Part shown: positions 1 through 48,547 of the stretch, piece after piece | Numbering within the stretch: position 1 is the first letter of the stretch | Layout: each line of letters opens with the position of its first letter | IMG/VR virus record: IMGVR_UViG_3300025099_000034 | Location: 1 to 48,547 of that record | Strand: one strand, 5' to 3' | DNA from: a virus | Length of the DNA: 48,547 bases | The notes under the pieces: model-generated | What the model saw: the letters and a program-made list of their open reading frames with translations, nothing else | Database searches by the model: none | Told to the model about the DNA's origin: nothing | Position numbers and translations under genes: made by a program

Positions 1-2
1 TT

Positions 3-308
3 GAAGTTAAAAGAGATTTCTGGACAGGAACGACAGGTAATATAGCTGTTGAGTTTGAAAGCAGAGGTAAACCTTCTGGAATTTCTAAAACGAAATCAGA
101 TTATTACGCATTTGTTTTAGCTGAACAATTCAGGGATGAGGTAATAATTATAATTAAAACAAGCAGATTAAAACAGATTGCTAGAGAGTATTATTTAAAA
201 GGTCAAGTCAAGGAAATGGGTGACGATAAAACATCTCTTTCTGTTTTAATCCCAATAAAAGATTTAAGTAACTTTGCATATAATGACAGAGCAACAGATA
301 CAAACTAA
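3..308 (+). CDS. PD-(D/E)XK-like nuclease, C-terminal part (truncated by window edge)
   Basis: This reading frame is open from the first bases and ends with TAA at 306-308; its N-terminus lies outside the window. The visible part begins with an E-V-K triplet, the typical E-x-K catalytic element of PD-(D/E)XK nucleases. It is followed by a T-G-N-I-A-V-E-F strand and the string RGKPSGI, then a D-Y-Y. I recognise this pattern from small phage proteins usually treated as restriction-like or Holliday-junction-type nucleases. The upstream catalytic Asp would be in the missing part. It overlaps the next nuclease gene by 26 bases, so the two are probably co-translated. The nuclease fold is fairly likely; the substrate is unknown. 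Confidence 0.6.
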   Translation, partial: EVKRDFWTGTTGNIAVEFESRGKPSGISKTKSDYYAFVLAEQFRDEVIIIIKTSRLKQIAREYYLKGQVKEMGDDKTSLSVLIPIKDLSNFAYNDRATDTN

Positions 309-522
309 AAAGATTAAGGAGTTGGAGGCTGATGGTTACTTTGTTATTAAATTAATTAAGACTAATAAAAATGGTATACCAGATGTATTAGCATTACACC
401 CTGATTATGGTATTGAGTTTTATGAAATAAAAACCAAGAAGGGTAAGGTGTCTAAGCTTCAGGAGTACCGAATGAAAGAACTAAAAGAATATGGATTTAC
501 CGCAGAGATTTACAGGGGATGA
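283..522 (+). CDS. VRR-NUC domain nuclease
   Basis: A 79-residue protein made almost entirely of a VRR-NUC (PD-(D/E)XK superfamily) domain. The visible motifs are GIPD (Asp34), the E-I-K element (Glu48, Lys50) and a downstream KLQ (Gln60), spaced as in stand-alone phage VRR-NUC proteins. The family cleaves structured or branched DNA, which suggests a role in replication, recombination or packaging-substrate processing. I chose ATG 283; a TTG at 274 would add three residues. The gene overlaps the preceding nuclease and the following reading frame, as expected for one compact early operon. Confidence 0.8.
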   Translation: MTEQQIQTKKIKELEADGYFVIKLIKTNKNGIPDVLALHPDYGIEFYEIKTKKGKVSKLQEYRMKELKEYGFTAEIYRG

Positions 523-535
523 ACACTATTACGAG

Positions 536-835
536 ATGGAAGAAAACTTTTTGGAGGAGCTAGAGACTTTACCTCCACTATATAGTGCTGGAATTATAAT
601 GCAGTTAGATAAACTAGCGAGTGAAATGCATGAAGAAAAAAAATACGCTGATGAACCAAGAAAGTTTGGTATGGTCGCAGGTGTTGTTACTATGCAAGAC
701 CCTTTGTTTTTTAGTGTAGAATATCTTAACTCAAGAAGTATGTTTCCTTTGTTTTATAAATTTAATATAATATCTTCGGATGAATACTTAGACTACTTAA
801 ACCTAAACAAAACTATTGACTATGAAAACAATTGA
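536..835 (+). CDS. Hypothetical early protein
   Basis: A protein of about 100 residues that I do not recognise. It starts with an acidic stretch and contains two moderately hydrophobic segments but no clear membrane helix. ATG 536 is preferred because it falls just after the stop of the VRR-NUC gene; an in-frame ATG at 491 would add 15 residues but overlap that gene by 32 bases. Its end overlaps the start of the DnaA-like gene by 14 bases, so the two are probably translationally coupled. Gene order suggests an early or replication-related role; nothing in the sequence gives a function. Confidence 0.6.
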   Translation: MEENFLEELETLPPLYSAGIIMQLDKLASEMHEEKKYADEPRKFGMVAGVVTMQDPLFFSVEYLNSRSMFPLFYKFNIISSDEYLDYLNLNKTIDYENN

Positions 836-1352
836 AATAAAAGAATCCACAAAATTAAGAGCAATTAGAGATGAAGTCGTTAATAAATTTAATGCAGACA
901 TTACAAAGAAAAACAGAAACCGAGAGCTAGTGTATGGAAGAGCTGTTTATTATAAGTTATGCAAAAATTTAACCAGTCACTCTTTATCTGACATTGGCAC
1001 ATTTATATATAAAGACCACGCTACTGTGCTTCATGGCCTAAAAGTTTTTGAAACTTTTGAATTAAACAATGATTATTATTACCTCAATGCTTATGAAGAA
1101 ATGTTTAATAAATTAAAATTAAACTATGCAATCAATATAAAAAACCCTAGAGATTTAAAAACAAAATATTACAAGTATGTAAATGAAAACGTTAATTTAA
1201 AAGAAAAAAACAAATCCATGCGTATTCTAATTAAAAATGAATTTAAAGATATATTTAATGAGTCTCGAAAAGAGTTTGGGTATGTTCCGCAAACTGCATA
1301 CTTGAAGCAAAGATTTGCAAAAATTAATGAAATGTTGAAAAAAATTTTATAA
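822..1352 (+). CDS. DnaA domain IV-like DNA-binding protein
   Basis: A 176-residue protein. Residues about 31-78 match the C-terminal DNA-binding domain of the replication initiator DnaA. The string YKDHATVLHG (63-72) corresponds to the DnaA signature R-D-H-[ST]-T-V-x-H, and the helix before it carries S-L-S-D-I-G. There is no AAA+ ATPase part (no Walker A), so this is not a full DnaA. The rest is Lys-rich and probably helical. Phage proteins of this kind may bind DnaA-box-like sites in the phage origin or titrate or imitate host DnaA. ATG 822 is used; a TTG six bases upstream is in frame. The domain is fairly sure, the role is inferred. Confidence 0.7.
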   Translation: MKTIEIKESTKLRAIRDEVVNKFNADITKKNRNRELVYGRAVYYKLCKNLTSHSLSDIGTFIYKDHATVLHGLKVFETFELNNDYYYLNAYEEMFNKLKLNYAINIKNPRDLKTKYYKYVNENVNLKEKNKSMRILIKNEFKDIFNESRKEFGYVPQTAYLKQRFAKINEMLKKIL

Positions 1353-1373
1353 CTTTAAGGTGCATTGATACTT

Positions 1374-1601
1374 ATGTCTTATAACATAGATGACATTGAA
1401 AAGATTCTAAACTTCACGAGCTGGAGTAATAAAAGGAAAATAGATACTCTTTTTGAGATTGACGCTGACCTTTATTGTAATTTAGGCAGCGACTCTAATA
1501 AGACTGAAGTTGAAAAAGTAAAGAAACAGTCACGTAAAATTTACAAGGCTGTAAAAAGAATCGATGAGTACACAGGAAGGTTATTGTTAAGAGAACAGTA
1601 A
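1374..1601 (+). CDS. Hypothetical small protein
   Basis: A 75-residue charged, probably all-helical protein with no recognised domain. ATG 1374 is preferred; a TTG at 1365 is in frame. A weak purine stretch (taagg) lies about 14 bases upstream. It sits in the plus-strand block between the DnaA-like protein and another small helical protein and is probably co-transcribed with both. Confidence 0.65.
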   Translation: MSYNIDDIEKILNFTSWSNKRKIDTLFEIDADLYCNLGSDSNKTEVEKVKKQSRKIYKAVKRIDEYTGRLLLREQ

Positions 1602-1611
1602 ACCTTAAAAA

Positions 1612-1800
1612 ATGAATATAACACCGCTAGAGCAAAAGCGTCTTCAAAACATTAACTTTATAATGGAAGATATTCATGACTCAGTAAATCAAATATACGA
1701 AACATTGGTAGACCAAGAGTATGATGAAACTCGAAAGTCTATACTGACTCTTAATAGTAAATTAAAAACTATTAACGAATCAATAAACGATGAGCTATAA
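1612..1800 (+). CDS. Hypothetical small coiled-coil protein
   Basis: A 62-residue protein that reads as one or two amphipathic helices, with leucine/isoleucine spacing compatible with a short coiled coil. No family is recognised. Its last codons overlap the start of the metallophosphoesterase gene by 11 bases, which points to translational coupling. Confidence 0.65.
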   Translation: MNITPLEQKRLQNINFIMEDIHDSVNQIYETLVDQEYDETRKSILTLNSKLKTINESINDEL

Positions 1801-2506
1801 AGATTTCAGACCACGATTAAAAGGAGATAAAAAAATTGCATACGATAACCTAACTAAAAACGAGAGAAGGATTCTGGTTGTAGGAGATTTGCATGCACCA
1901 TTTGAACTTGATGGATACTTAGATTTCTGTCAAGAAACTTACGCAAAGTATTTATGTAACCAGGTAATATTCATTGGAGATATTATAGACAACCATTATA
2001 GTTCTTATCACGAGACTTCCTCTGATGCGCTTGGTGGTGCTGATGAGTTAGACTACGCGATACAAACAGTGAGTCATTGGAACAGAGCTTTTCCAGAAGC
2101 TGATGTGATTATAGGAAACCACGACAGAATGGTAATGCGGAAAGCTCAGACCTCAGCCATACCAACTATGTGGATTAAATCTTACAACGAGGTACTGGGA
2201 ACTAAATGGAACTGGGTAGAAAGAATAGTGTATGATAATGTACAGTACATACACGGCGAGGGTGGAACGGCTAGAACAAAAGCCAAGAATGATATGATGT
2301 CTACTGTGCAGGGGCACATACACACGCAAGCCTATATCGAATGGATGGTAGGTAGGAACTTTAGAGTCTTTGGTATGCAGGTAGGTTGTGGTATAGATAC
2401 TACATCATACGCAGCTGCTTACGCAAAGCATTTTAAAAAACAAGCTATTGGTTGTGGTGTTGTTCTGGGTGGACACACAGCTATTAATTGTCTTATGAAT
2501 CTGTAA
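1790..2506 (+). CDS. Calcineurin-like metallophosphoesterase
   Basis: A 238-residue protein with the full motif series of the calcineurin-like phosphoesterase fold: GDLH (32-35), GDIID (63-67), GNHD (109-112), HGEG (155-158) and GHIH (175-178). These residues coordinate two metal ions, and family members hydrolyse phosphomono- or diesters in nucleotides, nucleic acids or proteins. In phages such proteins usually lie among nucleotide and DNA metabolism genes, as here. The substrate cannot be told from sequence. The stop codon overlaps the start of the next tiny membrane frame (TAATG). Confidence 0.9.
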   Translation: MSYKDFRPRLKGDKKIAYDNLTKNERRILVVGDLHAPFELDGYLDFCQETYAKYLCNQVIFIGDIIDNHYSSYHETSSDALGGADELDYAIQTVSHWNRAFPEADVIIGNHDRMVMRKAQTSAIPTMWIKSYNEVLGTKWNWVERIVYDNVQYIHGEGGTARTKAKNDMMSTVQGHIHTQAYIEWMVGRNFRVFGMQVGCGIDTTSYAAAYAKHFKKQAIGCGVVLGGHTAINCLMNL

Positions 2507-2592
2507 TGAATAAAAAACACTTGATAGAGTTTGTAGTGGTGATAGTAATTAACTTACTTATTTTTTACTCTTTCTATTTACTCCTCTTCTAG
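2506..2592 (+). CDS. Possible 28-residue single-pass membrane peptide
   Basis: A short frame that begins in a TAATG overlap with the metallophosphoesterase stop. It encodes a charged start (MNKKH) followed by about 20 almost uninterrupted hydrophobic residues. Its 3' end overlaps by 35 bases the end of the convergent minus-strand gene that finishes at 2558. Start-stop coupling and a clean hydrophobic segment favour a real membrane peptide. Its very short length and a location where chance frames are common argue against it. Function unknown. Confidence 0.4.
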   Translation: MNKKHLIEFVVVIVINLLIFYSFYLLLF

Positions 2593-2746
2593 CTCTACGC
2601 TGAGTAAGTCTTCTGCGCGTATTGGTTCTGGGGTGTAACCTGTTAGGAAGAGAAGCTGAGTCAGAAGTTTCTTTTTCAAACTCTTTAGCCATCTCCGGCT
2701 TATTAGCGTACATCCATCTACGTTGTGCTTTACTTTTAAAAGGCAT
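2558..2746 (-). CDS. Small basic phage protein (MPFKSKAQRR type)
   Basis: A 62-residue very basic protein. Its N-terminus, MPFKSKAQRRWMYANKPEM, is a widespread motif in small phage proteins and at the C-termini of some larger ones; as far as I know its function is unknown. The second half is Arg/Ser/Lys-rich and probably disordered and nucleic-acid binding. It is the last gene of the minus-strand late block, two bases after the giant ejection-type protein, and may be packaged with the virion DNA. That last point is inference. Confidence 0.75.
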   Translation of the reverse strand: MPFKSKAQRRWMYANKPEMAKEFEKETSDSASLPNRLHPRTNTRRRLTQRRARRGVNRKSKK

Positions 2747-2748
2747 GA

Positions 2749-5700
2749 TTAATCTATATCAAAATCTGTTTTTAAATCAAGGTCAAGGCTGGTATCAAAA
2801 TCAAAATCTAATCCTTTACTTTTTTTACCAGAAGAACCAAACTTTAATTTCTTAGCTTTTTTTTGTGGCCCACTAATAGCATACTCACTAAAGTTAAATA
2901 TTCTAAGCACGTCTTCTCCTGCCCCATCTGTTTCTCCATTGATTACTTTCTGCAGATTATTTACCCACCTTTCAATTATGCTATATGGTAATCCATTCTT
3001 ATTTATAAACTCAAACATTTCTTTATTTACCTCGTTATAATCCTCTTGAGTTTTAGCTTTACCAAGTTTATTTATGATTACGGCTATATCAGTTGCTGTT
3101 TCAAAAACAGGAAAAGATGTTGTCTGTCTATACCATGGCTTGTCTTGATATGCATCAGCAAACTGCTGTATAACTAACCCCCAGACAAACAACCCATTTA
3201 AATTACCCATAAAAGCTGCCCTCATTAATGTATCATCATCATCATCTCTTCTATCTCTAGCAAGACCAGGGAATCCTAGAGATGTATATGCAAATAAAAC
3301 AGGCATAAACGCATGATAAAATGCTAATTGAGAGAATGCTTGAGCTATATTAGGAGCGTTTTTGTTTTTATCGCCTTTAGCAAATCTTTTTGCAGCTCTT
3401 GTCATTTGCCTCCATCCTGTAATCTCTCTTCTTAAATACTGCTTAGGCGTTGTCAAGAACATATTTATACCACGTGAAAAGGGGTCTCTGTTTTGATGAA
3501 TGTCCCTATCCTGCAAATCGTAAGATTGTTGAGTAGACTTTACATCTTTTTCAAACTTTCTTATAGCATAATCTATCGCTTGTTGTTCGGTGGCGTTTGG
3601 ATTTTCTTTTTGATATTTAGCCTTATAAAAAGAATAGTTTGGAAGACCTCCTAATAATATTGCACTTCTGTCAGCTACTTTAATGAACCCCATTAACAAA
3701 TCTATAGCAAAGTTTTGAGTTGGTTTTGGAATAAAACTTTGAAATCTTTCTGGGTTATATGTTTCAATACTACGCAATATACTTCGAGCTGCCCTATCTT
3801 TTAAATAAACAGAGTTTTCTAAAACTTCATTATAAACTTGAAGTTGTTGAGTTTTATTTTTAGCTGTATATTTAATCCAATTAGCAGGTCCAACTTCTGG
3901 CTCTAAAGCAAACGTAGGAATAGAAGTAAGCTGTTTAATTGCTATTGCAGGTGAAAGCATTAGTCTTGATATTTGAAAAACATTATTAAAAAAGTTTAAA
4001 ACATTAGCGCTTAACATATTAGTTTTAGACTTTCCTGCCATAGCTAAATTGTTAATCATGTTGTCTATTAAATTATAAAATTCTTTACCATGAATACTTT
4101 CAATAATAATTTTTGCATCTTTGTTTGTGAACAATCGTGATATGGTCTGTAGGTTTTCCGCATACGCATCAAAGTACTCCATGTCTTGTGTATACTCCTG
4201 CATTGCATCTACTAGAGTGCTGTTTTTGATTTTGTCAGTGCTATTTACTCTTAGTTTTGTATAGTTTGAGCCTACCGTAGCATTGTATTTACTAGCTCCT
4301 TGAAGTAAATGAAACTCTTCTGTTTTTTCTCCTTCTCTTCTAATAGGCCCTGCATAGTATTTGTTATAAGGCATATCAGTGTAATAAATTCTTTTATATG
4401 TTTCATTAAACCTTTGATGCATAATAGGATAAAACTCCTTGACCTGCCACTCACCAAATGCTCTAACTCTATCATCTAATTTTTCATTCATTTCTCGCAT
4501 TACTCTTTGATAATCCTCACCATACATGTTTTTAAATGTTGGGTGTAAAGCAGGGTCGTTATATTGAAAAACCATGTAACCTATTTGTTCTTGAGATAAT
4601 ATAATTTCATTTCTTGCAAGAACATCTCTTAATTCATTCTTAGTATCATCGTTTCTATTCTTATCATACTTTGCTTGTGCTGCCTCAACCTCCTTAATGT
4701 TTTTATAAAAAATATTATCAGTTTGATTTAATTCTCTTAAGGTGTATTGATAATTTTTTCCGTAATATTTTATTAAATTTTCTTCTAACAAGTAAGAAAA
4801 ATCTAGCATTCTGCTTTTGTATTGCCTTGTTGATTCATTTACTTTATCAGTAACTATTTCTTGTAGTTGACCTCCAAACACCACCCCAGGAAACTCGGCT
4901 AATTGGTCAATTAGACCTGTTAAATCTTGAGCAGCACCAAATCCCATAGTATTACTAAACCTCCTCATCATTTTTTTAAATTTGGTAATTAAATTACCAT
5001 TTACTCTTTCCTTTTCTGCTATACCTTCTCTGGTTTTTGAAACAGCTTCTACTTCTTTTTTAAAATTTTCTTCATCAGGATTTAATTCTTGCTTTGTTGT
5101 TTCTTTAATAAGTATAGATAGGTTTTGCATATACTGTTTATGCTTCTCTTGTAGTATGCCTGCCTGTATGTCTCTACCTCTTACTACTATGTTTTCCAGT
5201 TGCACGAATGCTCTTGTTAAGTTTTCAAGTTTTGAGATATCAGAATTTTCTTGCAGCATCGCCTCATTATAATTAATTGCAGTTGTAATGTCAGCAATTC
5301 TCATTAATGTTTCAGGAGTCAACTCTTGGTTTTCTGTATCGTTATTGCTTTCTAATAAACTTTCTAGTTCAGCTCTAAGTTTTTCCTGTGTCTTTCCAAT
5401 AACCTCCACAGAGGCGTCATCAGCTACTAATAAAGATGTAATGGTTTTTAATCTTTTTTTTGTATCAACATCTATTTTAACTCCTTTAGGTTTTCCTGAA
5501 ACCACAACTTCATACTTACCATTTAACAATCTTTTAATTCTGCTAAGTACGTTTTTGTTGTTAAGCTTAGTTACAGTTTTTTCTATATCATCAACAATGT
5601 TTTCTAAATTGTTTCCTTTTAAATCTACAGTGCTTAGGTCTTGAATTTTTCTAACTATATCTATTACCTCTGATTTAGTAAACAAAGACTTAGGAAGATT

Positions 5701-8700
5701 TCTTCTTAATAGATTTATAAGTATCTGCTGTTGACTTTTAACAGTAGTAGCACCTTTCTTTTTATCTGTAATGCTTTTTCTAGCTTTTACTATTTGGGCT
5801 GTAACTGTTTGAGATGGTCTTGCTTCGAGTATACTTGTAAGGTCACTAAGCATTTGTGCTTGTAAGGAAGACAAACCTTTTTTAGTTTTGGTCTCCCCTT
5901 TTACTTTATAAGTTTCAGCTAAACCTTTAAACTGTGGCCTTTCCATTAAATAATTAATAACTGAATCAGCTTCAGCCGTTTTACTTAAAGGTTTTTTCTT
6001 GTTAGCTTTTCTTTGTTTTAAAATAAAAGTTTCTAATTGTAAAAATAGTTTTGTTCCAGCAGCATCTCCAATCTTTTTAAAACTATCAGGCACTCCTCCT
6101 AATGTTAAAGACTGGATGTCTAATATATCTTTAATCTTTGTTTCAGAAAGTTTATACTGTCTTCTAAGTGTATCAACTATAAGCTCTTCTCTTACCTTTC
6201 TATCTCTTAACTGGCTTGCAATGTCTACATAGAAGTCATCGCTTCTCTGACCTCTGCCCGTCAATTGATTTGTATCAATTTCGTATGGGTTTATAAACTT
6301 ATTATTTTTAGTAACATAAAGTGAGCCACTCCTAGCTCTTGCCACTCCATATCCTAATGGTTCTGCTGCCTTTCTAAATTGAAACTCATCTACCATTGGA
6401 TTAGCAAACCCTGCTGTATCTACATTATAAAACTGTGCAACCTCTTGTATTGTTTTCTCTCTTTGCTCTCTAGGTGTAATTTTATTAATTTGAGCTACTT
6501 TAGGAATAGAACCTGAGCTACTAGCTACATTAGATTTTTTAAATGAATCTTCCCCTACTTCTTCTTTTACTGAAACCGTTGTACTTGCTATATTATATTT
6601 AGTGTATGTATCAGTTACCTCTGAGGATTGATAAAATAAATCAGGTTGATAGATACCTTCTATATTCGCCTTTATAGTGTATGCGAATGAAGGGTGGTAA
6701 TCTACATCACCTACATTAGGCTTAGTTATTTGTAAATCTCTGTTGTCAAACTTTATTAAACTAATTATATCGAAACTATTAGAGCCTACGTTTAATGGGT
6801 CTTGAAACTTTTTAACAAAATCAATTTTGTTATTAACTTTTAAAGCGTCTTTGTATTTAGCATTACCAGAATATCTATCGTTAAACAATTTTCTTAATTC
6901 AGGTGAGTAATTATTTTTAATGTCTAGCAATTCCACAAGCTTTTTTGGATTATCTTTAAAAGAATTAAAATCTTTTATGTTTAAGTTAGATTTTTTATTA
7001 AAAACATTTAAAGCTTTTTTACCATCAATATTGGTTAATGCACTATTAAAAAGAGTTATTAACTCTTCATTAGTTAATATATTATTATCTAAAGCTGCAT
7101 AAGTTAATTGTTCAAATATGTTTTGTTGGAATTGCCATGATTTTTCTAAAGTTCCTACATGAGGGGCAAATAAGCTTACGTCTCCCTGCTCTACATTTCT
7201 TTTAAATGTTTCAGCATTAACATCAGTGTTAAATGCCGCTAAGTTAGAAAAGTCACCAATGTTTAAACCTTGTTTTTCCATCATTAAAGGCACATAGCTT
7301 TTACCCCCATACAAATCTAGCACGATACCAGGTGCAATTTCTGTTGGACCAGCACTTGTAAAATCATACATGTTAGTTATAATTTTTTGATTTTTAAAAT
7401 CCTTTACACTTTTATCAGTTATCAATGAGGAGAAAGACCTTGTGTCTGTTTTAACGCTTGGCGCTCTTTGTTCTCTTCCGGTTGGGGGGAAAGTAAGCGT
7501 ACCCACTTGACCCCCCTCTCCTTGCTCTTGTTCTTTATCTAACCCTGACTGTTCTTCAATTATTTGTACATCTGTTTCTGTTATAGTTTCACCAGTTGAA
7601 ATTTTACCAGCTAATGTGTTAAATAAATCTACTACATCAGAGTCTTGCTGTGTAAACTCAGAGATGTTTATATTTAAACCAATCTTATTTGCAAGGTCTT
7701 GCAGGAATTTAATTACTTTATTTTTTTGCGGCTTAGTAAGTTGTGTATACTCTGAAGCCATAATACCCATAAGCTCTGCTAACCTTTCTTCATTTTGAAA
7801 GTCAGGTTTGTCATCGTATTTTGCGGCAAACTCATCTATTCTTCTAGCAAGAGGACTGTTTTTTGGTAAAGCTTTTCTGACTGACCTCATCATGTTTTCA
7901 GCTAGTTTAGCTGCTTCAGCATTAGTTTTAATTTTACTCAATAAAGTTGCGTGAAATATTTCATGAGGCACTGTTGTAGCTGATGCTTTATTTAAATCAA
8001 TGTGAATTACATTTTCATTAGTGTCATAAAAACCCCTGTTGCCAGCTGGAGCAAATCTTTCAAACTCAGTTGTGCTTTCGTGTAATATTATTTTAGTCTC
8101 AGGAAAAAGTTTCTGTATTGCTTTTGCTCCTGTTTTTGCTAAACCTTTTACTACATTACGAAGTGTTACTTGGTTTGGTTTTAAATTTTCAGGCTGTTCG
8201 TTAGTGTTAATAATTAAATTATCAGAAATCTCTTCAACATTTTTAGTTTTCTTTTTACCAAAGAAAGTGTCTGTAGCACTCTCTTTTGTCTCTGGTACAG
8301 GAGCAGCTGATTCAGCTTGCTCTACCACTTCAGTAATATCTTTTGATTCTTGTTGTGTTGCACCTTCAACTTGTGTATCAGTTGTAGTTTCTTTTATCTG
8401 CGCTAACCTTTCGTTTATCTGCTGTATTTCAAGATTGTCTTGTTTAACTGAGCCAAGGTTTTGGTCTATTGGAGGTGCGGTTCTATCTTCAAGAACTTTC
8501 TTTCTAATTTTTAAATCCATAGCCTCAGCAAATGCTGGGTTGTTTATACCTCCTGGTAATTCATTTGCTAACCCTATGGCTAACTCATAGTCTGCTTTAA
8601 TTTGTTTACCTTGCTCTGGAGTAATCTCTCCACCATTAATCTCCATCTTTATAAGATTTGTTAAAGCTGATTGAGATATTTTGGGATTATTTTTTATCTC

Positions 8701-10926
8701 TCTAAATATTTGTATCTGCTGCTCTGTAAGATTTGCAAATTTATTTTCACTAACAGCTGCTGACACTGCTGGTATTGTTCCCAAAACAAACCCACCTACA
8801 GCTTCTTGAGCTGATGCATAAGCAACTTGACCTAATAATTCTGCAAAACTTTCAGGAGTATCAAATAATTCTTTCCCTTTAATAAGGTTATATATTTCTT
8901 TAAATCCTATATCACTAAGCTCTTGAGCTGCACCAGTTTCTGCTTCAGCAAGTGTTGCTCCCCCTAAAACTAAAGCTCCTTTGGTGGCAGAGTTTTTAAC
9001 TTCTTGGTCTAAAAACTCTTTAAATGTTCTTGCTGAACCTCCTTTAGGCATTTTATTTAAGACCTTTGTTAATACATTGGCAACAAACCCACCTTTATCA
9101 AACACATTTCTAATACCATAATTTTCTAATGCCGCAACTGTAAGAGCGGCTGGCACTTTAAATAAAACTTTTTCATTTTCACTTATGTTTGCAAAATCAG
9201 GATTGTTACTCATCTGCTCATCGAGCTTACCAGATGTAAGCATAAACAAACTTGCTAGCCTACCGGGCCCAGCAAATAAAGATGGTATAGATTCTGCTAC
9301 ACCAGATAATGCTCCTAAGAAAAATCCTTTTTGTTTTGTTGCTGCATATTGTTCGGTAATTGATTTACCTCCTAATTTTTTTTGCCACCCATCTCGTATA
9401 TTAGTTATAATTCCGCCCTGTCTAACCCCATCTATCTCTTCACCATACTTCACATCTTTTATATACCTGTCTTTTATTTTTCCTTGAATAACATCAAACT
9501 CACTCATGGGTGTTAACATACTTTTTTTACCAGAATCTTTTTTATAAAACTCTTTTAAATCATCAACACTCATTTTTTCTAAGTCTTCTTCTAATGGCGA
9601 TGCGTATTCTAATTGTTTAGCTGCACGCAAAATTTCTTCTTTAAATTTATCATCCCCCATTTCTTTTCGCAAATCTACTGCTCCTGGAAGACCAAGCTTT
9701 GCAGTTAAAGCATAGTTTGCTACTTCAGAAATTGGAGTACTTATACCACTTGCCAAGTTGTACTTCATTAAAAGACCAAAGTTTCCTTGCTCTTTTTGCA
9801 TGTCATAATACTTCCCAACTGCTGTATTTAATTCTGCTTTTTGTAAATCTAAATTATCTCCTTCTTCTAATAGCTTTAACCCTGCCTCTTCATGTAATTT
9901 TATCCTACTGTTATAGTCATCAATTTGTTCTTGATTCATTGACTCCCTGTTTTCAAAATCTTTCTCTAACCTTAGACTATTTGCACTATATTGCTGAATA
10001 CCTTGATTGAACCTGTCTTGCCTTTTAGCTATAGAAAATAAAGATTCATCCATCTCTTTATCATTTCTAAACTTTATGTCGTTAGCCTCATACCCAATTA
10101 CTCTTTGTGCAAGTGCAGAACTTTTTTCTTTGTTTTCTTCTATAAACTCTAGCAACTCTTTAGCACGTTTACCTTCGTCTTGAAAAAAGCCTATGTTAAT
10201 TTTTATAGAAGGGCCATCATCAAATCCATTTTCACCTCTTGCTGAAACTTTAATTTTTTGCCCAAGAATATCTGCTTCTTCAAATTTAAAACCTTGGTCT
10301 CTATATAAGTAGTTTAGTTTTGGTACAATAAAACTTTCATTTTTATTCAACAAATCTTTGACATCTTTAAACTCTTGAGATAAATCGTTTACCTTTGATA
10401 GTTCCATATCAGTAGAAACTATTTCTCCTTCTCTTTTTTTCTGTTCTTCTATGTTTGTATTATCAAAACCTACTGTAGGTTTTATAAGAGCATCCCTTTG
10501 CTCAGTTAAAGATTCTAACTCTATCATTGCAGGGGTTTTCTCTGCAGGTTTACCTAAAGGATATAATTTTTCTTCTTCTTCAGATAAAGGAGTTTCAGCC
10601 TCTGTTTGAATTTGTTTTTCAAGGTCAGCTATTTGAATAGAAAGGGTGTCTATTTTACGACCAGTTTGTAGCTCTTGGTCTTCTGATAAATCCGAACCAC
10701 CATCCCCCGAAGGAGAATCCATAGGTTCGTCTTCGATTTTTTTTTTTGAAGAATACTGGTTGGTGAAAGTTTCTTTGTCTTTTGAATAAAGCTTTTTATC
10801 GGTGACCACATTGTAAACTTTATCTACATATTCAGGGTCAGAAAACTGCTCTTCAAACTCTTCCAAAGATTTTGAATAAAGTTTTTTATCTATTAATACG
10901 TTATATAATTTTTCAATTTCTTCCAT
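2749..10926 (-). CDS. Giant polyvalent internal virion/ejection protein with metallopeptidase motif
   Basis: A 2725-residue protein, the largest in the window. Residues about 4-64 are two tandem copies of a 30-residue unit containing K-L-Y-S-K, seen at the N-terminus of many phage ejection-type proteins. Glu/Gln-rich coiled-coil stretches follow to about residue 400. HEIFH (988-992) within a PHEIFHATL string is a zincin active site, and the preceding G-F-Y-D-T-N-E-N-V-I-H-I-D strand is typical of the metallopeptidase domains in large polyvalent phage proteins. Long helical regions follow; near the C-terminus two hydrophobic segments (A-F-M-P-V-L-F-A-Y and F-V-W-G-L-V-I) could insert in membranes. 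With the two genes before it, it fits a T7 gp14/15/16-like set that is ejected with the DNA to build a trans-envelope conduit and perhaps cut peptides. Role inferred; no lysozyme motif is obvious. Confidence 0.8.
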   Translation of the reverse strand: MEEIEKLYNVLIDKKLYSKSLEEFEEQFSDPEYVDKVYNVVTDKKLYSKDKETFTNQYSSKKKIEDEPMDSPSGDGGSDLSEDQELQTGRKIDTLSIQIADLEKQIQTEAETPLSEEEEKLYPLGKPAEKTPAMIELESLTEQRDALIKPTVGFDNTNIEEQKKREGEIVSTDMELSKVNDLSQEFKDVKDLLNKNESFIVPKLNYLYRDQGFKFEEADILGQKIKVSARGENGFDDGPSIKINIGFFQDEGKRAKELLEFIEENKEKSSALAQRVIGYEANDIKFRNDKEMDESLFSIAKRQDRFNQGIQQYSANSLRLEKDFENRESMNQEQIDDYNSRIKLHEEAGLKLLEEGDNLDLQKAELNTAVGKYYDMQKEQGNFGLLMKYNLASGISTPISEVANYALTAKLGLPGAVDLRKEMGDDKFKEEILRAAKQLEYASPLEEDLEKMSVDDLKEFYKKDSGKKSMLTPMSEFDVIQGKIKDRYIKDVKYGEEIDGVRQGGIITNIRDGWQKKLGGKSITEQYAATKQKGFFLGALSGVAESIPSLFAGPGRLASLFMLTSGKLDEQMSNNPDFANISENEKVLFKVPAALTVAALENYGIRNVFDKGGFVANVLTKVLNKMPKGGSARTFKEFLDQEVKNSATKGALVLGGATLAEAETGAAQELSDIGFKEIYNLIKGKELFDTPESFAELLGQVAYASAQEAVGGFVLGTIPAVSAAVSENKFANLTEQQIQIFREIKNNPKISQSALTNLIKMEINGGEITPEQGKQIKADYELAIGLANELPGGINNPAFAEAMDLKIRKKVLEDRTAPPIDQNLGSVKQDNLEIQQINERLAQIKETTTDTQVEGATQQESKDITEVVEQAESAAPVPETKESATDTFFGKKKTKNVEEISDNLIINTNEQPENLKPNQVTLRNVVKGLAKTGAKAIQKLFPETKIILHESTTEFERFAPAGNRGFYDTNENVIHIDLNKASATTVPHEIFHATLLSKIKTNAEAAKLAENMMRSVRKALPKNSPLARRIDEFAAKYDDKPDFQNEERLAELMGIMASEYTQLTKPQKNKVIKFLQDLANKIGLNINISEFTQQDSDVVDLFNTLAGKISTGETITETDVQIIEEQSGLDKEQEQGEGGQVGTLTFPPTGREQRAPSVKTDTRSFSSLITDKSVKDFKNQKIITNMYDFTSAGPTEIAPGIVLDLYGGKSYVPLMMEKQGLNIGDFSNLAAFNTDVNAETFKRNVEQGDVSLFAPHVGTLEKSWQFQQNIFEQLTYAALDNNILTNEELITLFNSALTNIDGKKALNVFNKKSNLNIKDFNSFKDNPKKLVELLDIKNNYSPELRKLFNDRYSGNAKYKDALKVNNKIDFVKKFQDPLNVGSNSFDIISLIKFDNRDLQITKPNVGDVDYHPSFAYTIKANIEGIYQPDLFYQSSEVTDTYTKYNIASTTVSVKEEVGEDSFKKSNVASSSGSIPKVAQINKITPREQREKTIQEVAQFYNVDTAGFANPMVDEFQFRKAAEPLGYGVARARSGSLYVTKNNKFINPYEIDTNQLTGRGQRSDDFYVDIASQLRDRKVREELIVDTLRRQYKLSETKIKDILDIQSLTLGGVPDSFKKIGDAAGTKLFLQLETFILKQRKANKKKPLSKTAEADSVINYLMERPQFKGLAETYKVKGETKTKKGLSSLQAQMLSDLTSILEARPSQTVTAQIVKARKSITDKKKGATTVKSQQQILINLLRRNLPKSLFTKSEVIDIVRKIQDLSTVDLKGNNLENIVDDIEKTVTKLNNKNVLSRIKRLLNGKYEVVVSGKPKGVKIDVDTKKRLKTITSLLVADDASVEVIGKTQEKLRAELESLLESNNDTENQELTPETLMRIADITTAINYNEAMLQENSDISKLENLTRAFVQLENIVVRGRDIQAGILQEKHKQYMQNLSILIKETTKQELNPDEENFKKEVEAVSKTREGIAEKERVNGNLITKFKKMMRRFSNTMGFGAAQDLTGLIDQLAEFPGVVFGGQLQEIVTDKVNESTRQYKSRMLDFSYLLEENLIKYYGKNYQYTLRELNQTDNIFYKNIKEVEAAQAKYDKNRNDDTKNELRDVLARNEIILSQEQIGYMVFQYNDPALHPTFKNMYGEDYQRVMREMNEKLDDRVRAFGEWQVKEFYPIMHQRFNETYKRIYYTDMPYNKYYAGPIRREGEKTEEFHLLQGASKYNATVGSNYTKLRVNSTDKIKNSTLVDAMQEYTQDMEYFDAYAENLQTISRLFTNKDAKIIIESIHGKEFYNLIDNMINNLAMAGKSKTNMLSANVLNFFNNVFQISRLMLSPAIAIKQLTSIPTFALEPEVGPANWIKYTAKNKTQQLQVYNEVLENSVYLKDRAARSILRSIETYNPERFQSFIPKPTQNFAIDLLMGFIKVADRSAILLGGLPNYSFYKAKYQKENPNATEQQAIDYAIRKFEKDVKSTQQSYDLQDRDIHQNRDPFSRGINMFLTTPKQYLRREITGWRQMTRAAKRFAKGDKNKNAPNIAQAFSQLAFYHAFMPVLFAYTSLGFPGLARDRRDDDDDTLMRAAFMGNLNGLFVWGLVIQQFADAYQDKPWYRQTTSFPVFETATDIAVIINKLGKAKTQEDYNEVNKEMFEFINKNGLPYSIIERWVNNLQKVINGETDGAGEDVLRIFNFSEYAISGPQKKAKKLKFGSSGKKSKGLDFDFDTSLDLDLKTDFDID

Positions 10927-10927
10927 A

Positions 10928-12547
10928 TTAATCTAATATAAATTCTTCTTCAACATTAACATCGCCTTCGTATGAATAATCTGGATTACTTCTTCTAAAT
11001 AAAGCATATATCTCATCTTCACTTCCAGCTATCAATGCTGTTTTTAACAACTTCAATCTATCTTCCGTTACTTCCTTTCCTAAATTTATCACTGCTGTAT
11101 TGCCATTATAAACTATGACATTCTTGTTATCATCTTTCTCAAATCTTAAACCAAGAGGTGTAAGTAAGTTTTCAATTTGTAAATCGTTATATTCATCTCC
11201 TTCATCTGGAGTTACAAATCCAGTTTTAACTGTAAATAAATTTTTTGTTAAATAAGTTTTTGCTTCATCTATTTTAATAGCATTTCTTAGAGCTTTTTCA
11301 TTTTCTTGTTGCTCTTTCAATTCAGCAGCAGATATTTTTACAGGAACATCTGTAAACATTCCACTTCCTAATGCAGATGACAATGCTTCAAAATCTAAAC
11401 CACCTTTAGCTCCAGCTAATAAAATACCTAAACTTTCTTTATCTATTTGTTTTCCACTTCTTTGTGCTATTAAAGTTAAATTTAATATTGTTTTAATATT
11501 ATCATCAAAATTACTGGTTTGTATAGGGTCTACTCTTGTATAATCAGCAGCACCTTTAAGCATGTCCTGTGCATTTTTTAATATGACTTCTTTAGCTTTA
11601 TCACTCTCATAAAATCTACCAGACTTATCTTGGTAGAATGTGTAAGGGTTTTTATCTTGTAGCTCTTTTAATTTAGCTTCTGTTAAAATACCACCGATTT
11701 CATAGTATTCCATAGGCACTGAAGCATACTCAAAGTTAACAGTGTCTTCGCCATCTTTTATTGTATTCGCCATAGCAAACCCTCTTAATGCTGTTGGCTG
11801 AGATAGCATTGCTTCTGATGCATTCGTTAAAGCTTCTTTGCCTTTCTCTGTTGATATAAATCTCCCCACTTCTTGTTTACCACTAGAAGTAGTTATATCC
11901 TGTACTCCTGTTAAATTTTTAAGAGTTGATGTTATTGCACCCGAAGTATCATATTGACCTTGAAACTTCATGTTAACACCATTAAAGTATTGATTTATTG
12001 ACATAATATCATATCCACCCTTTAGTCCTTCACCTGTTTTAATTAAATTTGCTTGATATGACTGTGGGTCAAAAGCTATACTTACACTACCTAAATCAGA
12101 AAACTCTTGAAGTTGGCTTAACTTAAATAAATCTTCATCGCTTAACTCACCAGCCGCTTTCTTTTCTTCTATGCCATTAATCATTGTCGCATACTTAGTC
12201 ATAGAATCTACGGTCATAGAAACCTGAGAGTTTAAGTTAGCCATAAGGATATCATAAGTTCTCTTATCTATATCTCCGTTATTAAATTGTTCATTTACTT
12301 TAGATGCAGATTGCATTGCAGCTTGAGATGTGTCACCAAAAAATCTATTGTATTCCTGGTTAAAACTTGTAGGCATTTTACCTAGAAGCTCTGCAAACTC
12401 ACGACTTGTATTTGCTACACCTGCTGTTTCATCAGCTTTCTTTTGTTCGTATGCTTTTAAATCGTCACTAAGACTCTTAGTAACTGTAGCCATGTCTATG
12501 CCTAATGCATCTCCTGGTCTTAATCTTTCGTATCCGTAGTATGACAT
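10928..12547 (-). CDS. Putative internal virion protein
   Basis: A 539-residue, mostly helical, hydrophilic protein starting MSYYGYERLRPGDALGID. It has no enzymatic motif and no signal peptide. It lies between an Ala-rich internal-type protein and the giant polyvalent protein, one base before the latter, the position taken by the middle internal core protein (gp15) in T7-like genomes. Assignment as an internal or ejected virion protein rests on gene order and composition, not on recognised homology. Confidence 0.6.
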   Translation of the reverse strand: MSYYGYERLRPGDALGIDMATVTKSLSDDLKAYEQKKADETAGVANTSREFAELLGKMPTSFNQEYNRFFGDTSQAAMQSASKVNEQFNNGDIDKRTYDILMANLNSQVSMTVDSMTKYATMINGIEEKKAAGELSDEDLFKLSQLQEFSDLGSVSIAFDPQSYQANLIKTGEGLKGGYDIMSINQYFNGVNMKFQGQYDTSGAITSTLKNLTGVQDITTSSGKQEVGRFISTEKGKEALTNASEAMLSQPTALRGFAMANTIKDGEDTVNFEYASVPMEYYEIGGILTEAKLKELQDKNPYTFYQDKSGRFYESDKAKEVILKNAQDMLKGAADYTRVDPIQTSNFDDNIKTILNLTLIAQRSGKQIDKESLGILLAGAKGGLDFEALSSALGSGMFTDVPVKISAAELKEQQENEKALRNAIKIDEAKTYLTKNLFTVKTGFVTPDEGDEYNDLQIENLLTPLGLRFEKDDNKNVIVYNGNTAVINLGKEVTEDRLKLLKTALIAGSEDEIYALFRRSNPDYSYEGDVNVEEEFILD

Positions 12548-12556
12548 ATTATATAT

Positions 12557-13285
12557 TTACATTCTAAACACAGAGTCATTGCTAAAATTTATAGTATCAT
12601 TATTAGCTGTTACTCCTGACAAATCTATATTACCAAATTGAGTATCACCAAGTTGAGTGATATCATATCCTGGCGAAGTGTCAAATTGAAACTCTGCAAA
12701 ACCTTCAAAACCAGTTGGTGTTTGACCGCCTCCTTTTTTACCGTCTAATAAACCTGATGTTGCTAGTCCTGAAAGACCTCCCCCTAATTGACTAAACCCC
12801 TGTTGCATATTATAAGTACGCATTTTCATTGCATCTTGTGCTGCAGCTTGTGCTCCTGTTGCTTCAGCTAAGTTTACTTGCGCTCTTGCTGAACCAAGTC
12901 TTGATTCTTCTTGAGCTACAAGCCTATCTAATTGTGACATCTCTTGCGACATAGCTGCTCTCTGTCTAGCTAAACCGGCTTGCTGTGCCTGTACAACTCT
13001 ACCTGCTGTAGCTGCCGCACCTCTTGGGTCTCCCGCAACACCTGCCGCTAATGCGCTAGCTCCAGCCTGCGCTAAAGCTTCTCTTTCTAATTCATAAGGT
13101 TCTTTTGCAATTGATAAACCTTTCATGTAATTTACTGATAATTCTTTCTTAGCTTCCGCTGCGGCTACTGCCGCTGCATTCTGAGCTTTCTTCATTGCAT
13201 CTCTCTGTTTCTTTGCTTCACCGAAACTAAATATAGAGCCGACAATTTGAACACCTGCCGCTGCTAATAATAAAGGGTTTGCCAT
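12557..13285 (-). CDS. Ala/Gln-rich internal virion protein (gp14-like)
   Basis: A 242-residue protein. The N-terminus has a hydrophobic stretch (LLLAAAGVQIVGSIFSF, about 5-21) followed by a long Ala/Gln/Arg-rich helix to about residue 155, a Gly-rich turn region and a polar tail. This arrangement, a short hydrophobic segment plus an alanine-rich coiled helix, is typical of T7 gp14-like internal proteins that enter the host envelope during DNA ejection. It is the first of three consecutive internal-type genes. A TAnnTTTG promoter element lies about 20 bases upstream. Confidence 0.65.
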   Translation of the reverse strand: MANPLLLAAAGVQIVGSIFSFGEAKKQRDAMKKAQNAAAVAAAEAKKELSVNYMKGLSIAKEPYELEREALAQAGASALAAGVAGDPRGAAATAGRVVQAQQAGLARQRAAMSQEMSQLDRLVAQEESRLGSARAQVNLAEATGAQAAAQDAMKMRTYNMQQGFSQLGGGLSGLATSGLLDGKKGGGQTPTGFEGFAEFQFDTSPGYDITQLGDTQFGNIDLSGVTANNDTINFSNDSVFRM

Positions 13286-13303
13286 AATAATTTTTTATAA
13301 ATA

Positions 13304-13311
13304 CAAAGATA
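13304..13311 (-). promoter_or_regulatory. Candidate promoter -7 element (TATCTTTG)
   Basis: The minus strand reads TATCTTTG in the short gap before the internal-protein gene that starts at 13285. It matches the Bacteroidota -7 consensus TAnnTTTG. The surrounding 24 bases are identical to those around the element at 46029, which makes chance unlikely. No clear -33 TTTG box is seen. Confidence 0.55.
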
Positions 13312-13318
13312 CTAATTT

Positions 13319-15109
13319 TTACGGATAGCTTTTCATTACATCGCTCTCTACTGCAAACAGTTCCGTAGCCTGAGTATTAAAGTTCGTGATAGTAAATATA
13401 CAATAATGTCCTAGTAAACCATGAGATTCAGCCTCAGAACTTTTAATAAACAAAATGTATGGGTCGTTTAGCGGAAAAACAACTGTGTCAGCTGCGGTCG
13501 TACTTACTATTAATTGGTTTATGCCATTAGGTAAGTCTACATTTATTTGAGTAACCACACCACCAAAAGTAACATCGGTATATTGTGGTAGGGAGTGGTA
13601 TACATAATCTCCGACACTTATAAAGCTACCTATAGAAACGAGGGGGTTTGTAGAAAAGCTTAGTGTAGTTGTTCCTTGATTTATAGCTACGTTTGAAGTC
13701 TTACCAATACCATTAGCTGACCTCATAGCGTATTGTCCTTTTAACGCTGGCACTTCACCTCTTTGTCTGAGGTAAGTAAACCAAGCTCCTTCTTTCTTTT
13801 CAAACCATCCGTCTTCCATAAAACCATTTATCTGTATATCTGTTTCAAGATAAGATTCCCAAGCATCATTAGATTCTAGGTTTAATGTTTTGTAAATTTT
13901 ATTTTCTAGTGGATTCTGATTAAAAACACTTGTTAATTGTGAATGATATTGCTCTCCATAATAATTGTTTCTTTTTTCATTTACATTGTGTTGAAATAAA
14001 TTACCACCTTGAAACGTGTAAAAAAAGTTATTCATACCTATCATATACTCAGGTATATAAGAATAAAATGACGGCCAACCTTTAGAGTTTTGACTATAAC
14101 TTACTGTCCATTCTGTATTAACAGGGGATGGTATAGGCGGGACTACACTTGGAGGTGTAGGCGCTGGTGTAGGAGGTGTAGGCGTTGGTGGATTTGAAGA
14201 ACCACAATTTGCATCAAACCTTAAATTGTTTTCACCTAAAAAATACTGACCGTTTGTAGACTCTGGATATAATGTTTGATAACTTATAGTTCCAAAGTCT
14301 TGATTTACATTTAATGTAATTGTCCCTGAATAAAACGAATATGTGTTTCCATCTAAACCAACAGCATTTTTTTCTAATTTAGTTCCTGTATAAGATATTG
14401 CATTTTCTAATCCATTATTTAAAAAAGCAATAGGCCATTCTGGTGTAACTCCAGTTATTTGATATATCCCTGTGTTAACTTTATAAATACCCCACTCACC
14501 ATTTATAACATAAAAACTTACTGAAGTATCAGGTAAATTTAAAACATCAGGAAATTCTGTTGTATAGGTAGAAACCGTTAGAGAGTTTGTAAAACTTAAA
14601 CAATATTCTGCAGTACCGGGTGGAGAAGGGGGGCTAGGCGGAGTAGGTGTAGGCGCTAAACCTGCGGCACAAGTAGCACAATCAGAATAAGATGTGTTTG
14701 GTAAATCTAAATAAGAAATATTTGTTGTGCTTACGCCATTAGTCCAACATATACCTTGATAAGGTATTGTGTTTGGCCATCCTGTAAAACTGGCTGGCGC
14801 TCTAAATATTTGTTTCTGACTTGAGGCATTACAGTTTTCATATTCATAGTAAATAAAACCTTCAAGTGGGTCAGGGTTTGCATTACCACACTTAGTAAAA
14901 CATTCTTTTTCTTTATCAAACCACTCGCCTCCTAATGAATTAGGAATTATTTGTGCAGTTTCATCAAGACAATAAGTTTCAAAAGTATTAGCAGGTACAT
15001 CTATTTGTATAACATTACCGTCACAACATGTTACAAACCATGAACATATCGCTGTTTCACTACCTACTGAATCAATGGGACACGAAAAACGTATTGACTT
15101 ACAAGCCAT
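13319..15109 (-). CDS. Cys-rich fibre/adhesin with Pro-rich linkers and cupredoxin-like domain
   Basis: A 596-residue modular protein. Residues 1-150 hold Cys-rich segments ending in CATC (144-147). A Thr/Ser-Pro linker (about 152-165) follows, then a beta-rich domain (about 195-300) similar to one in the fibre at 41166-42578, a second Pro-rich linker (about 307-330), and a C-terminal domain of about 265 residues with no recognised family. In the shared domain the residues matching copper ligands in the other fibre are replaced (Trp225 for His; no Cys-x2-His-x2-Met). Cys modules and Pro linkers match those of the 897-residue fibre across the intervening oxygenase and glycosyltransferase genes. 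Probably a virion adhesin; receptor unknown. Confidence 0.65.
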   Translation of the reverse strand: MACKSIRFSCPIDSVGSETAICSWFVTCCDGNVIQIDVPANTFETYCLDETAQIIPNSLGGEWFDKEKECFTKCGNANPDPLEGFIYYEYENCNASSQKQIFRAPASFTGWPNTIPYQGICWTNGVSTTNISYLDLPNTSYSDCATCAAGLAPTPTPPSPPSPPGTAEYCLSFTNSLTVSTYTTEFPDVLNLPDTSVSFYVINGEWGIYKVNTGIYQITGVTPEWPIAFLNNGLENAISYTGTKLEKNAVGLDGNTYSFYSGTITLNVNQDFGTISYQTLYPESTNGQYFLGENNLRFDANCGSSNPPTPTPPTPAPTPPSVVPPIPSPVNTEWTVSYSQNSKGWPSFYSYIPEYMIGMNNFFYTFQGGNLFQHNVNEKRNNYYGEQYHSQLTSVFNQNPLENKIYKTLNLESNDAWESYLETDIQINGFMEDGWFEKKEGAWFTYLRQRGEVPALKGQYAMRSANGIGKTSNVAINQGTTTLSFSTNPLVSIGSFISVGDYVYHSLPQYTDVTFGGVVTQINVDLPNGINQLIVSTTAADTVVFPLNDPYILFIKSSEAESHGLLGHYCIFTITNFNTQATELFAVESDVMKSYP

Positions 15110-15127
15110 AAAGAATTTATTTGTTTA

Positions 15128-15135
15128 CAAATTTA
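15128..15135 (-). promoter_or_regulatory. Candidate promoter -7 element (TAAATTTG)
   Basis: The minus strand reads TAAATTTG about 20 bases before the start of the fibre gene at 15109, in a 45-base gap after the glycosyltransferase gene. It matches TAnnTTTG but lies in very AT-rich sequence, so support is weaker than for the TATCTTTG sites. Confidence 0.35.
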
Positions 15136-15154
15136 CGAATTTATAAATTAAGGT

Positions 15155-16570
15155 TTATAAACCACCGCCCCAATTACCAGTGCCGTAGTGATATGTTTGA
15201 ATAAAATCAAAATTAAATTTTCCTACAGGATTAAACTGAGCGTAAGGTAAAACTTTATGAGGTATATTGTTTTCTTTTACAAATTTAGATAATGCAATAG
15301 GTCCTACTATTTGCCTAACAAAAGTACCTAAAGGTTTGCCTTCTATTTCCTTTCTGTTTAGAATGTCGGTCAAATTATTTTTAATATCTACTTTTAAAGA
15401 TTCTAAAAAAATATTCCATAAATCAGAAGGTGGAGATATTATAAATCCATTTTGATAGTCTTCATCTCCAGCGGAAGATTCTAGCAGATATATAGAGTGA
15501 CTATCTAATTGTTTTGTAAAGTCATTGTAAACTTCAAAATCCATATCACATATAACACCTCCAATATCTCGTGCTATTAAATATCTTACGAAATCAATTT
15601 TATATATAACAGGGCATTGATTTAATATTTCATAAAACTCTTTATCATATCTCATTAAGTAGGTATTAATTCCTTCTCTATCACACCATTTGTTTCTTTT
15701 GTAACCTTTGATTGTGTCCCAACTATAATCACATCTAAACCATTCTTTACTCCATCGGTTTTTGTCCTGTGGAGCAACTTGATGTATTATGTTTGGTCTG
15801 TACTTTGTTCCGTATAATTTGTTAAAATCTTCAATAGTTCGCACATCATCTTTTAATCCCACTAAACGTGGTGTGCCTTGGTTGGGATGATAAGCTTGCC
15901 TCTGATTAGATTTATCGTACAAATGATATATACCTGGATAAGGTATATTAGTAATATCATATCCAGCTAAAAAAGTATTGAATGTAGCATAGGTTTCTTC
16001 AAAATACATATCACCTTTTTGAACATATATATCTAAATCAAGCACAGATATATCACTAAAAAAATATCCAGCAGCTATTGTGCTTGGCCCTAAATATTTT
16101 TTTTCTTCTACTCCTTGCGCTCCTGGCCAAAACCTACCTTGTTTATCAATCTTATCTATTTTATTTATATAACAAGCATCCCAACTTTTTTTATCAGGCA
16201 GATAGTACATAGAAGGGAAACCACTGAACACTACATTTCCCTCATAATCATCAAGATGGTTTATTAGTTTTTGGTCAAACCCTTTATCAAACCTCATGTG
16301 TGCATCAACTTGTAAATAATATTTATGATGAGGTTTTACATAATTACGTATTTGTTCTCTTGCCCAGACTACTCCATTAGTTCTTTTGTAGCTACTATAA
16401 ACTTCTGTAACATTCTGATAGTTTATGTTTTCAGGATATTCACTTTGATTGAATATTATAATATCTAGATTATCTTTATTGCCAGCGTTATCTATTAAAC
16501 TCTCTATTGTTTTTTTTACTTCATCATCACAATAAGAAGCAACAGAAATTAATAACTCTGGTTTTTTCAA
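15155..16570 (-). CDS. Two-domain glycosyltransferase: GT60/PF11397-like plus GT32-like
   Basis: A 471-residue protein with no signal peptide or membrane helix, so cytoplasmic. Domain 1 (about 5-215) starts L-I-S-V-A-S-Y and contains YYLQVDAHMRF (84-94), the D-x-H metal/sugar-nucleotide motif of the PF11397 GlcNAc-transferase family. That family includes the Dictyostelium Skp1 hydroxyproline GlcNAc-transferase and trypanosome mucin GlcNAc-transferases. Domain 2 (about 258-380) starts P-N-I-I-H-Q and has KIDFVRYLIARDIGG followed by CDMDF with the DxD at 342-344, as in GT32 capsular/mannosyl-type transferases. One chain could therefore add two sugars in sequence. It lies one base downstream of the dioxygenase gene and between two Pro-rich fibre genes, so modification of fibre hydroxyprolines is the favoured inference. 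Lipopolysaccharide or other phage proteins are alternatives. Confidence 0.8.
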   Translation of the reverse strand: MKKPELLISVASYCDDEVKKTIESLIDNAGNKDNLDIIIFNQSEYPENINYQNVTEVYSSYKRTNGVVWAREQIRNYVKPHHKYYLQVDAHMRFDKGFDQKLINHLDDYEGNVVFSGFPSMYYLPDKKSWDACYINKIDKIDKQGRFWPGAQGVEEKKYLGPSTIAAGYFFSDISVLDLDIYVQKGDMYFEETYATFNTFLAGYDITNIPYPGIYHLYDKSNQRQAYHPNQGTPRLVGLKDDVRTIEDFNKLYGTKYRPNIIHQVAPQDKNRWSKEWFRCDYSWDTIKGYKRNKWCDREGINTYLMRYDKEFYEILNQCPVIYKIDFVRYLIARDIGGVICDMDFEVYNDFTKQLDSHSIYLLESSAGDEDYQNGFIISPPSDLWNIFLESLKVDIKNNLTDILNRKEIEGKPLGTFVRQIVGPIALSKFVKENNIPHKVLPYAQFNPVGKFNFDFIQTYHYGTGNWGGGL

Positions 16571-16571
16571 A

Positions 16572-17846
16572 TTATATTATTTTATAATGTACATAAAAGT
16601 TTCTAAAATAAGTTCCTCCAAAAGGCTCTTCTCTTCCGTGTTCACATATTGCTGACTCATACATAATCATATCTCCTGGCTCAGCATACACTTTATACCA
16701 TTCCCCATCATGACCTTGAATATCTAAAGGCCAGTCATCAGACTCTGGCTTGTTTGCACATCCACACGCTAAATCCTTGTCAACTATAATAATAGAACTT
16801 ATGTGGTGGGTTTCGACCCTGTCGTAGTGTTTTTCAAGAGTAGCTCCTTTTTTATACGACCTTATACCATAAATAAAAGATGGCTCGATGTCTTGGTTGT
16901 TAATCCAGTTTTGATGTACTGGTAATAATTGATTATGGATTAAGGTTCTTATGGAAGGTAAAGCATCGAGTGATAATATCTCTGTATCTCCTCCTTTAAT
17001 AATATTTTCTTTTCCGTCAAAAACTTCATTTACTCGTTTGTCTTTTAATATGTTGTAAGAATCATTAATTATATTCCAGGTTTCTGCTGGACATTTTTGT
17101 ATAGCAAAACCTAGTTCAGTAAATTTTGGAATTTGTTCTTTAGATGTAAAAATTTTAGGTTTTGTTTCTATAGCAGGTTTGCTTTCTTTTTTAGTTAATT
17201 CAGAAGCTTTGACTATATATGATTTTTTATCTTCTACTTTTTCTTCCTTCTTTTTTTCAACGGAATCATAATACATTTTTTCATCGCTAGCCCCATTCCA
17301 GTTTTTTTCTCTCCACCATGAAGTCACTACATACTTTTTACCTTCATCAACTGTAACACCTTCGTGTAAATATTGCTCTTGTGTTTTCCCATCTTTCATG
17401 TTATACCACCATGAAGCTTTGCCTGTCTCAGGCTCTACGGTTTTTTGTAATGTAGGAAAGTATGTGCCTCCTCCTTTATAGTCATCATTTAAATATATCA
17501 TTAAAGTATGAGTTCTATTTCCAGATGCTTTGCAGTGCATGTCATAAGCAGGGCCGCTAAAAAAATCATTATGTGGTTTAAAGTATTGACCAGGTTCATA
17601 TAGTTGACCTTGAAGTGCTTCTCCTTTAACAAGTTCTAAACCTAAAGTGTCGGCTATTTGTTTTTTTATTTTAGACATTATAGGAGTGTTCATGTCTAAA
17701 TTAGATGTGCTTGATGTTCTATGATTAGTAACATCCGTTCTGTCAGTACCCCCTACTACTACTGATGAGCGTGAATGATTTGCGTCAATCATTTTAATAA
17801 GTTCTTGACACTCCTCAGGTGTAATAAAATTATGTATTTCCTCCAT
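16572..17846 (-). CDS. Tandem 2-oxoglutarate/Fe(II) dioxygenase, prolyl-4-hydroxylase type
   Basis: A 424-residue protein with two oxygenase domains joined by a Lys/Glu-rich linker (about 196-240). Domain 1 (1-185) resembles prolyl 4-hydroxylases: QLYEPGQYFKPHNDFF gives the iron ligands His92 and Asp94, the distal ligand is His161 in YLHEGV, and Lys170 or Lys171 would bind 2-oxoglutarate. GGGTYFP before the distal His is typical of the family. Domain 2 (about 240-424) has H-Y-D (His340, Asp342), distal His403 in CEHGREE and Arg415, so it also looks catalytically complete. Known relatives hydroxylate proline or other residues using O2, Fe and 2-oxoglutarate. The gene lies between the 897-residue Pro-rich fibre and the glycosyltransferase, which makes fibre prolines plausible substrates. 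The substrate is inferred. Confidence 0.85.
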   Translation of the reverse strand: MEEIHNFITPEECQELIKMIDANHSRSSVVVGGTDRTDVTNHRTSSTSNLDMNTPIMSKIKKQIADTLGLELVKGEALQGQLYEPGQYFKPHNDFFSGPAYDMHCKASGNRTHTLMIYLNDDYKGGGTYFPTLQKTVEPETGKASWWYNMKDGKTQEQYLHEGVTVDEGKKYVVTSWWREKNWNGASDEKMYYDSVEKKKEEKVEDKKSYIVKASELTKKESKPAIETKPKIFTSKEQIPKFTELGFAIQKCPAETWNIINDSYNILKDKRVNEVFDGKENIIKGGDTEILSLDALPSIRTLIHNQLLPVHQNWINNQDIEPSFIYGIRSYKKGATLEKHYDRVETHHISSIIIVDKDLACGCANKPESDDWPLDIQGHDGEWYKVYAEPGDMIMYESAICEHGREEPFGGTYFRNFYVHYKII

Positions 17847-17899
17847 TTGATTTGATTAAATTTCAAATAAAGTTAATCATTATTATTTACAATTAAAAA

Positions 17900-20593
17900 C
17901 TATGGACAAATTGTAGATGTACAAGATAATGTAAATGCTGAACCATTCCAGTATCTATAATAGCTACCAGTATTATAGTATCCCGCTAAAGCGTTTCTTG
18001 TTCCTGCGCTATCTCTATATAACAACGTTGCTGTACAGAAATCTGATGTATTCATGTAGAACGTAGCGTAACCACTACAAGTAAAACTTGTTGTGCTAAT
18101 AAACTCTAAATTAATAGCCGGGTAACTAGGCGCAGGTGTCGGACTAGGTGTTGGACTAGGTGTTGGACTCGGTGATGGGCTAGGCGATGGGCTAGGCGTA
18201 GGCGTAGGCGATGGACTCGGTGATGGCGTAGGCGTAGAAGCTAGACATGTAGCACAACTATTATAGATACTTACTGCAGTGTTAGAATTTATTGTACCTA
18301 CACTTCCGCCATATAAATAACAATGTCCATCTGCCATTAACAATGATTGTCCTTCAAACAATATTTGAGTTGTAGCCACATTAGTAAATGTTCCTGCACT
18401 TCCATCACATCTATCAATATCATAGTAGTAAACCGATTGAGTAGGAACTGGACTAGGACTTGGACTAGGTGTTGGACTAGGACTAGGTGTTGGACTAGGA
18501 CTAGGTGTTGGACTAGGACTAGGTGTTGGACTTGGTGTCGCTGGTGTACATCCACCACAACTACTTTGCACTGAAACAGTTGTTACGCTACAATCACTCA
18601 CAGTGTTTACAGCTATAATTTCCCAACATTTTGTTCCATTAAATCCTGAACCACAAGAACCTCCGCCGCCTCCACTAATTTTAAGCGATATACCAATTGC
18701 ATTAGAAGCATAAGTTCCGGTCACAGTTACAAATGCAGTTGAACTAGAATTATTACAATCTCTAATTTGAATATTAGTAGTTGGCGGTGGCGTTGGCGCT
18801 GGAACTGGACTTGGTGTTGGAGTGGCACACGTAGTTATAGCTTGAACAACCCCTGTCGAAAGAATTAAATATTTATCATTTGATGGTTGCGGTAAATACC
18901 CCTGTGTATTTGAAATGCTATACCATTCTAAACCTCCGTTAAACACAGTGGTTTTAGAAGAGTTCACATATAATGTATCTCCAACAATTATTTGACCAAC
19001 TGTTGCTCTATCAGAGAACACAAAGTAATCTGTTCTTGCATTACAAGCCGCAGCTTCAGTATAACCTTGCTGAGGAAGAGCATTAATAAACATTGATGGG
19101 TTTTCACAATCTAAACAGTTATTAAAACTACTTAAAGATTCTACATCAACACTTGATGTCGCAGTAGTTGAAACAGGATTAGAGTAACAAATGTTGTTGT
19201 ATTTTATAAAACTAGGGAAACTAGCTGTTGTGCTTTGTTTTCTAAATACCGCTGTTGTTGATGTTTGACATTCAGTATATGTAGCATAATCATAAACCGG
19301 TGTTGCTCCACATCCACCACAACTACTATATGCAGAGTTTAATACAGCAGATGAATCATAAGAAGTTGCAGCATTATCAATTATTTCCCAACAAGTTGAG
19401 CCAGTAAACTCTGGGTTTGGCGCACTAGCAGCACCTGTTATTTCTATCACTATACCATTAGCTAAAGTTGGCGCTGTTAAACCTGTAACTCTTACTTTGT
19501 AAGTTGGTGTTGTAGTAAAACATTGTCTTATTTCAACATCTTGGAATGTAGCAGCAGCTGGAGCTGGTGTTGGACTTGGTGTTGGAGTACAATTTACAAC
19601 TGCATCAACAGCACCTAATGAATTAATCAGTAAAGCATACCCATTATCTAAGTTTGGATAATGACCATTTACGTTTGTTACACCATAGAAATTCAATCCA
19701 CCATTCCACACATTTGTCAATCCTGAATTTGTATATATAATATCTCCTGTTTGTATTGAAGCGACATTAGCTCTTGAAGTATACATACTGTTAGTTGCTT
19801 GCGCAACACACGCAGTAGCTGAGTTTCCTACTCCATTACCCACTGTATATGTGGAAAATATTTGTGTTCCACTTACAGCTGGTGTTGGACTTGGTGTAGG
19901 TGTTGGACTAGGCGTTGGACTTGGACTCGGAGTTGTAGCCTCACAAGTAGCACAATCAACGTAAGTGTCCACAATATCATTAGTACTTGTCAAGCTTGTT
20001 GTTGAAGGATTTTCATAACACAAGTTACTATCCTTAACAACAGCTGGGAATGAGCTACCTGAAACTTTTCTAAATACTTTAGTAACAGAAGTTCCACACA
20101 CATTGTATTCTCTGAAATCATAAGTTACAGTAGGCACAGGCGTTGGAGTCGGACTTGGAGTCGGACTTGGGCTTGGGCCTGGAGCAGGAGTCGTACCACA
20201 AGCAGCACAATCAGTATAGCTAACAAGACCATTTACATTTATAGTAGAAGTTAATCCAGTAGCTTGAGGATTGTAATAACAAATACTATTATAAGATACA
20301 GAAACCGGGAAAGTTCCTCCTTGAACTATTCTAAACACTTCATCACTAGCTATGCCATCACACGCCGTATACACTCTATAATCATAAACAACTGGAGTTG
20401 GCGTCGGTGTAGGTGTTCCACAATTTGGACAATCATCTTCTGCAAACAAAACACCTGAGGCTTGCTGCCTTACAATTGATTGGTCTGAATACCAACCGTC
20501 AGAAGCAAAAGTAGTTAGAGCTGCATCTGTAAATAATGCTGTAGCCGTAGAAAAACTTGCTGAGCTATAATAATATGTTCCTGTTGTTGCCAT
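17900..20593 (-). CDS. Modular Cys-rich fibre/adhesin with (Ser/Thr)-Pro linkers
   Basis: An 897-residue protein built from about nine small beta-rich domains of roughly 50-90 residues. Several of them are clear copies: Y-D-(Y/F) starts, an F-R-K or F-R-I core, a (Y/N)-x-(I/L)-C-Y-x-N-P string and a closing C-x2-C. Others form a second type with TYTVGN/NGGL(N/E) and a GYLP-like string. Domains are separated by seven linkers of Ser-Pro, Thr-Pro and Ala-Pro dipeptides, the two longest near the C-terminus. It resembles bacterial surface adhesins with disulfide-stabilised beads on a stiff, possibly glycosylated string. It follows the tail hub-like gene, whose C-terminus carries the same module, and precedes the dioxygenase and glycosyltransferase. 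Receptor-binding fibre is the likely role; no homologue with known receptor is recognised. Confidence 0.65.
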   Translation of the reverse strand: MATTGTYYYSSASFSTATALFTDAALTTFASDGWYSDQSIVRQQASGVLFAEDDCPNCGTPTPTPTPVVYDYRVYTACDGIASDEVFRIVQGGTFPVSVSYNSICYYNPQATGLTSTINVNGLVSYTDCAACGTTPAPGPSPSPTPSPTPTPVPTVTYDFREYNVCGTSVTKVFRKVSGSSFPAVVKDSNLCYENPSTTSLTSTNDIVDTYVDCATCEATTPSPSPTPSPTPTPSPTPAVSGTQIFSTYTVGNGVGNSATACVAQATNSMYTSRANVASIQTGDIIYTNSGLTNVWNGGLNFYGVTNVNGHYPNLDNGYALLINSLGAVDAVVNCTPTPSPTPAPAAATFQDVEIRQCFTTTPTYKVRVTGLTAPTLANGIVIEITGAASAPNPEFTGSTCWEIIDNAATSYDSSAVLNSAYSSCGGCGATPVYDYATYTECQTSTTAVFRKQSTTASFPSFIKYNNICYSNPVSTTATSSVDVESLSSFNNCLDCENPSMFINALPQQGYTEAAACNARTDYFVFSDRATVGQIIVGDTLYVNSSKTTVFNGGLEWYSISNTQGYLPQPSNDKYLILSTGVVQAITTCATPTPSPVPAPTPPPTTNIQIRDCNNSSSTAFVTVTGTYASNAIGISLKISGGGGGSCGSGFNGTKCWEIIAVNTVSDCSVTTVSVQSSCGGCTPATPSPTPSPSPTPSPSPTPSPSPTPSPSPSPVPTQSVYYYDIDRCDGSAGTFTNVATTQILFEGQSLLMADGHCYLYGGSVGTINSNTAVSIYNSCATCLASTPTPSPSPSPTPTPSPSPSPSPSPTPSPTPSPTPAPSYPAINLEFISTTSFTCSGYATFYMNTSDFCTATLLYRDSAGTRNALAGYYNTGSYYRYWNGSAFTLSCTSTICP
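18120..18245. repeat. Short tandem repeats coding for a Ser/Thr-Pro linker
   Basis: Within the 897-residue fibre gene the DNA repeats ggactaggtgttggacta-like and ggcgtaggcgatgg-like units. On the minus strand these encode alternating Pro with Ser or Thr. Such imperfect 6- to 18-base repeats are prone to slippage and unequal recombination, so linker length may vary between relatives. Confidence 0.7.
18446..18538. repeat. 18-base tandem repeat coding for a Pro-rich linker
   Basis: At least three near-perfect consecutive copies of the 18-base unit tgttggactaggactagg are visible, flanked by partial copies. Reading the minus strand they give a Ser-Pro/Thr-Pro linker in the fibre. The same unit, slightly altered, occurs in the other linker at 18120-18245. 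Confidence 0.8.
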
Positions 20594-20604
20594 TTACAAT
20601 TTTA

Positions 20605-20612
20605 CAAAGTTA
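20605..20612 (-). promoter_or_regulatory. Candidate promoter -7 element (TAACTTTG)
   Basis: The minus strand reads TAACTTTG 12 bases before the start of the 897-residue fibre gene, in the 24-base gap after the tail hub-like gene. It matches TAnnTTTG. The same word precedes the scaffold (30855) and fibre-associated (38026) genes. If used, the mRNA leader would be almost absent. Confidence 0.45.
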
Positions 20613-20617
20613 ACCAT

Positions 20618-23600
20618 TTATCCTGAACATCTTGAGTCTCCACATCCTGCTACCTGAACTATTACTTCTCCATTTTGTCCTGACCCTCCTACATCATATA
20701 ATGATGCACAACCATTAGTTGAACCAAATTTATATTGAACCTCATCACCAACTACAATTCCTAATGTTTGATTTGCTTTCAAATAAACTGCTTGTAAGCT
20801 TACACAATCTATACCTAAGAAATAATCATATACTGGTGCAGGCGCTGGTGTAGGGCTTGGTGTTGGACTAGGTGTTGGGGCTGGAGTAAACGTACAATTA
20901 CAACACGAATCAAATATGCTTACCGCTGAATAACAAAGCTGCTGACCTATAGCGTTTCTTAAATCATAAATTAAATATAACTTATTACCATTAGCTGGTA
21001 AACCAAATTGAGCGCTATACAATGTAGGAGCGCCACTCGAATTTATTGGAGTTGCTTGCACAGATGCAGCTAATAATATACTTATATCAGTTGGATTATT
21101 TTCAAACAATGCATCAGTTCTTAAATATCTAAATTCATTTTCAGTAGGGTCAAACTGGAAGTTGTCAAAATTTAATTTATTACTTCTCATTGTAATAACT
21201 GCTCCATCTGGAGGTATTACTCCTGAAGCTTGAGGGCCTTCTAACTCTCTGTATTGTGAAATTATCGGGTCGCTTGGACTTGCTAAAAATGTAACTAAAT
21301 CTGATTGTGTTGGAGAACTTACAGTTGAATCTGACCAACTAAATTCAGTGTGTGTAAATTGACCTGCGTTAGCATTTGTGCTAAGAGTAATACTGTATAC
21401 ACTAAACAACTCTTCTTCAGGACATTTAACTGTCACTTGAATTGTGTCGTTTACAATTGAATCAGATGAAATAATCATAACAACTTCAGTTGGAGTTGGA
21501 TTTGGTTTTGGAAACTTAAGCGTTCCGCTTTGATAAACTATACCTGTTGAATAAGTAACACCATCATATATTGCTTGAACTATATATCCTGTACCTGAAA
21601 CCTGTCCTTCTGTTTCAATATCTACACCTGCTTCTGAAACTATTTGTTGTTCAGTTCCTTCAGTTACTATTAAATCTGTATTTTCAAATGGAATAACATA
21701 ATCAATTTCAACAAAATATGTTTTTGATGGAGGCCCTGTTGTCTCTCCTAGTTCAACACAATAAACAAATTCTTGTCCTGCAACAATGGTAATGTTTTTT
21801 GTAACACCACAAGCAGTACATATTTCAGTCTCTGGTTTTACAATTGTATTAGTTGTAAACACATATTCTTGCATATAAGGGTCGTAACCTCCTAGTTTCT
21901 GTGTTGCTGATGCTTCTGCAAATAAATCTCTAAACCAACTTCTCATACCTTCATTAGATATTACAGTTAGTATTTCGTTTTGAGCAGAACTACCCGTTAA
22001 TTTTATTATAACGTTTCTTTTTGCATCAGAGAAATATTTATTTTCACCAAATGTTGCAAAACTTTCTGGGTGATTACTAATTCCAAACTCTTCTACTCTT
22101 GCTATTTGTGTGCCTAAAACTTCAGGAACGGAAGTAACTACACCACCTCCAGTAGCATCTGATAATAAATTTTTACCAGCAAGTACATAAGATATCTTGT
22201 CTTCTTGTAATACTAAAATATCTGTTTTTCTTGCAAATAATATCTCAACATCTCCATACGTTTCTTCAAGCGGCTTAAAGTTTACTAATCCTAAGTTAAA
22301 TTCATTTAATCTGTTTACATTTGATTCATCATTAAAGACACCACTGTATGTAATGTCAGCAAACCTGTGAGCTGCTTTAAATTCTTCGTTAGATGTTGTA
22401 AAAATTCTGTTTCCTAAATTAAAAGATTTACCTTTTATAGAGTCTCTAATCCTATAGCTTTCAACACCGTTTCCAAAACTATAACAATTTGTAAATCCAG
22501 GGTTTACAATTGCTGATTGAAAAGAAGTTTGGTTTTGTACATTTCCTAAATGTAGTCCATTACTAATATCAAATGATTGACTGTTTTCATACCAGGCATC
22601 TGGTAAAGCGTCTTGTGCTTCAGTTTCAAACACATAAGTAGCTCCATCACCTCTATATACAGTAAATGAAACTTCAAGCATAGATTCGGTATTTTCTGTA
22701 CCACCATAAGACAAAGGCCCAGAAACTAAAAGATATATTAAATTGTTTCCACTAGAGTCTTGCGTATTAGAGTCTTCATAAATTCTGTAATAAAAATTTT
22801 CATTAAAATCTAAAGGTGAAGGTGTACCTCCTCCAAAATAAGTAGAAGCATTTAGTTCAGATATATTTTTACAACCTTTATTTACATTAGCAGTTACAAA
22901 AGGAGGAGCTCCATTAGTAACCTGTGGTGAAACAAACGTGTTGTTTATGACTTGTTGTTGTCCTGGATTTTTTATTCCACTATTTAAAATACTAGCAACA
23001 TTATCACCAATAAACCAATTAGCCGCATTAGTATAACTAGTTGATGCTGTTAACGTTTGTTCAAGCGTATAATTCTGTCTTCCTCCTGCACCAGTTCCAG
23101 CTCCATTTCTCCTCATTTCTACCCTCATGACTATTCTACTTCCAACGGGAACATCGTAAACATCATAAGTAGAAGTTAAAGGAGCTTGTCTATTTACGGT
23201 TGTAAAAAAAGGAAACGCTACAGTAGGTATGTCGCCACTTGTAGTACATGTTTTTTTAATAGGGTCAATTGCAATAACAGCATTAGGGTCTTGTATAGAT
23301 GAAAAATTAGAAGCGTTTATCTTCATATAAACACCACCTATAACATCAACCGCAGTTCCCGACGCGTCAAATATAGATATAAAACCACTGGACTGAGCTT
23401 CTTTTTCTAAAACAGTTGTTCTTATACATCTAGTAGTTGGTCCTGTATTATCGGCCTTTACAATTAATGTGTCACCCGCTTCAACTTTAGCTGCATTTTC
23501 ACCATCTAATAAAAAGTAACTTGAACTTGAAACTGTGTCTCTATAAGCAACATTACTATAAATTGTTTCATAGGTGTCTTTAGTAGGTTTTACAACAAAT

Positions 23601-25579
23601 TTATATTTTGTTGCCCAAGCCGGAGCTTTCATTGATGGTGGTATTTCTACTTCTATATAGTTTCTGTCAATAGAATTGCTACATGGAATGTTAAATGAAG
23701 CTCCTGAACCTCCTGGAGCATTACTTACTAAAGCTGTTGATGCTCGGTTGTAATCATCCATGTAAATAATACCTACCTCATAACCTCTATTACTGTGTAA
23801 ACTTTCAGCGCTTGCGCTATCTCTAAAAGAAGCAGTTTCATTTACTATGCCCCAGTAAGCGTAACCTGATTGTGCTACTCCATCACTATAAAGAGCCGCT
23901 AAGTTTTGTATTTGTAAAACATTTGAGGAAGTACTTGCTGTAGCTACTAAAGATTGACCAGCGCTTGGAAACGTTGAAGTTGCAGAAGTTATTCCTGTTT
24001 GTAACAAGCTATAAGTAGAATCTAAATTTTCAGGCACAGTTCTGTTAAAGACATCTGTTAAAGTATTACCAAGTCCAGCTTGTGCATTGGCAACGGTTTG
24101 TATTGTTCCATTTACCCCATCAGTTCCTATCTTTTCTTGAAAATCTACACTATTAACAAAATCATAAACAGTAGTATAATCATCTATCAAAGTATAAGAC
24201 CAACTAAGCTCAAATATAGCTGTAGTTGGTGTTGGAGCTGAGCCAAAAACTTGTTCAAATTCAAAAAATGTTATACCAAAATTTAAAGTTAATCTTGTTC
24301 CTTTTTTTAATTTAGATTCACCGGTCATTAAAGGACTTAAGTCAACATATAATACTGAATCTGAAATAGATTTACTTGTAGATGTAGGAGTATATGTAAA
24401 TTGTCCAGTACTTGTGTGCGCTGATGTGTCAATAAGTGCTATAGGGTCTGACTTAAATGTTGCAGTAAAATCTAACTCTATATTAGCTCCAGCACTATCT
24501 TTCAAATCATACCCCTCCATGTAATTTCCATACATCAGCCTGTTACCCATTAAAGTTTGAGCTTTAGCTAACTGTGGAACATTATCAAAAAGTCTTAGAA
24601 TTTCAGAGTCAGGCAATACGGTAAATATTTCTCTATTTGTAAATTGATAATCCGTATTTGTATTGTTAATACTTCCTAAATCTTTCTTTTTGTTAAGAGT
24701 TTTTATAACTTTTATAGACGTGCTATCTGCTTCTTTAAACAATAACTGAACATCTGTTACACTGCTGCTACCAGTATTAAATGTAATTGAAACGGCATTG
24801 TTTTGATTTACCATTCCTTCATTTAAATAACTATTTGTGGTGAAATCAAAATTACCAGGCGTAAATGCTGGCTCACTAAACTGAGAAATAGCTGAAAATT
24901 CATTATTCGCATACTTATACCTGTAAGCAAAACATAAAAACTTATCTTCTAAATAAGCATCTGTAATACTTGAAACAAAATATGGTAATATTGTTGGAGC
25001 ACTTGTGGGAGGTTTTTTTATTACTAAAATATCATCCTGATTAAATACATCAACATTTACACCAAGTAAAGGGTCTCCATAATTTTGATTAATATTAATA
25101 ACTCTTGGAGGGTTAGTGTTGTCAGTAAAAAATAATAGATTATCTATTTTATCAACTCCTGTAATTAAGAAATTTGGGTTAAAGTTTAGCGTAGTGTTTA
25201 TGCCATTCCCGTCATTAATACTTATTACGTGGTATATTAATTGACCGGTTTCTACATCAAATGAAATTATTAAGTCTAATTTACCCGTAGCACCTTGAGT
25301 AAAAGCTGGGTCATGAACAAACCAATATAAGGCTAAATTAGCTCCATCTTCAAACGCACCAATACACCTAGCCTGTGAGCTCAATTTAGTTCCGTCAACA
25401 TATTGTAGTTCTGTTAGCGGTAAATTTCCTTTTGAATTTTCAACAGCACCAATCTCAGAATCTTCAGTAGAACCAAGTCTTACATTTACAGCATTTATAT
25501 ACTCTCCATTTGGGACAAGCCTTTCATCAAGGCTTTTATTCATACGGCCCGCTATAAAATTTCTCTGAATGTTTGCCAT
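20618..25579 (-). CDS. Tail hub/stabilisation-like protein with Cys-rich C-terminal module
   Basis: A 1653-residue beta-rich protein. The N-terminus (RNFIAGRMNKSLDERLVPNG, followed by N-A-V-N-V-R and E-N-S-K-G-N) matches a class of large phage structural proteins that begin like T7 gp12 or P22-type tail nozzle/stabilisation proteins, with a predicted beta-propeller start. It follows the two adaptor proteins, the usual place of the tail nozzle or hub. The last roughly 110 residues are different: a CCNC string, an Ala/Thr/Ser-Pro linker and a Cys-containing domain starting V-Y-D-Y, the same module as in the next fibre gene. The C-terminus may therefore dock or act together with the fibres. Structural role likely; exact position in the virion inferred. 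Confidence 0.7.
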   Translation of the reverse strand: MANIQRNFIAGRMNKSLDERLVPNGEYINAVNVRLGSTEDSEIGAVENSKGNLPLTELQYVDGTKLSSQARCIGAFEDGANLALYWFVHDPAFTQGATGKLDLIISFDVETGQLIYHVISINDGNGINTTLNFNPNFLITGVDKIDNLLFFTDNTNPPRVININQNYGDPLLGVNVDVFNQDDILVIKKPPTSAPTILPYFVSSITDAYLEDKFLCFAYRYKYANNEFSAISQFSEPAFTPGNFDFTTNSYLNEGMVNQNNAVSITFNTGSSSVTDVQLLFKEADSTSIKVIKTLNKKKDLGSINNTNTDYQFTNREIFTVLPDSEILRLFDNVPQLAKAQTLMGNRLMYGNYMEGYDLKDSAGANIELDFTATFKSDPIALIDTSAHTSTGQFTYTPTSTSKSISDSVLYVDLSPLMTGESKLKKGTRLTLNFGITFFEFEQVFGSAPTPTTAIFELSWSYTLIDDYTTVYDFVNSVDFQEKIGTDGVNGTIQTVANAQAGLGNTLTDVFNRTVPENLDSTYSLLQTGITSATSTFPSAGQSLVATASTSSNVLQIQNLAALYSDGVAQSGYAYWGIVNETASFRDSASAESLHSNRGYEVGIIYMDDYNRASTALVSNAPGGSGASFNIPCSNSIDRNYIEVEIPPSMKAPAWATKYKFVVKPTKDTYETIYSNVAYRDTVSSSSYFLLDGENAAKVEAGDTLIVKADNTGPTTRCIRTTVLEKEAQSSGFISIFDASGTAVDVIGGVYMKINASNFSSIQDPNAVIAIDPIKKTCTTSGDIPTVAFPFFTTVNRQAPLTSTYDVYDVPVGSRIVMRVEMRRNGAGTGAGGRQNYTLEQTLTASTSYTNAANWFIGDNVASILNSGIKNPGQQQVINNTFVSPQVTNGAPPFVTANVNKGCKNISELNASTYFGGGTPSPLDFNENFYYRIYEDSNTQDSSGNNLIYLLVSGPLSYGGTENTESMLEVSFTVYRGDGATYVFETEAQDALPDAWYENSQSFDISNGLHLGNVQNQTSFQSAIVNPGFTNCYSFGNGVESYRIRDSIKGKSFNLGNRIFTTSNEEFKAAHRFADITYSGVFNDESNVNRLNEFNLGLVNFKPLEETYGDVEILFARKTDILVLQEDKISYVLAGKNLLSDATGGGVVTSVPEVLGTQIARVEEFGISNHPESFATFGENKYFSDAKRNVIIKLTGSSAQNEILTVISNEGMRSWFRDLFAEASATQKLGGYDPYMQEYVFTTNTIVKPETEICTACGVTKNITIVAGQEFVYCVELGETTGPPSKTYFVEIDYVIPFENTDLIVTEGTEQQIVSEAGVDIETEGQVSGTGYIVQAIYDGVTYSTGIVYQSGTLKFPKPNPTPTEVVMIISSDSIVNDTIQVTVKCPEEELFSVYSITLSTNANAGQFTHTEFSWSDSTVSSPTQSDLVTFLASPSDPIISQYRELEGPQASGVIPPDGAVITMRSNKLNFDNFQFDPTENEFRYLRTDALFENNPTDISILLAASVQATPINSSGAPTLYSAQFGLPANGNKLYLIYDLRNAIGQQLCYSAVSIFDSCCNCTFTPAPTPSPTPSPTPAPAPVYDYFLGIDCVSLQAVYLKANQTLGIVVGDEVQYKFGSTNGCASLYDVGGSGQNGEVIVQVAGCGDSRCSG

Positions 25580-25580
25580 C

Positions 25581-26501
25581 TTATTTTAACCACTTATCCT
25601 CACCTCTCAGATTCATTAATAATCTGCTTGGGTGAATATTACTCAATCTGATTTTAGCATTTCTCAATAAAGCTTGTTTATTTTTTCTTGCTCTATTAAC
25701 TATATACTCTTGAACTCCAAATTTACTATTTAATAAAGCATATTGAATGTAAGCATAAATATATTCTTCAAATAATTTATTAACGCTTATTTTAGAGTCA
25801 TCACCATTTTCCATTCCATCAGATATATACTGTAGCACACACTGTTGGTTTGCCATAGTTGAATCAAAATTAATAACACCAGCTTTTTTATCTATAGTAA
25901 ACGTAGGGTTTATGTTTGCTGTTTCAGTTTCTAAACCATATCTTGCGCCGATTCTGTAGTTGTAAATATCAGAGTCATAGTTGTTAACGTTTGGATTTAC
26001 ATTCTCATCTATTTCGTCATTTAGATAAATACTTTTTAAAGAACCATCTTTTCTTTCTGAATCTAAATTTGATTCAACAACGGTAGCATTGCCTTCACTG
26101 TCATAAGTAAAATTATCGGCAGAAGACTGAATAAAAGAAACTGCTGATTGCACTTGTATATTTTCAGTTAATTCTCTCAACACATTGTCTTTTAACAGGT
26201 AAAGCTTAACCCAATTTACATAATCAGCTGGTAAAACAAATCTTAAATCATCAAAAACCTTAAGCTCCAATGCTTTTATTTCTTTAAAAGCATCATAATT
26301 AAGTTCTTGAATACCTCGTTTTGCGTGAAATAATATTTTAAACCTATTGACATTGTTTACTAAGCCATGGTTACCAGCATACATTAATTGAAAGTTTTTT
26401 ACCACATCTTCTAAACTTACATACTGATAAGACCCCCAGTTAGTATCCGTAGGATTTACACCATCATTAGTATAATATTTTCTTTGATTTATATATGCCA
26501 T
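25581..26501 (-). CDS. Head-tail adaptor/ring protein
   Basis: A 306-residue protein with aromatic-rich N-terminus and a helical core (F-K-I-L-F-H-A-K-R-G-I-Q-E-L-N-Y-D). The pattern is one I know from virion proteins of Bacteroidota podoviruses that follow the capsid gene, where they build the ring or adaptor between portal and tail. No enzymatic motif. It starts two bases before the end of the previous adaptor gene's spacer and ends one base before the tail hub-like gene, so co-expression with both is expected. Assignment is from gene order and remembered similarity. Confidence 0.65.
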   Translation of the reverse strand: MAYINQRKYYTNDGVNPTDTNWGSYQYVSLEDVVKNFQLMYAGNHGLVNNVNRFKILFHAKRGIQELNYDAFKEIKALELKVFDDLRFVLPADYVNWVKLYLLKDNVLRELTENIQVQSAVSFIQSSADNFTYDSEGNATVVESNLDSERKDGSLKSIYLNDEIDENVNPNVNNYDSDIYNYRIGARYGLETETANINPTFTIDKKAGVINFDSTMANQQCVLQYISDGMENGDDSKISVNKLFEEYIYAYIQYALLNSKFGVQEYIVNRARKNKQALLRNAKIRLSNIHPSRLLMNLRGEDKWLK

Positions 26502-26503
26502 AA

Positions 26504-27235
26504 TTAAAGATTAGTTTGATTTTGTTGTTGGTCTTGTACTTGTCCAAATTGAAAAACATCAGCTTCTCTTATTGATATTCCAGCGTATTGCAATATTTTA
26601 GCTACTAAATTATTAGAATCATCTATTGGTAATTCAAAGTCTTGATAATCTGCTTGTGTTTGGTCAAACAATGGTTCACCCCCATATAATGTTACATACG
26701 TCCATTTAGGGTCTAAAGGGTATCTTATGTATTGAGCCTGTACATCATTTACCCCATTAAAAGTATTTGGATAAATTGACACCTCATCTGCTTCTTGAGT
26801 ATAAGCCGGGAAGATAGTGGATGGAGAAGTTAAAAGCGAACTATTTAACATAGTAATTTTACTGTGTGTAACCTTTTCTGCTTCACCTTTTAAAACACCG
26901 CCAGTAAAACATAATACTTTATTTAATAAATAATAATCAGAACCCGTTGTTGAAGCTGATGGTAAAAAATAAACGTTTTGAGTTTTTTGAGTTAAAAATG
27001 ATGTTATAGAAAAAGTATCAATAACCTCTTCATATCCTTTTTTAATATCAGCATAACCAGTTCCAGATATCCTTGCGTTCTCTTCGTTAATTTGCTGATT
27101 ATATCTTATGAAATATTCGTCAAATATATCTAACTGCGCTTGTTTAGCAAATAAATTAAAATCACCAGGAGATATATATCCGTAGTTATTTTTATTGATA
27201 ATAGCAAGTACAGTATTTCTTACAGAATTTATCAT
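26504..27235 (-). CDS. Head-tail adaptor/ring protein (tail tubular A-like position)
   Basis: A 243-residue protein beginning with an N-terminal helix region containing NNYGYISPGDFNLFAKQAQ and D-I-F-D-E-Y-F. This is a distinctive motif of a virion protein family common in marine and Bacteroidota podoviruses. The middle is beta-rich and the C-terminus ends in a Gln-rich tail. It is the first gene after the terminator at 27261-27294 and has its own candidate promoter at 27251-27258. A connector or gatekeeper-type role between portal and tail hub is inferred from position. Confidence 0.65.
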   Translation of the reverse strand: MINSVRNTVLAIINKNNYGYISPGDFNLFAKQAQLDIFDEYFIRYNQQINEENARISGTGYADIKKGYEEVIDTFSITSFLTQKTQNVYFLPSASTTGSDYYLLNKVLCFTGGVLKGEAEKVTHSKITMLNSSLLTSPSTIFPAYTQEADEVSIYPNTFNGVNDVQAQYIRYPLDPKWTYVTLYGGEPLFDQTQADYQDFELPIDDSNNLVAKILQYAGISIREADVFQFGQVQDQQQNQTNL

Positions 27236-27250
27236 TTGAAAATCTTTTTA

Positions 27251-27258
27251 CAAAGATA
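27251..27258 (-). promoter_or_regulatory. Candidate promoter -7 element (TATCTTTG) after a terminator
   Basis: The minus strand reads TATCTTTG about 16 bases before the adaptor gene start at 27235 and just past the terminator hairpin at 27270-27294. A promoter placed directly after a terminator suggests that the tail genes are a separate transcription unit from the head genes. Confidence 0.55.
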
Positions 27259-27260
27259 CA

Positions 27261-27294
27261 TAAAATAAAAAAGCATCTAAGAATTAGATGCTTT
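27261..27294 (-). terminator. Intrinsic terminator between head and tail gene groups
   Basis: Positions 27270-27280 and 27284-27294 form a perfect 11-base-pair stem (aaagcatctaa / ttagatgcttt) with a 3-base loop. On the minus strand the stem is followed by TTTTTTATTTTA, a good intrinsic terminator. It sits between the gene ending at 27342 and the adaptor gene starting at 27235. Confidence 0.85.
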
Positions 27295-27336
27295 CTCGCT
27301 GTCGATAGTAAAGGAAGGAATAAATTTTTTCTAAAA

Positions 27337-27344
27337 CAAAGTTA
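27337..27344 (-). promoter_or_regulatory. Candidate promoter -7 element (TAACTTTG) upstream of terminator
   Basis: The minus strand reads TAACTTTG at the very end of the gene that stops at 27342. It faces a 40-base non-coding stretch and then the terminator. If active it would make only a very short RNA of about 60-70 bases. It may instead be a chance match, since the word occurs in AT-rich coding sequence too. Confidence 0.25.
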
Positions 27345-28145
27345 CGAATTTTTTACTAAAGCTTTTAAATGTTTAAAAGACTCTAATCCATCATCACTTT
27401 GAAAGTATGAACCTATTATAAATAAAGGGTCTTCACCGTATGGTATGTTGCACATTTTCTTTTTATTTGAATCTGTGTTAAACCACACCTCCTTTTTATT
27501 ATTTCTTAACTGTATTAGATTTTTATCTAAAATGTTTTGTATGTCAGCATTAAATTTAAGAGCTGGGTCTTTCAATAAATTCATAAAACCACTAGGGTTT
27601 TGTCTAGCAAATATTAATATATCTCTTCTTAACTCTGCAGTAGTAACCTTAGAAACATCTTTTTGAAATAAAACTCTAGCTACGTTTTCAACTTGTTCAA
27701 CTGTCAGTTGTCTAGCTTCTATTAAAGCATCGACTTCTAAGTTTAAGTCTTCAACTAATTCTGCAGCTTCTTTTGCTCTATTAACTTCTACAAATAGTCT
27801 ATCTTTTCCTGGATGTAAATCCATAAATTTTTGTAATACTTGATTATTCTTTGGAACATGTAGGAATCCATCTTCAAATACAATAGGCTCAATGATAGCG
27901 TTATCATCTTGCTCATCTTGAAAAGGAGAGTTTTGATTTCTTGCATATCTCAAAGGCCTGTTTAGACCTGTGTCCTCATCAAAGTGTAACAACGGAAACC
28001 TTGTTGTATGCCTTGATGCTAATATCAAAGATAAGGGAGCTGTTTCTCTTGTAAGTTTATATTGTTTATCTACGAATTTTGGTGTAGATTTTTTGGGAGT
28101 AATTTTTACTGTGTCCATTTTAGGACTTGTCTTTTCTTTTTTCAT
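27342..28145 (-). CDS. Virion-associated protein following the capsid gene
   Basis: A 267-residue protein with a Lys/Thr-rich start and a middle segment FLHVPKNNQVLQKFMDLHPG. That segment resembles a motif in phage proteins (V-P-x-x-x-x-x-L-Q-x-F-L-x-x-H-P) that I associate with head-related genes of marine phages, without a proven function. It lies between the capsid terminator and a second terminator, so it forms its own short unit. Head completion or vertex protein is possible; not certain. Confidence 0.5.
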   Translation of the reverse strand: MKKEKTSPKMDTVKITPKKSTPKFVDKQYKLTRETAPLSLILASRHTTRFPLLHFDEDTGLNRPLRYARNQNSPFQDEQDDNAIIEPIVFEDGFLHVPKNNQVLQKFMDLHPGKDRLFVEVNRAKEAAELVEDLNLEVDALIEARQLTVEQVENVARVLFQKDVSKVTTAELRRDILIFARQNPSGFMNLLKDPALKFNADIQNILDKNLIQLRNNKKEVWFNTDSNKKKMCNIPYGEDPLFIIGSYFQSDDGLESFKHLKALVKNS

Positions 28146-28165
28146 TTGATTTAATTTAATTTTAT

Positions 28166-28197
28166 TATTTAAAAAAGGGGCGCATTGCTACGCCCCT
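28166..28197 (-). terminator. Intrinsic terminator after the major capsid gene
   Basis: The stem aggggcg (28176-28182) pairs with cgcccct (28191-28197) around an 8-base loop. It is the most GC-rich short element in this part of the window. On the minus strand it is followed by TTTTTTAAATAA. It begins 13 bases after the capsid stop codon, as expected for a terminator that caps the very abundant capsid mRNA. Confidence 0.85.
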
Positions 28198-28209
28198 AAT
28201 ATTTAATTA

Positions 28210-29667
28210 CTAGTCTTGAAATAAGAAGAAGTTGTTTGCACCTAAAGTACATACAGCTCTCTCACTCAAGAAGTTTACTTGCATGTTATCAATATCCGAC
28301 GTTGCAGCACCACCAGCAGAGCCAGTAATCCAAGTCTTATATCTTCTGTCTTCAGTTTCTGAAGCTCTATATCTAACATGTAAGAAAGGTCTCTTAGCGT
28401 TTTTACCAAGAATTTGGTCATAAACACTTGTTGAACCAGCTGGAACTAATAGTCCATTGATTTTACCTGAACCAGCACCAGTTGGTAGTCCACCTCTCAT
28501 TGTAGGGTCATTTAGGTATTTCCAGTCAGTTTTGTAGAAGTCGTAACCTCTTCTGAATCCTGTGAATCCTAAGTTTAAAGCCATTTCTTCGTCATTGTCA
28601 AATAGACCATAAGAAGTACCACCTGCTCCGTAAGAGTTTTGTGCTGCTAACATATCGTCAATGTCAAATCCAAATTGTCTGTTAAGGAAAATAACGTTTT
28701 CCTCAATAGAACCTTGCTTATCTAATCTACTGATTATAGAATCGAAATCTGCTAGAGTAGTTGGATTACCACCATCCCAGATGTTTCCTCTTTGAGAAAC
28801 CGCATAGAAAATACCGTCTGACCCAGCACCTGGGTTAGCAGCACCACCTGCGCTTCCTAAGATTGCAGCAGCTCCAGAGTTTTGCTCTGCAGGTACAGCT
28901 TCAATCATAGCTGTTTCTAAATAGTCATCGAATCTTAATCTTGTTTCGTGCTCAGACTTTAAGTACCATAGGTAACCAGTAGCACCATCTTCAGTAGTAA
29001 CTTCTACCCATCCGATTTGCGCCATATCAGAACCAGCTACGTTATACGTATCTTTAATAATGATTGGTTTGTTATCGAAGATAAAGTCATTAGCTTCTAA
29101 TGAACCTACCATACCTGCTGTTCCTTTTTTAAATTCTGAACCGTAAATAAATACTGTAACGTCTGCGTTACCAGCTCCAGTACCTGCAGTTACTAAACCA
29201 CCTGCTTCATAAAAGTCAGCTGTGAACTGTCCTTTACCACCACCGGCATTGTTTACTGCACTTACCACTGCTTTGTTCATACCTGAACCATTGTTTTGAA
29301 CAACAACAATTGTTTGTCCTACTCTGATTACTTGTTCAGCAGTTGCTGGGTCAATTGCATCGTTTACTTGAAATACAGCTTGGTCAGCTGCTGCTGCTGC
29401 TGCTGTACCTACACTTGTATATTTCGTGTGTAACCTACCTTGCTCTGCCCATTTGATAAGGTCTGAGTTTGTAGGCATTTCCGCTCCTACCATTCTTAAG
29501 AATGAAGAAATCGTTCTATTACCGTATCTTTCAAATTCTTTTTCATACGTATCAGGAAGATACTGATTTAAGAAATCAAAATTTACAATATAGTTTTGGG
29601 CTGTTGGAGTTCTTTCTGAACTCGGAGTCAACGCGAATGTTGGCGTTGCTTTTACTTGTCCTGCCAT
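28210..29667 (-). CDS. Major capsid protein
   Basis: A 485-residue protein located directly after the scaffold gene and before a strong terminator, the expected place of the major capsid protein. The N-terminal part contains NYIVNFDFLNQYLPDTYEKE, G-N-R-T-I-S-S-F-L-R and SDLIKWAEQGRLHTKY, which match major capsid proteins of Bacteroidota podoviruses and, more remotely, crAss-like phages. These are HK97-fold proteins that form the icosahedral shell. The body is Gly/Ala-rich and free of Cys until near the end. No protease gene was recognised between portal and capsid, so scaffold removal may not need one or may use another gene. Confidence 0.85.
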   Translation of the reverse strand: MAGQVKATPTFALTPSSERTPTAQNYIVNFDFLNQYLPDTYEKEFERYGNRTISSFLRMVGAEMPTNSDLIKWAEQGRLHTKYTSVGTAAAAAADQAVFQVNDAIDPATAEQVIRVGQTIVVVQNNGSGMNKAVVSAVNNAGGGKGQFTADFYEAGGLVTAGTGAGNADVTVFIYGSEFKKGTAGMVGSLEANDFIFDNKPIIIKDTYNVAGSDMAQIGWVEVTTEDGATGYLWYLKSEHETRLRFDDYLETAMIEAVPAEQNSGAAAILGSAGGAANPGAGSDGIFYAVSQRGNIWDGGNPTTLADFDSIISRLDKQGSIEENVIFLNRQFGFDIDDMLAAQNSYGAGGTSYGLFDNDEEMALNLGFTGFRRGYDFYKTDWKYLNDPTMRGGLPTGAGSGKINGLLVPAGSTSVYDQILGKNAKRPFLHVRYRASETEDRRYKTWITGSAGGAATSDIDNMQVNFLSERAVCTLGANNFFLFQD

Positions 29668-29689
29668 GTTATATTATTTTAAATTATTA

Positions 29690-30832
29690 TTACGTTTTTT
29701 TTATACTCTTAATTCGCAGTCCTTTGCTCGAAGGCTGAGAAACTGCTTTCACTTGAAAACCTGATTTTACAGAAACTTCTGGTGCACTACGCTCAGTCAT
29801 ATTGACATTTTTTGTTTTACGTATTACATCATCAGTTGCCTGTGATTGCCCTTGTTCGTAAAAGAACTTAGCAAACTTTTCAGGATTCATTGCAATAGCT
29901 AAAGCACGATGGTATCCTTCTGCATCTTTCATAAAACCCTGTGAATCCATATATTTATTTATAAAATTTAAAGGACTTTCTTGAGCTTTTTTAAGTTCAG
30001 AAGCACTACCTGGGGTATACACTAACTCATTTTCTCCCACGTTGAATTTAAAACCTTTAAATTCGGAGCTGAATACTTCGTCACTTTTTTTAACGAACCA
30101 TTCTCTTTTCTGAGTTGCTTCTTCTTGATGTGTTTTAGCTGACTCTAAATATTGCCTATATTCTATTAGTTCATCGTTATTTACAGAGGCAGAACTTTCC
30201 CTTGACTCAAGGGGCTGTTTGTATTGTTCCTGTTGTTGACGTAAAAACTTTTTAGCTTTAGCAATCTCTTTTTTCTTTGCTAGTTTTATTTTTTTAATTT
30301 CAGTTGGTTCATGAACATCTTCGTCATAAACAAAATCTTCCATCAATAAATCTATATCTTCAGAATCTAAACCTTCTTCTGTTATAGAATAATACTCACG
30401 TAGCAAAGAGTCTGGACCTAAATCAGAATAATCTTTTTGCAATTTTGCAAAATCATTAAAACCACGTCCAGTTTCTTTTTTATACTTTAGGTAAGCAGCA
30501 ACGTCTTCAGGAAGCGGTTCGCTTTCCTCACGCTTGCTAACCAACTCATCAATTGAATTGATTTCCTTACCATATCTTTTTCCAATATATGAAAGAACTT
30601 CGTTTTCATCTAACTCTTTTGGAGCTAAAGTTTCTTGCTCTTCAGAAGATTCAACTTCATTTAAATTGTCTTCTGTTATATTATCCTGCTCTACAGTTTC
30701 TTCTTGTGTTTCTGTAGAATCGACTTGCGCAGTTTCTTCCTGCTGTTTCTCCTCATGCTTATCAAGGAGTTCTTGTTCTATTTGTTGAGACGACTTTTCT
30801 TCAGCCGTTACTTCTCTTACTTTAATATCCAT
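29690..30832 (-). CDS. Capsid scaffolding protein
   Basis: A 380-residue hydrophilic protein. Residues 1-80 are very rich in Glu and Gln, the middle is a Lys/Glu coiled coil (K-K-E-I-A-K-A-K-K-F-L-R-Q-Q-Q), and the C-terminus is basic (S-K-G-L-R-I-K-S-I-K-K-T). An acidic start, coiled coil and positive C-terminal tail between portal and capsid genes is the standard description of scaffold proteins, which nucleate the procapsid through the basic tail. It is not a classic family match; the call rests on composition and position. Confidence 0.75.
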   Translation of the reverse strand: MDIKVREVTAEEKSSQQIEQELLDKHEEKQQEETAQVDSTETQEETVEQDNITEDNLNEVESSEEQETLAPKELDENEVLSYIGKRYGKEINSIDELVSKREESEPLPEDVAAYLKYKKETGRGFNDFAKLQKDYSDLGPDSLLREYYSITEEGLDSEDIDLLMEDFVYDEDVHEPTEIKKIKLAKKKEIAKAKKFLRQQQEQYKQPLESRESSASVNNDELIEYRQYLESAKTHQEEATQKREWFVKKSDEVFSSEFKGFKFNVGENELVYTPGSASELKKAQESPLNFINKYMDSQGFMKDAEGYHRALAIAMNPEKFAKFFYEQGQSQATDDVIRKTKNVNMTERSAPEVSVKSGFQVKAVSQPSSKGLRIKSIKKT

Positions 30833-30854
30833 TTGATTTAATTTAATTTAATTG

Positions 30855-30862
30855 CAAAGTTA
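30855..30862 (-). promoter_or_regulatory. Candidate promoter -7 element (TAACTTTG)
   Basis: The minus strand reads TAACTTTG in the 45-base gap between portal and scaffold genes, followed by an A/T-only leader (repeats of attaa) up to the scaffold ATG. Extra transcription of scaffold and capsid relative to portal would make sense here. Confidence 0.5.
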
Positions 30863-30877
30863 CATAAAATTTAAACA

Positions 30878-33313
30878 CTATCTTGGCTCAAATTCTGCTA
30901 GGTCAAACCCATCCAAGGAGTCTTCGTTAGACTCAAAATTCTTAGGGGGTAAATTATTTTTACGTTGATTTATAAGCTCGGATTGTTCAGTGCTTTGTTG
31001 ACTTATTCTGTCGCTTTTGGCTTTTTCTTTCGCACTCTCTCTCATACCTAATTGCTCTTGTGTCATACCCTGAAGCTGCATACTATATTGAAACTCTTTC
31101 TGCATTAACTGAGCTTTTAATTCCGCTTCAGCTGCTTGTTTTTGAATTTCAAATTGTATATCTGCTTGTCTATACTTAATCTTAGCTTCCATTTCCATTT
31201 GAACTTTTTGAGCATCCATTTGAGCTTTCATTTGTTGAGACTGAAGTTGTTGCTGATTTATCATCGCTTGTTTCTTCATGTCTCTTTGCTCATCTTGCTC
31301 TTGCTTGGCTTTACGTTTTACTTTAAGCAATTGGTTTGCAAGTTTAAGATTTTTAATTTCACGTATATCAATAGCATCTTCAAGATTAATGTCATTTTTA
31401 GATAATGCCATTTGAATATTTTGCTCAAGCATAGCTTTCTGTTCTTCATCTGGAGACAATTCAATAAAGACTCCAAAGTCATATATATATAAATCAGATA
31501 TCTCTCCAAGTATACCAACATTGTATTTTCCTATTTTATTTATAAAGTCTTCTTTAAAATCAGAATATTCTAAAATATCCGCTACCCTGTAAGTTAAAGC
31601 CTCAGCCAACGTTCTATATATGTAAAGACTTCCATCTAATATATGACGAGTAGCGGTATTAGAACTTAATGAAGCTAACTTTTGAACACCTACTAAAGCG
31701 TCAGAGTTAGCAATAGTACCATCTCTCGCTTCATTTAAGCCTGTTACAGCACGTATCATGTCTAAGTAGTGGTTAAGGTTAGCAATAAGCATTTGTGTCT
31801 TAGATGCTCCTGAATTGCTTGTAAGTTGCTGTATAGGAATTTTACCTTGATTGTAATCTCCTTCTTGCGTATAACTCCTACCAATTACAGAACCTGTTTG
31901 GAAATAAAGCCTTAATGCATCTTCTGGATTATATGCCGCTCCTGTCCCTAAATCAACTTCGTTTAAACCATCTGCGTCTATATATACTCCATCAGGAACT
32001 GTCCTAGCTATGACCTGTTGTAATTTCAAATGAGTCATCTGAATCAAATCAGCATACGGAATCATTCTTCTAACTAAAGACTCAATAACTCCTTTATACA
32101 TTCTAGGTGCTGAAGCCACATAATTAGGTATTGCATGTTGAGATGAAGACTTAGGTCTTACCATGTTTTTAGCAAGCTCCCATTTTAAAACAATGTTTGT
32201 TCCCATAACCATAACTCCATCATACCACACGTCAATAGTTTTTTCTACTTTCTCAAAATTATTTTCCTCCATCATGTCTACTGGAGGATTAAAAGTGTCT
32301 TCCTTTTCAATCATTTTAATATTACCATTGTCATTAACTTTTTTCTTATAAACCATCTTTTTTGTGGTTTTATAATTAAAATACATTAATGTACAAGTGT
32401 CACGATAAAATATATCGTTCTCATAAAATTGAGCAACATTAAAATAATCATACCAGCTTTGACTGTATTTTGATATTTTTTCTAAATCATCATTTGTAAG
32501 CGTAGGGTCAATTTTCATTAACTCCGCAATAGGAACAGTTTTAATTTCTCCCCAATAAAAACAATCTTTAAAGTGAGGGTCTTCAGTATAACTGTATACC
32601 ACATTTGCTGGGTCAACATACGAAACCTGTACTCCGCTTCCTTGAAGAAACTCGTGTTTTGCTACAGCCATACCCGTCACCATCATATCGTAATCTAAAC
32701 GCTTACGAATGTCGTCATAATGATTCTCGGCAAACATTGTATCAATCGCCTCTTCTTCAGCAATCTCTATGGCTGGTTTATAATTTAAATTCATATACAG
32801 TGACAACTCTTCGTCACTCGCTGGCAAATCATCTGGATTCATAGTAAAAGGATTGAAACCAGTTCCATCCTGTATAATTGTTAAAGCTTCTTTAGCATCC
32901 ATTTGCCCTTGAATCATTTTCTGAAACTTACTTCTTTTTTCTTGTGAAATAGCATCTTGAGCGTAAGCTTTTACTTTGAAAAGTCTGTCAGACATACCAT
33001 TAACCACTATATCTACAAACTTTGGAATAATAGGGACTGGAGTCCAATCTAAATTAAGGTAAGATAAATCACCATCAACGGCTAATTCGTTTTTATATTT
33101 TGCTACCGACTGTTCGCCTCTTGCGTAAAGGCGTAACCTGTTAAAGTCCCTCCACTGACTATAGTATCTACATCCGTTAGAATCTTTACGAAACCACTCA
33201 TATTGAATAGCCTGCCCTATTTGTAAACCAAACTCATCGGTTGCTTTCTCAGCATCAGATACAAACTGACTAGGGAATCCTACAGATGAAATGTTTATGT
33301 TTACCTCTTTCAT
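30878..33313 (-). CDS. Portal protein
   Basis: An 811-residue protein immediately after the large terminase, sharing an ATGA start-stop overlap with it. The region around residues 85-115 (L-N-L-D-W-T-P-V-P-I-I-P-K-F-V-D-I-V) and the following NGMSDRL match the portal family of Bacteroidota podoviruses and crAss-like phages. The C-terminal about 170 residues are a Gln/Lys/Met-rich coiled coil, as in portals with a helical barrel extending into the capsid. The portal forms the dodecameric DNA channel at one vertex and docks the terminase and, later, the adaptor rings. Confidence 0.85.
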   Translation of the reverse strand: MKEVNINISSVGFPSQFVSDAEKATDEFGLQIGQAIQYEWFRKDSNGCRYYSQWRDFNRLRLYARGEQSVAKYKNELAVDGDLSYLNLDWTPVPIIPKFVDIVVNGMSDRLFKVKAYAQDAISQEKRSKFQKMIQGQMDAKEALTIIQDGTGFNPFTMNPDDLPASDEELSLYMNLNYKPAIEIAEEEAIDTMFAENHYDDIRKRLDYDMMVTGMAVAKHEFLQGSGVQVSYVDPANVVYSYTEDPHFKDCFYWGEIKTVPIAELMKIDPTLTNDDLEKISKYSQSWYDYFNVAQFYENDIFYRDTCTLMYFNYKTTKKMVYKKKVNDNGNIKMIEKEDTFNPPVDMMEENNFEKVEKTIDVWYDGVMVMGTNIVLKWELAKNMVRPKSSSQHAIPNYVASAPRMYKGVIESLVRRMIPYADLIQMTHLKLQQVIARTVPDGVYIDADGLNEVDLGTGAAYNPEDALRLYFQTGSVIGRSYTQEGDYNQGKIPIQQLTSNSGASKTQMLIANLNHYLDMIRAVTGLNEARDGTIANSDALVGVQKLASLSSNTATRHILDGSLYIYRTLAEALTYRVADILEYSDFKEDFINKIGKYNVGILGEISDLYIYDFGVFIELSPDEEQKAMLEQNIQMALSKNDINLEDAIDIREIKNLKLANQLLKVKRKAKQEQDEQRDMKKQAMINQQQLQSQQMKAQMDAQKVQMEMEAKIKYRQADIQFEIQKQAAEAELKAQLMQKEFQYSMQLQGMTQEQLGMRESAKEKAKSDRISQQSTEQSELINQRKNNLPPKNFESNEDSLDGFDLAEFEPR

Positions 33314-35556
33314 CTAATTAATTCACTTAATGTTCCTTTATTATTATATGTTGCAAAGTTAAGACTTATTTTTGATTGTTTTTTCTCAGGCAAATAAACA
33401 TGCTTTTGATTTGCCATAATTGCAAGCCCTGAACTAATACTAGCATCGAACTTAGTTCTAGCGCTAATATCAAATCTAGCCCAGTCTTCTAAAGTCCTTA
33501 AAAAATACATACTTCCCATTTCATCACCAGCTCGATGATGTCCATCTAAATCTATACCTACGTGCTTTTCAATATATGATTCTATAGCTGCTGCGTGTGA
33601 TTGCTTTACATCCTCAGAGGTGTTAGGTATACCTCCAAGTTCTTTTTCTGTTTTGGAAAGTTTATTATAATGCTTATCAGGTCTATTCATACTAAACCCT
33701 CTATAACCTCTGTTTTTAAAATGATACAACAATCTTGGTTTATTATTCTCTACAAGTATAGGCATTCCATAAAACACACAAGCCATCAACACTTCTTCAA
33801 AAAATATCTCTGCTGTTTGTGGCCTAGCCACATATTCTAAGAAAAACTCATTGCTTGGAGCTTCATCCATATTATATTTAGTCAAACCATGCAGAGCTCC
33901 ATTAGAACCACCACCACCAACTGTTCCAGATATATCATACGAGTCACAGCCAAATGCTCCTATGTGTTCGTTTACTGGAAAATATACTCCATGTTTTTTA
34001 ACCTTTCTATTATTCAAACCTCTTTTAGGAGTCCACGACACCTTAAATCTTCCCCTAGAATCTGGAGTCCATATCACCTCTGAATCTTTTATACCATCCT
34101 TCCAGTAGAATCTACCTCTAGTTATATGATGCTCCATAATAAGAGAATCATTATAATCTATCTGCTGATATATCTTAGTTAAGTTAAACAGCGATGACTT
34201 GCTCTCGTCTCTAAATGCGTGTGACTCTGTTCTAGGAAACTGTCTGTAAAATTCATTAAGTGCGTCTGCGTCTTTTTTTAATGACTCTACCTCTGCTTCC
34301 CAATAATCTATAGCTCCATTTGTTATCCACTCATTATCTACTCCTTTAATTTTTTTCTCTGGCTTTCTAAACACTGGCATACCAAACCTATCAATAAAAC
34401 CTTCCATGTTCCACTCCATTGGAATAAATAGATTATACAGTCCTGATTTAGTTTGACCATTTGCATTACGTGTTTTTAAATCTGAATCCTCAAACAAACG
34501 TTTAAAGTTTTCTCCACCTTTACTAAGCGCATTTGAAGTTGACCCCATCATACACTTACCGATTATCTTGCTACCCAACCTTAAACAAGTCTTGGTGACA
34601 CGCCAGTTATTTTGAATGTTATTTGGTTTTAACCACTTACCCGATTCATCATGAACTAAAAGCAAAAGCTTTTCACCATCATAAGAGTTATCATCCGTGT
34701 TCTTCCAGTCAATCGTTGTGTCTAATCCTGTTAACTCATCATCCATAACCTCATGCATATTCTTCTTGGTTATTTTAGAAGCTGGAACTCTGAAGGCTAA
34801 TTCAGTTTTTGGTTTATCCATACCATCCTGTATAGGTTTAAAAAAGAATGGAAGTCTATTTGCTATAGGAACAACCTTATCCGTAAACATTTTTTTTGCA
34901 TCCGAACCAGTTTTAGATAATATACCAACCCTTGAATCTCTAGCAAGCGTTCCTGTATTCACACACTCAGATGACCCCATAAAAGAAAACCCTGAACGTC
35001 TTATTTTAAGATAGTCCATTCCAAAACATCTCTTGTCTGCTTTACAAGCTTCCCAGTATATAAAAAATATTCTATTTGCCTCACGGTAATCTGGATATCC
35101 AACATCTATACTTGTCCATTGTAGATACATATAATGAGAACCTGTAATGTAAGTTGATTTTCCATTATTGTAGAACCAGAAACCTAACTCTCTTCTATCA
35201 AACTCCGACTCTATATAATCTACCCATTTGTTTTTAAATGCAGAAGGTCTGTCGTTCCACTGAAATATAGAATTAATTCTAGATAAATCTTTAGGTAGTT
35301 CTTGCCTTTCCCAGTACTGCTCCTCTTTTTTATCAGAACGTTTAAACAACTCCTTTGGCTCTTTAGGTAGTCCAATTGCTAAACCATTTATATTTATTAT
35401 CTGACCTATTGTTCCATTTCTAGATATTACTACTAAGTCATACTTTTCACTATAACCGTATAACCACGTCTTAGCTCTATTCTTTTTTGTAAGAACAGAT
35501 TTAGGAATGTAATCTTTTATTACCTGATATAATTTATTTTGACCTTCGTTCTGCAA
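33310..35556 (-). CDS. terL: Terminase large subunit
   Basis: A 748-residue DNA-packaging ATPase-nuclease. A degenerate Walker A region is seen as RRSGFSFMGSS (186-196). Walker B is LLLLVHDE (297-304), ending in the catalytic Asp-Glu pair. The C-terminal nuclease has GAFGCDSYD with Asp538, a second acidic motif V-E-N-N-K (Glu603) and a likely third at K-F-D-A-S (Asp704). The overall pattern matches terminases of Bacteroidota podoviruses and crAss-like phages. The start is uncertain: there is no ATG before the conserved region, and TTG 35556, which overlaps the previous gene by 23 bases, is the best candidate. The stop overlaps the portal ATG. Confidence 0.9.
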   Translation of the reverse strand: MQNEGQNKLYQVIKDYIPKSVLTKKNRAKTWLYGYSEKYDLVVISRNGTIGQIININGLAIGLPKEPKELFKRSDKKEEQYWERQELPKDLSRINSIFQWNDRPSAFKNKWVDYIESEFDRRELGFWFYNNGKSTYITGSHYMYLQWTSIDVGYPDYREANRIFFIYWEACKADKRCFGMDYLKIRRSGFSFMGSSECVNTGTLARDSRVGILSKTGSDAKKMFTDKVVPIANRLPFFFKPIQDGMDKPKTELAFRVPASKITKKNMHEVMDDELTGLDTTIDWKNTDDNSYDGEKLLLLVHDESGKWLKPNNIQNNWRVTKTCLRLGSKIIGKCMMGSTSNALSKGGENFKRLFEDSDLKTRNANGQTKSGLYNLFIPMEWNMEGFIDRFGMPVFRKPEKKIKGVDNEWITNGAIDYWEAEVESLKKDADALNEFYRQFPRTESHAFRDESKSSLFNLTKIYQQIDYNDSLIMEHHITRGRFYWKDGIKDSEVIWTPDSRGRFKVSWTPKRGLNNRKVKKHGVYFPVNEHIGAFGCDSYDISGTVGGGGSNGALHGLTKYNMDEAPSNEFFLEYVARPQTAEIFFEEVLMACVFYGMPILVENNKPRLLYHFKNRGYRGFSMNRPDKHYNKLSKTEKELGGIPNTSEDVKQSHAAAIESYIEKHVGIDLDGHHRAGDEMGSMYFLRTLEDWARFDISARTKFDASISSGLAIMANQKHVYLPEKKQSKISLNFATYNNKGTLSELIR
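33354..33361 (-). promoter_or_regulatory. Possible promoter -7 element inside the terminase 3' end
   Basis: The minus strand reads TAACTTTG about 40 bases before the portal start, inside the last codons of the terminase gene. It matches TAnnTTTG but is coding sequence as well, so chance is a real alternative. Confidence 0.25.
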
Positions 35557-35812
35557 ATCCTTGTTTTGTATCTGTTTTATTTACTTGTCCTCCAGAGTTA
35601 ATAACCTCTTCTTCTAAATCTATTTTATTTAATATCTCAAACGCATCGAATATAGCTAGTTTTTTTGTAGCTGCTGCGTTCTTCAGTCTATCTGCCGCCA
35701 ACTCATCGTCTGGGTCAGGCTTTATAATATCTTCTTTCGCTACCTTTATCAGTTGCTCTACAGCTCTACGCCCTGCATGTATAATTTCTTTTTTTAAATC
35801 CTCTGACTTCAT
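35534..35812 (-). CDS. Small protein before terL, possible small terminase subunit
   Basis: A 92-residue, mainly helical protein with the string D-D-E-L-A-A-D-R-L-K-N-A-A-A-T-K-K-L-A. Its place directly before the large terminase, overlapping it by 23 bases, is where the small terminase subunit usually lies. No helix-turn-helix or oligomerisation motif is recognised with confidence and it is shorter than most TerS proteins. It starts in an ATGA overlap with the GroES-like gene upstream. TerS is a reasonable guess only. Confidence 0.55.
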   Translation of the reverse strand: MKSEDLKKEIIHAGRRAVEQLIKVAKEDIIKPDPDDELAADRLKNAAATKKLAIFDAFEILNKIDLEEEVINSGGQVNKTDTKQGFAERRSK

Positions 35813-36372
35813 AACTTCATTGTTATTTGATGGTCATACATTCTATAAAGCTTTTCATCGTCTACCGTAAATTCATATTCACTCTCTGGCTTGAACGATA
35901 TTTTATCTCCACTCTTGACTCCTTGTGAAGATAAATATTTATTTGGGTATTTCATAATACCAATCAATGGTTCTTCTTTCCCAAGCTTCATTATAAATGA
36001 TTCTTCAACAGGCACAGGTTTAACAAAACAATATCTATCATGACAAACCCACTGGTCATTATGTTTGTACATAAAGAACTGGTCGTCCTCTATAAAAAAT
36101 AAATCATCTTTAAAAAAACTCTTACCACTCTGCCTTCTCCCTTTCATATCATTATAAAACTTAAATACATTATGGTGAACTAAAAGTAAATCCCCCACTT
36201 CTATCTCTCCTTCATAACCAAGCGGTGTAGCTACAACTACGCCTTGCCTGTTAGAAGCCATGTGGTTTTCCTCAGAGGTACTTGTTATAAAATCCATACC
36301 ATCTATGTCTTTTGTATTGGTATATCTTTTATCATCAAGTGGCTTTACGATAAAATAAAAAGGTGACCTCAT
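35809..36372 (-). CDS. GroES-like (co-chaperonin fold) protein
   Basis: A 187-residue protein. After a loop region rich in Ser/Thr/Asn (about 20-42) it has R-Q-G-V-V-V-A-T-P, then G-Y-E-G-E-I-E-V-G-D-L-L-L-V-H-H, which follows the GroES pattern of a mobile loop, a G-x-V strand and an E-V-G-D turn. A second similar stretch (G-I-M-K-Y-P through V-K-S-G-D-K-I-S-F) suggests the fold is completed or repeated in the C-terminal half. Phage co-chaperonins such as T4 gp31 work with host GroEL to fold the capsid protein. The location two genes before terL fits an assembly role. The fold is likely, the chaperonin function is inferred. A second, more typical GroES gene lies at 48032-48289. Confidence 0.55.
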   Translation of the reverse strand: MRSPFYFIVKPLDDKRYTNTKDIDGMDFITSTSEENHMASNRQGVVVATPLGYEGEIEVGDLLLVHHNVFKFYNDMKGRRQSGKSFFKDDLFFIEDDQFFMYKHNDQWVCHDRYCFVKPVPVEESFIMKLGKEEPLIGIMKYPNKYLSSQGVKSGDKISFKPESEYEFTVDDEKLYRMYDHQITMKL

Positions 36373-36596
36373 TAAAAGTTTATATTATATTCTATTGACA
36401 CCGGCATGTTTGAGTTAAACTCTTTCCAGAGTAATATCTCTCCCTCTCTTTGTATCCAGATTTTGACACTATCACTTCGCTCAACATACTGTATTAAGTG
36501 AATAAAATACTTCCCACCCAAGACATCTTGACCTACTATATAATGCATAGCATCAGACTTATAGTTTGGCCCTATTGAGATTTTACGAATATCCAT
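36372..36596 (-). CDS. Conserved small phage protein of unknown function
   Basis: A 74-residue protein starting MDIRKISIGPNYKSDAMHY and ending with P-V-S-I-E-Y-N-I-N-F. I have seen this pattern repeatedly in phages near terminase genes, but know no function. It is beta-rich by appearance, with no membrane segment. Its stop overlaps the start of the GroES-like gene by one base (TAATG). A TATCTTTG promoter element lies about 20 bases upstream of its start. Confidence 0.7.
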   Translation of the reverse strand: MDIRKISIGPNYKSDAMHYIVGQDVLGGKYFIHLIQYVERSDSVKIWIQREGEILLWKEFNSNMPVSIEYNINF

Positions 36597-36616
36597 TAGA
36601 TTAAATTTAATTTATA

Positions 36617-36624
36617 CAAAGATA
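36617..36624 (-). promoter_or_regulatory. Candidate promoter -7 element (TATCTTTG)
   Basis: The minus strand reads TATCTTTG in the 36-base gap before the gene starting at 36596, followed by an A/T-only leader. If used, it would drive the packaging group (unknown protein, GroES-like, small terminase candidate, terL, portal). Confidence 0.5.
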
Positions 36625-36632
36625 TAAATAAA

Positions 36633-36767
36633 TTACCTGCCTTGACCTCTATATTTTTTCTGGTAATACTTAGATGATTTTACTTTAGATGTTTTAGTTT
36701 TAGCATGTACTCCTGGTCTACGAGTTTTTGGTTTCTCGTAAAGGATTGCTGACATCGACTTTGCCAT
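36633..36767 (-). CDS. Small basic phage protein (KTRRPGVHAKTKTS type)
   Basis: A 44-residue, strongly basic protein starting MAKSMSAILYEKPKTRRPGV and ending YRGQGR. This is a well-known pattern of very small proteins in marine phages, often missed by gene finders because of length. Function is unknown; the composition suggests nucleic-acid binding. It starts one base before the holin stop codon, in the lysis-to-packaging junction. Confidence 0.75.
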   Translation of the reverse strand: MAKSMSAILYEKPKTRRPGVHAKTKTSKVKSSKYYQKKYRGQGR

Positions 36768-37139
36768 TTAATTAGATTTATTATTTAATTTTTCAAACGT
36801 TCTCATACCACCTAATCCAAGCATACCTACAAGAACTGTCATAAGATGCTCCATCTGTAGAGCAGGTGGTGCTGTTGCAGCTCCCATATACCATACCAGC
36901 ATATCTCTTATAATAAAATTATACGCAAGAGCGATACCACACACCCATCCAATAAATGGACGCCATCCGGCAACAAAGATTGTTCTGTGCTTTGCCTCCA
37001 TCTCATTGATAGCAGTTTGCATTTCAATTAGTTTTTGAGGGTCAATCTCTTTTCCTTTAATAAGTTCTCTAATTTCAAGACCTAAACCATCTACGCCTGA
37101 GTCACTGAATCCTAATAATTTTTTTAATAATTTAAGCAT
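36768..37139 (-). CDS. Holin (3TM/GTA-type)
   Basis: A 123-residue membrane protein. An amphipathic N-terminal helix (MLKLLKKLLGF) and a charged coiled region precede RPFIGW (60-65), the hallmark of the GTA_holin_3TM family. A first membrane segment lies at about 61-78, a possible short second at about 80-92, and another at about 99-112, with a charged C-terminus. Holins of this type accumulate in the inner membrane and permeabilise it at lysis time. It overlaps the peptidase gene by eight bases, consistent with a lysis cassette. Confidence 0.85.
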   Translation of the reverse strand: MLKLLKKLLGFSDSGVDGLGLEIRELIKGKEIDPQKLIEMQTAINEMEAKHRTIFVAGWRPFIGWVCGIALAYNFIIRDMLVWYMGAATAPPALQMEHLMTVLVGMLGLGGMRTFEKLNNKSN

Positions 37140-37488
37140 AAGTCCAAATTACGTGTTTTGTTTTAATTGGGTCAGCATCCACATGAATAAATGTTTTTGC
37201 TATTCCGATGCGATTGAATCCAACTTCGATAAGAGCTGATAATATTTTGAATCTATCTGCAGAGGATGTTGCATGTATGTCGGCAGCGAATCCTCTAAGA
37301 TGCGACGAGTTCTCTGTCCCTCCAACCCTTGCATTATGTTTTGGAGTTCTGAAGCCGGAATTAATTTTGAATTGTGTCCCTGCAATTTGACGTGCACTGT
37401 CGAGCAGGAATAAGAAAGACTCATCCATATTCCTACCACTATCAGGGAAATCAGGCGAGTCAAATTCTGCATAACTAAAGTATTTCAC
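37132..37488 (-). CDS. Endolysin, M15-family peptidase
   Basis: A 118-residue protein matching the peptidase M15A fold (D-Ala-D-Ala carboxypeptidase/L-Ala-D-Glu endopeptidase type). Visible motifs are NSGFRTPKHN (43-52), SSHLRGFAADIH (61-72) giving zinc ligands His63 and Asp70, and FIHVD (100-104) with His102. It has the minimal length of phage M15 endolysins and no signal peptide, so it needs the neighbouring holin. The start is GTG 37488, which overlaps the TGA of the membrane peptide upstream (GTGA). A second frame inside this gene (37200-37472) encodes a possible exported peptide. Confidence 0.9.
   Translation of the reverse strand: MKYFSYAEFDSPDFPDSGRNMDESFLFLLDSARQIAGTQFKINSGFRTPKHNARVGGTENSSHLRGFAADIHATSSADRFKILSALIEVGFNRIGIAKTFIHVDADPIKTKHVIWTYA
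37200..37472 (-). CDS. Possible nested lipoprotein/spanin-like frame inside the endolysin gene
   Basis: In another frame of the endolysin gene, on the same strand, 90 codons are open. The product starts with a short polar part, a hydrophobic core (L-I-S-L-I-V-V-G-I-W-M-S-L) and then S-Y-S-C-S, a loose lipobox, followed by a polar domain. Rz1-type outer-membrane spanins are encoded this way, embedded in another lysis gene, though normally in Rz. The lipobox is imperfect (Tyr at -2), and same-strand chance frames of 60-75 codons occur elsewhere in the window, so this may be a coincidence. Confidence 0.3.
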   Translation of the reverse strand: MQNLTRLISLIVVGIWMSLSYSCSTVHVKLQGHNSKLIPASELQNIMQGLEGQRTRRILEDSLPTYMQHPLQIDSKYYQLLSKLDSIASE

Positions 37489-37634
37489 TTTTTTTGAAGT
37501 AGTTGATAAATTTTAATGATTGTATAAACTATAGTTGCTAGTAAAAGTAAACTTTGTAAAGCCTCATTAATTTGAGATATACTAAGTACTAAAACTGTTA
37601 TTCCTAGTATCGTAGGTTCAAAATCTAAATTCAT
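37485..37634 (-). CDS. Small membrane protein of the lysis group
   Basis: A 49-residue protein starting MNLDFEPTILGITVLVLSIS. It has one clear hydrophobic segment (about 26-43, rich in Leu/Ile/Thr) and a weaker one at about 8-20, with a basic C-terminus (Q-L-L-Q-K-K). Its TGA overlaps the GTG of the endolysin (GTGA), which strongly suggests translational coupling. It could be a second holin, an antiholin or a spanin-like helper. No family is recognised with certainty. Confidence 0.65.
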   Translation of the reverse strand: MNLDFEPTILGITVLVLSISQINEALQSLLLLATIVYTIIKIYQLLQKK

Positions 37635-37635
37635 G

Positions 37636-38013
37636 TTATTTTGTTTCATCATTTATAGGTTCAACTAAATCCCAACTTTGAGTTTCCTCGTTCCAAGAGT
37701 ACACATTATCATCCTCCGGCGATGGCGTTGGGGGTTGCCAATCATTATTATCGTCTAAAGACCAACTTGGGTATGGCTGAGCCGCAATAAATATATCACT
37801 CTCTGAGTCGTAGGTATAGCCTATTCCAGCAAACTGTTTTCTTATATTATTATTATAAGATGTTTGCACCCAATTTGTATGACCAAAGAGCGTAGAACAA
37901 AACTCTACTCCTTTAGCTTCGCTTTCTGTTTCACCATCCATAAGCTCATTGTTGTGTACAACAATTACTTTGGTTACTACATTATTTTCGTCAAGTTCTG
38001 CAAAATGTGCCAT
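37636..38013 (-). CDS. Fibre-associated protein (MAHFAELDENN type)
   Basis: A 125-residue acidic protein starting MAHFAELDENNVVTKVIVV with G-I-G-Y-T-Y-D-S-E and a W-(S/D)-rich C-terminus. This family is common next to tail-fibre genes of marine and cyanophages and is probably structural. A longer homologue lies at 42580-43263, so the fibre region contains two paralogues, each following a large glycine-rich fibre gene. A TAACTTTG element is found 13 bases upstream of the start. Confidence 0.65.
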   Translation of the reverse strand: MAHFAELDENNVVTKVIVVHNNELMDGETESEAKGVEFCSTLFGHTNWVQTSYNNNIRKQFAGIGYTYDSESDIFIAAQPYPSWSLDDNNDWQPPTPSPEDDNVYSWNEETQSWDLVEPINDETK

Positions 38014-38025
38014 AATTTATTTTTA

Positions 38026-38033
38026 CAAAGTTA
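38026..38033 (-). promoter_or_regulatory. Candidate promoter -7 element (TAACTTTG)
   Basis: The minus strand reads TAACTTTG in the 32-base gap between the 1038-residue fibre gene and the MAHF-type gene. It matches TAnnTTTG and the word at 20605 and 30855. It could start a transcript for the lysis group. Confidence 0.45.
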
Positions 38034-38045
38034 ATTAAATTTTAT

Positions 38046-41000
38046 TTATGAGTGAACGTATGTTCCACTCCCTGTATATGTTAATATTGTATAATCTCCG
38101 TCTGTTGTTACTGTTGGGCTACCAGTTGTAGAGCTTGAATATTCAGATGTAAGTAATCTTAATATTGCTACTCCTGAACCACCTGAACCATTTGTCCCAA
38201 TTGAACCTGCTAATATACCTGCAGACCCTCCACCACCTCCACCACCGGTGTTCGCTGTTCCGCTTGTTCCGTTTTCTTGACCTGCAGTTGAATATCCTCC
38301 ATTACCACCTCCATCAGTTCCTGTTCCAAACGTTCCATCTCCTGAGCCAGCTTCTGGCCCTCCAGCTCCTCCACCACCAGCATATCCTACAGACGCACCA
38401 GTAATAGAAACACTAAGGCCAGCACCTCCGTTTCCTGCAGCAGAAGAAGCGTTTTGACCGGCAGATGATGCTCCACCACCTCCACCATTTACCTCTGAAT
38501 ACCCACCTAAATTTGTTCCGGTTCCACCAGCGAATCCTTGATTTGCTGTTCCAGTACCTGCTCCTTGATTTGTCCATGCACCTCCACCTGAACCTCCATT
38601 ACCTCCCGTTAAATATGCTGCACCACCTGCACCACCTGTTGCTCCACCACCACCACCTGAAGAAGTGATAGTTGTTATACTTGAAGCTGCAATAGATGAA
38701 TCAGTCCCTTTCCTTGAAGCAACTGTTGTTGCGGTAGTTGAACCACCTGTAGCACCAGCACCTACTGTAATTGTATAAGTGCCAGCTGATAAAGTTACAT
38801 CGCTTTCTGCAGAAGCCCCTCCACCTGACGTACTTCCATAAGATGTACGAAGTCCACCTGCACCACCACCAGCACCATAATATATTCCTGCTGCACCACC
38901 ACCTGCGACTACAAGGAATGACATATTACCTGCTAAAGGTCGTGGTGCTGGGTTTTCTTTAAAGGCCATGTAGATGTAAGTATCTCCATTATCATTTACT
39001 CCTTGCTGACTACCCATAGTCCAACCATCACTATCAAAACTTGATACTGTATTTGATTCGCTATCTTGTTGTGAATCTAAATTAGCAAATAATGTTTGTG
39101 GTGCAGATAAACCTCTTGCACTATCAAATATTCTCCACGAGTTAGAACCATTAATTTGTTTTATCATTAACCAATTTGGCTGAAAGCCAAGGCCAGTTAT
39201 AGATTGTGTACTGCTATTCCCAGTATAAGTTCCCATCTTGCTAAACCCGGATATAGAAGTAAAACAATACGCTATATAACTATCCGATGAACTACCTGAC
39301 AATGTAGTACCAACATTTATTACTGTTGCGGTTGGACTTGTTGAGTTCCAAATACTTCCACCTGACGAACCATTAACTATTTCAGCATCACTAGAATTTA
39401 ATTTAATAAAATTATAAGCAGGGTTTGTACCTGAATTTAAAAAAGTGCTAAAAGAATACCAATCACCACTTCCATTTAATCTTTTTGTAAAAATAATTTC
39501 TGGAGCAGAACCTAATCCATGTCCGACTGTAGAAGCTGACCCCGTTCCGTCCCATTTAACAATACTAATTCCAGCTGCTTGATTTGCGCTAACTATAGAT
39601 TGTATTGCTCCATCTGTATTTATAGTTGGAAGAGGATTAATTTTCCAGTTCCAAGCAACATAAGTTTGACCTGAAGTATTAAGAGCATTGTTAGCTCCTG
39701 TAGTCCATCCATCTGAATCAAAAGAGCTTATTGCATTTGTAGTGTTGTTTTGTGCATTAGTTTTATTGGAAGTTATTTGTTTTTCTGTCCCTCTTACAAT
39801 ATCAAACCAAGCATTGTCTTCAGTAGCACTTCTTCTTTTTGCCCAAACCCAAGACGGAGAAAACCCTAGTCCTGTGATTGATTGTGTACCACCATTACCT
39901 GAGTAAATTTTATTTGCAAAACTATCCGGTAAAGTTGGCGCAGCACTCGGGTCAGAACCAAAAGCTATGTATAAAAATGTTCCTCCATTAGCGTTTACTC
40001 CACCTCCAGAATCTGCTATTTGAAATCCATTAGATAAATAATTTACACTATATCCTGATGTAAGTTCAGTTTGCGTAAGGTTTGGAAAAAGTGTTTTATT
40101 TCTTGGATTAGTTGTGTTTCTTGCATTATCAGTCATAGACCAATTATCTGCACTATCTGTTCTTTTGATTATTACAAACGCAGGTTCAAACCCTGTGTTT
40201 ACAATTGGCCCTGTTGCTGAACCATTACCTGTATATGTGCCAAATTTAGAATATCCGGCTTTTTCTACAAAACAATAATTTATAAATTTTTTACCACTTT
40301 CATTATGAACTCTTTCTGCGCTTCCGCTAATATATACAACAGTGCTGCTTGGTAATTGGTTACCCCAATAATTACTATCTGTTTGTTTAGCGTCTTGCGA
40401 ATTAAACTCAAGCCAAGAACCAGCTGCACCAACAGCGCTACCACCAAGAAGCCAATTATTAGTTCCATAAGTTGATAGTGTATCAATACTTTTTTGTATT
40501 ATTAACTCTGGGGTAGAATTTAATCCATGTCCAAAACTTTCTTGAGATGTATTTCCATTACCTGTATACTCAACTATTGAAAAACCTGAAACTTGATTTG
40601 TTTGTACTGTACTTGTAATCGTTCCATCTGTATTACTACTTGTAGTTCCTCCTCCGGCTTTCCAACACCAAGCTACATAAGGCCCTCTTGCAGAATCATT
40701 AACAACACCTCCGCCATCTGCACCTAAAGTAAATCCATCACTATCAAAAGAAACAAAACCTGTTGGCCTATTTGTTTGAGCTGAGTTTGTGTTTGATGAT
40801 AAATCGTTACCTGCGCCTCTTGTTGAATCGTTTAATATATGGCTTTCACCATTACTTCTATCTTTTATCCAAACAAAGTCAGGCTTAAATCCTACACCTG
40901 TAATAGCATGGGTAGCACTTGTACCGTTATATAAAACCACATTAAAGTTCTCGCTTGGTACTGCTGGTAAATCTTCGAATTGTAAATCTCTCCATTCTCC

Positions 41001-41162
41001 TCCATCCCAAAACTCTACTAAGTTAGTAGTCGTGTTATATCTCCACTCACCTGTACTTGGACTTGTTGGTCTCTGCGCAGTAGTTCCACTAGGCAACTTT
41101 AAAGCAGAGTTTAAGCTTGCTAAGTCAAATAATTCCGGGTTTGTAATTTTTGTTGTTGCCAT
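38046..41162 (-). CDS. Tail fibre with six repeated beta domains and glycine-rich tip
   Basis: A 1038-residue protein. Residues 1-60 contain the collar-type motif G-T-T-A-Q-R-P and R-Y-N-T-T-T-N-L-V-E-F with W-R-D-L. Next come six beta domains in the order A-B-C-A-B-C: A at about 74-168 and 415-508 (G-x-G-F-x-P-x-x-V-W), B at about 192-302 and 529-636 (GHGL-x3-PE-(L/I)-I), and C at about 304-402 and 639-735 (F-G-T-Y/M-G-T-Y-T-G-N). These look like the concanavalin-like DUF7483 repeats of marine phage fibres. The last 290 residues are very Gly/Ser-rich, like receptor-binding tips of polyglycine type. The AB-C triplet seems to have been duplicated. Likely an adhesive fibre; receptor unknown. 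Confidence 0.75.
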   Translation of the reverse strand: MATTKITNPELFDLASLNSALKLPSGTTAQRPTSPSTGEWRYNTTTNLVEFWDGGEWRDLQFEDLPAVPSENFNVVLYNGTSATHAITGVGFKPDFVWIKDRSNGESHILNDSTRGAGNDLSSNTNSAQTNRPTGFVSFDSDGFTLGADGGGVVNDSARGPYVAWCWKAGGGTTSSNTDGTITSTVQTNQVSGFSIVEYTGNGNTSQESFGHGLNSTPELIIQKSIDTLSTYGTNNWLLGGSAVGAAGSWLEFNSQDAKQTDSNYWGNQLPSSTVVYISGSAERVHNESGKKFINYCFVEKAGYSKFGTYTGNGSATGPIVNTGFEPAFVIIKRTDSADNWSMTDNARNTTNPRNKTLFPNLTQTELTSGYSVNYLSNGFQIADSGGGVNANGGTFLYIAFGSDPSAAPTLPDSFANKIYSGNGGTQSITGLGFSPSWVWAKRRSATEDNAWFDIVRGTEKQITSNKTNAQNNTTNAISSFDSDGWTTGANNALNTSGQTYVAWNWKINPLPTINTDGAIQSIVSANQAAGISIVKWDGTGSASTVGHGLGSAPEIIFTKRLNGSGDWYSFSTFLNSGTNPAYNFIKLNSSDAEIVNGSSGGSIWNSTSPTATVINVGTTLSGSSSDSYIAYCFTSISGFSKMGTYTGNSSTQSITGLGFQPNWLMIKQINGSNSWRIFDSARGLSAPQTLFANLDSQQDSESNTVSSFDSDGWTMGSQQGVNDNGDTYIYMAFKENPAPRPLAGNMSFLVVAGGGAAGIYYGAGGGAGGLRTSYGSTSGGGASAESDVTLSAGTYTITVGAGATGGSTTATTVASRKGTDSSIAASSITTITSSGGGGGATGGAGGAAYLTGGNGGSGGGAWTNQGAGTGTANQGFAGGTGTNLGGYSEVNGGGGGASSAGQNASSAAGNGGAGLSVSITGASVGYAGGGGAGGPEAGSGDGTFGTGTDGGGNGGYSTAGQENGTSGTANTGGGGGGGSAGILAGSIGTNGSGGSGVAILRLLTSEYSSSTTGSPTVTTDGDYTILTYTGSGTYVHS

Positions 41163-41165
41163 AAT

Positions 41166-42578
41166 TTAGTTTTGCACGTATGTTCCGCTTCCTGTATATT
41201 TTAATATTGTATCAGTGCCGTCTGTTGTAATAGTTGGACTTCCGGTTGTTGTTCCTGAGTATTGAAATGTAGGTATTCTTAAAACAAAAACACCACCTGC
41301 TCCAGAACCACCATTTCCTCCACCTTTTGAACCTCCACCTCCACCTCCGGTGCTTGCTGTCGCATCACCAGCAGAGCCATTACCTGCGTCTCCACCTCCT
41401 CCAGTACCTCCGGTTGAACCAATACTTTGTCCACCTCCTCCACCTCCACCAGCATAAGTAACTGACGAACCTGTAATTGATACAGCTAATCCATTTCCTC
41501 CTTGCGCTCCTGAGCTTCCGCTAACTCCTGCAGCAGATGCTCCACCTCCTCCACCTCCTAACGAACCGTCTCTTGAACCACCGTCAAATCCTTCATTTGC
41601 TGTTCCTGACCCTATAGTACCAACACAACAACCAGCTCCACCACCCGAACCTCCACTTCCAGGGGCTACATAGTGTGATGATTGTTGTTGACCTCCACCT
41701 CTTCCACCACCAGATACAGAAAGAACCGTTGTGCTGGAATAGGCTAAAGAAGTAAGATTACCATTATTACCTCGACCAAGACCAGATGGCGAAGGTGGGC
41801 TTGGCACACCCCCCGCACCTATAGTTATTGTATATGTTCCGGCTGACAATTGAATTTGAGATTCAGCGCTTGCGCCACCACCTGATGTTGAACCGAATGA
41901 TGTTCTTAACCCTCCAGCTCCTCCACCACCAGAATTTTGTGCACTACCCCAAATACTTCCACCAGAACCTCCTCCACCAACAATTAAATAATCAATCAAA
42001 ATTGGAAGAGCAATATTGTTTATTCTTTTCCAATCCGTCCCGTTATAATATTCTTGACATGAAGCTGAACCTTCTGATGCTTCAGACGTAGTGTTTCTAA
42101 CCATACCAGCTACATCTGTAGCAGGTCTATTTAATGCTGTTCCTGTAGGAATTTTTAAACCTAAGTCTGAATGTAGATTTGTGTATATTAAATTGTTTTG
42201 TCCTCCCATGTAACCATGAACCTTACAAGCATAACTAACCACGTCAAAATTTCCACTTACCGTTATGGTAACATCTCCAGAATAATATGTATACGTGTTG
42301 CCGTCAGGCCCTGTTTGAGAACCCTCGTTTACTGCTCCTGTATAAGATATTAAAGAAGTCTTGCCATTGTTAAGAATAGCTATAGGGTGACTAGATGAAA
42401 CGCTGCTTAAAACATAAGTTCCATTTACCACACCATACAAACCATAAGCCCCATTAAAGTTATATTGATTTCCACCACCAGCATCTAAATAAGTAACTGT
42501 GTTTGTTGCCGCTAATGAATAGTCAGGCAATCCACCTCTTAAATCTACTACTTGTCCTCTTACTTTTGTTGTTGCCAT
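41166..42578 (-). CDS. Tail fibre with cupredoxin-like copper-ligand motif and glycine-rich tip
   Basis: A 470-residue protein starting MATTKVRG. Residues about 35-130 form a beta domain with SSHPIAI (His64) and SYACKVHGYMGG, giving Cys118, His121 and Met124. That His...Cys-x2-His-x2-Met spacing is the type-1 copper ligand set of amicyanin-like cupredoxins. A collar-type motif (I-P-T-G-T-A-L-N-R-P) follows at about 152-160, then a Gly-rich tip from about residue 198 whose start (GGLRTSFGSTSGGGASAES) is nearly identical to the tip of the 1038-residue fibre. Fibre role likely; copper binding is an inference from ligand spacing. Confidence 0.7.
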   Translation of the reverse strand: MATTKVRGQVVDLRGGLPDYSLAATNTVTYLDAGGGNQYNFNGAYGLYGVVNGTYVLSSVSSSHPIAILNNGKTSLISYTGAVNEGSQTGPDGNTYTYYSGDVTITVSGNFDVVSYACKVHGYMGGQNNLIYTNLHSDLGLKIPTGTALNRPATDVAGMVRNTTSEASEGSASCQEYYNGTDWKRINNIALPILIDYLIVGGGGSGGSIWGSAQNSGGGGAGGLRTSFGSTSGGGASAESQIQLSAGTYTITIGAGGVPSPPSPSGLGRGNNGNLTSLAYSSTTVLSVSGGGRGGGQQQSSHYVAPGSGGSGGGAGCCVGTIGSGTANEGFDGGSRDGSLGGGGGGASAAGVSGSSGAQGGNGLAVSITGSSVTYAGGGGGGGQSIGSTGGTGGGGDAGNGSAGDATASTGGGGGGSKGGGNGGSGAGGVFVLRIPTFQYSGTTTGSPTITTDGTDTILKYTGSGTYVQN

Positions 42579-42579
42579 A

Positions 42580-43263
42580 TTATTCTATTGTAGATTCTAC
42601 CAATTCCCAATTAATAATTTCTTCATTCCAAATATACGAATTTTCATCATCTGGATAAACTACTGGTGCTTCCCATAAACAAGTATCCTCATTTAAAGAC
42701 CAAGACCCAAATGGTTGTGGTGCATAAAAAGCATCTCTTACAGGGTCGTAAGTATACCCTACTCCTGCATAATTTTTTCTAAACGGTGTGCCATCGTTTT
42801 GGTTAACACCACCGTGTGTATTGTAGGAAGTTCTTTTGCATAGTCCACCTTTTCCATAATACCCTTCCCAGTAAACCGTGTTGTCTATAATTTCTGGCGG
42901 AAGTGCATGAAGCTCTTCTAGCTTTACTTGTATCTCAGCCTCAATCGCTGTAACTTCTTCTTGTGTTTTACCTGTCCTACTATCTTCTAAATCACTTATC
43001 TCTTGTTCTAGTGTTTCATCTCTAGCAGATTTCTCATAGGTCTCAGGCACTCCGGTTATAACATTGGTTACTATGCACAGCTGATTATTTATCTCTTGAT
43101 ACTTAGCGTCTATCTCTGCTTGCTTAGCTTCAATCGCAGCTGCATCTTCTTCAGTCGGTTGTTCAATAGAAGTAAGATTACCCATCTCACCCCATAATAC
43201 GTAGAGCTCTTCTCTTAGAGTTTCTGTTGTGTGGTCGTTATTTAAAAATGCGTAGTGTGCCAT
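42580..43263 (-). CDS. Fibre-associated protein, long MAHY-type paralogue
   Basis: A 227-residue protein. The C-terminal half (N-T-H-G-G-V, then T-P-F-R-K-N-Y-A-G-V-G-Y-T-Y-D, then W-S-L-N-E-D) matches a structural family of marine phages and the shorter protein at 37636-38013. Residues about 30-110 are an inserted Glu/Ile-rich coiled coil, partly repeated (AIEAKQAEIDAKYQEIN and AIEAEIQVKLEEL). It lies between two glycine-rich fibre genes and ends one base before the next. Possibly a fibre-linking or trimerisation protein. Confidence 0.6.
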   Translation of the reverse strand: MAHYAFLNNDHTTETLREELYVLWGEMGNLTSIEQPTEEDAAAIEAKQAEIDAKYQEINNQLCIVTNVITGVPETYEKSARDETLEQEISDLEDSRTGKTQEEVTAIEAEIQVKLEELHALPPEIIDNTVYWEGYYGKGGLCKRTSYNTHGGVNQNDGTPFRKNYAGVGYTYDPVRDAFYAPQPFGSWSLNEDTCLWEAPVVYPDDENSYIWNEEIINWELVESTIE

Positions 43264-43265
43264 TA

Positions 43266-44222
43266 TTATAGTGTTACTGTCATTGTTGTGGAGTTATTAA
43301 AAACATAATAATTATAAGTTGCGTCTGAATTAGTGCTTGAATATCCCCCTATGTTTGCTGTAATACTGCTTTTGTTAACCCTTACCACTACAATACCTGA
43401 CCCACCAGCATACGCTGGTAATGGGGGTGTCGTGTTTGGGAAAGTAGACCTTCCACCTCCACCTCCACCTAAATTAGTAGTACCGTTTGCACCACCACCC
43501 AGATTATATTTGTCACTTTGGCCAGCACCACCACCACCTGCTCCACCAGGTGTTGCAACAGTCCATCTTCCAGAACCTCCACCACCAGCATATAATGTTC
43601 TACCAGCATCGGCAAATTCTCTTGTTGTAGTTCCTTGCCCTACCCCTTTTGTTGTACCATCTGAAGCTCCTCCATTTCCTCCATCAGTTCCTCCAGCTCC
43701 ATCAGTAGCCGTACCTCCACCTGAACCACCGTTTCCACCATCGTAACTTTGTAAACCCCCAGTACCACCTGCAATTGAATAAGTAGTACCACTATTAATT
43801 ATACTTGTAGTTCCTCCAGTTCCTCCAGCCGGACTTGAATCATAAACTCCTGCTGCTCCTCCTGCACCCACATTAACAGTTACGTTTCCATATAATGCTA
43901 TAGTGGCTGTAGTAGTTGTATAACCTCCAGCTCCACCACCAGGATAATCACCACTTGTATTATTTTGCGCTCCACCGCCTCCACCGCCTCCTACCATAAA
44001 GACTTCAGCGTTTTGTGTTCCAGGAGGTGCAGCTGATGTATTTTCAGAAAATCTCTTCCAATTTACGTTGTCTTTGTATTCGAGTCTGTTGTCGGTTGTA
44101 TTTAAACGCAGGTCTCCAGCAACTCCCGTTGGTCTTTGAGCTTCAGTTCCCTTAGCCCACACTAGACCTCCAGTGTTACCACTCATGTCAATTACGTTTG
44201 TAGTTACTTTGTTTGTTGCCAT
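43266..44222 (-). CDS. Short tail fibre with glycine-rich tip
   Basis: A 318-residue protein. Residues about 20-60 carry the collar-type motif G-T-E-A-Q-R-P and R-L-N-T-T-D-N-R-L-E-Y with N-W-K-R. The remaining 250 residues are mostly Gly with Ser, Thr and Ala (A-E-V-F-M-V-G-G-G-G-G-G-G starts it), ending in a beta-rich cap (V-V-V-R-V). It is a paralogue of the two neighbouring fibres but has no repeat domains. The glycine tips of S16-type adhesins, which form polyglycine helices, are a structural model; that is analogy only. Confidence 0.7.
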   Translation of the reverse strand: MATNKVTTNVIDMSGNTGGLVWAKGTEAQRPTGVAGDLRLNTTDNRLEYKDNVNWKRFSENTSAAPPGTQNAEVFMVGGGGGGGAQNNTSGDYPGGGAGGYTTTTATIALYGNVTVNVGAGGAAGVYDSSPAGGTGGTTSIINSGTTYSIAGGTGGLQSYDGGNGGSGGGTATDGAGGTDGGNGGASDGTTKGVGQGTTTREFADAGRTLYAGGGGSGRWTVATPGGAGGGGAGQSDKYNLGGGANGTTNLGGGGGGRSTFPNTTPPLPAYAGGSGIVVVRVNKSSITANIGGYSSTNSDATYNYYVFNNSTTMTVTL

Positions 44223-44232
44223 GAGCTAAACG

Positions 44233-44898
44233 TTATTGTGTTATTACTACTTCTATTCCATTTGCTGCGGTTGTCGGTGGCGCTGTTGCGAAAGTTAATG
44301 TCGTTCCTGCAACTGTATAGTTTGCCGTTCCCCCAGAATCTTTGGAGTTTTGATATACACCGCTTATAAATATGTTCAGATTAGCAGACGCCGTTGGCGT
44401 TACTGATAATGTAAAAGCTGTTGTTGAGTTGTTTCCTGTAAACTGGTCTTTAACAACTGAAGTTCCTGTAGCAGTAGCTGCAACTGTAATTTCTGTTGCT
44501 GATGTTTGTGTTAAAGTAATTCCTGCACCTTCTGTAAGACTAACTGCTGAATCAGTTCCAGCTGCTGCATCTAATTGTAAAGGAACACTACTTCCAACTT
44601 TTGCGCCCGCATTTATGGTATATGTATCTCCTAAAGTTGTGGTAGCTATATTTATTTCATTAGCACTCGTTCTTGATAAAGTAATGTTTTGACCACCTGT
44701 CAGAATAATCGCATCATTCGTAGAATCACTACCTGCTAAGTTTATGTTTGTAGTTGCTGCTGGGACATCTATCGTATATGTAGTTCCAGATAGCAAAGAT
44801 TTTGCTACTTGTATATTGTCAGTTCCTTTATACCCAACGAAATAATCTATATCCGCTAGAGAAGAACCTGTTGTAAATTGTGAAAATTTTACTGCCAT
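44233..44898 (-). CDS. Tail fibre/structural protein
   Basis: A 221-residue Thr/Ala-rich, beta-rich protein. The start MAVKFSQFTTG with D-I-D-Y-F-V-G-Y-K-G-T-D-N is typical of phage fibre N-termini. The middle repeats I-T-L-(S/T)-x-T-S-A-x-E-I twice, suggesting a beta-helix or stacked repeat. The C-terminus (VYQN, then N-Y-T-V-A-G-T-T-L-T-F-A-T-A-P-P) is a common terminal domain of phage fibres. It is part of the fibre block and follows the small structural genes. Confidence 0.65.
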   Translation of the reverse strand: MAVKFSQFTTGSSLADIDYFVGYKGTDNIQVAKSLLSGTTYTIDVPAATTNINLAGSDSTNDAIILTGGQNITLSRTSANEINIATTTLGDTYTINAGAKVGSSVPLQLDAAAGTDSAVSLTEGAGITLTQTSATEITVAATATGTSVVKDQFTGNNSTTAFTLSVTPTASANLNIFISGVYQNSKDSGGTANYTVAGTTLTFATAPPTTAANGIEVVITQ

Positions 44899-44908
44899 TT
44901 TATTTTAA

Positions 44909-45061
44909 TTAAGGTGCTTGTTCTGTTATTATGTCTTGACTTCCTAGTTCACTTACCATTTGTATTCCTATTTCCGTTACTACATCTTCTCCTCCATAAG
45001 GTGGGTTTACTGAACCTTGGTTTGTTCCTATAAAATTTCCTATGGCAATAATTAAAGACAT
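44909..45061 (-). CDS. Small phage structural-block protein
   Basis: A 50-residue protein starting MSLIIAIGNFIGTNQGSVNP, with Gly/Pro-rich and Thr/Glu-rich parts. Similar tiny proteins occur in marine phages between fibre and spike genes. Function unknown; no membrane segment beyond the weakly hydrophobic start. The start lies one base before the stop of the 156-residue gene. Confidence 0.55.
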   Translation of the reverse strand: MSLIIAIGNFIGTNQGSVNPPYGGEDVVTEIGIQMVSELGSQDIITEQAP

Positions 45062-45062
45062 A

Positions 45063-45533
45063 CTACCAAAGAGCTATTATATTAGATGCTGATGTTCCAG
45101 TAGCCCATACCTTTTTAACTTGCACAGGGAAAAATGCCCCCGTGTTAATTCCTTGGAATGTTACCTCATCACCAGCAACTGTTGTTACTTTTAAATTACC
45201 TGCTGTTCCTATGTAAAGGACAGCGCCTTCTTGATTACCACCATAAATCTCATAAGCTTTTCCACTTGCTGCAAATATGTTTGCAGAGACAGTAAGTGTA
45301 TTATCATCTTCAATACCAATTACTACTGCTTGCGTGTTGTCAGTTGTATTAACAATAATCATATTTAGATGCACCCCGCTAGTTAAAAACGTAGCGTTAG
45401 AATCTATTAGTTGTGTTGCGCTTCCAGAAGTTGTAGTTCCTGTTGGACCTGCAGTTCCTGTATCAGGAATGTCTGTATTATCAGATGTGTTAACTGACCA
45501 TGCTTTCCCTGCTTGTAATTTTTGGTATGCCAT
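45063..45533 (-). CDS. Virion structural protein (spike/decoration-like)
   Basis: A 156-residue beta-rich protein starting MAYQKLQAGKAWSV and ending S-N-I-I-A-L-W. The string VLYIGTAGNLKV followed by D-E-V-T-F-Q and F-F-P-V-Q-V-K-K-V is a family I know from phage structural blocks, sometimes called spike or head fibre proteins. There is a Thr/Gly-rich insertion early on. Position: first structural gene after the small basic protein cluster. Confidence 0.65.
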   Translation of the reverse strand: MAYQKLQAGKAWSVNTSDNTDIPDTGTAGPTGTTTSGSATQLIDSNATFLTSGVHLNMIIVNTTDNTQAVVIGIEDDNTLTVSANIFAASGKAYEIYGGNQEGAVLYIGTAGNLKVTTVAGDEVTFQGINTGAFFPVQVKKVWATGTSASNIIALW

Positions 45534-45536
45534 AAT

Positions 45537-45692
45537 TTATTTTTTATAAGGGAACATTCTGTTAAGACCATCTCGTCTTTCACTGCACCCGCAATCTTTG
45601 TTTAATTTTTCCGCTACTATATCTACAGCTTTTTTAATCCCTGTAAACTTAGTAAACTTTTCTATATCATCTCCCAGTCCTCTTGACTTCAT
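45537..45692 (-). CDS. Small phage protein (CGCSERR type)
   Basis: A 51-residue protein starting MKSRGLGDDIEKFTKFTGIK with the string DCGCSERRDGLN and ending M-F-P-Y-K-K. The pattern (G-L-G-D-x-I-E-x-F-T, G-I-K, C-G-C-x2-R) is frequent among marine phages and is probably conserved for a reason not yet known. The Cys pair might bind a metal or form a disulfide. It overlaps the preceding gene by ATGA. Confidence 0.7.
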   Translation of the reverse strand: MKSRGLGDDIEKFTKFTGIKKAVDIVAEKLNKDCGCSERRDGLNRMFPYKK

Positions 45693-45850
45693 TTTATACA
45701 TATACATTTTTCATTTTTACAATCTTTCATCTTAAATGATATTGCAAATATAATCTTATTCCATCCACATTTAAAATTATGTGTAAGATTTCCCCACCAT
45801 CTTGCGATATCGTGAGAAGTTTTAATAAGCCATGCTCCTAGTTTTTTCAT
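45689..45850 (-). CDS. Small basic Trp/Cys-containing protein
   Basis: A 53-residue protein starting MKKLGAWLIKTSHDIARWWG, with a Lys-rich C-terminus containing C-K-N-E-K-C-I-C. No family is recognised. It is linked to the next gene by an ATGA overlap, which supports translation. The N-terminal part could be a membrane-associating amphipathic helix. Confidence 0.6.
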   Translation of the reverse strand: MKKLGAWLIKTSHDIARWWGNLTHNFKCGWNKIIFAISFKMKDCKNEKCICIK

Positions 45851-45851
45851 A

Positions 45852-46007
45852 TTATTTCATGTTTGAATCAGCTGAGTATGGGTGTTCTCCATAATACTTG
45901 TACATCCCTTTAGACTCATTTCTTCTGTCTTTTAAAGATTGTTTTTTCTTACCGTTACGAAGTGCGATTGCTTCGTCGTCTCTTGAATTGTATCCTTGTT
46001 TTTTCAT
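45852..46007 (-). CDS. Small basic phage protein (MKKQGYN type)
   Basis: A 51-residue protein starting MKKQGYNSRDDEAIALRNGK, followed by K-K-Q-S-L-K-D-R-R-N-E-S-K-G-M. This is one of the commonest small-protein patterns in marine phage genomes and function is unknown. It is strongly charged and probably unstructured alone. A TATCTTTG promoter element lies about 22 bases upstream of its start. Confidence 0.7.
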   Translation of the reverse strand: MKKQGYNSRDDEAIALRNGKKKQSLKDRRNESKGMYKYYGEHPYSADSNMK

Positions 46008-46028
46008 TGTATAAAAATTTTATAAATA

Positions 46029-46036
46029 CAAAGATA
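46029..46036 (-). promoter_or_regulatory. Candidate promoter -7 element (TATCTTTG)
   Basis: The minus strand reads TATCTTTG in the 45-base gap between the genes starting at 46007 and ending at 46053. The 24 bases around it are identical to the region at 13304. Two identical copies in non-coding gaps 32 kb apart strongly suggest a phage-encoded or phage-adapted promoter. Confidence 0.6.
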
Positions 46037-46052
46037 CTAATATTTTCATTGT

Positions 46053-46307
46053 CTATTTTTTTGACTTAGCACCTCTACATTTCCATCGCTTTCTTGATAA
46101 GTTGTTGGGCGTGTTTGGGTCGTTTTGCTTTTTCTTGCTCAGACGTCTTTTAATACCTAGACTTCTAGCGCAGTAGCTGTCCCCTTTGGAAGTACCCGGT
46201 TTTACTCTAGGTCCACCGCCTTTAGCTTTACCTGCCTGACCATAGCTTATTCTTCTACCGTCAGATGTTACTTTTACTTTTGCTTTACCTTGTCTTGGTC
46301 TTGCCAT
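46053..46307 (-). CDS. Small basic phage protein (DUF6321-like)
   Basis: An 84-residue, very basic protein. The strings S-D-G-R-R-I-S-Y-G-Q-A-G-K-A-K, K-P-G-T-S-K-G-D-S-Y-C-A-R-S and R-K-R-W-K-C-R-G match a small phage family I believe is called DUF6321. Two Cys and many Lys/Arg suggest DNA binding or metal binding. It starts one base after the preceding gene ends and has no known function. Confidence 0.65.
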   Translation of the reverse strand: MARPRQGKAKVKVTSDGRRISYGQAGKAKGGGPRVKPGTSKGDSYCARSLGIKRRLSKKKQNDPNTPNNLSRKRWKCRGAKSKK

Positions 46308-46549
46308 TATGCGTTTCTTACTTTTGCTGCTTTAGTATTTGCTACTACTGTTCTACCTTTTGCTCCTTCTCTTTTTTTCTTACGAGCTGTTTGTGCTAAC
46401 TGTCTTTTAGAAAGTCTTAATGCTTTTTTTCTTGGAAGACATCTATCTGGATTCTCTTTATCTTTACTCGTACCGCATTTGCCTTTTATTTTACCATCTG
46501 TTCCAATACGAACCCAATCTTGTTTTACCCAATCTTTTAAAGCACCCAC
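46307..46549 (-). CDS. Small basic phage protein (DUF5872-like)
   Basis: An 80-residue protein with D-W-V-R-I-G-T-D-G-K-I, then KCGTSKDKENPDRCLPRKKA and an Arg/Lys-rich C-terminus. I know this C-G-T-S-x-n-D-R-C-L-P string from a family also present in giant viruses (DUF5872-like, name uncertain). The start is GTG 46549, sharing a base with the TAG of the upstream gene. Function unknown; nucleic-acid binding is plausible. Confidence 0.65.
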   Translation of the reverse strand: MGALKDWVKQDWVRIGTDGKIKGKCGTSKDKENPDRCLPRKKALRLSKRQLAQTARKKKREGAKGRTVVANTKAAKVRNA

Positions 46550-46683
46550 TACTTTTTCATTTTAGCTCCAGCAATCTTATCTGCATAAGTTATGCTAGGA
46601 TTGTTATCTAAGCCAGCATTTACGCTTAGCATACCAAACTTTGTTCTTTTACCCTTGCGGGCTTTTTTATTCATTCTACTCAT
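46549..46683 (-). CDS. Small basic phage protein
   Basis: A 44-residue protein starting MSRMNKKARKGKRTKFGMLS. It has a basic first half and a polar second half ending A-G-A-K-M-K-K. It is linked by ATGA to the gene before it and shares its last base with the GTG of the next one. No family known to me beyond marine-phage small proteins. Confidence 0.6.
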   Translation of the reverse strand: MSRMNKKARKGKRTKFGMLSVNAGLDNNPSITYADKIAGAKMKK

Positions 46684-46835
46684 TTTTTACTTTTTTTTGC
46701 GTAGTTAGGGTCTTTACAATATTTACTTGCAGCCATATTTGCATAAGCAGACGGGTATGTATCAAACGTTCTCTTTGCCCAAGCAATACCTGCTGAACAA
46801 ATTTTATTCTTACGTCCTGTTTTTTTCTTAGCCAT
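46680..46835 (-). CDS. Small basic phage protein (KNKICSAGIAWAKRTF type)
   Basis: A 51-residue protein with K-N-K-I-C-S-A-G-I-A-W-A-K-R-T-F, then A-N-M-A-A-S-K-Y-C-K-D-P-N-Y and a Lys-rich end. The string is recurrent in marine phages, and I treat the conservation as real although the function is unknown. Its TGA overlaps the next ATG (ATGA). Confidence 0.7.
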   Translation of the reverse strand: MAKKKTGRKNKICSAGIAWAKRTFDTYPSAYANMAASKYCKDPNYAKKSKK

Positions 46836-46837
46836 TA

Positions 46838-46939
46838 TTACTTAGACTTAACTTTTTTACCAGTTTTTTTTGCATGCTTTTTTGCAGCTGCTTTTCCTTT
46901 TTTTGTGTAACTAAACTTTTTACTTCCTACTGTTGGCAT
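46838..46939 (-). CDS. Tiny Lys-rich protein
   Basis: A 33-residue, lysine-rich protein starting MPTVGSKKFSYTKKGKAAAK. Similar MPTVxGKKFxY peptides occur in other marine phages. Likely disordered and able to bind nucleic acid. Function unknown. Confidence 0.6.
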   Translation of the reverse strand: MPTVGSKKFSYTKKGKAAAKKHAKKTGKKVKSK

Positions 46940-47039
46940 AATTTGTTTTTTTATAAATTAATAAATTAGGGAAATCTTTAGTGCTTCCCTTTGAGCACTT
47001 GTAATTGTATTTGTTTTTATCTAATGAACTTTTAAACAT
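46920..47039 (-). CDS. Doubtful 39-residue frame
   Basis: An open frame that starts right after the stop of the gene at 47040 and overlaps the next gene by 20 bases. The product is basic, with no recognised motif. The stretch contains a short hairpin (agtgct/agcact near 46980-46998), so it may be non-coding leader instead. Listed because it fills an otherwise empty gap of 100 bases. Confidence 0.3.
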   Translation of the reverse strand: MFKSSLDKNKYNYKCSKGSTKDFPNLLIYKKTNYANSRK

Positions 47040-47336
47040 TTAATTTCTTTTTCTTTTTGCTAATCTATCTTTAGTTGTTTTTGCAAATCTTTGTCCGGCA
47101 GGCGTGTTTTTAATTTTGTCTTCCATAGTAATTCTTTTTGCCTCTTGAATAACTCTGCTTGGTGTTGCTTTCCCATATTTACCACTTCCGCTTTCTACAT
47201 TTTTTTTAGCAACCTTCATTATAGAATCTCTTTTAGCTTTCCTTTCAGCTCGAGTAGGGCTAGTTATTCTATCTACACTCTGGTTTCTAAATGTGTAAGA
47301 ATTATAATTTTTTTTATGACCTTTTTTGTGTGGCAT
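47040..47336 (-). CDS. Small basic hypothetical protein
   Basis: A 98-residue protein rich in Lys, Arg and Ser, starting MPHKKGHKKNYNSYTFRNQS. It has no hydrophobic core and is probably mostly helical or disordered. It begins where the preceding gene ends (one-base overlap). It belongs to the cluster of tiny basic proteins at the start of the late block; virion DNA binding is a guess. Confidence 0.65.
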   Translation of the reverse strand: MPHKKGHKKNYNSYTFRNQSVDRITSPTRAERKAKRDSIMKVAKKNVESGSGKYGKATPSRVIQEAKRITMEDKIKNTPAGQRFAKTTKDRLAKRKRN

Positions 47337-47584
47337 TATTTTTTATCCATTGGATTTTTTGTTTTCATAGTAGCATGAAGAATTTTTTCTTCTCTCGAAC
47401 CCTTTGGTGCGTATACCATTTTAGACTTACCTGTTGAAGGGTTGTAAATCTCTACATCCCCAGGAGTTGAATTAATTTTTTTAATTGCTGAGTTACGAAA
47501 TCCCACTGAGTCGTAATTATCCATTTTACGGATTCCTACTGACTTGGAATTGTTTTTTTTACTAGGTCTTATTCCTTTTGGCAT
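47336..47584 (-). CDS. Small basic hypothetical protein, first of the late block
   Basis: An 82-residue basic protein starting MPKGIRPSKKNNSKSVGIRK with a more ordered middle (P-G-D-V-E-I-Y-N-P-S-T-G-K-S-K-M-V-Y). It is the most upstream gene of the continuous minus-strand block and has a TATCTTTG element 17 bases upstream, in the divergent gap facing the winged-helix gene. Function unknown. Confidence 0.65.
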   Translation of the reverse strand: MPKGIRPSKKNNSKSVGIRKMDNYDSVGFRNSAIKKINSTPGDVEIYNPSTGKSKMVYAPKGSREEKILHATMKTKNPMDKK

Positions 47585-47600
47585 AATATTGTTATTTTTA

Positions 47601-47608
47601 CAAAGATA
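47601..47608 (-). promoter_or_regulatory. Candidate promoter -7 element (TATCTTTG) at head of late block
   Basis: The minus strand reads TATCTTTG in the 38-base divergent gap between the genes starting at 47584 (minus) and 47623 (plus). As the first such element of the minus-strand block it may be the main late promoter. Confidence 0.55.
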
Positions 47609-47622
47609 AGAAATCTAATATA

Positions 47623-48066
47623 ATGAAATTAAAAGTTAATGACTGCTTAAAATATTGGCGAGTCATCCGATACTTTATCAAACAAAAGTATGGTTTAACT
47701 ACCGGTGACCTAGACATGCTGCTGTTTCTTTACAGTGAAGATATATTTTCAAAAGAAAAGTTTGAAGAGTTTGATAACCTGCTCTCATGGGATGAAGATA
47801 GGTTTGATAGACTACTCAGAGATGGGTGGATTGAAGTGTTTCGCCGTAGGCGTAAAAAATTTAAAACACTGTACGGCCTTACGTTTAAAACTCAAAGAGT
47901 TATTAGCGGTATCTATAAAAAGCTTAGCGGGGAAGAAATACCTACAGACATGAGTAACAACCCAATCTTTGCAAAGAATGTAAAGTTTTCAGACAAGGTT
48001 TACAAGAAGATGATTATAGAGATGAACTCTACTATAAGACAACAACGACGTCTTTCTCCTGAATAA
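47623..48066 (+). CDS. Winged-helix (MarR-like) DNA-binding protein
   Basis: A 147-residue basic protein. Residues about 8-100 read as a winged helix: a first helix (Y-W-R-V-I-R-Y-F-I-K-Q-K-Y-G-L-T), a helix pair around T-G-D-L-D-M-L-L-F-L-Y, a recognition-type helix (D-E-D-R-F-D-R-L-L-R-D-G-W-I-E) and a basic wing (R-R-R-R-K-K-F-K). It is the only plus-strand gene in the right part and lies back-to-back with the late block promoter, so it could regulate late transcription. Target unknown. Confidence 0.6.
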   Translation: MKLKVNDCLKYWRVIRYFIKQKYGLTTGDLDMLLFLYSEDIFSKEKFEEFDNLLSWDEDRFDRLLRDGWIEVFRRRRKKFKTLYGLTFKTQRVISGIYKKLSGEEIPTDMSNNPIFAKNVKFSDKVYKKMIIEMNSTIRQQRRLSPE

Positions 48067-48289
48067 TAGTAAAAGGTTCATCGTTTATTATCATAGAGTA
48101 ACCAGAACGTTTGTCGTAAAAGATAAAGTCTCCCTCATCTAAATTAGACACTTCTGTACCTGATTTTATTATCACTCCTTTTTTGTATCTTAGTTGGTTG
48201 GCATCTTCTGAACTTAGAAGAAGTCCTGATGAAGTTTTAATCTCTTCATCAATTGTTTTAATAATTATATTCTTACCTATTGGCTTCAT
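48032..48289 (-). CDS. Co-chaperonin GroES (Cpn10 family)
   Basis: An 85-residue protein with the Cpn10 order: MKPIGKNIIIK first strand, a mobile loop (TSSGLLLSS, 19-27) that ends in a hydrophobic LLL triplet like the GroEL-binding IVL of GroES, then K-K-G-V-I-I-K-S-G, E-G-D-F-I-F-Y-D and an N-terminal-to-C-terminal strand pair closing with V-V-V-V-L. It is a little shorter than bacterial GroES (about 95). It probably pairs with host GroEL to fold phage proteins such as the capsid. It is convergent with the winged-helix gene and overlaps it by 35 bases. Confidence 0.8.
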   Translation of the reverse strand: MKPIGKNIIIKTIDEEIKTSSGLLLSSEDANQLRYKKGVIIKSGTEVSNLDEGDFIFYDKRSGYSMIINDEPFTIIQEKDVVVVL

Positions 48290-48476
48290 AATACGAACAA
48301 AATATTTCAGTTATGTATGTTACTTCACAGATTCCATCAACGCATACTATATCTTCCTTTTGATATTGGTCTACTTTGTATGTAATACACCTATCGTCAT
48401 CCTTGTCACAAGAAGCTGCCATAAAAAACAGAAGTATTAACATGGTAAGTATGATGTAATCTAAAATTTTTTTCAT
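48273..48476 (-). CDS. Small lipoprotein
   Basis: A 67-residue protein with a lipoprotein signal: MKKILDYIILTMLILLFFMA followed by the lipobox A-A-S-C. After the Cys comes an Asp-rich D-K-D-D-D and a short domain with four Cys. It would be lipidated and anchored in the cell envelope. Possible roles are superinfection exclusion or outer-membrane spanin; neither can be decided. Its start overlaps the TGA of the next upstream gene (ATGA), and its end overlaps the GroES start by 17 bases. Confidence 0.7.
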   Translation of the reverse strand: MKKILDYIILTMLILLFFMAASCDKDDDRCITYKVDQYQKEDIVCVDGICEVTYITEIFCSYYEANR

Positions 48477-48547
48477 TTGCTATTTTTATAATCAAGCACA
48501 AACCCAACCGCTACAAGTAAATTCATCCCTACTGACGATGCTATCTC
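48473..48547 (-). CDS. Gene running off the right edge (C-terminal 24 residues)
   Basis: The minus strand is open from the window edge to TGA 48473-48475. The visible end is A-S-S-V-G-M-N-L-L-V-A-V-G-F-V-L-D-Y-K, a hydrophobic segment followed by a charged tail, so possibly a small membrane protein. It is coupled to the lipoprotein gene by ATGA. Nothing more can be said without the missing part. Confidence 0.45.
   Translation of the reverse strand, partial: EIASSVGMNLLVAVGFVLDYKNSK

Follow-up and report, generated by a model that had tools for sequence, protein, structure and literature searches.

In the Skp1 pathway of Dictyostelium and other protists, a cytosolic prolyl-4-hydroxylase (P4H) is paired with a soluble GT60-type transferase that acts on hydroxyproline (Hyp), and further glycosyltransferases (GTs) extend the glycan (PMC8724618). 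Plant HRGPs, the extensins and AGPs, carry Ser/Thr/Ala-Pro repeats and are modified by P4H, HPAT/GT95 and the Ser-transferase GT96. Hydroxylation followed by glycosylation of viral repeats is already known from mimivirus, in which L230 modifies the virus's own proteins in this order (PMC9614988). Chlorovirus PBCV-1 encodes a P4H, vCPH, with a domain homologous to the one described here (2e-11), and glycosylation of phage virions is known from mycobacteriophages Che8 and Rita, whose own GTs decorate virion proteins (PMC11256854). Prolyl hydroxylase folds are also widespread in phages of marine bacteria (PMC12774648). In the open-access literature that we searched, we found no report of phage Hyp, of a P4H-GT cassette acting on Pro-rich linkers, or of HPAT-like phage proteins, though prior work could have been missed.

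We describe a 7-kb stretch of a marine phage genome that, in our reading, would be a cassette for modification of the phage's own tail tip. As in the Skp1 pathway, a P4H and a GT60-type initiating transferase are both present. The phage has no Skp1, however, and where the protist enzymes act on one proline of one cell-cycle protein, the predicted phage acceptors are dozens of Ser/Thr/Ala-Pro repeats in structural proteins. The enzymes here are phage-encoded and swappable, so the likeness is one of working and not of membership. The plant system shares the repeats, the P4H and, in relatives of our phage, an HPAT-family protein (PF23452), but plant enzymes are Golgi membrane proteins (PMC8012813), whereas those of the phage lack membrane spans and have no secretory pathway to act in. 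Mimivirus L230 is likewise a virus-encoded hydroxylase and GT, but it is a bifunctional lysyl hydroxylase and glucosyltransferase of a giant eukaryotic virus, acts on lysine in collagen repeats, and belongs to other oxygenase and GT families. vCPH differs in being a single domain with no linked GT, and the mycobacteriophage systems differ in decorating capsid proteins, with no hydroxylase and no Pro-rich acceptor.

Gene order, linkers and the muzzle

The window, meaning the whole stretch of DNA that we analysed, is a 48.5-kb virus record whose source phage is uncultured. Its genes for terminase, portal, capsid and ring-like proteins have matches among PHROGs of podovirus head and tail proteins. 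By homology, this marine phage is related to crassviruses and to podoviruses of Cellulophaga and Flavobacterium. Pachyviridae and Elemovirus phages are among its closest named relatives, and named relatives of its muzzle genes occur in phages of Flavobacterium, Cellulophaga, Tenacibaculum and Maribacter and in Manatee Spring phage ctfjg026. The genes and linkers of the locus are these:

20618..25579, minus strand: muzzle body, 1653 aa (phrog_14478, 3e-214), homologous to the fused body and MUZ_C protein of elemoA
20819..20899, minus strand: linker near the C-terminus of the muzzle body, NCTFTPAPTPSPTPSPTPAPAPVYDYF
17900..20593, minus strand: 897-aa modular protein, predicted main substrate, with an anchor conserved in linker-less relatives
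20378..20434, minus strand: linker 1 of the 897-aa protein, GTPTPTPTP
20117..20203, minus strand: linker 2 of the 897-aa protein, TPAPGPSPSPTPSPTPTPVP
19865..19945, minus strand: linker 3 of the 897-aa protein, TPSPSPTPSPTPTPSPTPAV
19544..19600, minus strand: linker 4 of the 897-aa protein, TPTPSPTPAP
18761..18835, minus strand: linker 5 of the 897-aa protein, TPTPSPVPAPTPPP
18428..18556, minus strand: linker 6 of the 897-aa protein, ATPSPTPSPSPTPSPSPTPSPSPTPSPSPSPVP
18107..18247, minus strand: linker 7 of the 897-aa protein, TPTPSPSPSPTPTPSPSPSPSPSPTPSPTPSPTPAP
16572..17846, minus strand: tandem P4H-type oxygenase gene, complete, 424 aa
15155..16570, minus strand: two-domain glycosyltransferase gene, complete, 471 aa, TTG start
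13319..15109, minus strand: 596-aa protein with Cys modules, two Pro linkers and a C-terminal crassvirus muzzle domain (PF25729)
14597..14671, minus strand: linker of the 596-aa protein, APTPTPPSPPSPPG
14105..14209, minus strand: linker of the 596-aa protein, NPPTPTPPTPAPTPPSVVPPIPSPV
13322..14107, minus strand: muzzle C-terminal domain region (PF25729 at aa 379-448; alignment)

An earlier note, made from sequence alone, had reported four of these reading frames, from the 897-aa protein to the 596-aa protein. Their coordinates, lengths and minus-strand orientation held, and its count of seven linkers in the first protein and two in the last held exactly. It had recognised two linker carriers; there are three, as it overlooked the linker in the muzzle body. 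It had also named the two Pro-rich proteins fibres and taken fibres to be the targets of modification. This part failed, and we reject the name: the 596-aa protein proved to contain PF25729, the C-terminal domain of crassvirus muzzles (9.6e-17, 61.6 bits against a cut-off of 27, aa 379-448), and the 897-aa protein is an adjoining modular insert. The putative targets are thus tail-tip, or muzzle, proteins. Tail-fibre-like proteins with DUF7483 and Gly_rich_2 domains are encoded elsewhere in the window, upstream of the terminase (38046-44222), and these are more probably the ordinary fibres than are the proteins flanking the cassette. After the muzzle genes lies a 2725-aa protein (2749-10926), in place of which relatives have proteins of 1657 to 3859 aa; it is probably an ejected cargo protein.

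The 897-aa protein consists of a conserved N-terminal anchor (aa 1-58) followed by Cys-containing modules joined by the seven linkers, and it is placed between the muzzle body and the muzzle C-domain protein. In Flavobacterium phage elemoA, body and C-domain form a single protein; in Cellulophaga phi19:3 they are encoded by adjacent genes; and in ctfjg026 a single gene separates them, its 183-aa product being homologous to the N-terminal part of the 897-aa protein. From this series, we infer that the cassette was inserted into a split muzzle and expanded there. The muzzle of phicrAss001 is a tail-tip protein that probably makes contact with the cell (PMC10172136). Given this location and the muzzle homology, the linker proteins likely sit at the tail tip of the virion, a placement that is inferred by homology and not shown. 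What is shared with phicrAss001 gp44 is the PF25729 domain family and the tail-tip place of the substrate; the phicrAss001 muzzle is a single five-domain protein (PMC10172136), whereas here body and C-protein are split, with the cassette between them. PDB sequence searches with the muzzle body and the C-domain profile returned no solved muzzle structure, and those with the window GT, muzzle body and ring protein returned no match.

A related gene of the Manatee Spring phage (L087:19445-19996; MW202828, UOF82484) is annotated as a 'putative glycosidase'. The label is doubtful, since the product shares homology with the N-terminal anchor of the 897-aa protein and has no match in Pfam.

Linker residues number 209 in the 897-aa protein and 60 in the 596-aa protein. 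Residue shuffles of the same proteins gave means of 74 and 19 and maxima of 175 and 74, respectively, so that the 596-aa protein, taken alone, falls within the shuffle range. Across loci with the P4H, the residue preceding a linker proline is T (36%), S (18%), A (14%) or V (11%), and many units are Ala-Pro or Val-Pro, with no Ser/Thr acceptor.

Oxygenase, glycosyltransferase and the sugar slot

Each of the two enzymes has two domains:

17304..17834, minus strand: P4H domain 1 (H92, D94, H161, K171); PF13640 2.3e-14, PDB P4H 1.6e-25, Foldseek
16575..17129, minus strand: second 2OG-Fe(II) oxygenase domain (H340, D342, H403, R415); phrog_2954 3e-16
15875..16555, minus strand: GT domain 1, GT60-like with D-x-H motif; PF11397 6e-14
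15158..15787, minus strand: GT domain 2, GT32-like (DxD in CDMDFEVY); PF04488 weak in the window

Domain 1 of the oxygenase is a P4H by sequence and by fold. This is shown for family membership; hydroxylation of peptidyl proline is itself inferred. H92, D94 and H161 of the HxD...H iron triad and the 2OG lysine K171, ten residues past the distal His, are 100% invariant in 63 homologues. Among PDB sequences, the domain matches the P4H of B. anthracis (1.6e-25, 5iax), human C-P4H alpha-2 (1.2e-16), an algal P4H (7e-13) and chlorovirus vCPH. The best Foldseek matches of the predicted oxygenase fold (mean pLDDT 83.7) are P4Hs, at TM (target) of about 0.65-0.72, and those of domain 1 include the algal P4H-(Ser-Pro)5 complex 3gze.

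The Pfam signal of domain 2 is weak, but the domain matches phrog_2954. It has no solved relative in PDB, where the only match (0.042) is meaningless. Its residues are nevertheless conserved (H340 97%, D342 95%, H403 and R415 100%), and the earlier note's claim of complete Fe ligands in both domains held. Because domain 2 keeps its own nearly invariant ligand set, both domains are probably active; this is inferred from conserved residues without an assay, and the substrate of domain 2 is unidentified. Two-domain relatives of the P4H were sought in bacterial genome contigs and none was found, and named phage records hold only distant single-domain P4Hs and no homologue of the window GT. By hydropathy, neither P4H nor GT has a membrane span (maximum KD19 of 0.84 and 1.24, respectively), which fits cytosolic action like that of the Skp1 GTs (PMC8724618).

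GT domain 1 belongs to the GT60 family by profile (PF11397, 52.7 bits against a cut-off of 21) and by motif. The D-x-H motif that the earlier note had seen is present as VDAHMRF, and D[AS]H.RF is conserved in every GT60-like relative row that covers it. Shorter homologues in the same slot match PF11397 at up to 2.3e-39, and the GT of a sister clade at 4e-71 (240.7 bits). GT domain 2 scores below the PF04488 cut-off of 23 in the window (1.7e-3, 19.5 bits), but stand-alone homologues of 206-207 aa score above it (3.7e-8 and 1.1e-9; 34.4 and 39.3 bits). Its GT32-like nature is a point the earlier note did not make.

We call the genes between the oxygenase and the muzzle C-protein the slot. Across relatives, it holds GT60, PF23452, GT32 (PF04488), PF10250 O-FucT-like and carbamoyltransferase families, dTDP-glucose dehydratase- and GDP-fucose synthase-like SDRs (GDP_Man_Dehyd) and a radical SAM protein; most of these families are protein O-glycosyltransferases. 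In the place of the window GT, relatives encode a protein of 277 aa with a match to PF23452, the hydroxyproline O-arabinosyltransferase family (HPAT/GT95), a fact beyond the knowledge of the earlier note. The match is modest yet repeated: 11 of 17 members reach E<=0.01 (best 4.3e-8), several above the cut-off and others just below it. PF23452 matched nothing in 14 control genomes. It did not match the window's own GT either, and the window has no HPAT homologue. The predicted structure of the HPAT-like protein (pLDDT 53) was not used.

The gene content of the slot turns over. On the muzzle tree we count at least 16 changes in its combination of genes while P4H and linkers persist, and loci with about 90% identical muzzle C-domains carry quite different sugar genes. 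The P4H was never swapped among loci, and its catalytic residues are kept down to 57% identity.

Three slot variants deserve mention in their own right. In the slot of one marine relative (L044:12791-15962), an HPAT-like GT is accompanied by an APS kinase (4.5e-15), a PIG-L deacetylase (4.8e-13) and a cytidylyltransferase-like protein, which suggests sulfated or de-N-acetylated tail glycans. In L028 (11236-12138), L029, L030 and L033, a radical SAM/SPASM protein lies between P4H and GT60 and could be a further modifier of peptide or sugar. The slots of L041 (9324-12212), L046, L052 and L054 hold a carbamoyltransferase (NodU/TobZ-like) and an extra 183-aa oxygenase-like protein.

Enzymes and linkers among relatives

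We gathered relatives from IMG/VR with four anchors, namely the GT, the P4H, a ring protein profile and the muzzle C-domain, the last two of which are independent of the oxygenase. Each scan was limited to 80 loci, and the muzzle C-domain was scanned with single sequences instead of its alignment profile, which was too divergent. Removal of P4Hs more than 95% identical left 46 non-redundant P4H loci. At all 39 that could be scored, the gene upstream of the P4H is linker-rich. Downstream, a linker is present in the muzzle-C protein at 37 of 38 P4H loci (L124 being the exception), and one or more sugar genes occur in 37 of 38 complete slots; in L086, the P4H and linkers are unaccompanied by a GT. 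The earlier note had proposed such a survey and held that its idea would be refuted if the P4H-GT pair stood next to proteins lacking Pro repeats as often as next to proteins with them. The outcome is the opposite.

We compared linker residues in 77 non-redundant loci that reach the muzzle C-domain, sorted into three states. The 31 loci with P4H have a median of 258 linker residues (range 65-389). The 14 loci with GT60 and no P4H have a median of 66.5 (17-135), Thr/Pro-rich. The 32 loci with neither enzyme have a median of 0, with a range of 0-26 except for the distant relative L231 (126); almost no linkers are thus present in 31 of the 32. In six near-complete or large genomes (42-63 kb) of the GT60-only and neither-enzyme groups, PF13640 was found nowhere, whereas two near-complete P4H-bearing genomes have exactly one PF13640 protein each, with linkers and enzymes confined to the cassette locus. 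Scanning four genomes through, together with the window, located this linker type only in genes around the cassette; the genome among them that lacks the enzymes has no such linkers. These results show an invariant place for the enzymes among linker proteins and their absence from linker-less relatives.

The number of independent events behind this correlation is small. On the muzzle tree, P4H presence switches only about 3 times, and just one of the contrasts lies on well-supported branches, so the correlation rests on one to three gains and may descend from a single historical event. As the independent contrasts are too few for significance in a formal phylogenetic test, we do not rely on Mann-Whitney values. 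The strength of the argument lies instead in persistence over deep divergence and in slot turnover restricted to glycan genes.

Two other explanations of the locus bear on this evidence. The linkers could be ordinary flexible Pro-rich linkers and the enzymes passengers in a hypervariable insertion site. The highly variable slot composition would fit, as would L231, which has P-rich stretches without P4H or GT. Those stretches, however, are Pro/Ala/Glu/Asn-Pro and not Thr/Ser-Pro, the slot is limited to glycan-related functions at 37 of 38 loci, and the constancy and conserved catalytic residues of the P4H are not those of a passenger; we consider this explanation very unlikely. Alternatively, the P4H could target a host protein such as EF-Tu, or the translation machinery, with the GTs acting on the host surface or phage components and the synteny merely inherited. 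Bacterial P4H relatives do bind and modify EF-Tu (PDB titles 5v7y and 4iw3), and the few changes in P4H presence would be compatible with inheritance. Against this, enzymes and linkers are co-absent from relatives with the same muzzle genes, the enzymes are embedded in a virion operon between linker genes at all scorable loci, neither enzyme has a membrane span, and the slot families are mostly protein O-glycosyltransferases. We regard a host target as unlikely.

The GT60-only loci form a sister clade (L104, L109, L115-L120, L190-L192, L210-L227) with a full-length PF11397 GT, Thr/Pro-rich (TPTPTATP) linkers and no P4H; it is monophyletic with 100/100 support. It may be a phage mucin-type glycosylation system in its own right. 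By analogy, phage clades with P4H and GT60, or with GT60 alone, resemble the Skp1 and mucin uses of GT60 in protists, a parallel that we infer.

This clade is also the basis of the third rival explanation, that GT60 glycosylates linker Ser/Thr in mucin-like fashion and the P4H hydroxylates linker prolines for stiffness only, the two acting side by side and not in series. In favour, the clade's 14 loci keep the GT (4e-71) and Thr/Pro linkers without a P4H, GT60 includes mucin-type polypeptide GlcNAc-transferases that act on Ser/Thr (PMC8724618), and the Ser galactosyltransferase family GT96 of plants is a relative of GT95 (PMC8012813). Against it, an HPAT-family protein occupies the slot of 12 of the 31 P4H-bearing loci, and characterised plant members act on Hyp; the many Ala-Pro and Val-Pro units, moreover, offer nothing for a Ser/Thr transferase. 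The parallel arrangement remains possible.

A proposed hydroxylation and glycosylation of the tail tip

We favour a serial reading, in which prolines of the virion's own linkers are hydroxylated and the linkers then glycosylated, and we assign it a probability of about 0.72 on comparative evidence only, with no chemistry shown. In this model, the acceptors would be the (Ser/Thr/Ala/Val)-Pro linkers of the 897-aa protein, together with those at the C-terminus of the muzzle body and in the N-terminal portion of the muzzle C-domain protein; all three are taken to be virion proteins. Oxygenase domain 1 would convert linker prolines to 4-hydroxyproline in the host cytosol, the GT60-like domain of the adjoining GT would start a glycan, and the GT32-like domain would probably extend it. 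The modified linkers may then act at the receptor-facing tail tip as stiff and soluble spacers that resist proteases and are individually decorated. The sugar genes are swapped often, a pattern suggestive of diversifying selection on the glycan. Both the choice of the linkers as substrate and the benefit of their decoration are inferred, without biochemical evidence.

The earlier note's central idea, that the phage hydroxylates and glycosylates its own Pro-rich linkers, is therefore supported comparatively, with the modification itself unproven. Its proposal of glyco-hydroxyproline holds only in part. Since the sister clade has GT60 without P4H, the sugar may sit on Ser/Thr as well as on, or instead of, Hyp; we lean slightly toward attachment on Hyp itself rather than on Ser/Thr only, by inference. 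Counting against our main reading, the PBCV-1 P4H is active on Pro peptides, yet hydroxyproline was sought in PBCV-1 virions and not found (PMC7019647).

One can envision a bolder form of the serial reading, for and against which the evidence seems to us evenly balanced: Hyp-linked protein glycosylation, known from eukaryotes, would operate in the tail tip of a marine phage clade. A fixed P4H combined with exchangeable GT60, HPAT-like, fucosyl-, carbamoyl- and sulfate-activating enzymes would let each phage display its own glycan.

If the serial reading is correct, this phage would be the first for which hydroxylation and glycosylation of its own proline-rich linkers had been shown, and Hyp-linked glycosylation, a feature of plants, algae and protists, would enter the world of bacterial viruses. 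The small soluble P4H-GT pairs could be used for making Hyp-glycoproteins in bacteria. For the phages themselves, the model makes a testable prediction of what a tail tip carries, would account for the retention of prolyl hydroxylases by some marine phages, and suggests that glycan diversification may be a strategy of counter-recognition or receptor tuning.

What the first reader, a model, noticed from the sequence alone, without database searches (positions are those of the whole stretch)
15155..16570. GT60-like and GT32-like domains in one chain, a possible disaccharide synthase
The N-terminal YYLQVDAHMRF motif and the C-terminal GGVICDMDF motif mark two different glycosyltransferase families in one cytoplasmic protein. 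In the Skp1 pathway separate enzymes add the first and following sugars. A fused enzyme could do both steps on phage proteins.
Basis: partly seen in the sequence, partly recalled or inferred. Interest (0 to 1): 0.7.

Follow-up and report, generated by a model that had tools for sequence, protein, structure and literature searches.

The report
Swappable sugar-adding module in marine phages
A marine phage carries, next to its proline-rich virion proteins, a proline hydroxylase and a fused two-domain sugar transferase, and related and unrelated phages swap in other sugar-adding enzymes at the same spot, so these viruses probably sugar-coat hydroxyproline in their own tail-region proteins, as algae, plants and amoebae do with theirs.

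Summary
One 471-aa protein carries a GT60-like domain (residues 1-258; PF11397, E 6e-14, above cut-off, invariant D-x-H plus His) and a GT32-like domain (259-471; PF04488 just below cut-off in this protein, above it in relatives, invariant D-x-D). The fusion recurs in 12 further contigs, with both halves under strong purifying selection.

The context is more telling. Directly upstream (1-nt gap) is a tandem 2OG-Fe(II) oxygenase whose best solved relatives are all prolyl 4-hydroxylases. It sits behind a virion-region protein full of S/T-P repeats. In relatives the slot between hydroxylase and muzzle-like gene is a turnover hotspot (at least 12 changes on a tree): GT60 alone, GT32 alone, a hydroxyproline O-arabinosyltransferase-like GT, O-fucosyltransferase-like proteins, sugar-nucleotide enzymes. 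Hydroxylase and X-Pro repeats co-occur (35/35 versus 0/8 relatives without it, though one evolutionary event), and the module recurs with X-Pro-rich proteins in about four unrelated phage backbones; where X is Gln or Val, Pro is the constant residue.

Best reading: a modular hydroxyproline O-glycosylation cassette for virion proteins, the fusion probably adding two sugars. No chemistry is shown.

The parts
15155..16570 (-). Fused GT60-like / GT32-like glycosyltransferase, 471 aa, TTG start
15797..16570 (-). GT60-like domain, residues 1-258; D89-A-H91 motif within 16289-16321, third metal-type His H216
   Evidence: PF11397 above cut-off; D89/H91/H216 invariant in 29 rows; fold match GalNAc-T2 Z 18.6
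15155..15796 (-). GT32-like domain, residues 259-471; D342-M-D344 motif within 15536-15562
   Evidence: PF04488 just below cut-off here, above cut-off in stand-alone relatives at 38-59% identity; DxD invariant in 20 rows; Foldseek match Och1
16572..17846 (-). Tandem 2OG-Fe(II) oxygenase, prolyl 4-hydroxylase type. N domain at about 17271-17846 (H92-x-D94, H161, K171); C domain at about 16584-16967 (H340-x-D342, H403, R415)
   Evidence: PF13640 2.3e-14; all eight PDB hits are prolyl 4-hydroxylases, best E 1.6e-25; N-domain triad and K171 64/64, C-domain residues 61-63 of 64
17900..20593 (-). Proposed substrate 1: 897-aa virion-region protein with seven S/T-P tracts (51 [ST]P[ST]P motifs; largest at 18440-18547 and 18125-18235)
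   Evidence: mixed synonymous codons in the tracts, so not a simple DNA repeat
20831..20887 (-). Proposed substrate 2: TPAPTPSPTPSPTPAPAPV tract, residues 1565-1583 of the 1653-aa virion structural protein 20618-25579
13319..15109 (-). Proposed substrate 3: muzzle-like protein (crAss_MUZ_C domain) with two Pro-rich linkers at 14615-14656 and 14147-14191
   Evidence: PF25729 9.6e-17

Best explanation
The gene is the sugar-adding part of a modular protein-modification cassette of the phage. Inferred steps: (1) the tandem prolyl 4-hydroxylase turns prolines in the X-Pro repeats of neighbouring virion proteins (the 17900-20593 fibre-like protein above all) into hydroxyproline in the host cytoplasm; (2) the fused enzyme glycosylates these hydroxyprolines, its two active sites adding two sugars, most likely one after the other to give a disaccharide, otherwise one sugar each on different sites; (3) the glycosylated, rod-like X-Hyp linkers end up on the outside of the particle near the tail, where exchanging the cassette changes the glycan and hence recognition, stability or protease resistance. 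Shown by sequence: both domains with intact motifs, purifying selection, the hydroxylase family, the conserved gene order, the swapping of glycosyltransferase types, and the co-occurrence with X-Pro repeats. Not shown: any hydroxylation, sugar, linkage or virion location.
For: Domains and motifs. dN/dS 0.07-0.09 in the GT60 half and 0.01-0.06 in the GT32 half. The neighbour hits only prolyl 4-hydroxylases in the PDB, including the green-algal enzymes 2jig/3gze (Chlamydomonas by own knowledge). In the window, [ST]P[ST]P motifs number 51, 5 and 2 in the three structural proteins flanking the cassette, against 1 in the other 22 ORFs examined. In relatives the slot after the hydroxylase holds GT60-like, GT32-like, HPAT-like (PF23452, up to E 4.3e-08, 9 of 15 members), O-FucT-like, dTDP-glucose-dehydratase-like, epimerase and sugar-carbamoyltransferase genes. 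Slot type changes at least 12 times on a virion-gene tree. Relatives with hydroxylase: 35 of 35 have at least 4 SP motifs; relatives without: 0 of 8. An X-Pro run of at least 4 units lies in the gene upstream of the hydroxylase in 50 of 59 cases, against 5 of 1145 other proteins, three of those five on contigs that also carry the hydroxylase. The module recurs beside X-Pro-rich proteins in unrelated backbones: L137, L138, the L244/L248/L256 group, L238. In L138 X is mostly Gln and in L165 largely Val, so Pro, not Ser/Thr, is the constant residue.
Against: In the main lineage hydroxylase and repeats were gained once together, so 35/35 versus 0/8 is one event; independent support comes only from the other backbones. 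L258-L261 have hydroxylase, HPAT-like and GT60-like genes but no long X-Pro run in 17-122 kb. HPAT matches are weak (several members below the curated cut-off) and the HPAT-like model is low confidence with no clear fold match. PF04488 is below cut-off in the window protein. Donors and acceptors cannot be read from sequence.
Confidence: 0.72

Rival explanations
1. Virion O-glycosylation on Ser/Thr of the S/T-P linkers, with the hydroxylase acting on something else.
For: S and T are the commonest X residues in the window's repeats. The top fold match of the N domain is GalNAc-T2, a Ser/Thr polypeptide transferase. GT60 also contains a T. cruzi polypeptide GlcNAc-transferase (PMC6939170).
Against: Hydroxylase and transferases travel together across unrelated backbones. 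In L138 the tract is mainly (QP)n and in L165 largely (VP)n, leaving few Ser/Thr. A slot enzyme resembles the HPAT family.
Confidence: 0.15
2. The cassette modifies a host surface polysaccharide or lipid (superinfection exclusion or receptor masking).
For: The slot also carries nucleotide-sugar enzymes and a carbamoyltransferase typical of polysaccharide or nodulation-factor loci. GT-A folds do not separate acceptors; TarP and TarS score nearly as well as GalNAc-T2.
Against: The genes sit in the virion-gene block between two structural genes, one of them muzzle-like. The constant partner is a prolyl 4-hydroxylase.
Confidence: 0.08
3. DNA hypermodification: oxygenase plus glycosyltransferase acting on phage DNA bases.
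For: Oxygenase-plus-GT pairs do this in other phages (own knowledge). PHROG labels one matching family 'DNA endonuclease'.
Against: The oxygenase matches prolyl hydroxylases, not a nucleic-acid oxygenase family. Those PHROG matches cover the oxygenase domain, so the label looks misplaced.
Confidence: 0.03

Closest known systems
Skp1 hydroxyproline glycosylation pathway (PhyA, Gnt1 GT60, PgtA GT74+GT2) of Dictyostelium and Toxoplasma
   Same: A prolyl 4-hydroxylase, then a GT60-family transferase, and a two-domain transferase adding two sugars, all cytoplasmic (PMC6939170).
   Different: Here GT60-like is fused to GT32-like, not GT74 to GT2. The proposed substrates are repetitive X-Pro virion proteins, not Skp1. 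The transferases are swapped between phages.
Hydroxyproline-rich glycoproteins of green algae and plants (P4H plus HPAT arabinosyltransferases)
   Same: (S/T-P)n repeats, a hydroxylase that matches the algal P4H structures, and an HPAT-like transferase in sister cassettes.
   Different: Bacterial virus and cytoplasm instead of the secretory pathway; sugars unknown; the window's own cassette has GT60/GT32-like domains instead of HPAT.
Mimivirus R699 and human LH3 / ColGalT1 collagen hydroxylysine glycosylation
   Same: Among the top Foldseek matches to the predicted model; coupled hydroxylation and glycosylation of repetitive protein (own knowledge).
   Different: Lysyl rather than prolyl hydroxylation, collagen Gly-X-Y repeats; the match reflects the general GT-A fold (whole-chain TM-scores 0.23-0.31).
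Glycosylated mycobacteriophage virions
   Same: Phage-encoded glycosyltransferases taken to glycosylate virion proteins (suggested for Maravista, PMC11256854).
   Different: No prolyl hydroxylase, X-Pro repeats or swappable slot is described in the abstracts I read.
Synechococcus phage S-SCSM1 cluster
   Same: 2OG-Fe(II) oxygenases beside an O-fucosyltransferase, a carbamoyl transferase and GDP-sugar enzymes.
   Different: Larger cluster in a tRNA-rich region, not between virion genes; X-Pro substrate not examined.

Membership tests
GT60-type transferases (Pfam PF11397) | Match above Pfam's curated cut-off | tested here: met
   52.7 bits against 21, E 6e-14; N half alone 55.5 bits
GT60-type transferases (Pfam PF11397) | Intact D-x-H motif plus distal His | tested here: met
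   D89, H91, H216 invariant in 29 rows
GT60-type transferases (Pfam PF11397) | UDP-GlcNAc donor, hydroxyproline or Ser/Thr acceptor | not testable with these tools
   needs an enzyme assay
GT32-type transferases (Pfam PF04488) | Match above Pfam's curated cut-off | tested here: not met
   19.5 bits (C half 21.0) against 23 in the window protein; stand-alone relatives at 38-59% identity reach 30.7-39.3 bits. Called GT32-like, not filed as a curated member
GT32-type transferases (Pfam PF04488) | D-x-D motif | tested here: met
   D342 and D344 invariant in 20 rows
Prolyl 4-hydroxylase (neighbour gene) | HxD...H iron triad and 2OG-binding Lys, nearest solved relatives are P4Hs | tested here: met
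   H92, D94, H161, K171 in 64/64; 8 of 8 PDB hits P4H
Prolyl 4-hydroxylase (neighbour gene) | Hydroxylates proline | not testable with these tools
   no assay
HPAT family (PF23452), slot protein of relatives, not the window protein | Match above Pfam's curated cut-off | tested here: inconclusive
   28.8 bits against 23.9 in L167; 9 of 15 members match at E<=0.01, best 4.3e-08, while the first member is below cut-off
Skp1 pathway | Skp1 substrate | tested here: not met
   none of the window proteins scanned against Pfam matched Skp1; it may work like this pathway but is not a member

The most novel reading that the evidence does not exclude
Bacterial viruses glycosylate hydroxyproline: a portable unit of X-Pro-rich virion protein, prolyl 4-hydroxylase and an exchangeable glycosyltransferase set moves between unrelated phages and lets them change the coat sugar, as bacteria change capsules. 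The GT60-GT32 fusion is a one-chain disaccharide-building version of it.
Probability: 0.55. Interest if true: 0.87.

Novelty: new variant of a known kind. Interest (0 to 1): 0.78.

Why it matters
Hydroxyproline O-glycosylation is known from plants, algae and protists (own knowledge; PMC6939170 for Skp1). Finding its logic in phages would add a new type of virion modification, explain some of the many 2OG-Fe(II) oxygenases of unknown role in phage genomes, give a pool of compact candidate hydroxyproline-acting transferases from bacterial viruses, and make the function of sugar-coated X-Pro linkers in phage-host recognition testable.

Tried and rejected
PDB sequence searches with the fusion and the HPAT-like alignment gave no usable hit. 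tblastn of the fusion in isolated phages: nothing at 1e-5, one weak XacN1 glycosyltransferase at 0.02. Bacterial and archaeal genome contigs: no relative of the fusion or the hydroxylase by these patterns. Chimera artefact rejected: 12 other contigs, from several samples, carry the fusion. Simple DNA-repeat origin of the SP tracts rejected: codons are mixed. Reading the 35/35 versus 0/8 association as independent events rejected by the tree. More remote hydroxylases in Erwinia, Salmonella and Microcystis phages lack annotated glycosyltransferases nearby, so the link is not universal. The HPAT-like model (pLDDT 65.8) gave only weak GT-A matches to blood-group-type transferases and is not used as evidence. 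Literature searches for phage hydroxyproline glycosylation found nothing in the held library; most subscription-journal papers and preprints were not covered.

Full report
WHAT IS THERE. The ORF at 15155-16570 (minus strand, 471 aa, TTG start) is intact. Residues 1-258 match PF11397, the GT60-type GlcNAc-transferase family, at E 6e-14 and well above the curated cut-off. Residues 259-471 match PF04488, the GT32-type family, a little below cut-off. Close relatives of the C half that exist as separate 206-215-aa proteins score above the PF04488 cut-off. The fusion is present in 12 other IMG/VR contigs at 83-100% identity. D89, H91 and H216 never vary in 29 GT60-like sequences, and D342, D344 and H461 never vary in 20 GT32-like ones. 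dN/dS is 0.07-0.09 in the first half and 0.01-0.06 in the second, so both halves are maintained. The AlphaFold model (mean pLDDT 77.8, pTM 0.51) has two GT-A-like domains with an uncertain mutual arrangement. The N domain aligns best to the polypeptide GalNAc-transferase T2 (Z 18.6), with many other GT-A enzymes close behind. Foldseek also lists Mimivirus R699, human LH3 and Och1, a GT32 enzyme by own knowledge.

WHERE IT SITS. The window is a 48.5-kb virus contig with terminase, portal and virion genes related to those of Flavobacterium elemo and Cellulophaga phages; the Pfam muzzle hit is to a Crassvirus model. The order read along the minus strand is: large structural protein 20618-25579, S/T-P-rich protein 17900-20593, tandem oxygenase 16572-17846, the fusion (1-nt gap), muzzle-like protein 13319-15109. 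All eight PDB sequences matched by the oxygenase are prolyl 4-hydroxylases (best E 1.6e-25), among them the green-algal enzymes. Its N-domain residues H92, D94, H161 and K171 are invariant in 64 sequences, and the second domain keeps its own HxD, H and R in 61-63 of 64.

A SWAPPABLE SLOT. The hydroxylase is found in at least 97 viral loci. Between it and the muzzle gene lie zero to four genes of varying kind: GT32-like alone (10 non-redundant cases), the GT60+GT32 fusion (10), CL3 plus HPAT-like (7), O-FucT-like plus GT60-like plus epimerase (7), dehydratase-like plus CL8 plus HPAT-like (5), and rarer sets with a carbamoyltransferase or a radical SAM protein. CL3 and CL8 are slot proteins without a Pfam match. 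HPAT-like means PF23452, the hydroxyproline O-arabinosyltransferase family: E 1e-6 and above cut-off in L167, 9 of 15 members matching at E<=0.01, best 4.3e-08. On a tree of the neighbouring virion protein w25581 the transferase type changes at least 12 times where 4 is the minimum. Two phages identical in that protein carry different cassettes, L127 with O-FucT/GT60/epimerase and L068 with the fusion. The fusion therefore joins two enzymes that elsewhere occupy this slot separately.

THE LIKELY SUBSTRATE. In the window the [ST]P[ST]P motif occurs 51, 5 and 2 times in the three structural proteins around the cassette and once in the other 22 ORFs examined. Codons within the tracts are mixed, which points to selection on protein. 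Relatives with the hydroxylase have 6-58 such motifs in these proteins; relatives without it, including a complete Manatee Spring genome, have 0-1. That contrast is a single evolutionary gain on the tree. Independent evidence comes from other phage backbones. L137 and L138 lie beside tape-measure-like genes, and the window's large structural protein has no real homologue there (none in L137, a 29-38% repeat-region match in L138). Both carry the same tandem hydroxylase (55-57% identity) and stand-alone GT32 (57-59%) directly behind proteins full of APSPTAPTAP or TPQPQPQPQP. The L244/L248/L256 group has a single C-type oxygenase domain, an HPAT-like transferase and the CL8 protein beside TPTPTPVPTAP-rich proteins. 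L238, in a ribonucleotide-reductase neighbourhood, has hydroxylase, HPAT-like and a VPTPTPTVPTP-rich protein. Overall 50 of 59 hydroxylases have an X-Pro run of at least four units in the adjacent upstream gene, against 5 of 1145 other proteins (sequences are related, so the p-value is not to be taken literally). Because X may be Thr, Ser, Ala, Gln or Val, the constant residue is proline, which favours hydroxyproline over Ser/Thr as the acceptor.

HOW IT PROBABLY WORKS. Hydroxylase first, then transferase, on X-Pro linkers of virion proteins in the host cytoplasm. This parallels the Skp1 pathway, where PhyA makes hydroxyproline, a GT60 enzyme adds GlcNAc and a two-domain enzyme adds two more sugars (PMC6939170), and hydroxyproline-rich glycoproteins of algae and plants (own knowledge). 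The fusion may build a disaccharide. Since GT60 cassettes without GT32 and GT32 cassettes without GT60 both exist behind the same hydroxylase, either half may be able to add the first sugar, so parallel action on different sites remains open.

LIMITS. No modification, donor, linkage or virion location was measured. L258-L261 have the enzymes without a visible X-Pro run. Remote hydroxylases in Erwinia, Salmonella and Microcystis phages have no annotated transferase beside them. HPAT assignments are near threshold. Literature coverage was limited to open-licence papers.

VERDICT. The larger finding is a modular, apparently exchangeable, candidate hydroxyproline-glycosylation cassette in phages, of which the fusion is one version.

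Noticed in passing
window 16572-17846 (C domain, residues 294-421): PHROG families 2954 and 3531 are labelled 'ferrochelatase', but they match this domain, which carries 2OG-Fe(II) oxygenase residues. The 'ferrochelatases next to 2OG oxygenases' reported in HTVC023P pelagiphages (PMC9599517) may be the same mislabel.
   Followed up: partly
L021:7998-10394: A 799-aa protein in a 310-kb phage contig joins a GT60-like domain (PF11397, 6e-46), a GT7-like galactosyltransferase domain and a third uncharacterised C-terminal region: another multi-domain GT60 fusion, of different make-up.
   Followed up: partly
L175:9799-11235 and L127:19166-20224: Slot genes include a NodU-type sugar carbamoyltransferase and an O-FucT-like protein; Synechococcus phage S-SCSM1 has a similar set with 2OG oxygenases.
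   Followed up: partly
L156:11236-12138: A radical SAM/SPASM protein sits between hydroxylase and GT60-like gene in three contigs; its role in the cassette is unknown.
   Followed up: no
L244, L248, L256 (194-aa or partial oxygenase): These cassettes keep only the C-type oxygenase domain with the HPAT-like gene, suggesting that this second domain alone can supply the hydroxylation.
   Followed up: no
window 38046-44222: Three proteins with the Gly_rich_2 domain, one also with DUF7483, form a second likely fibre cluster at the right end.
   Followed up: no
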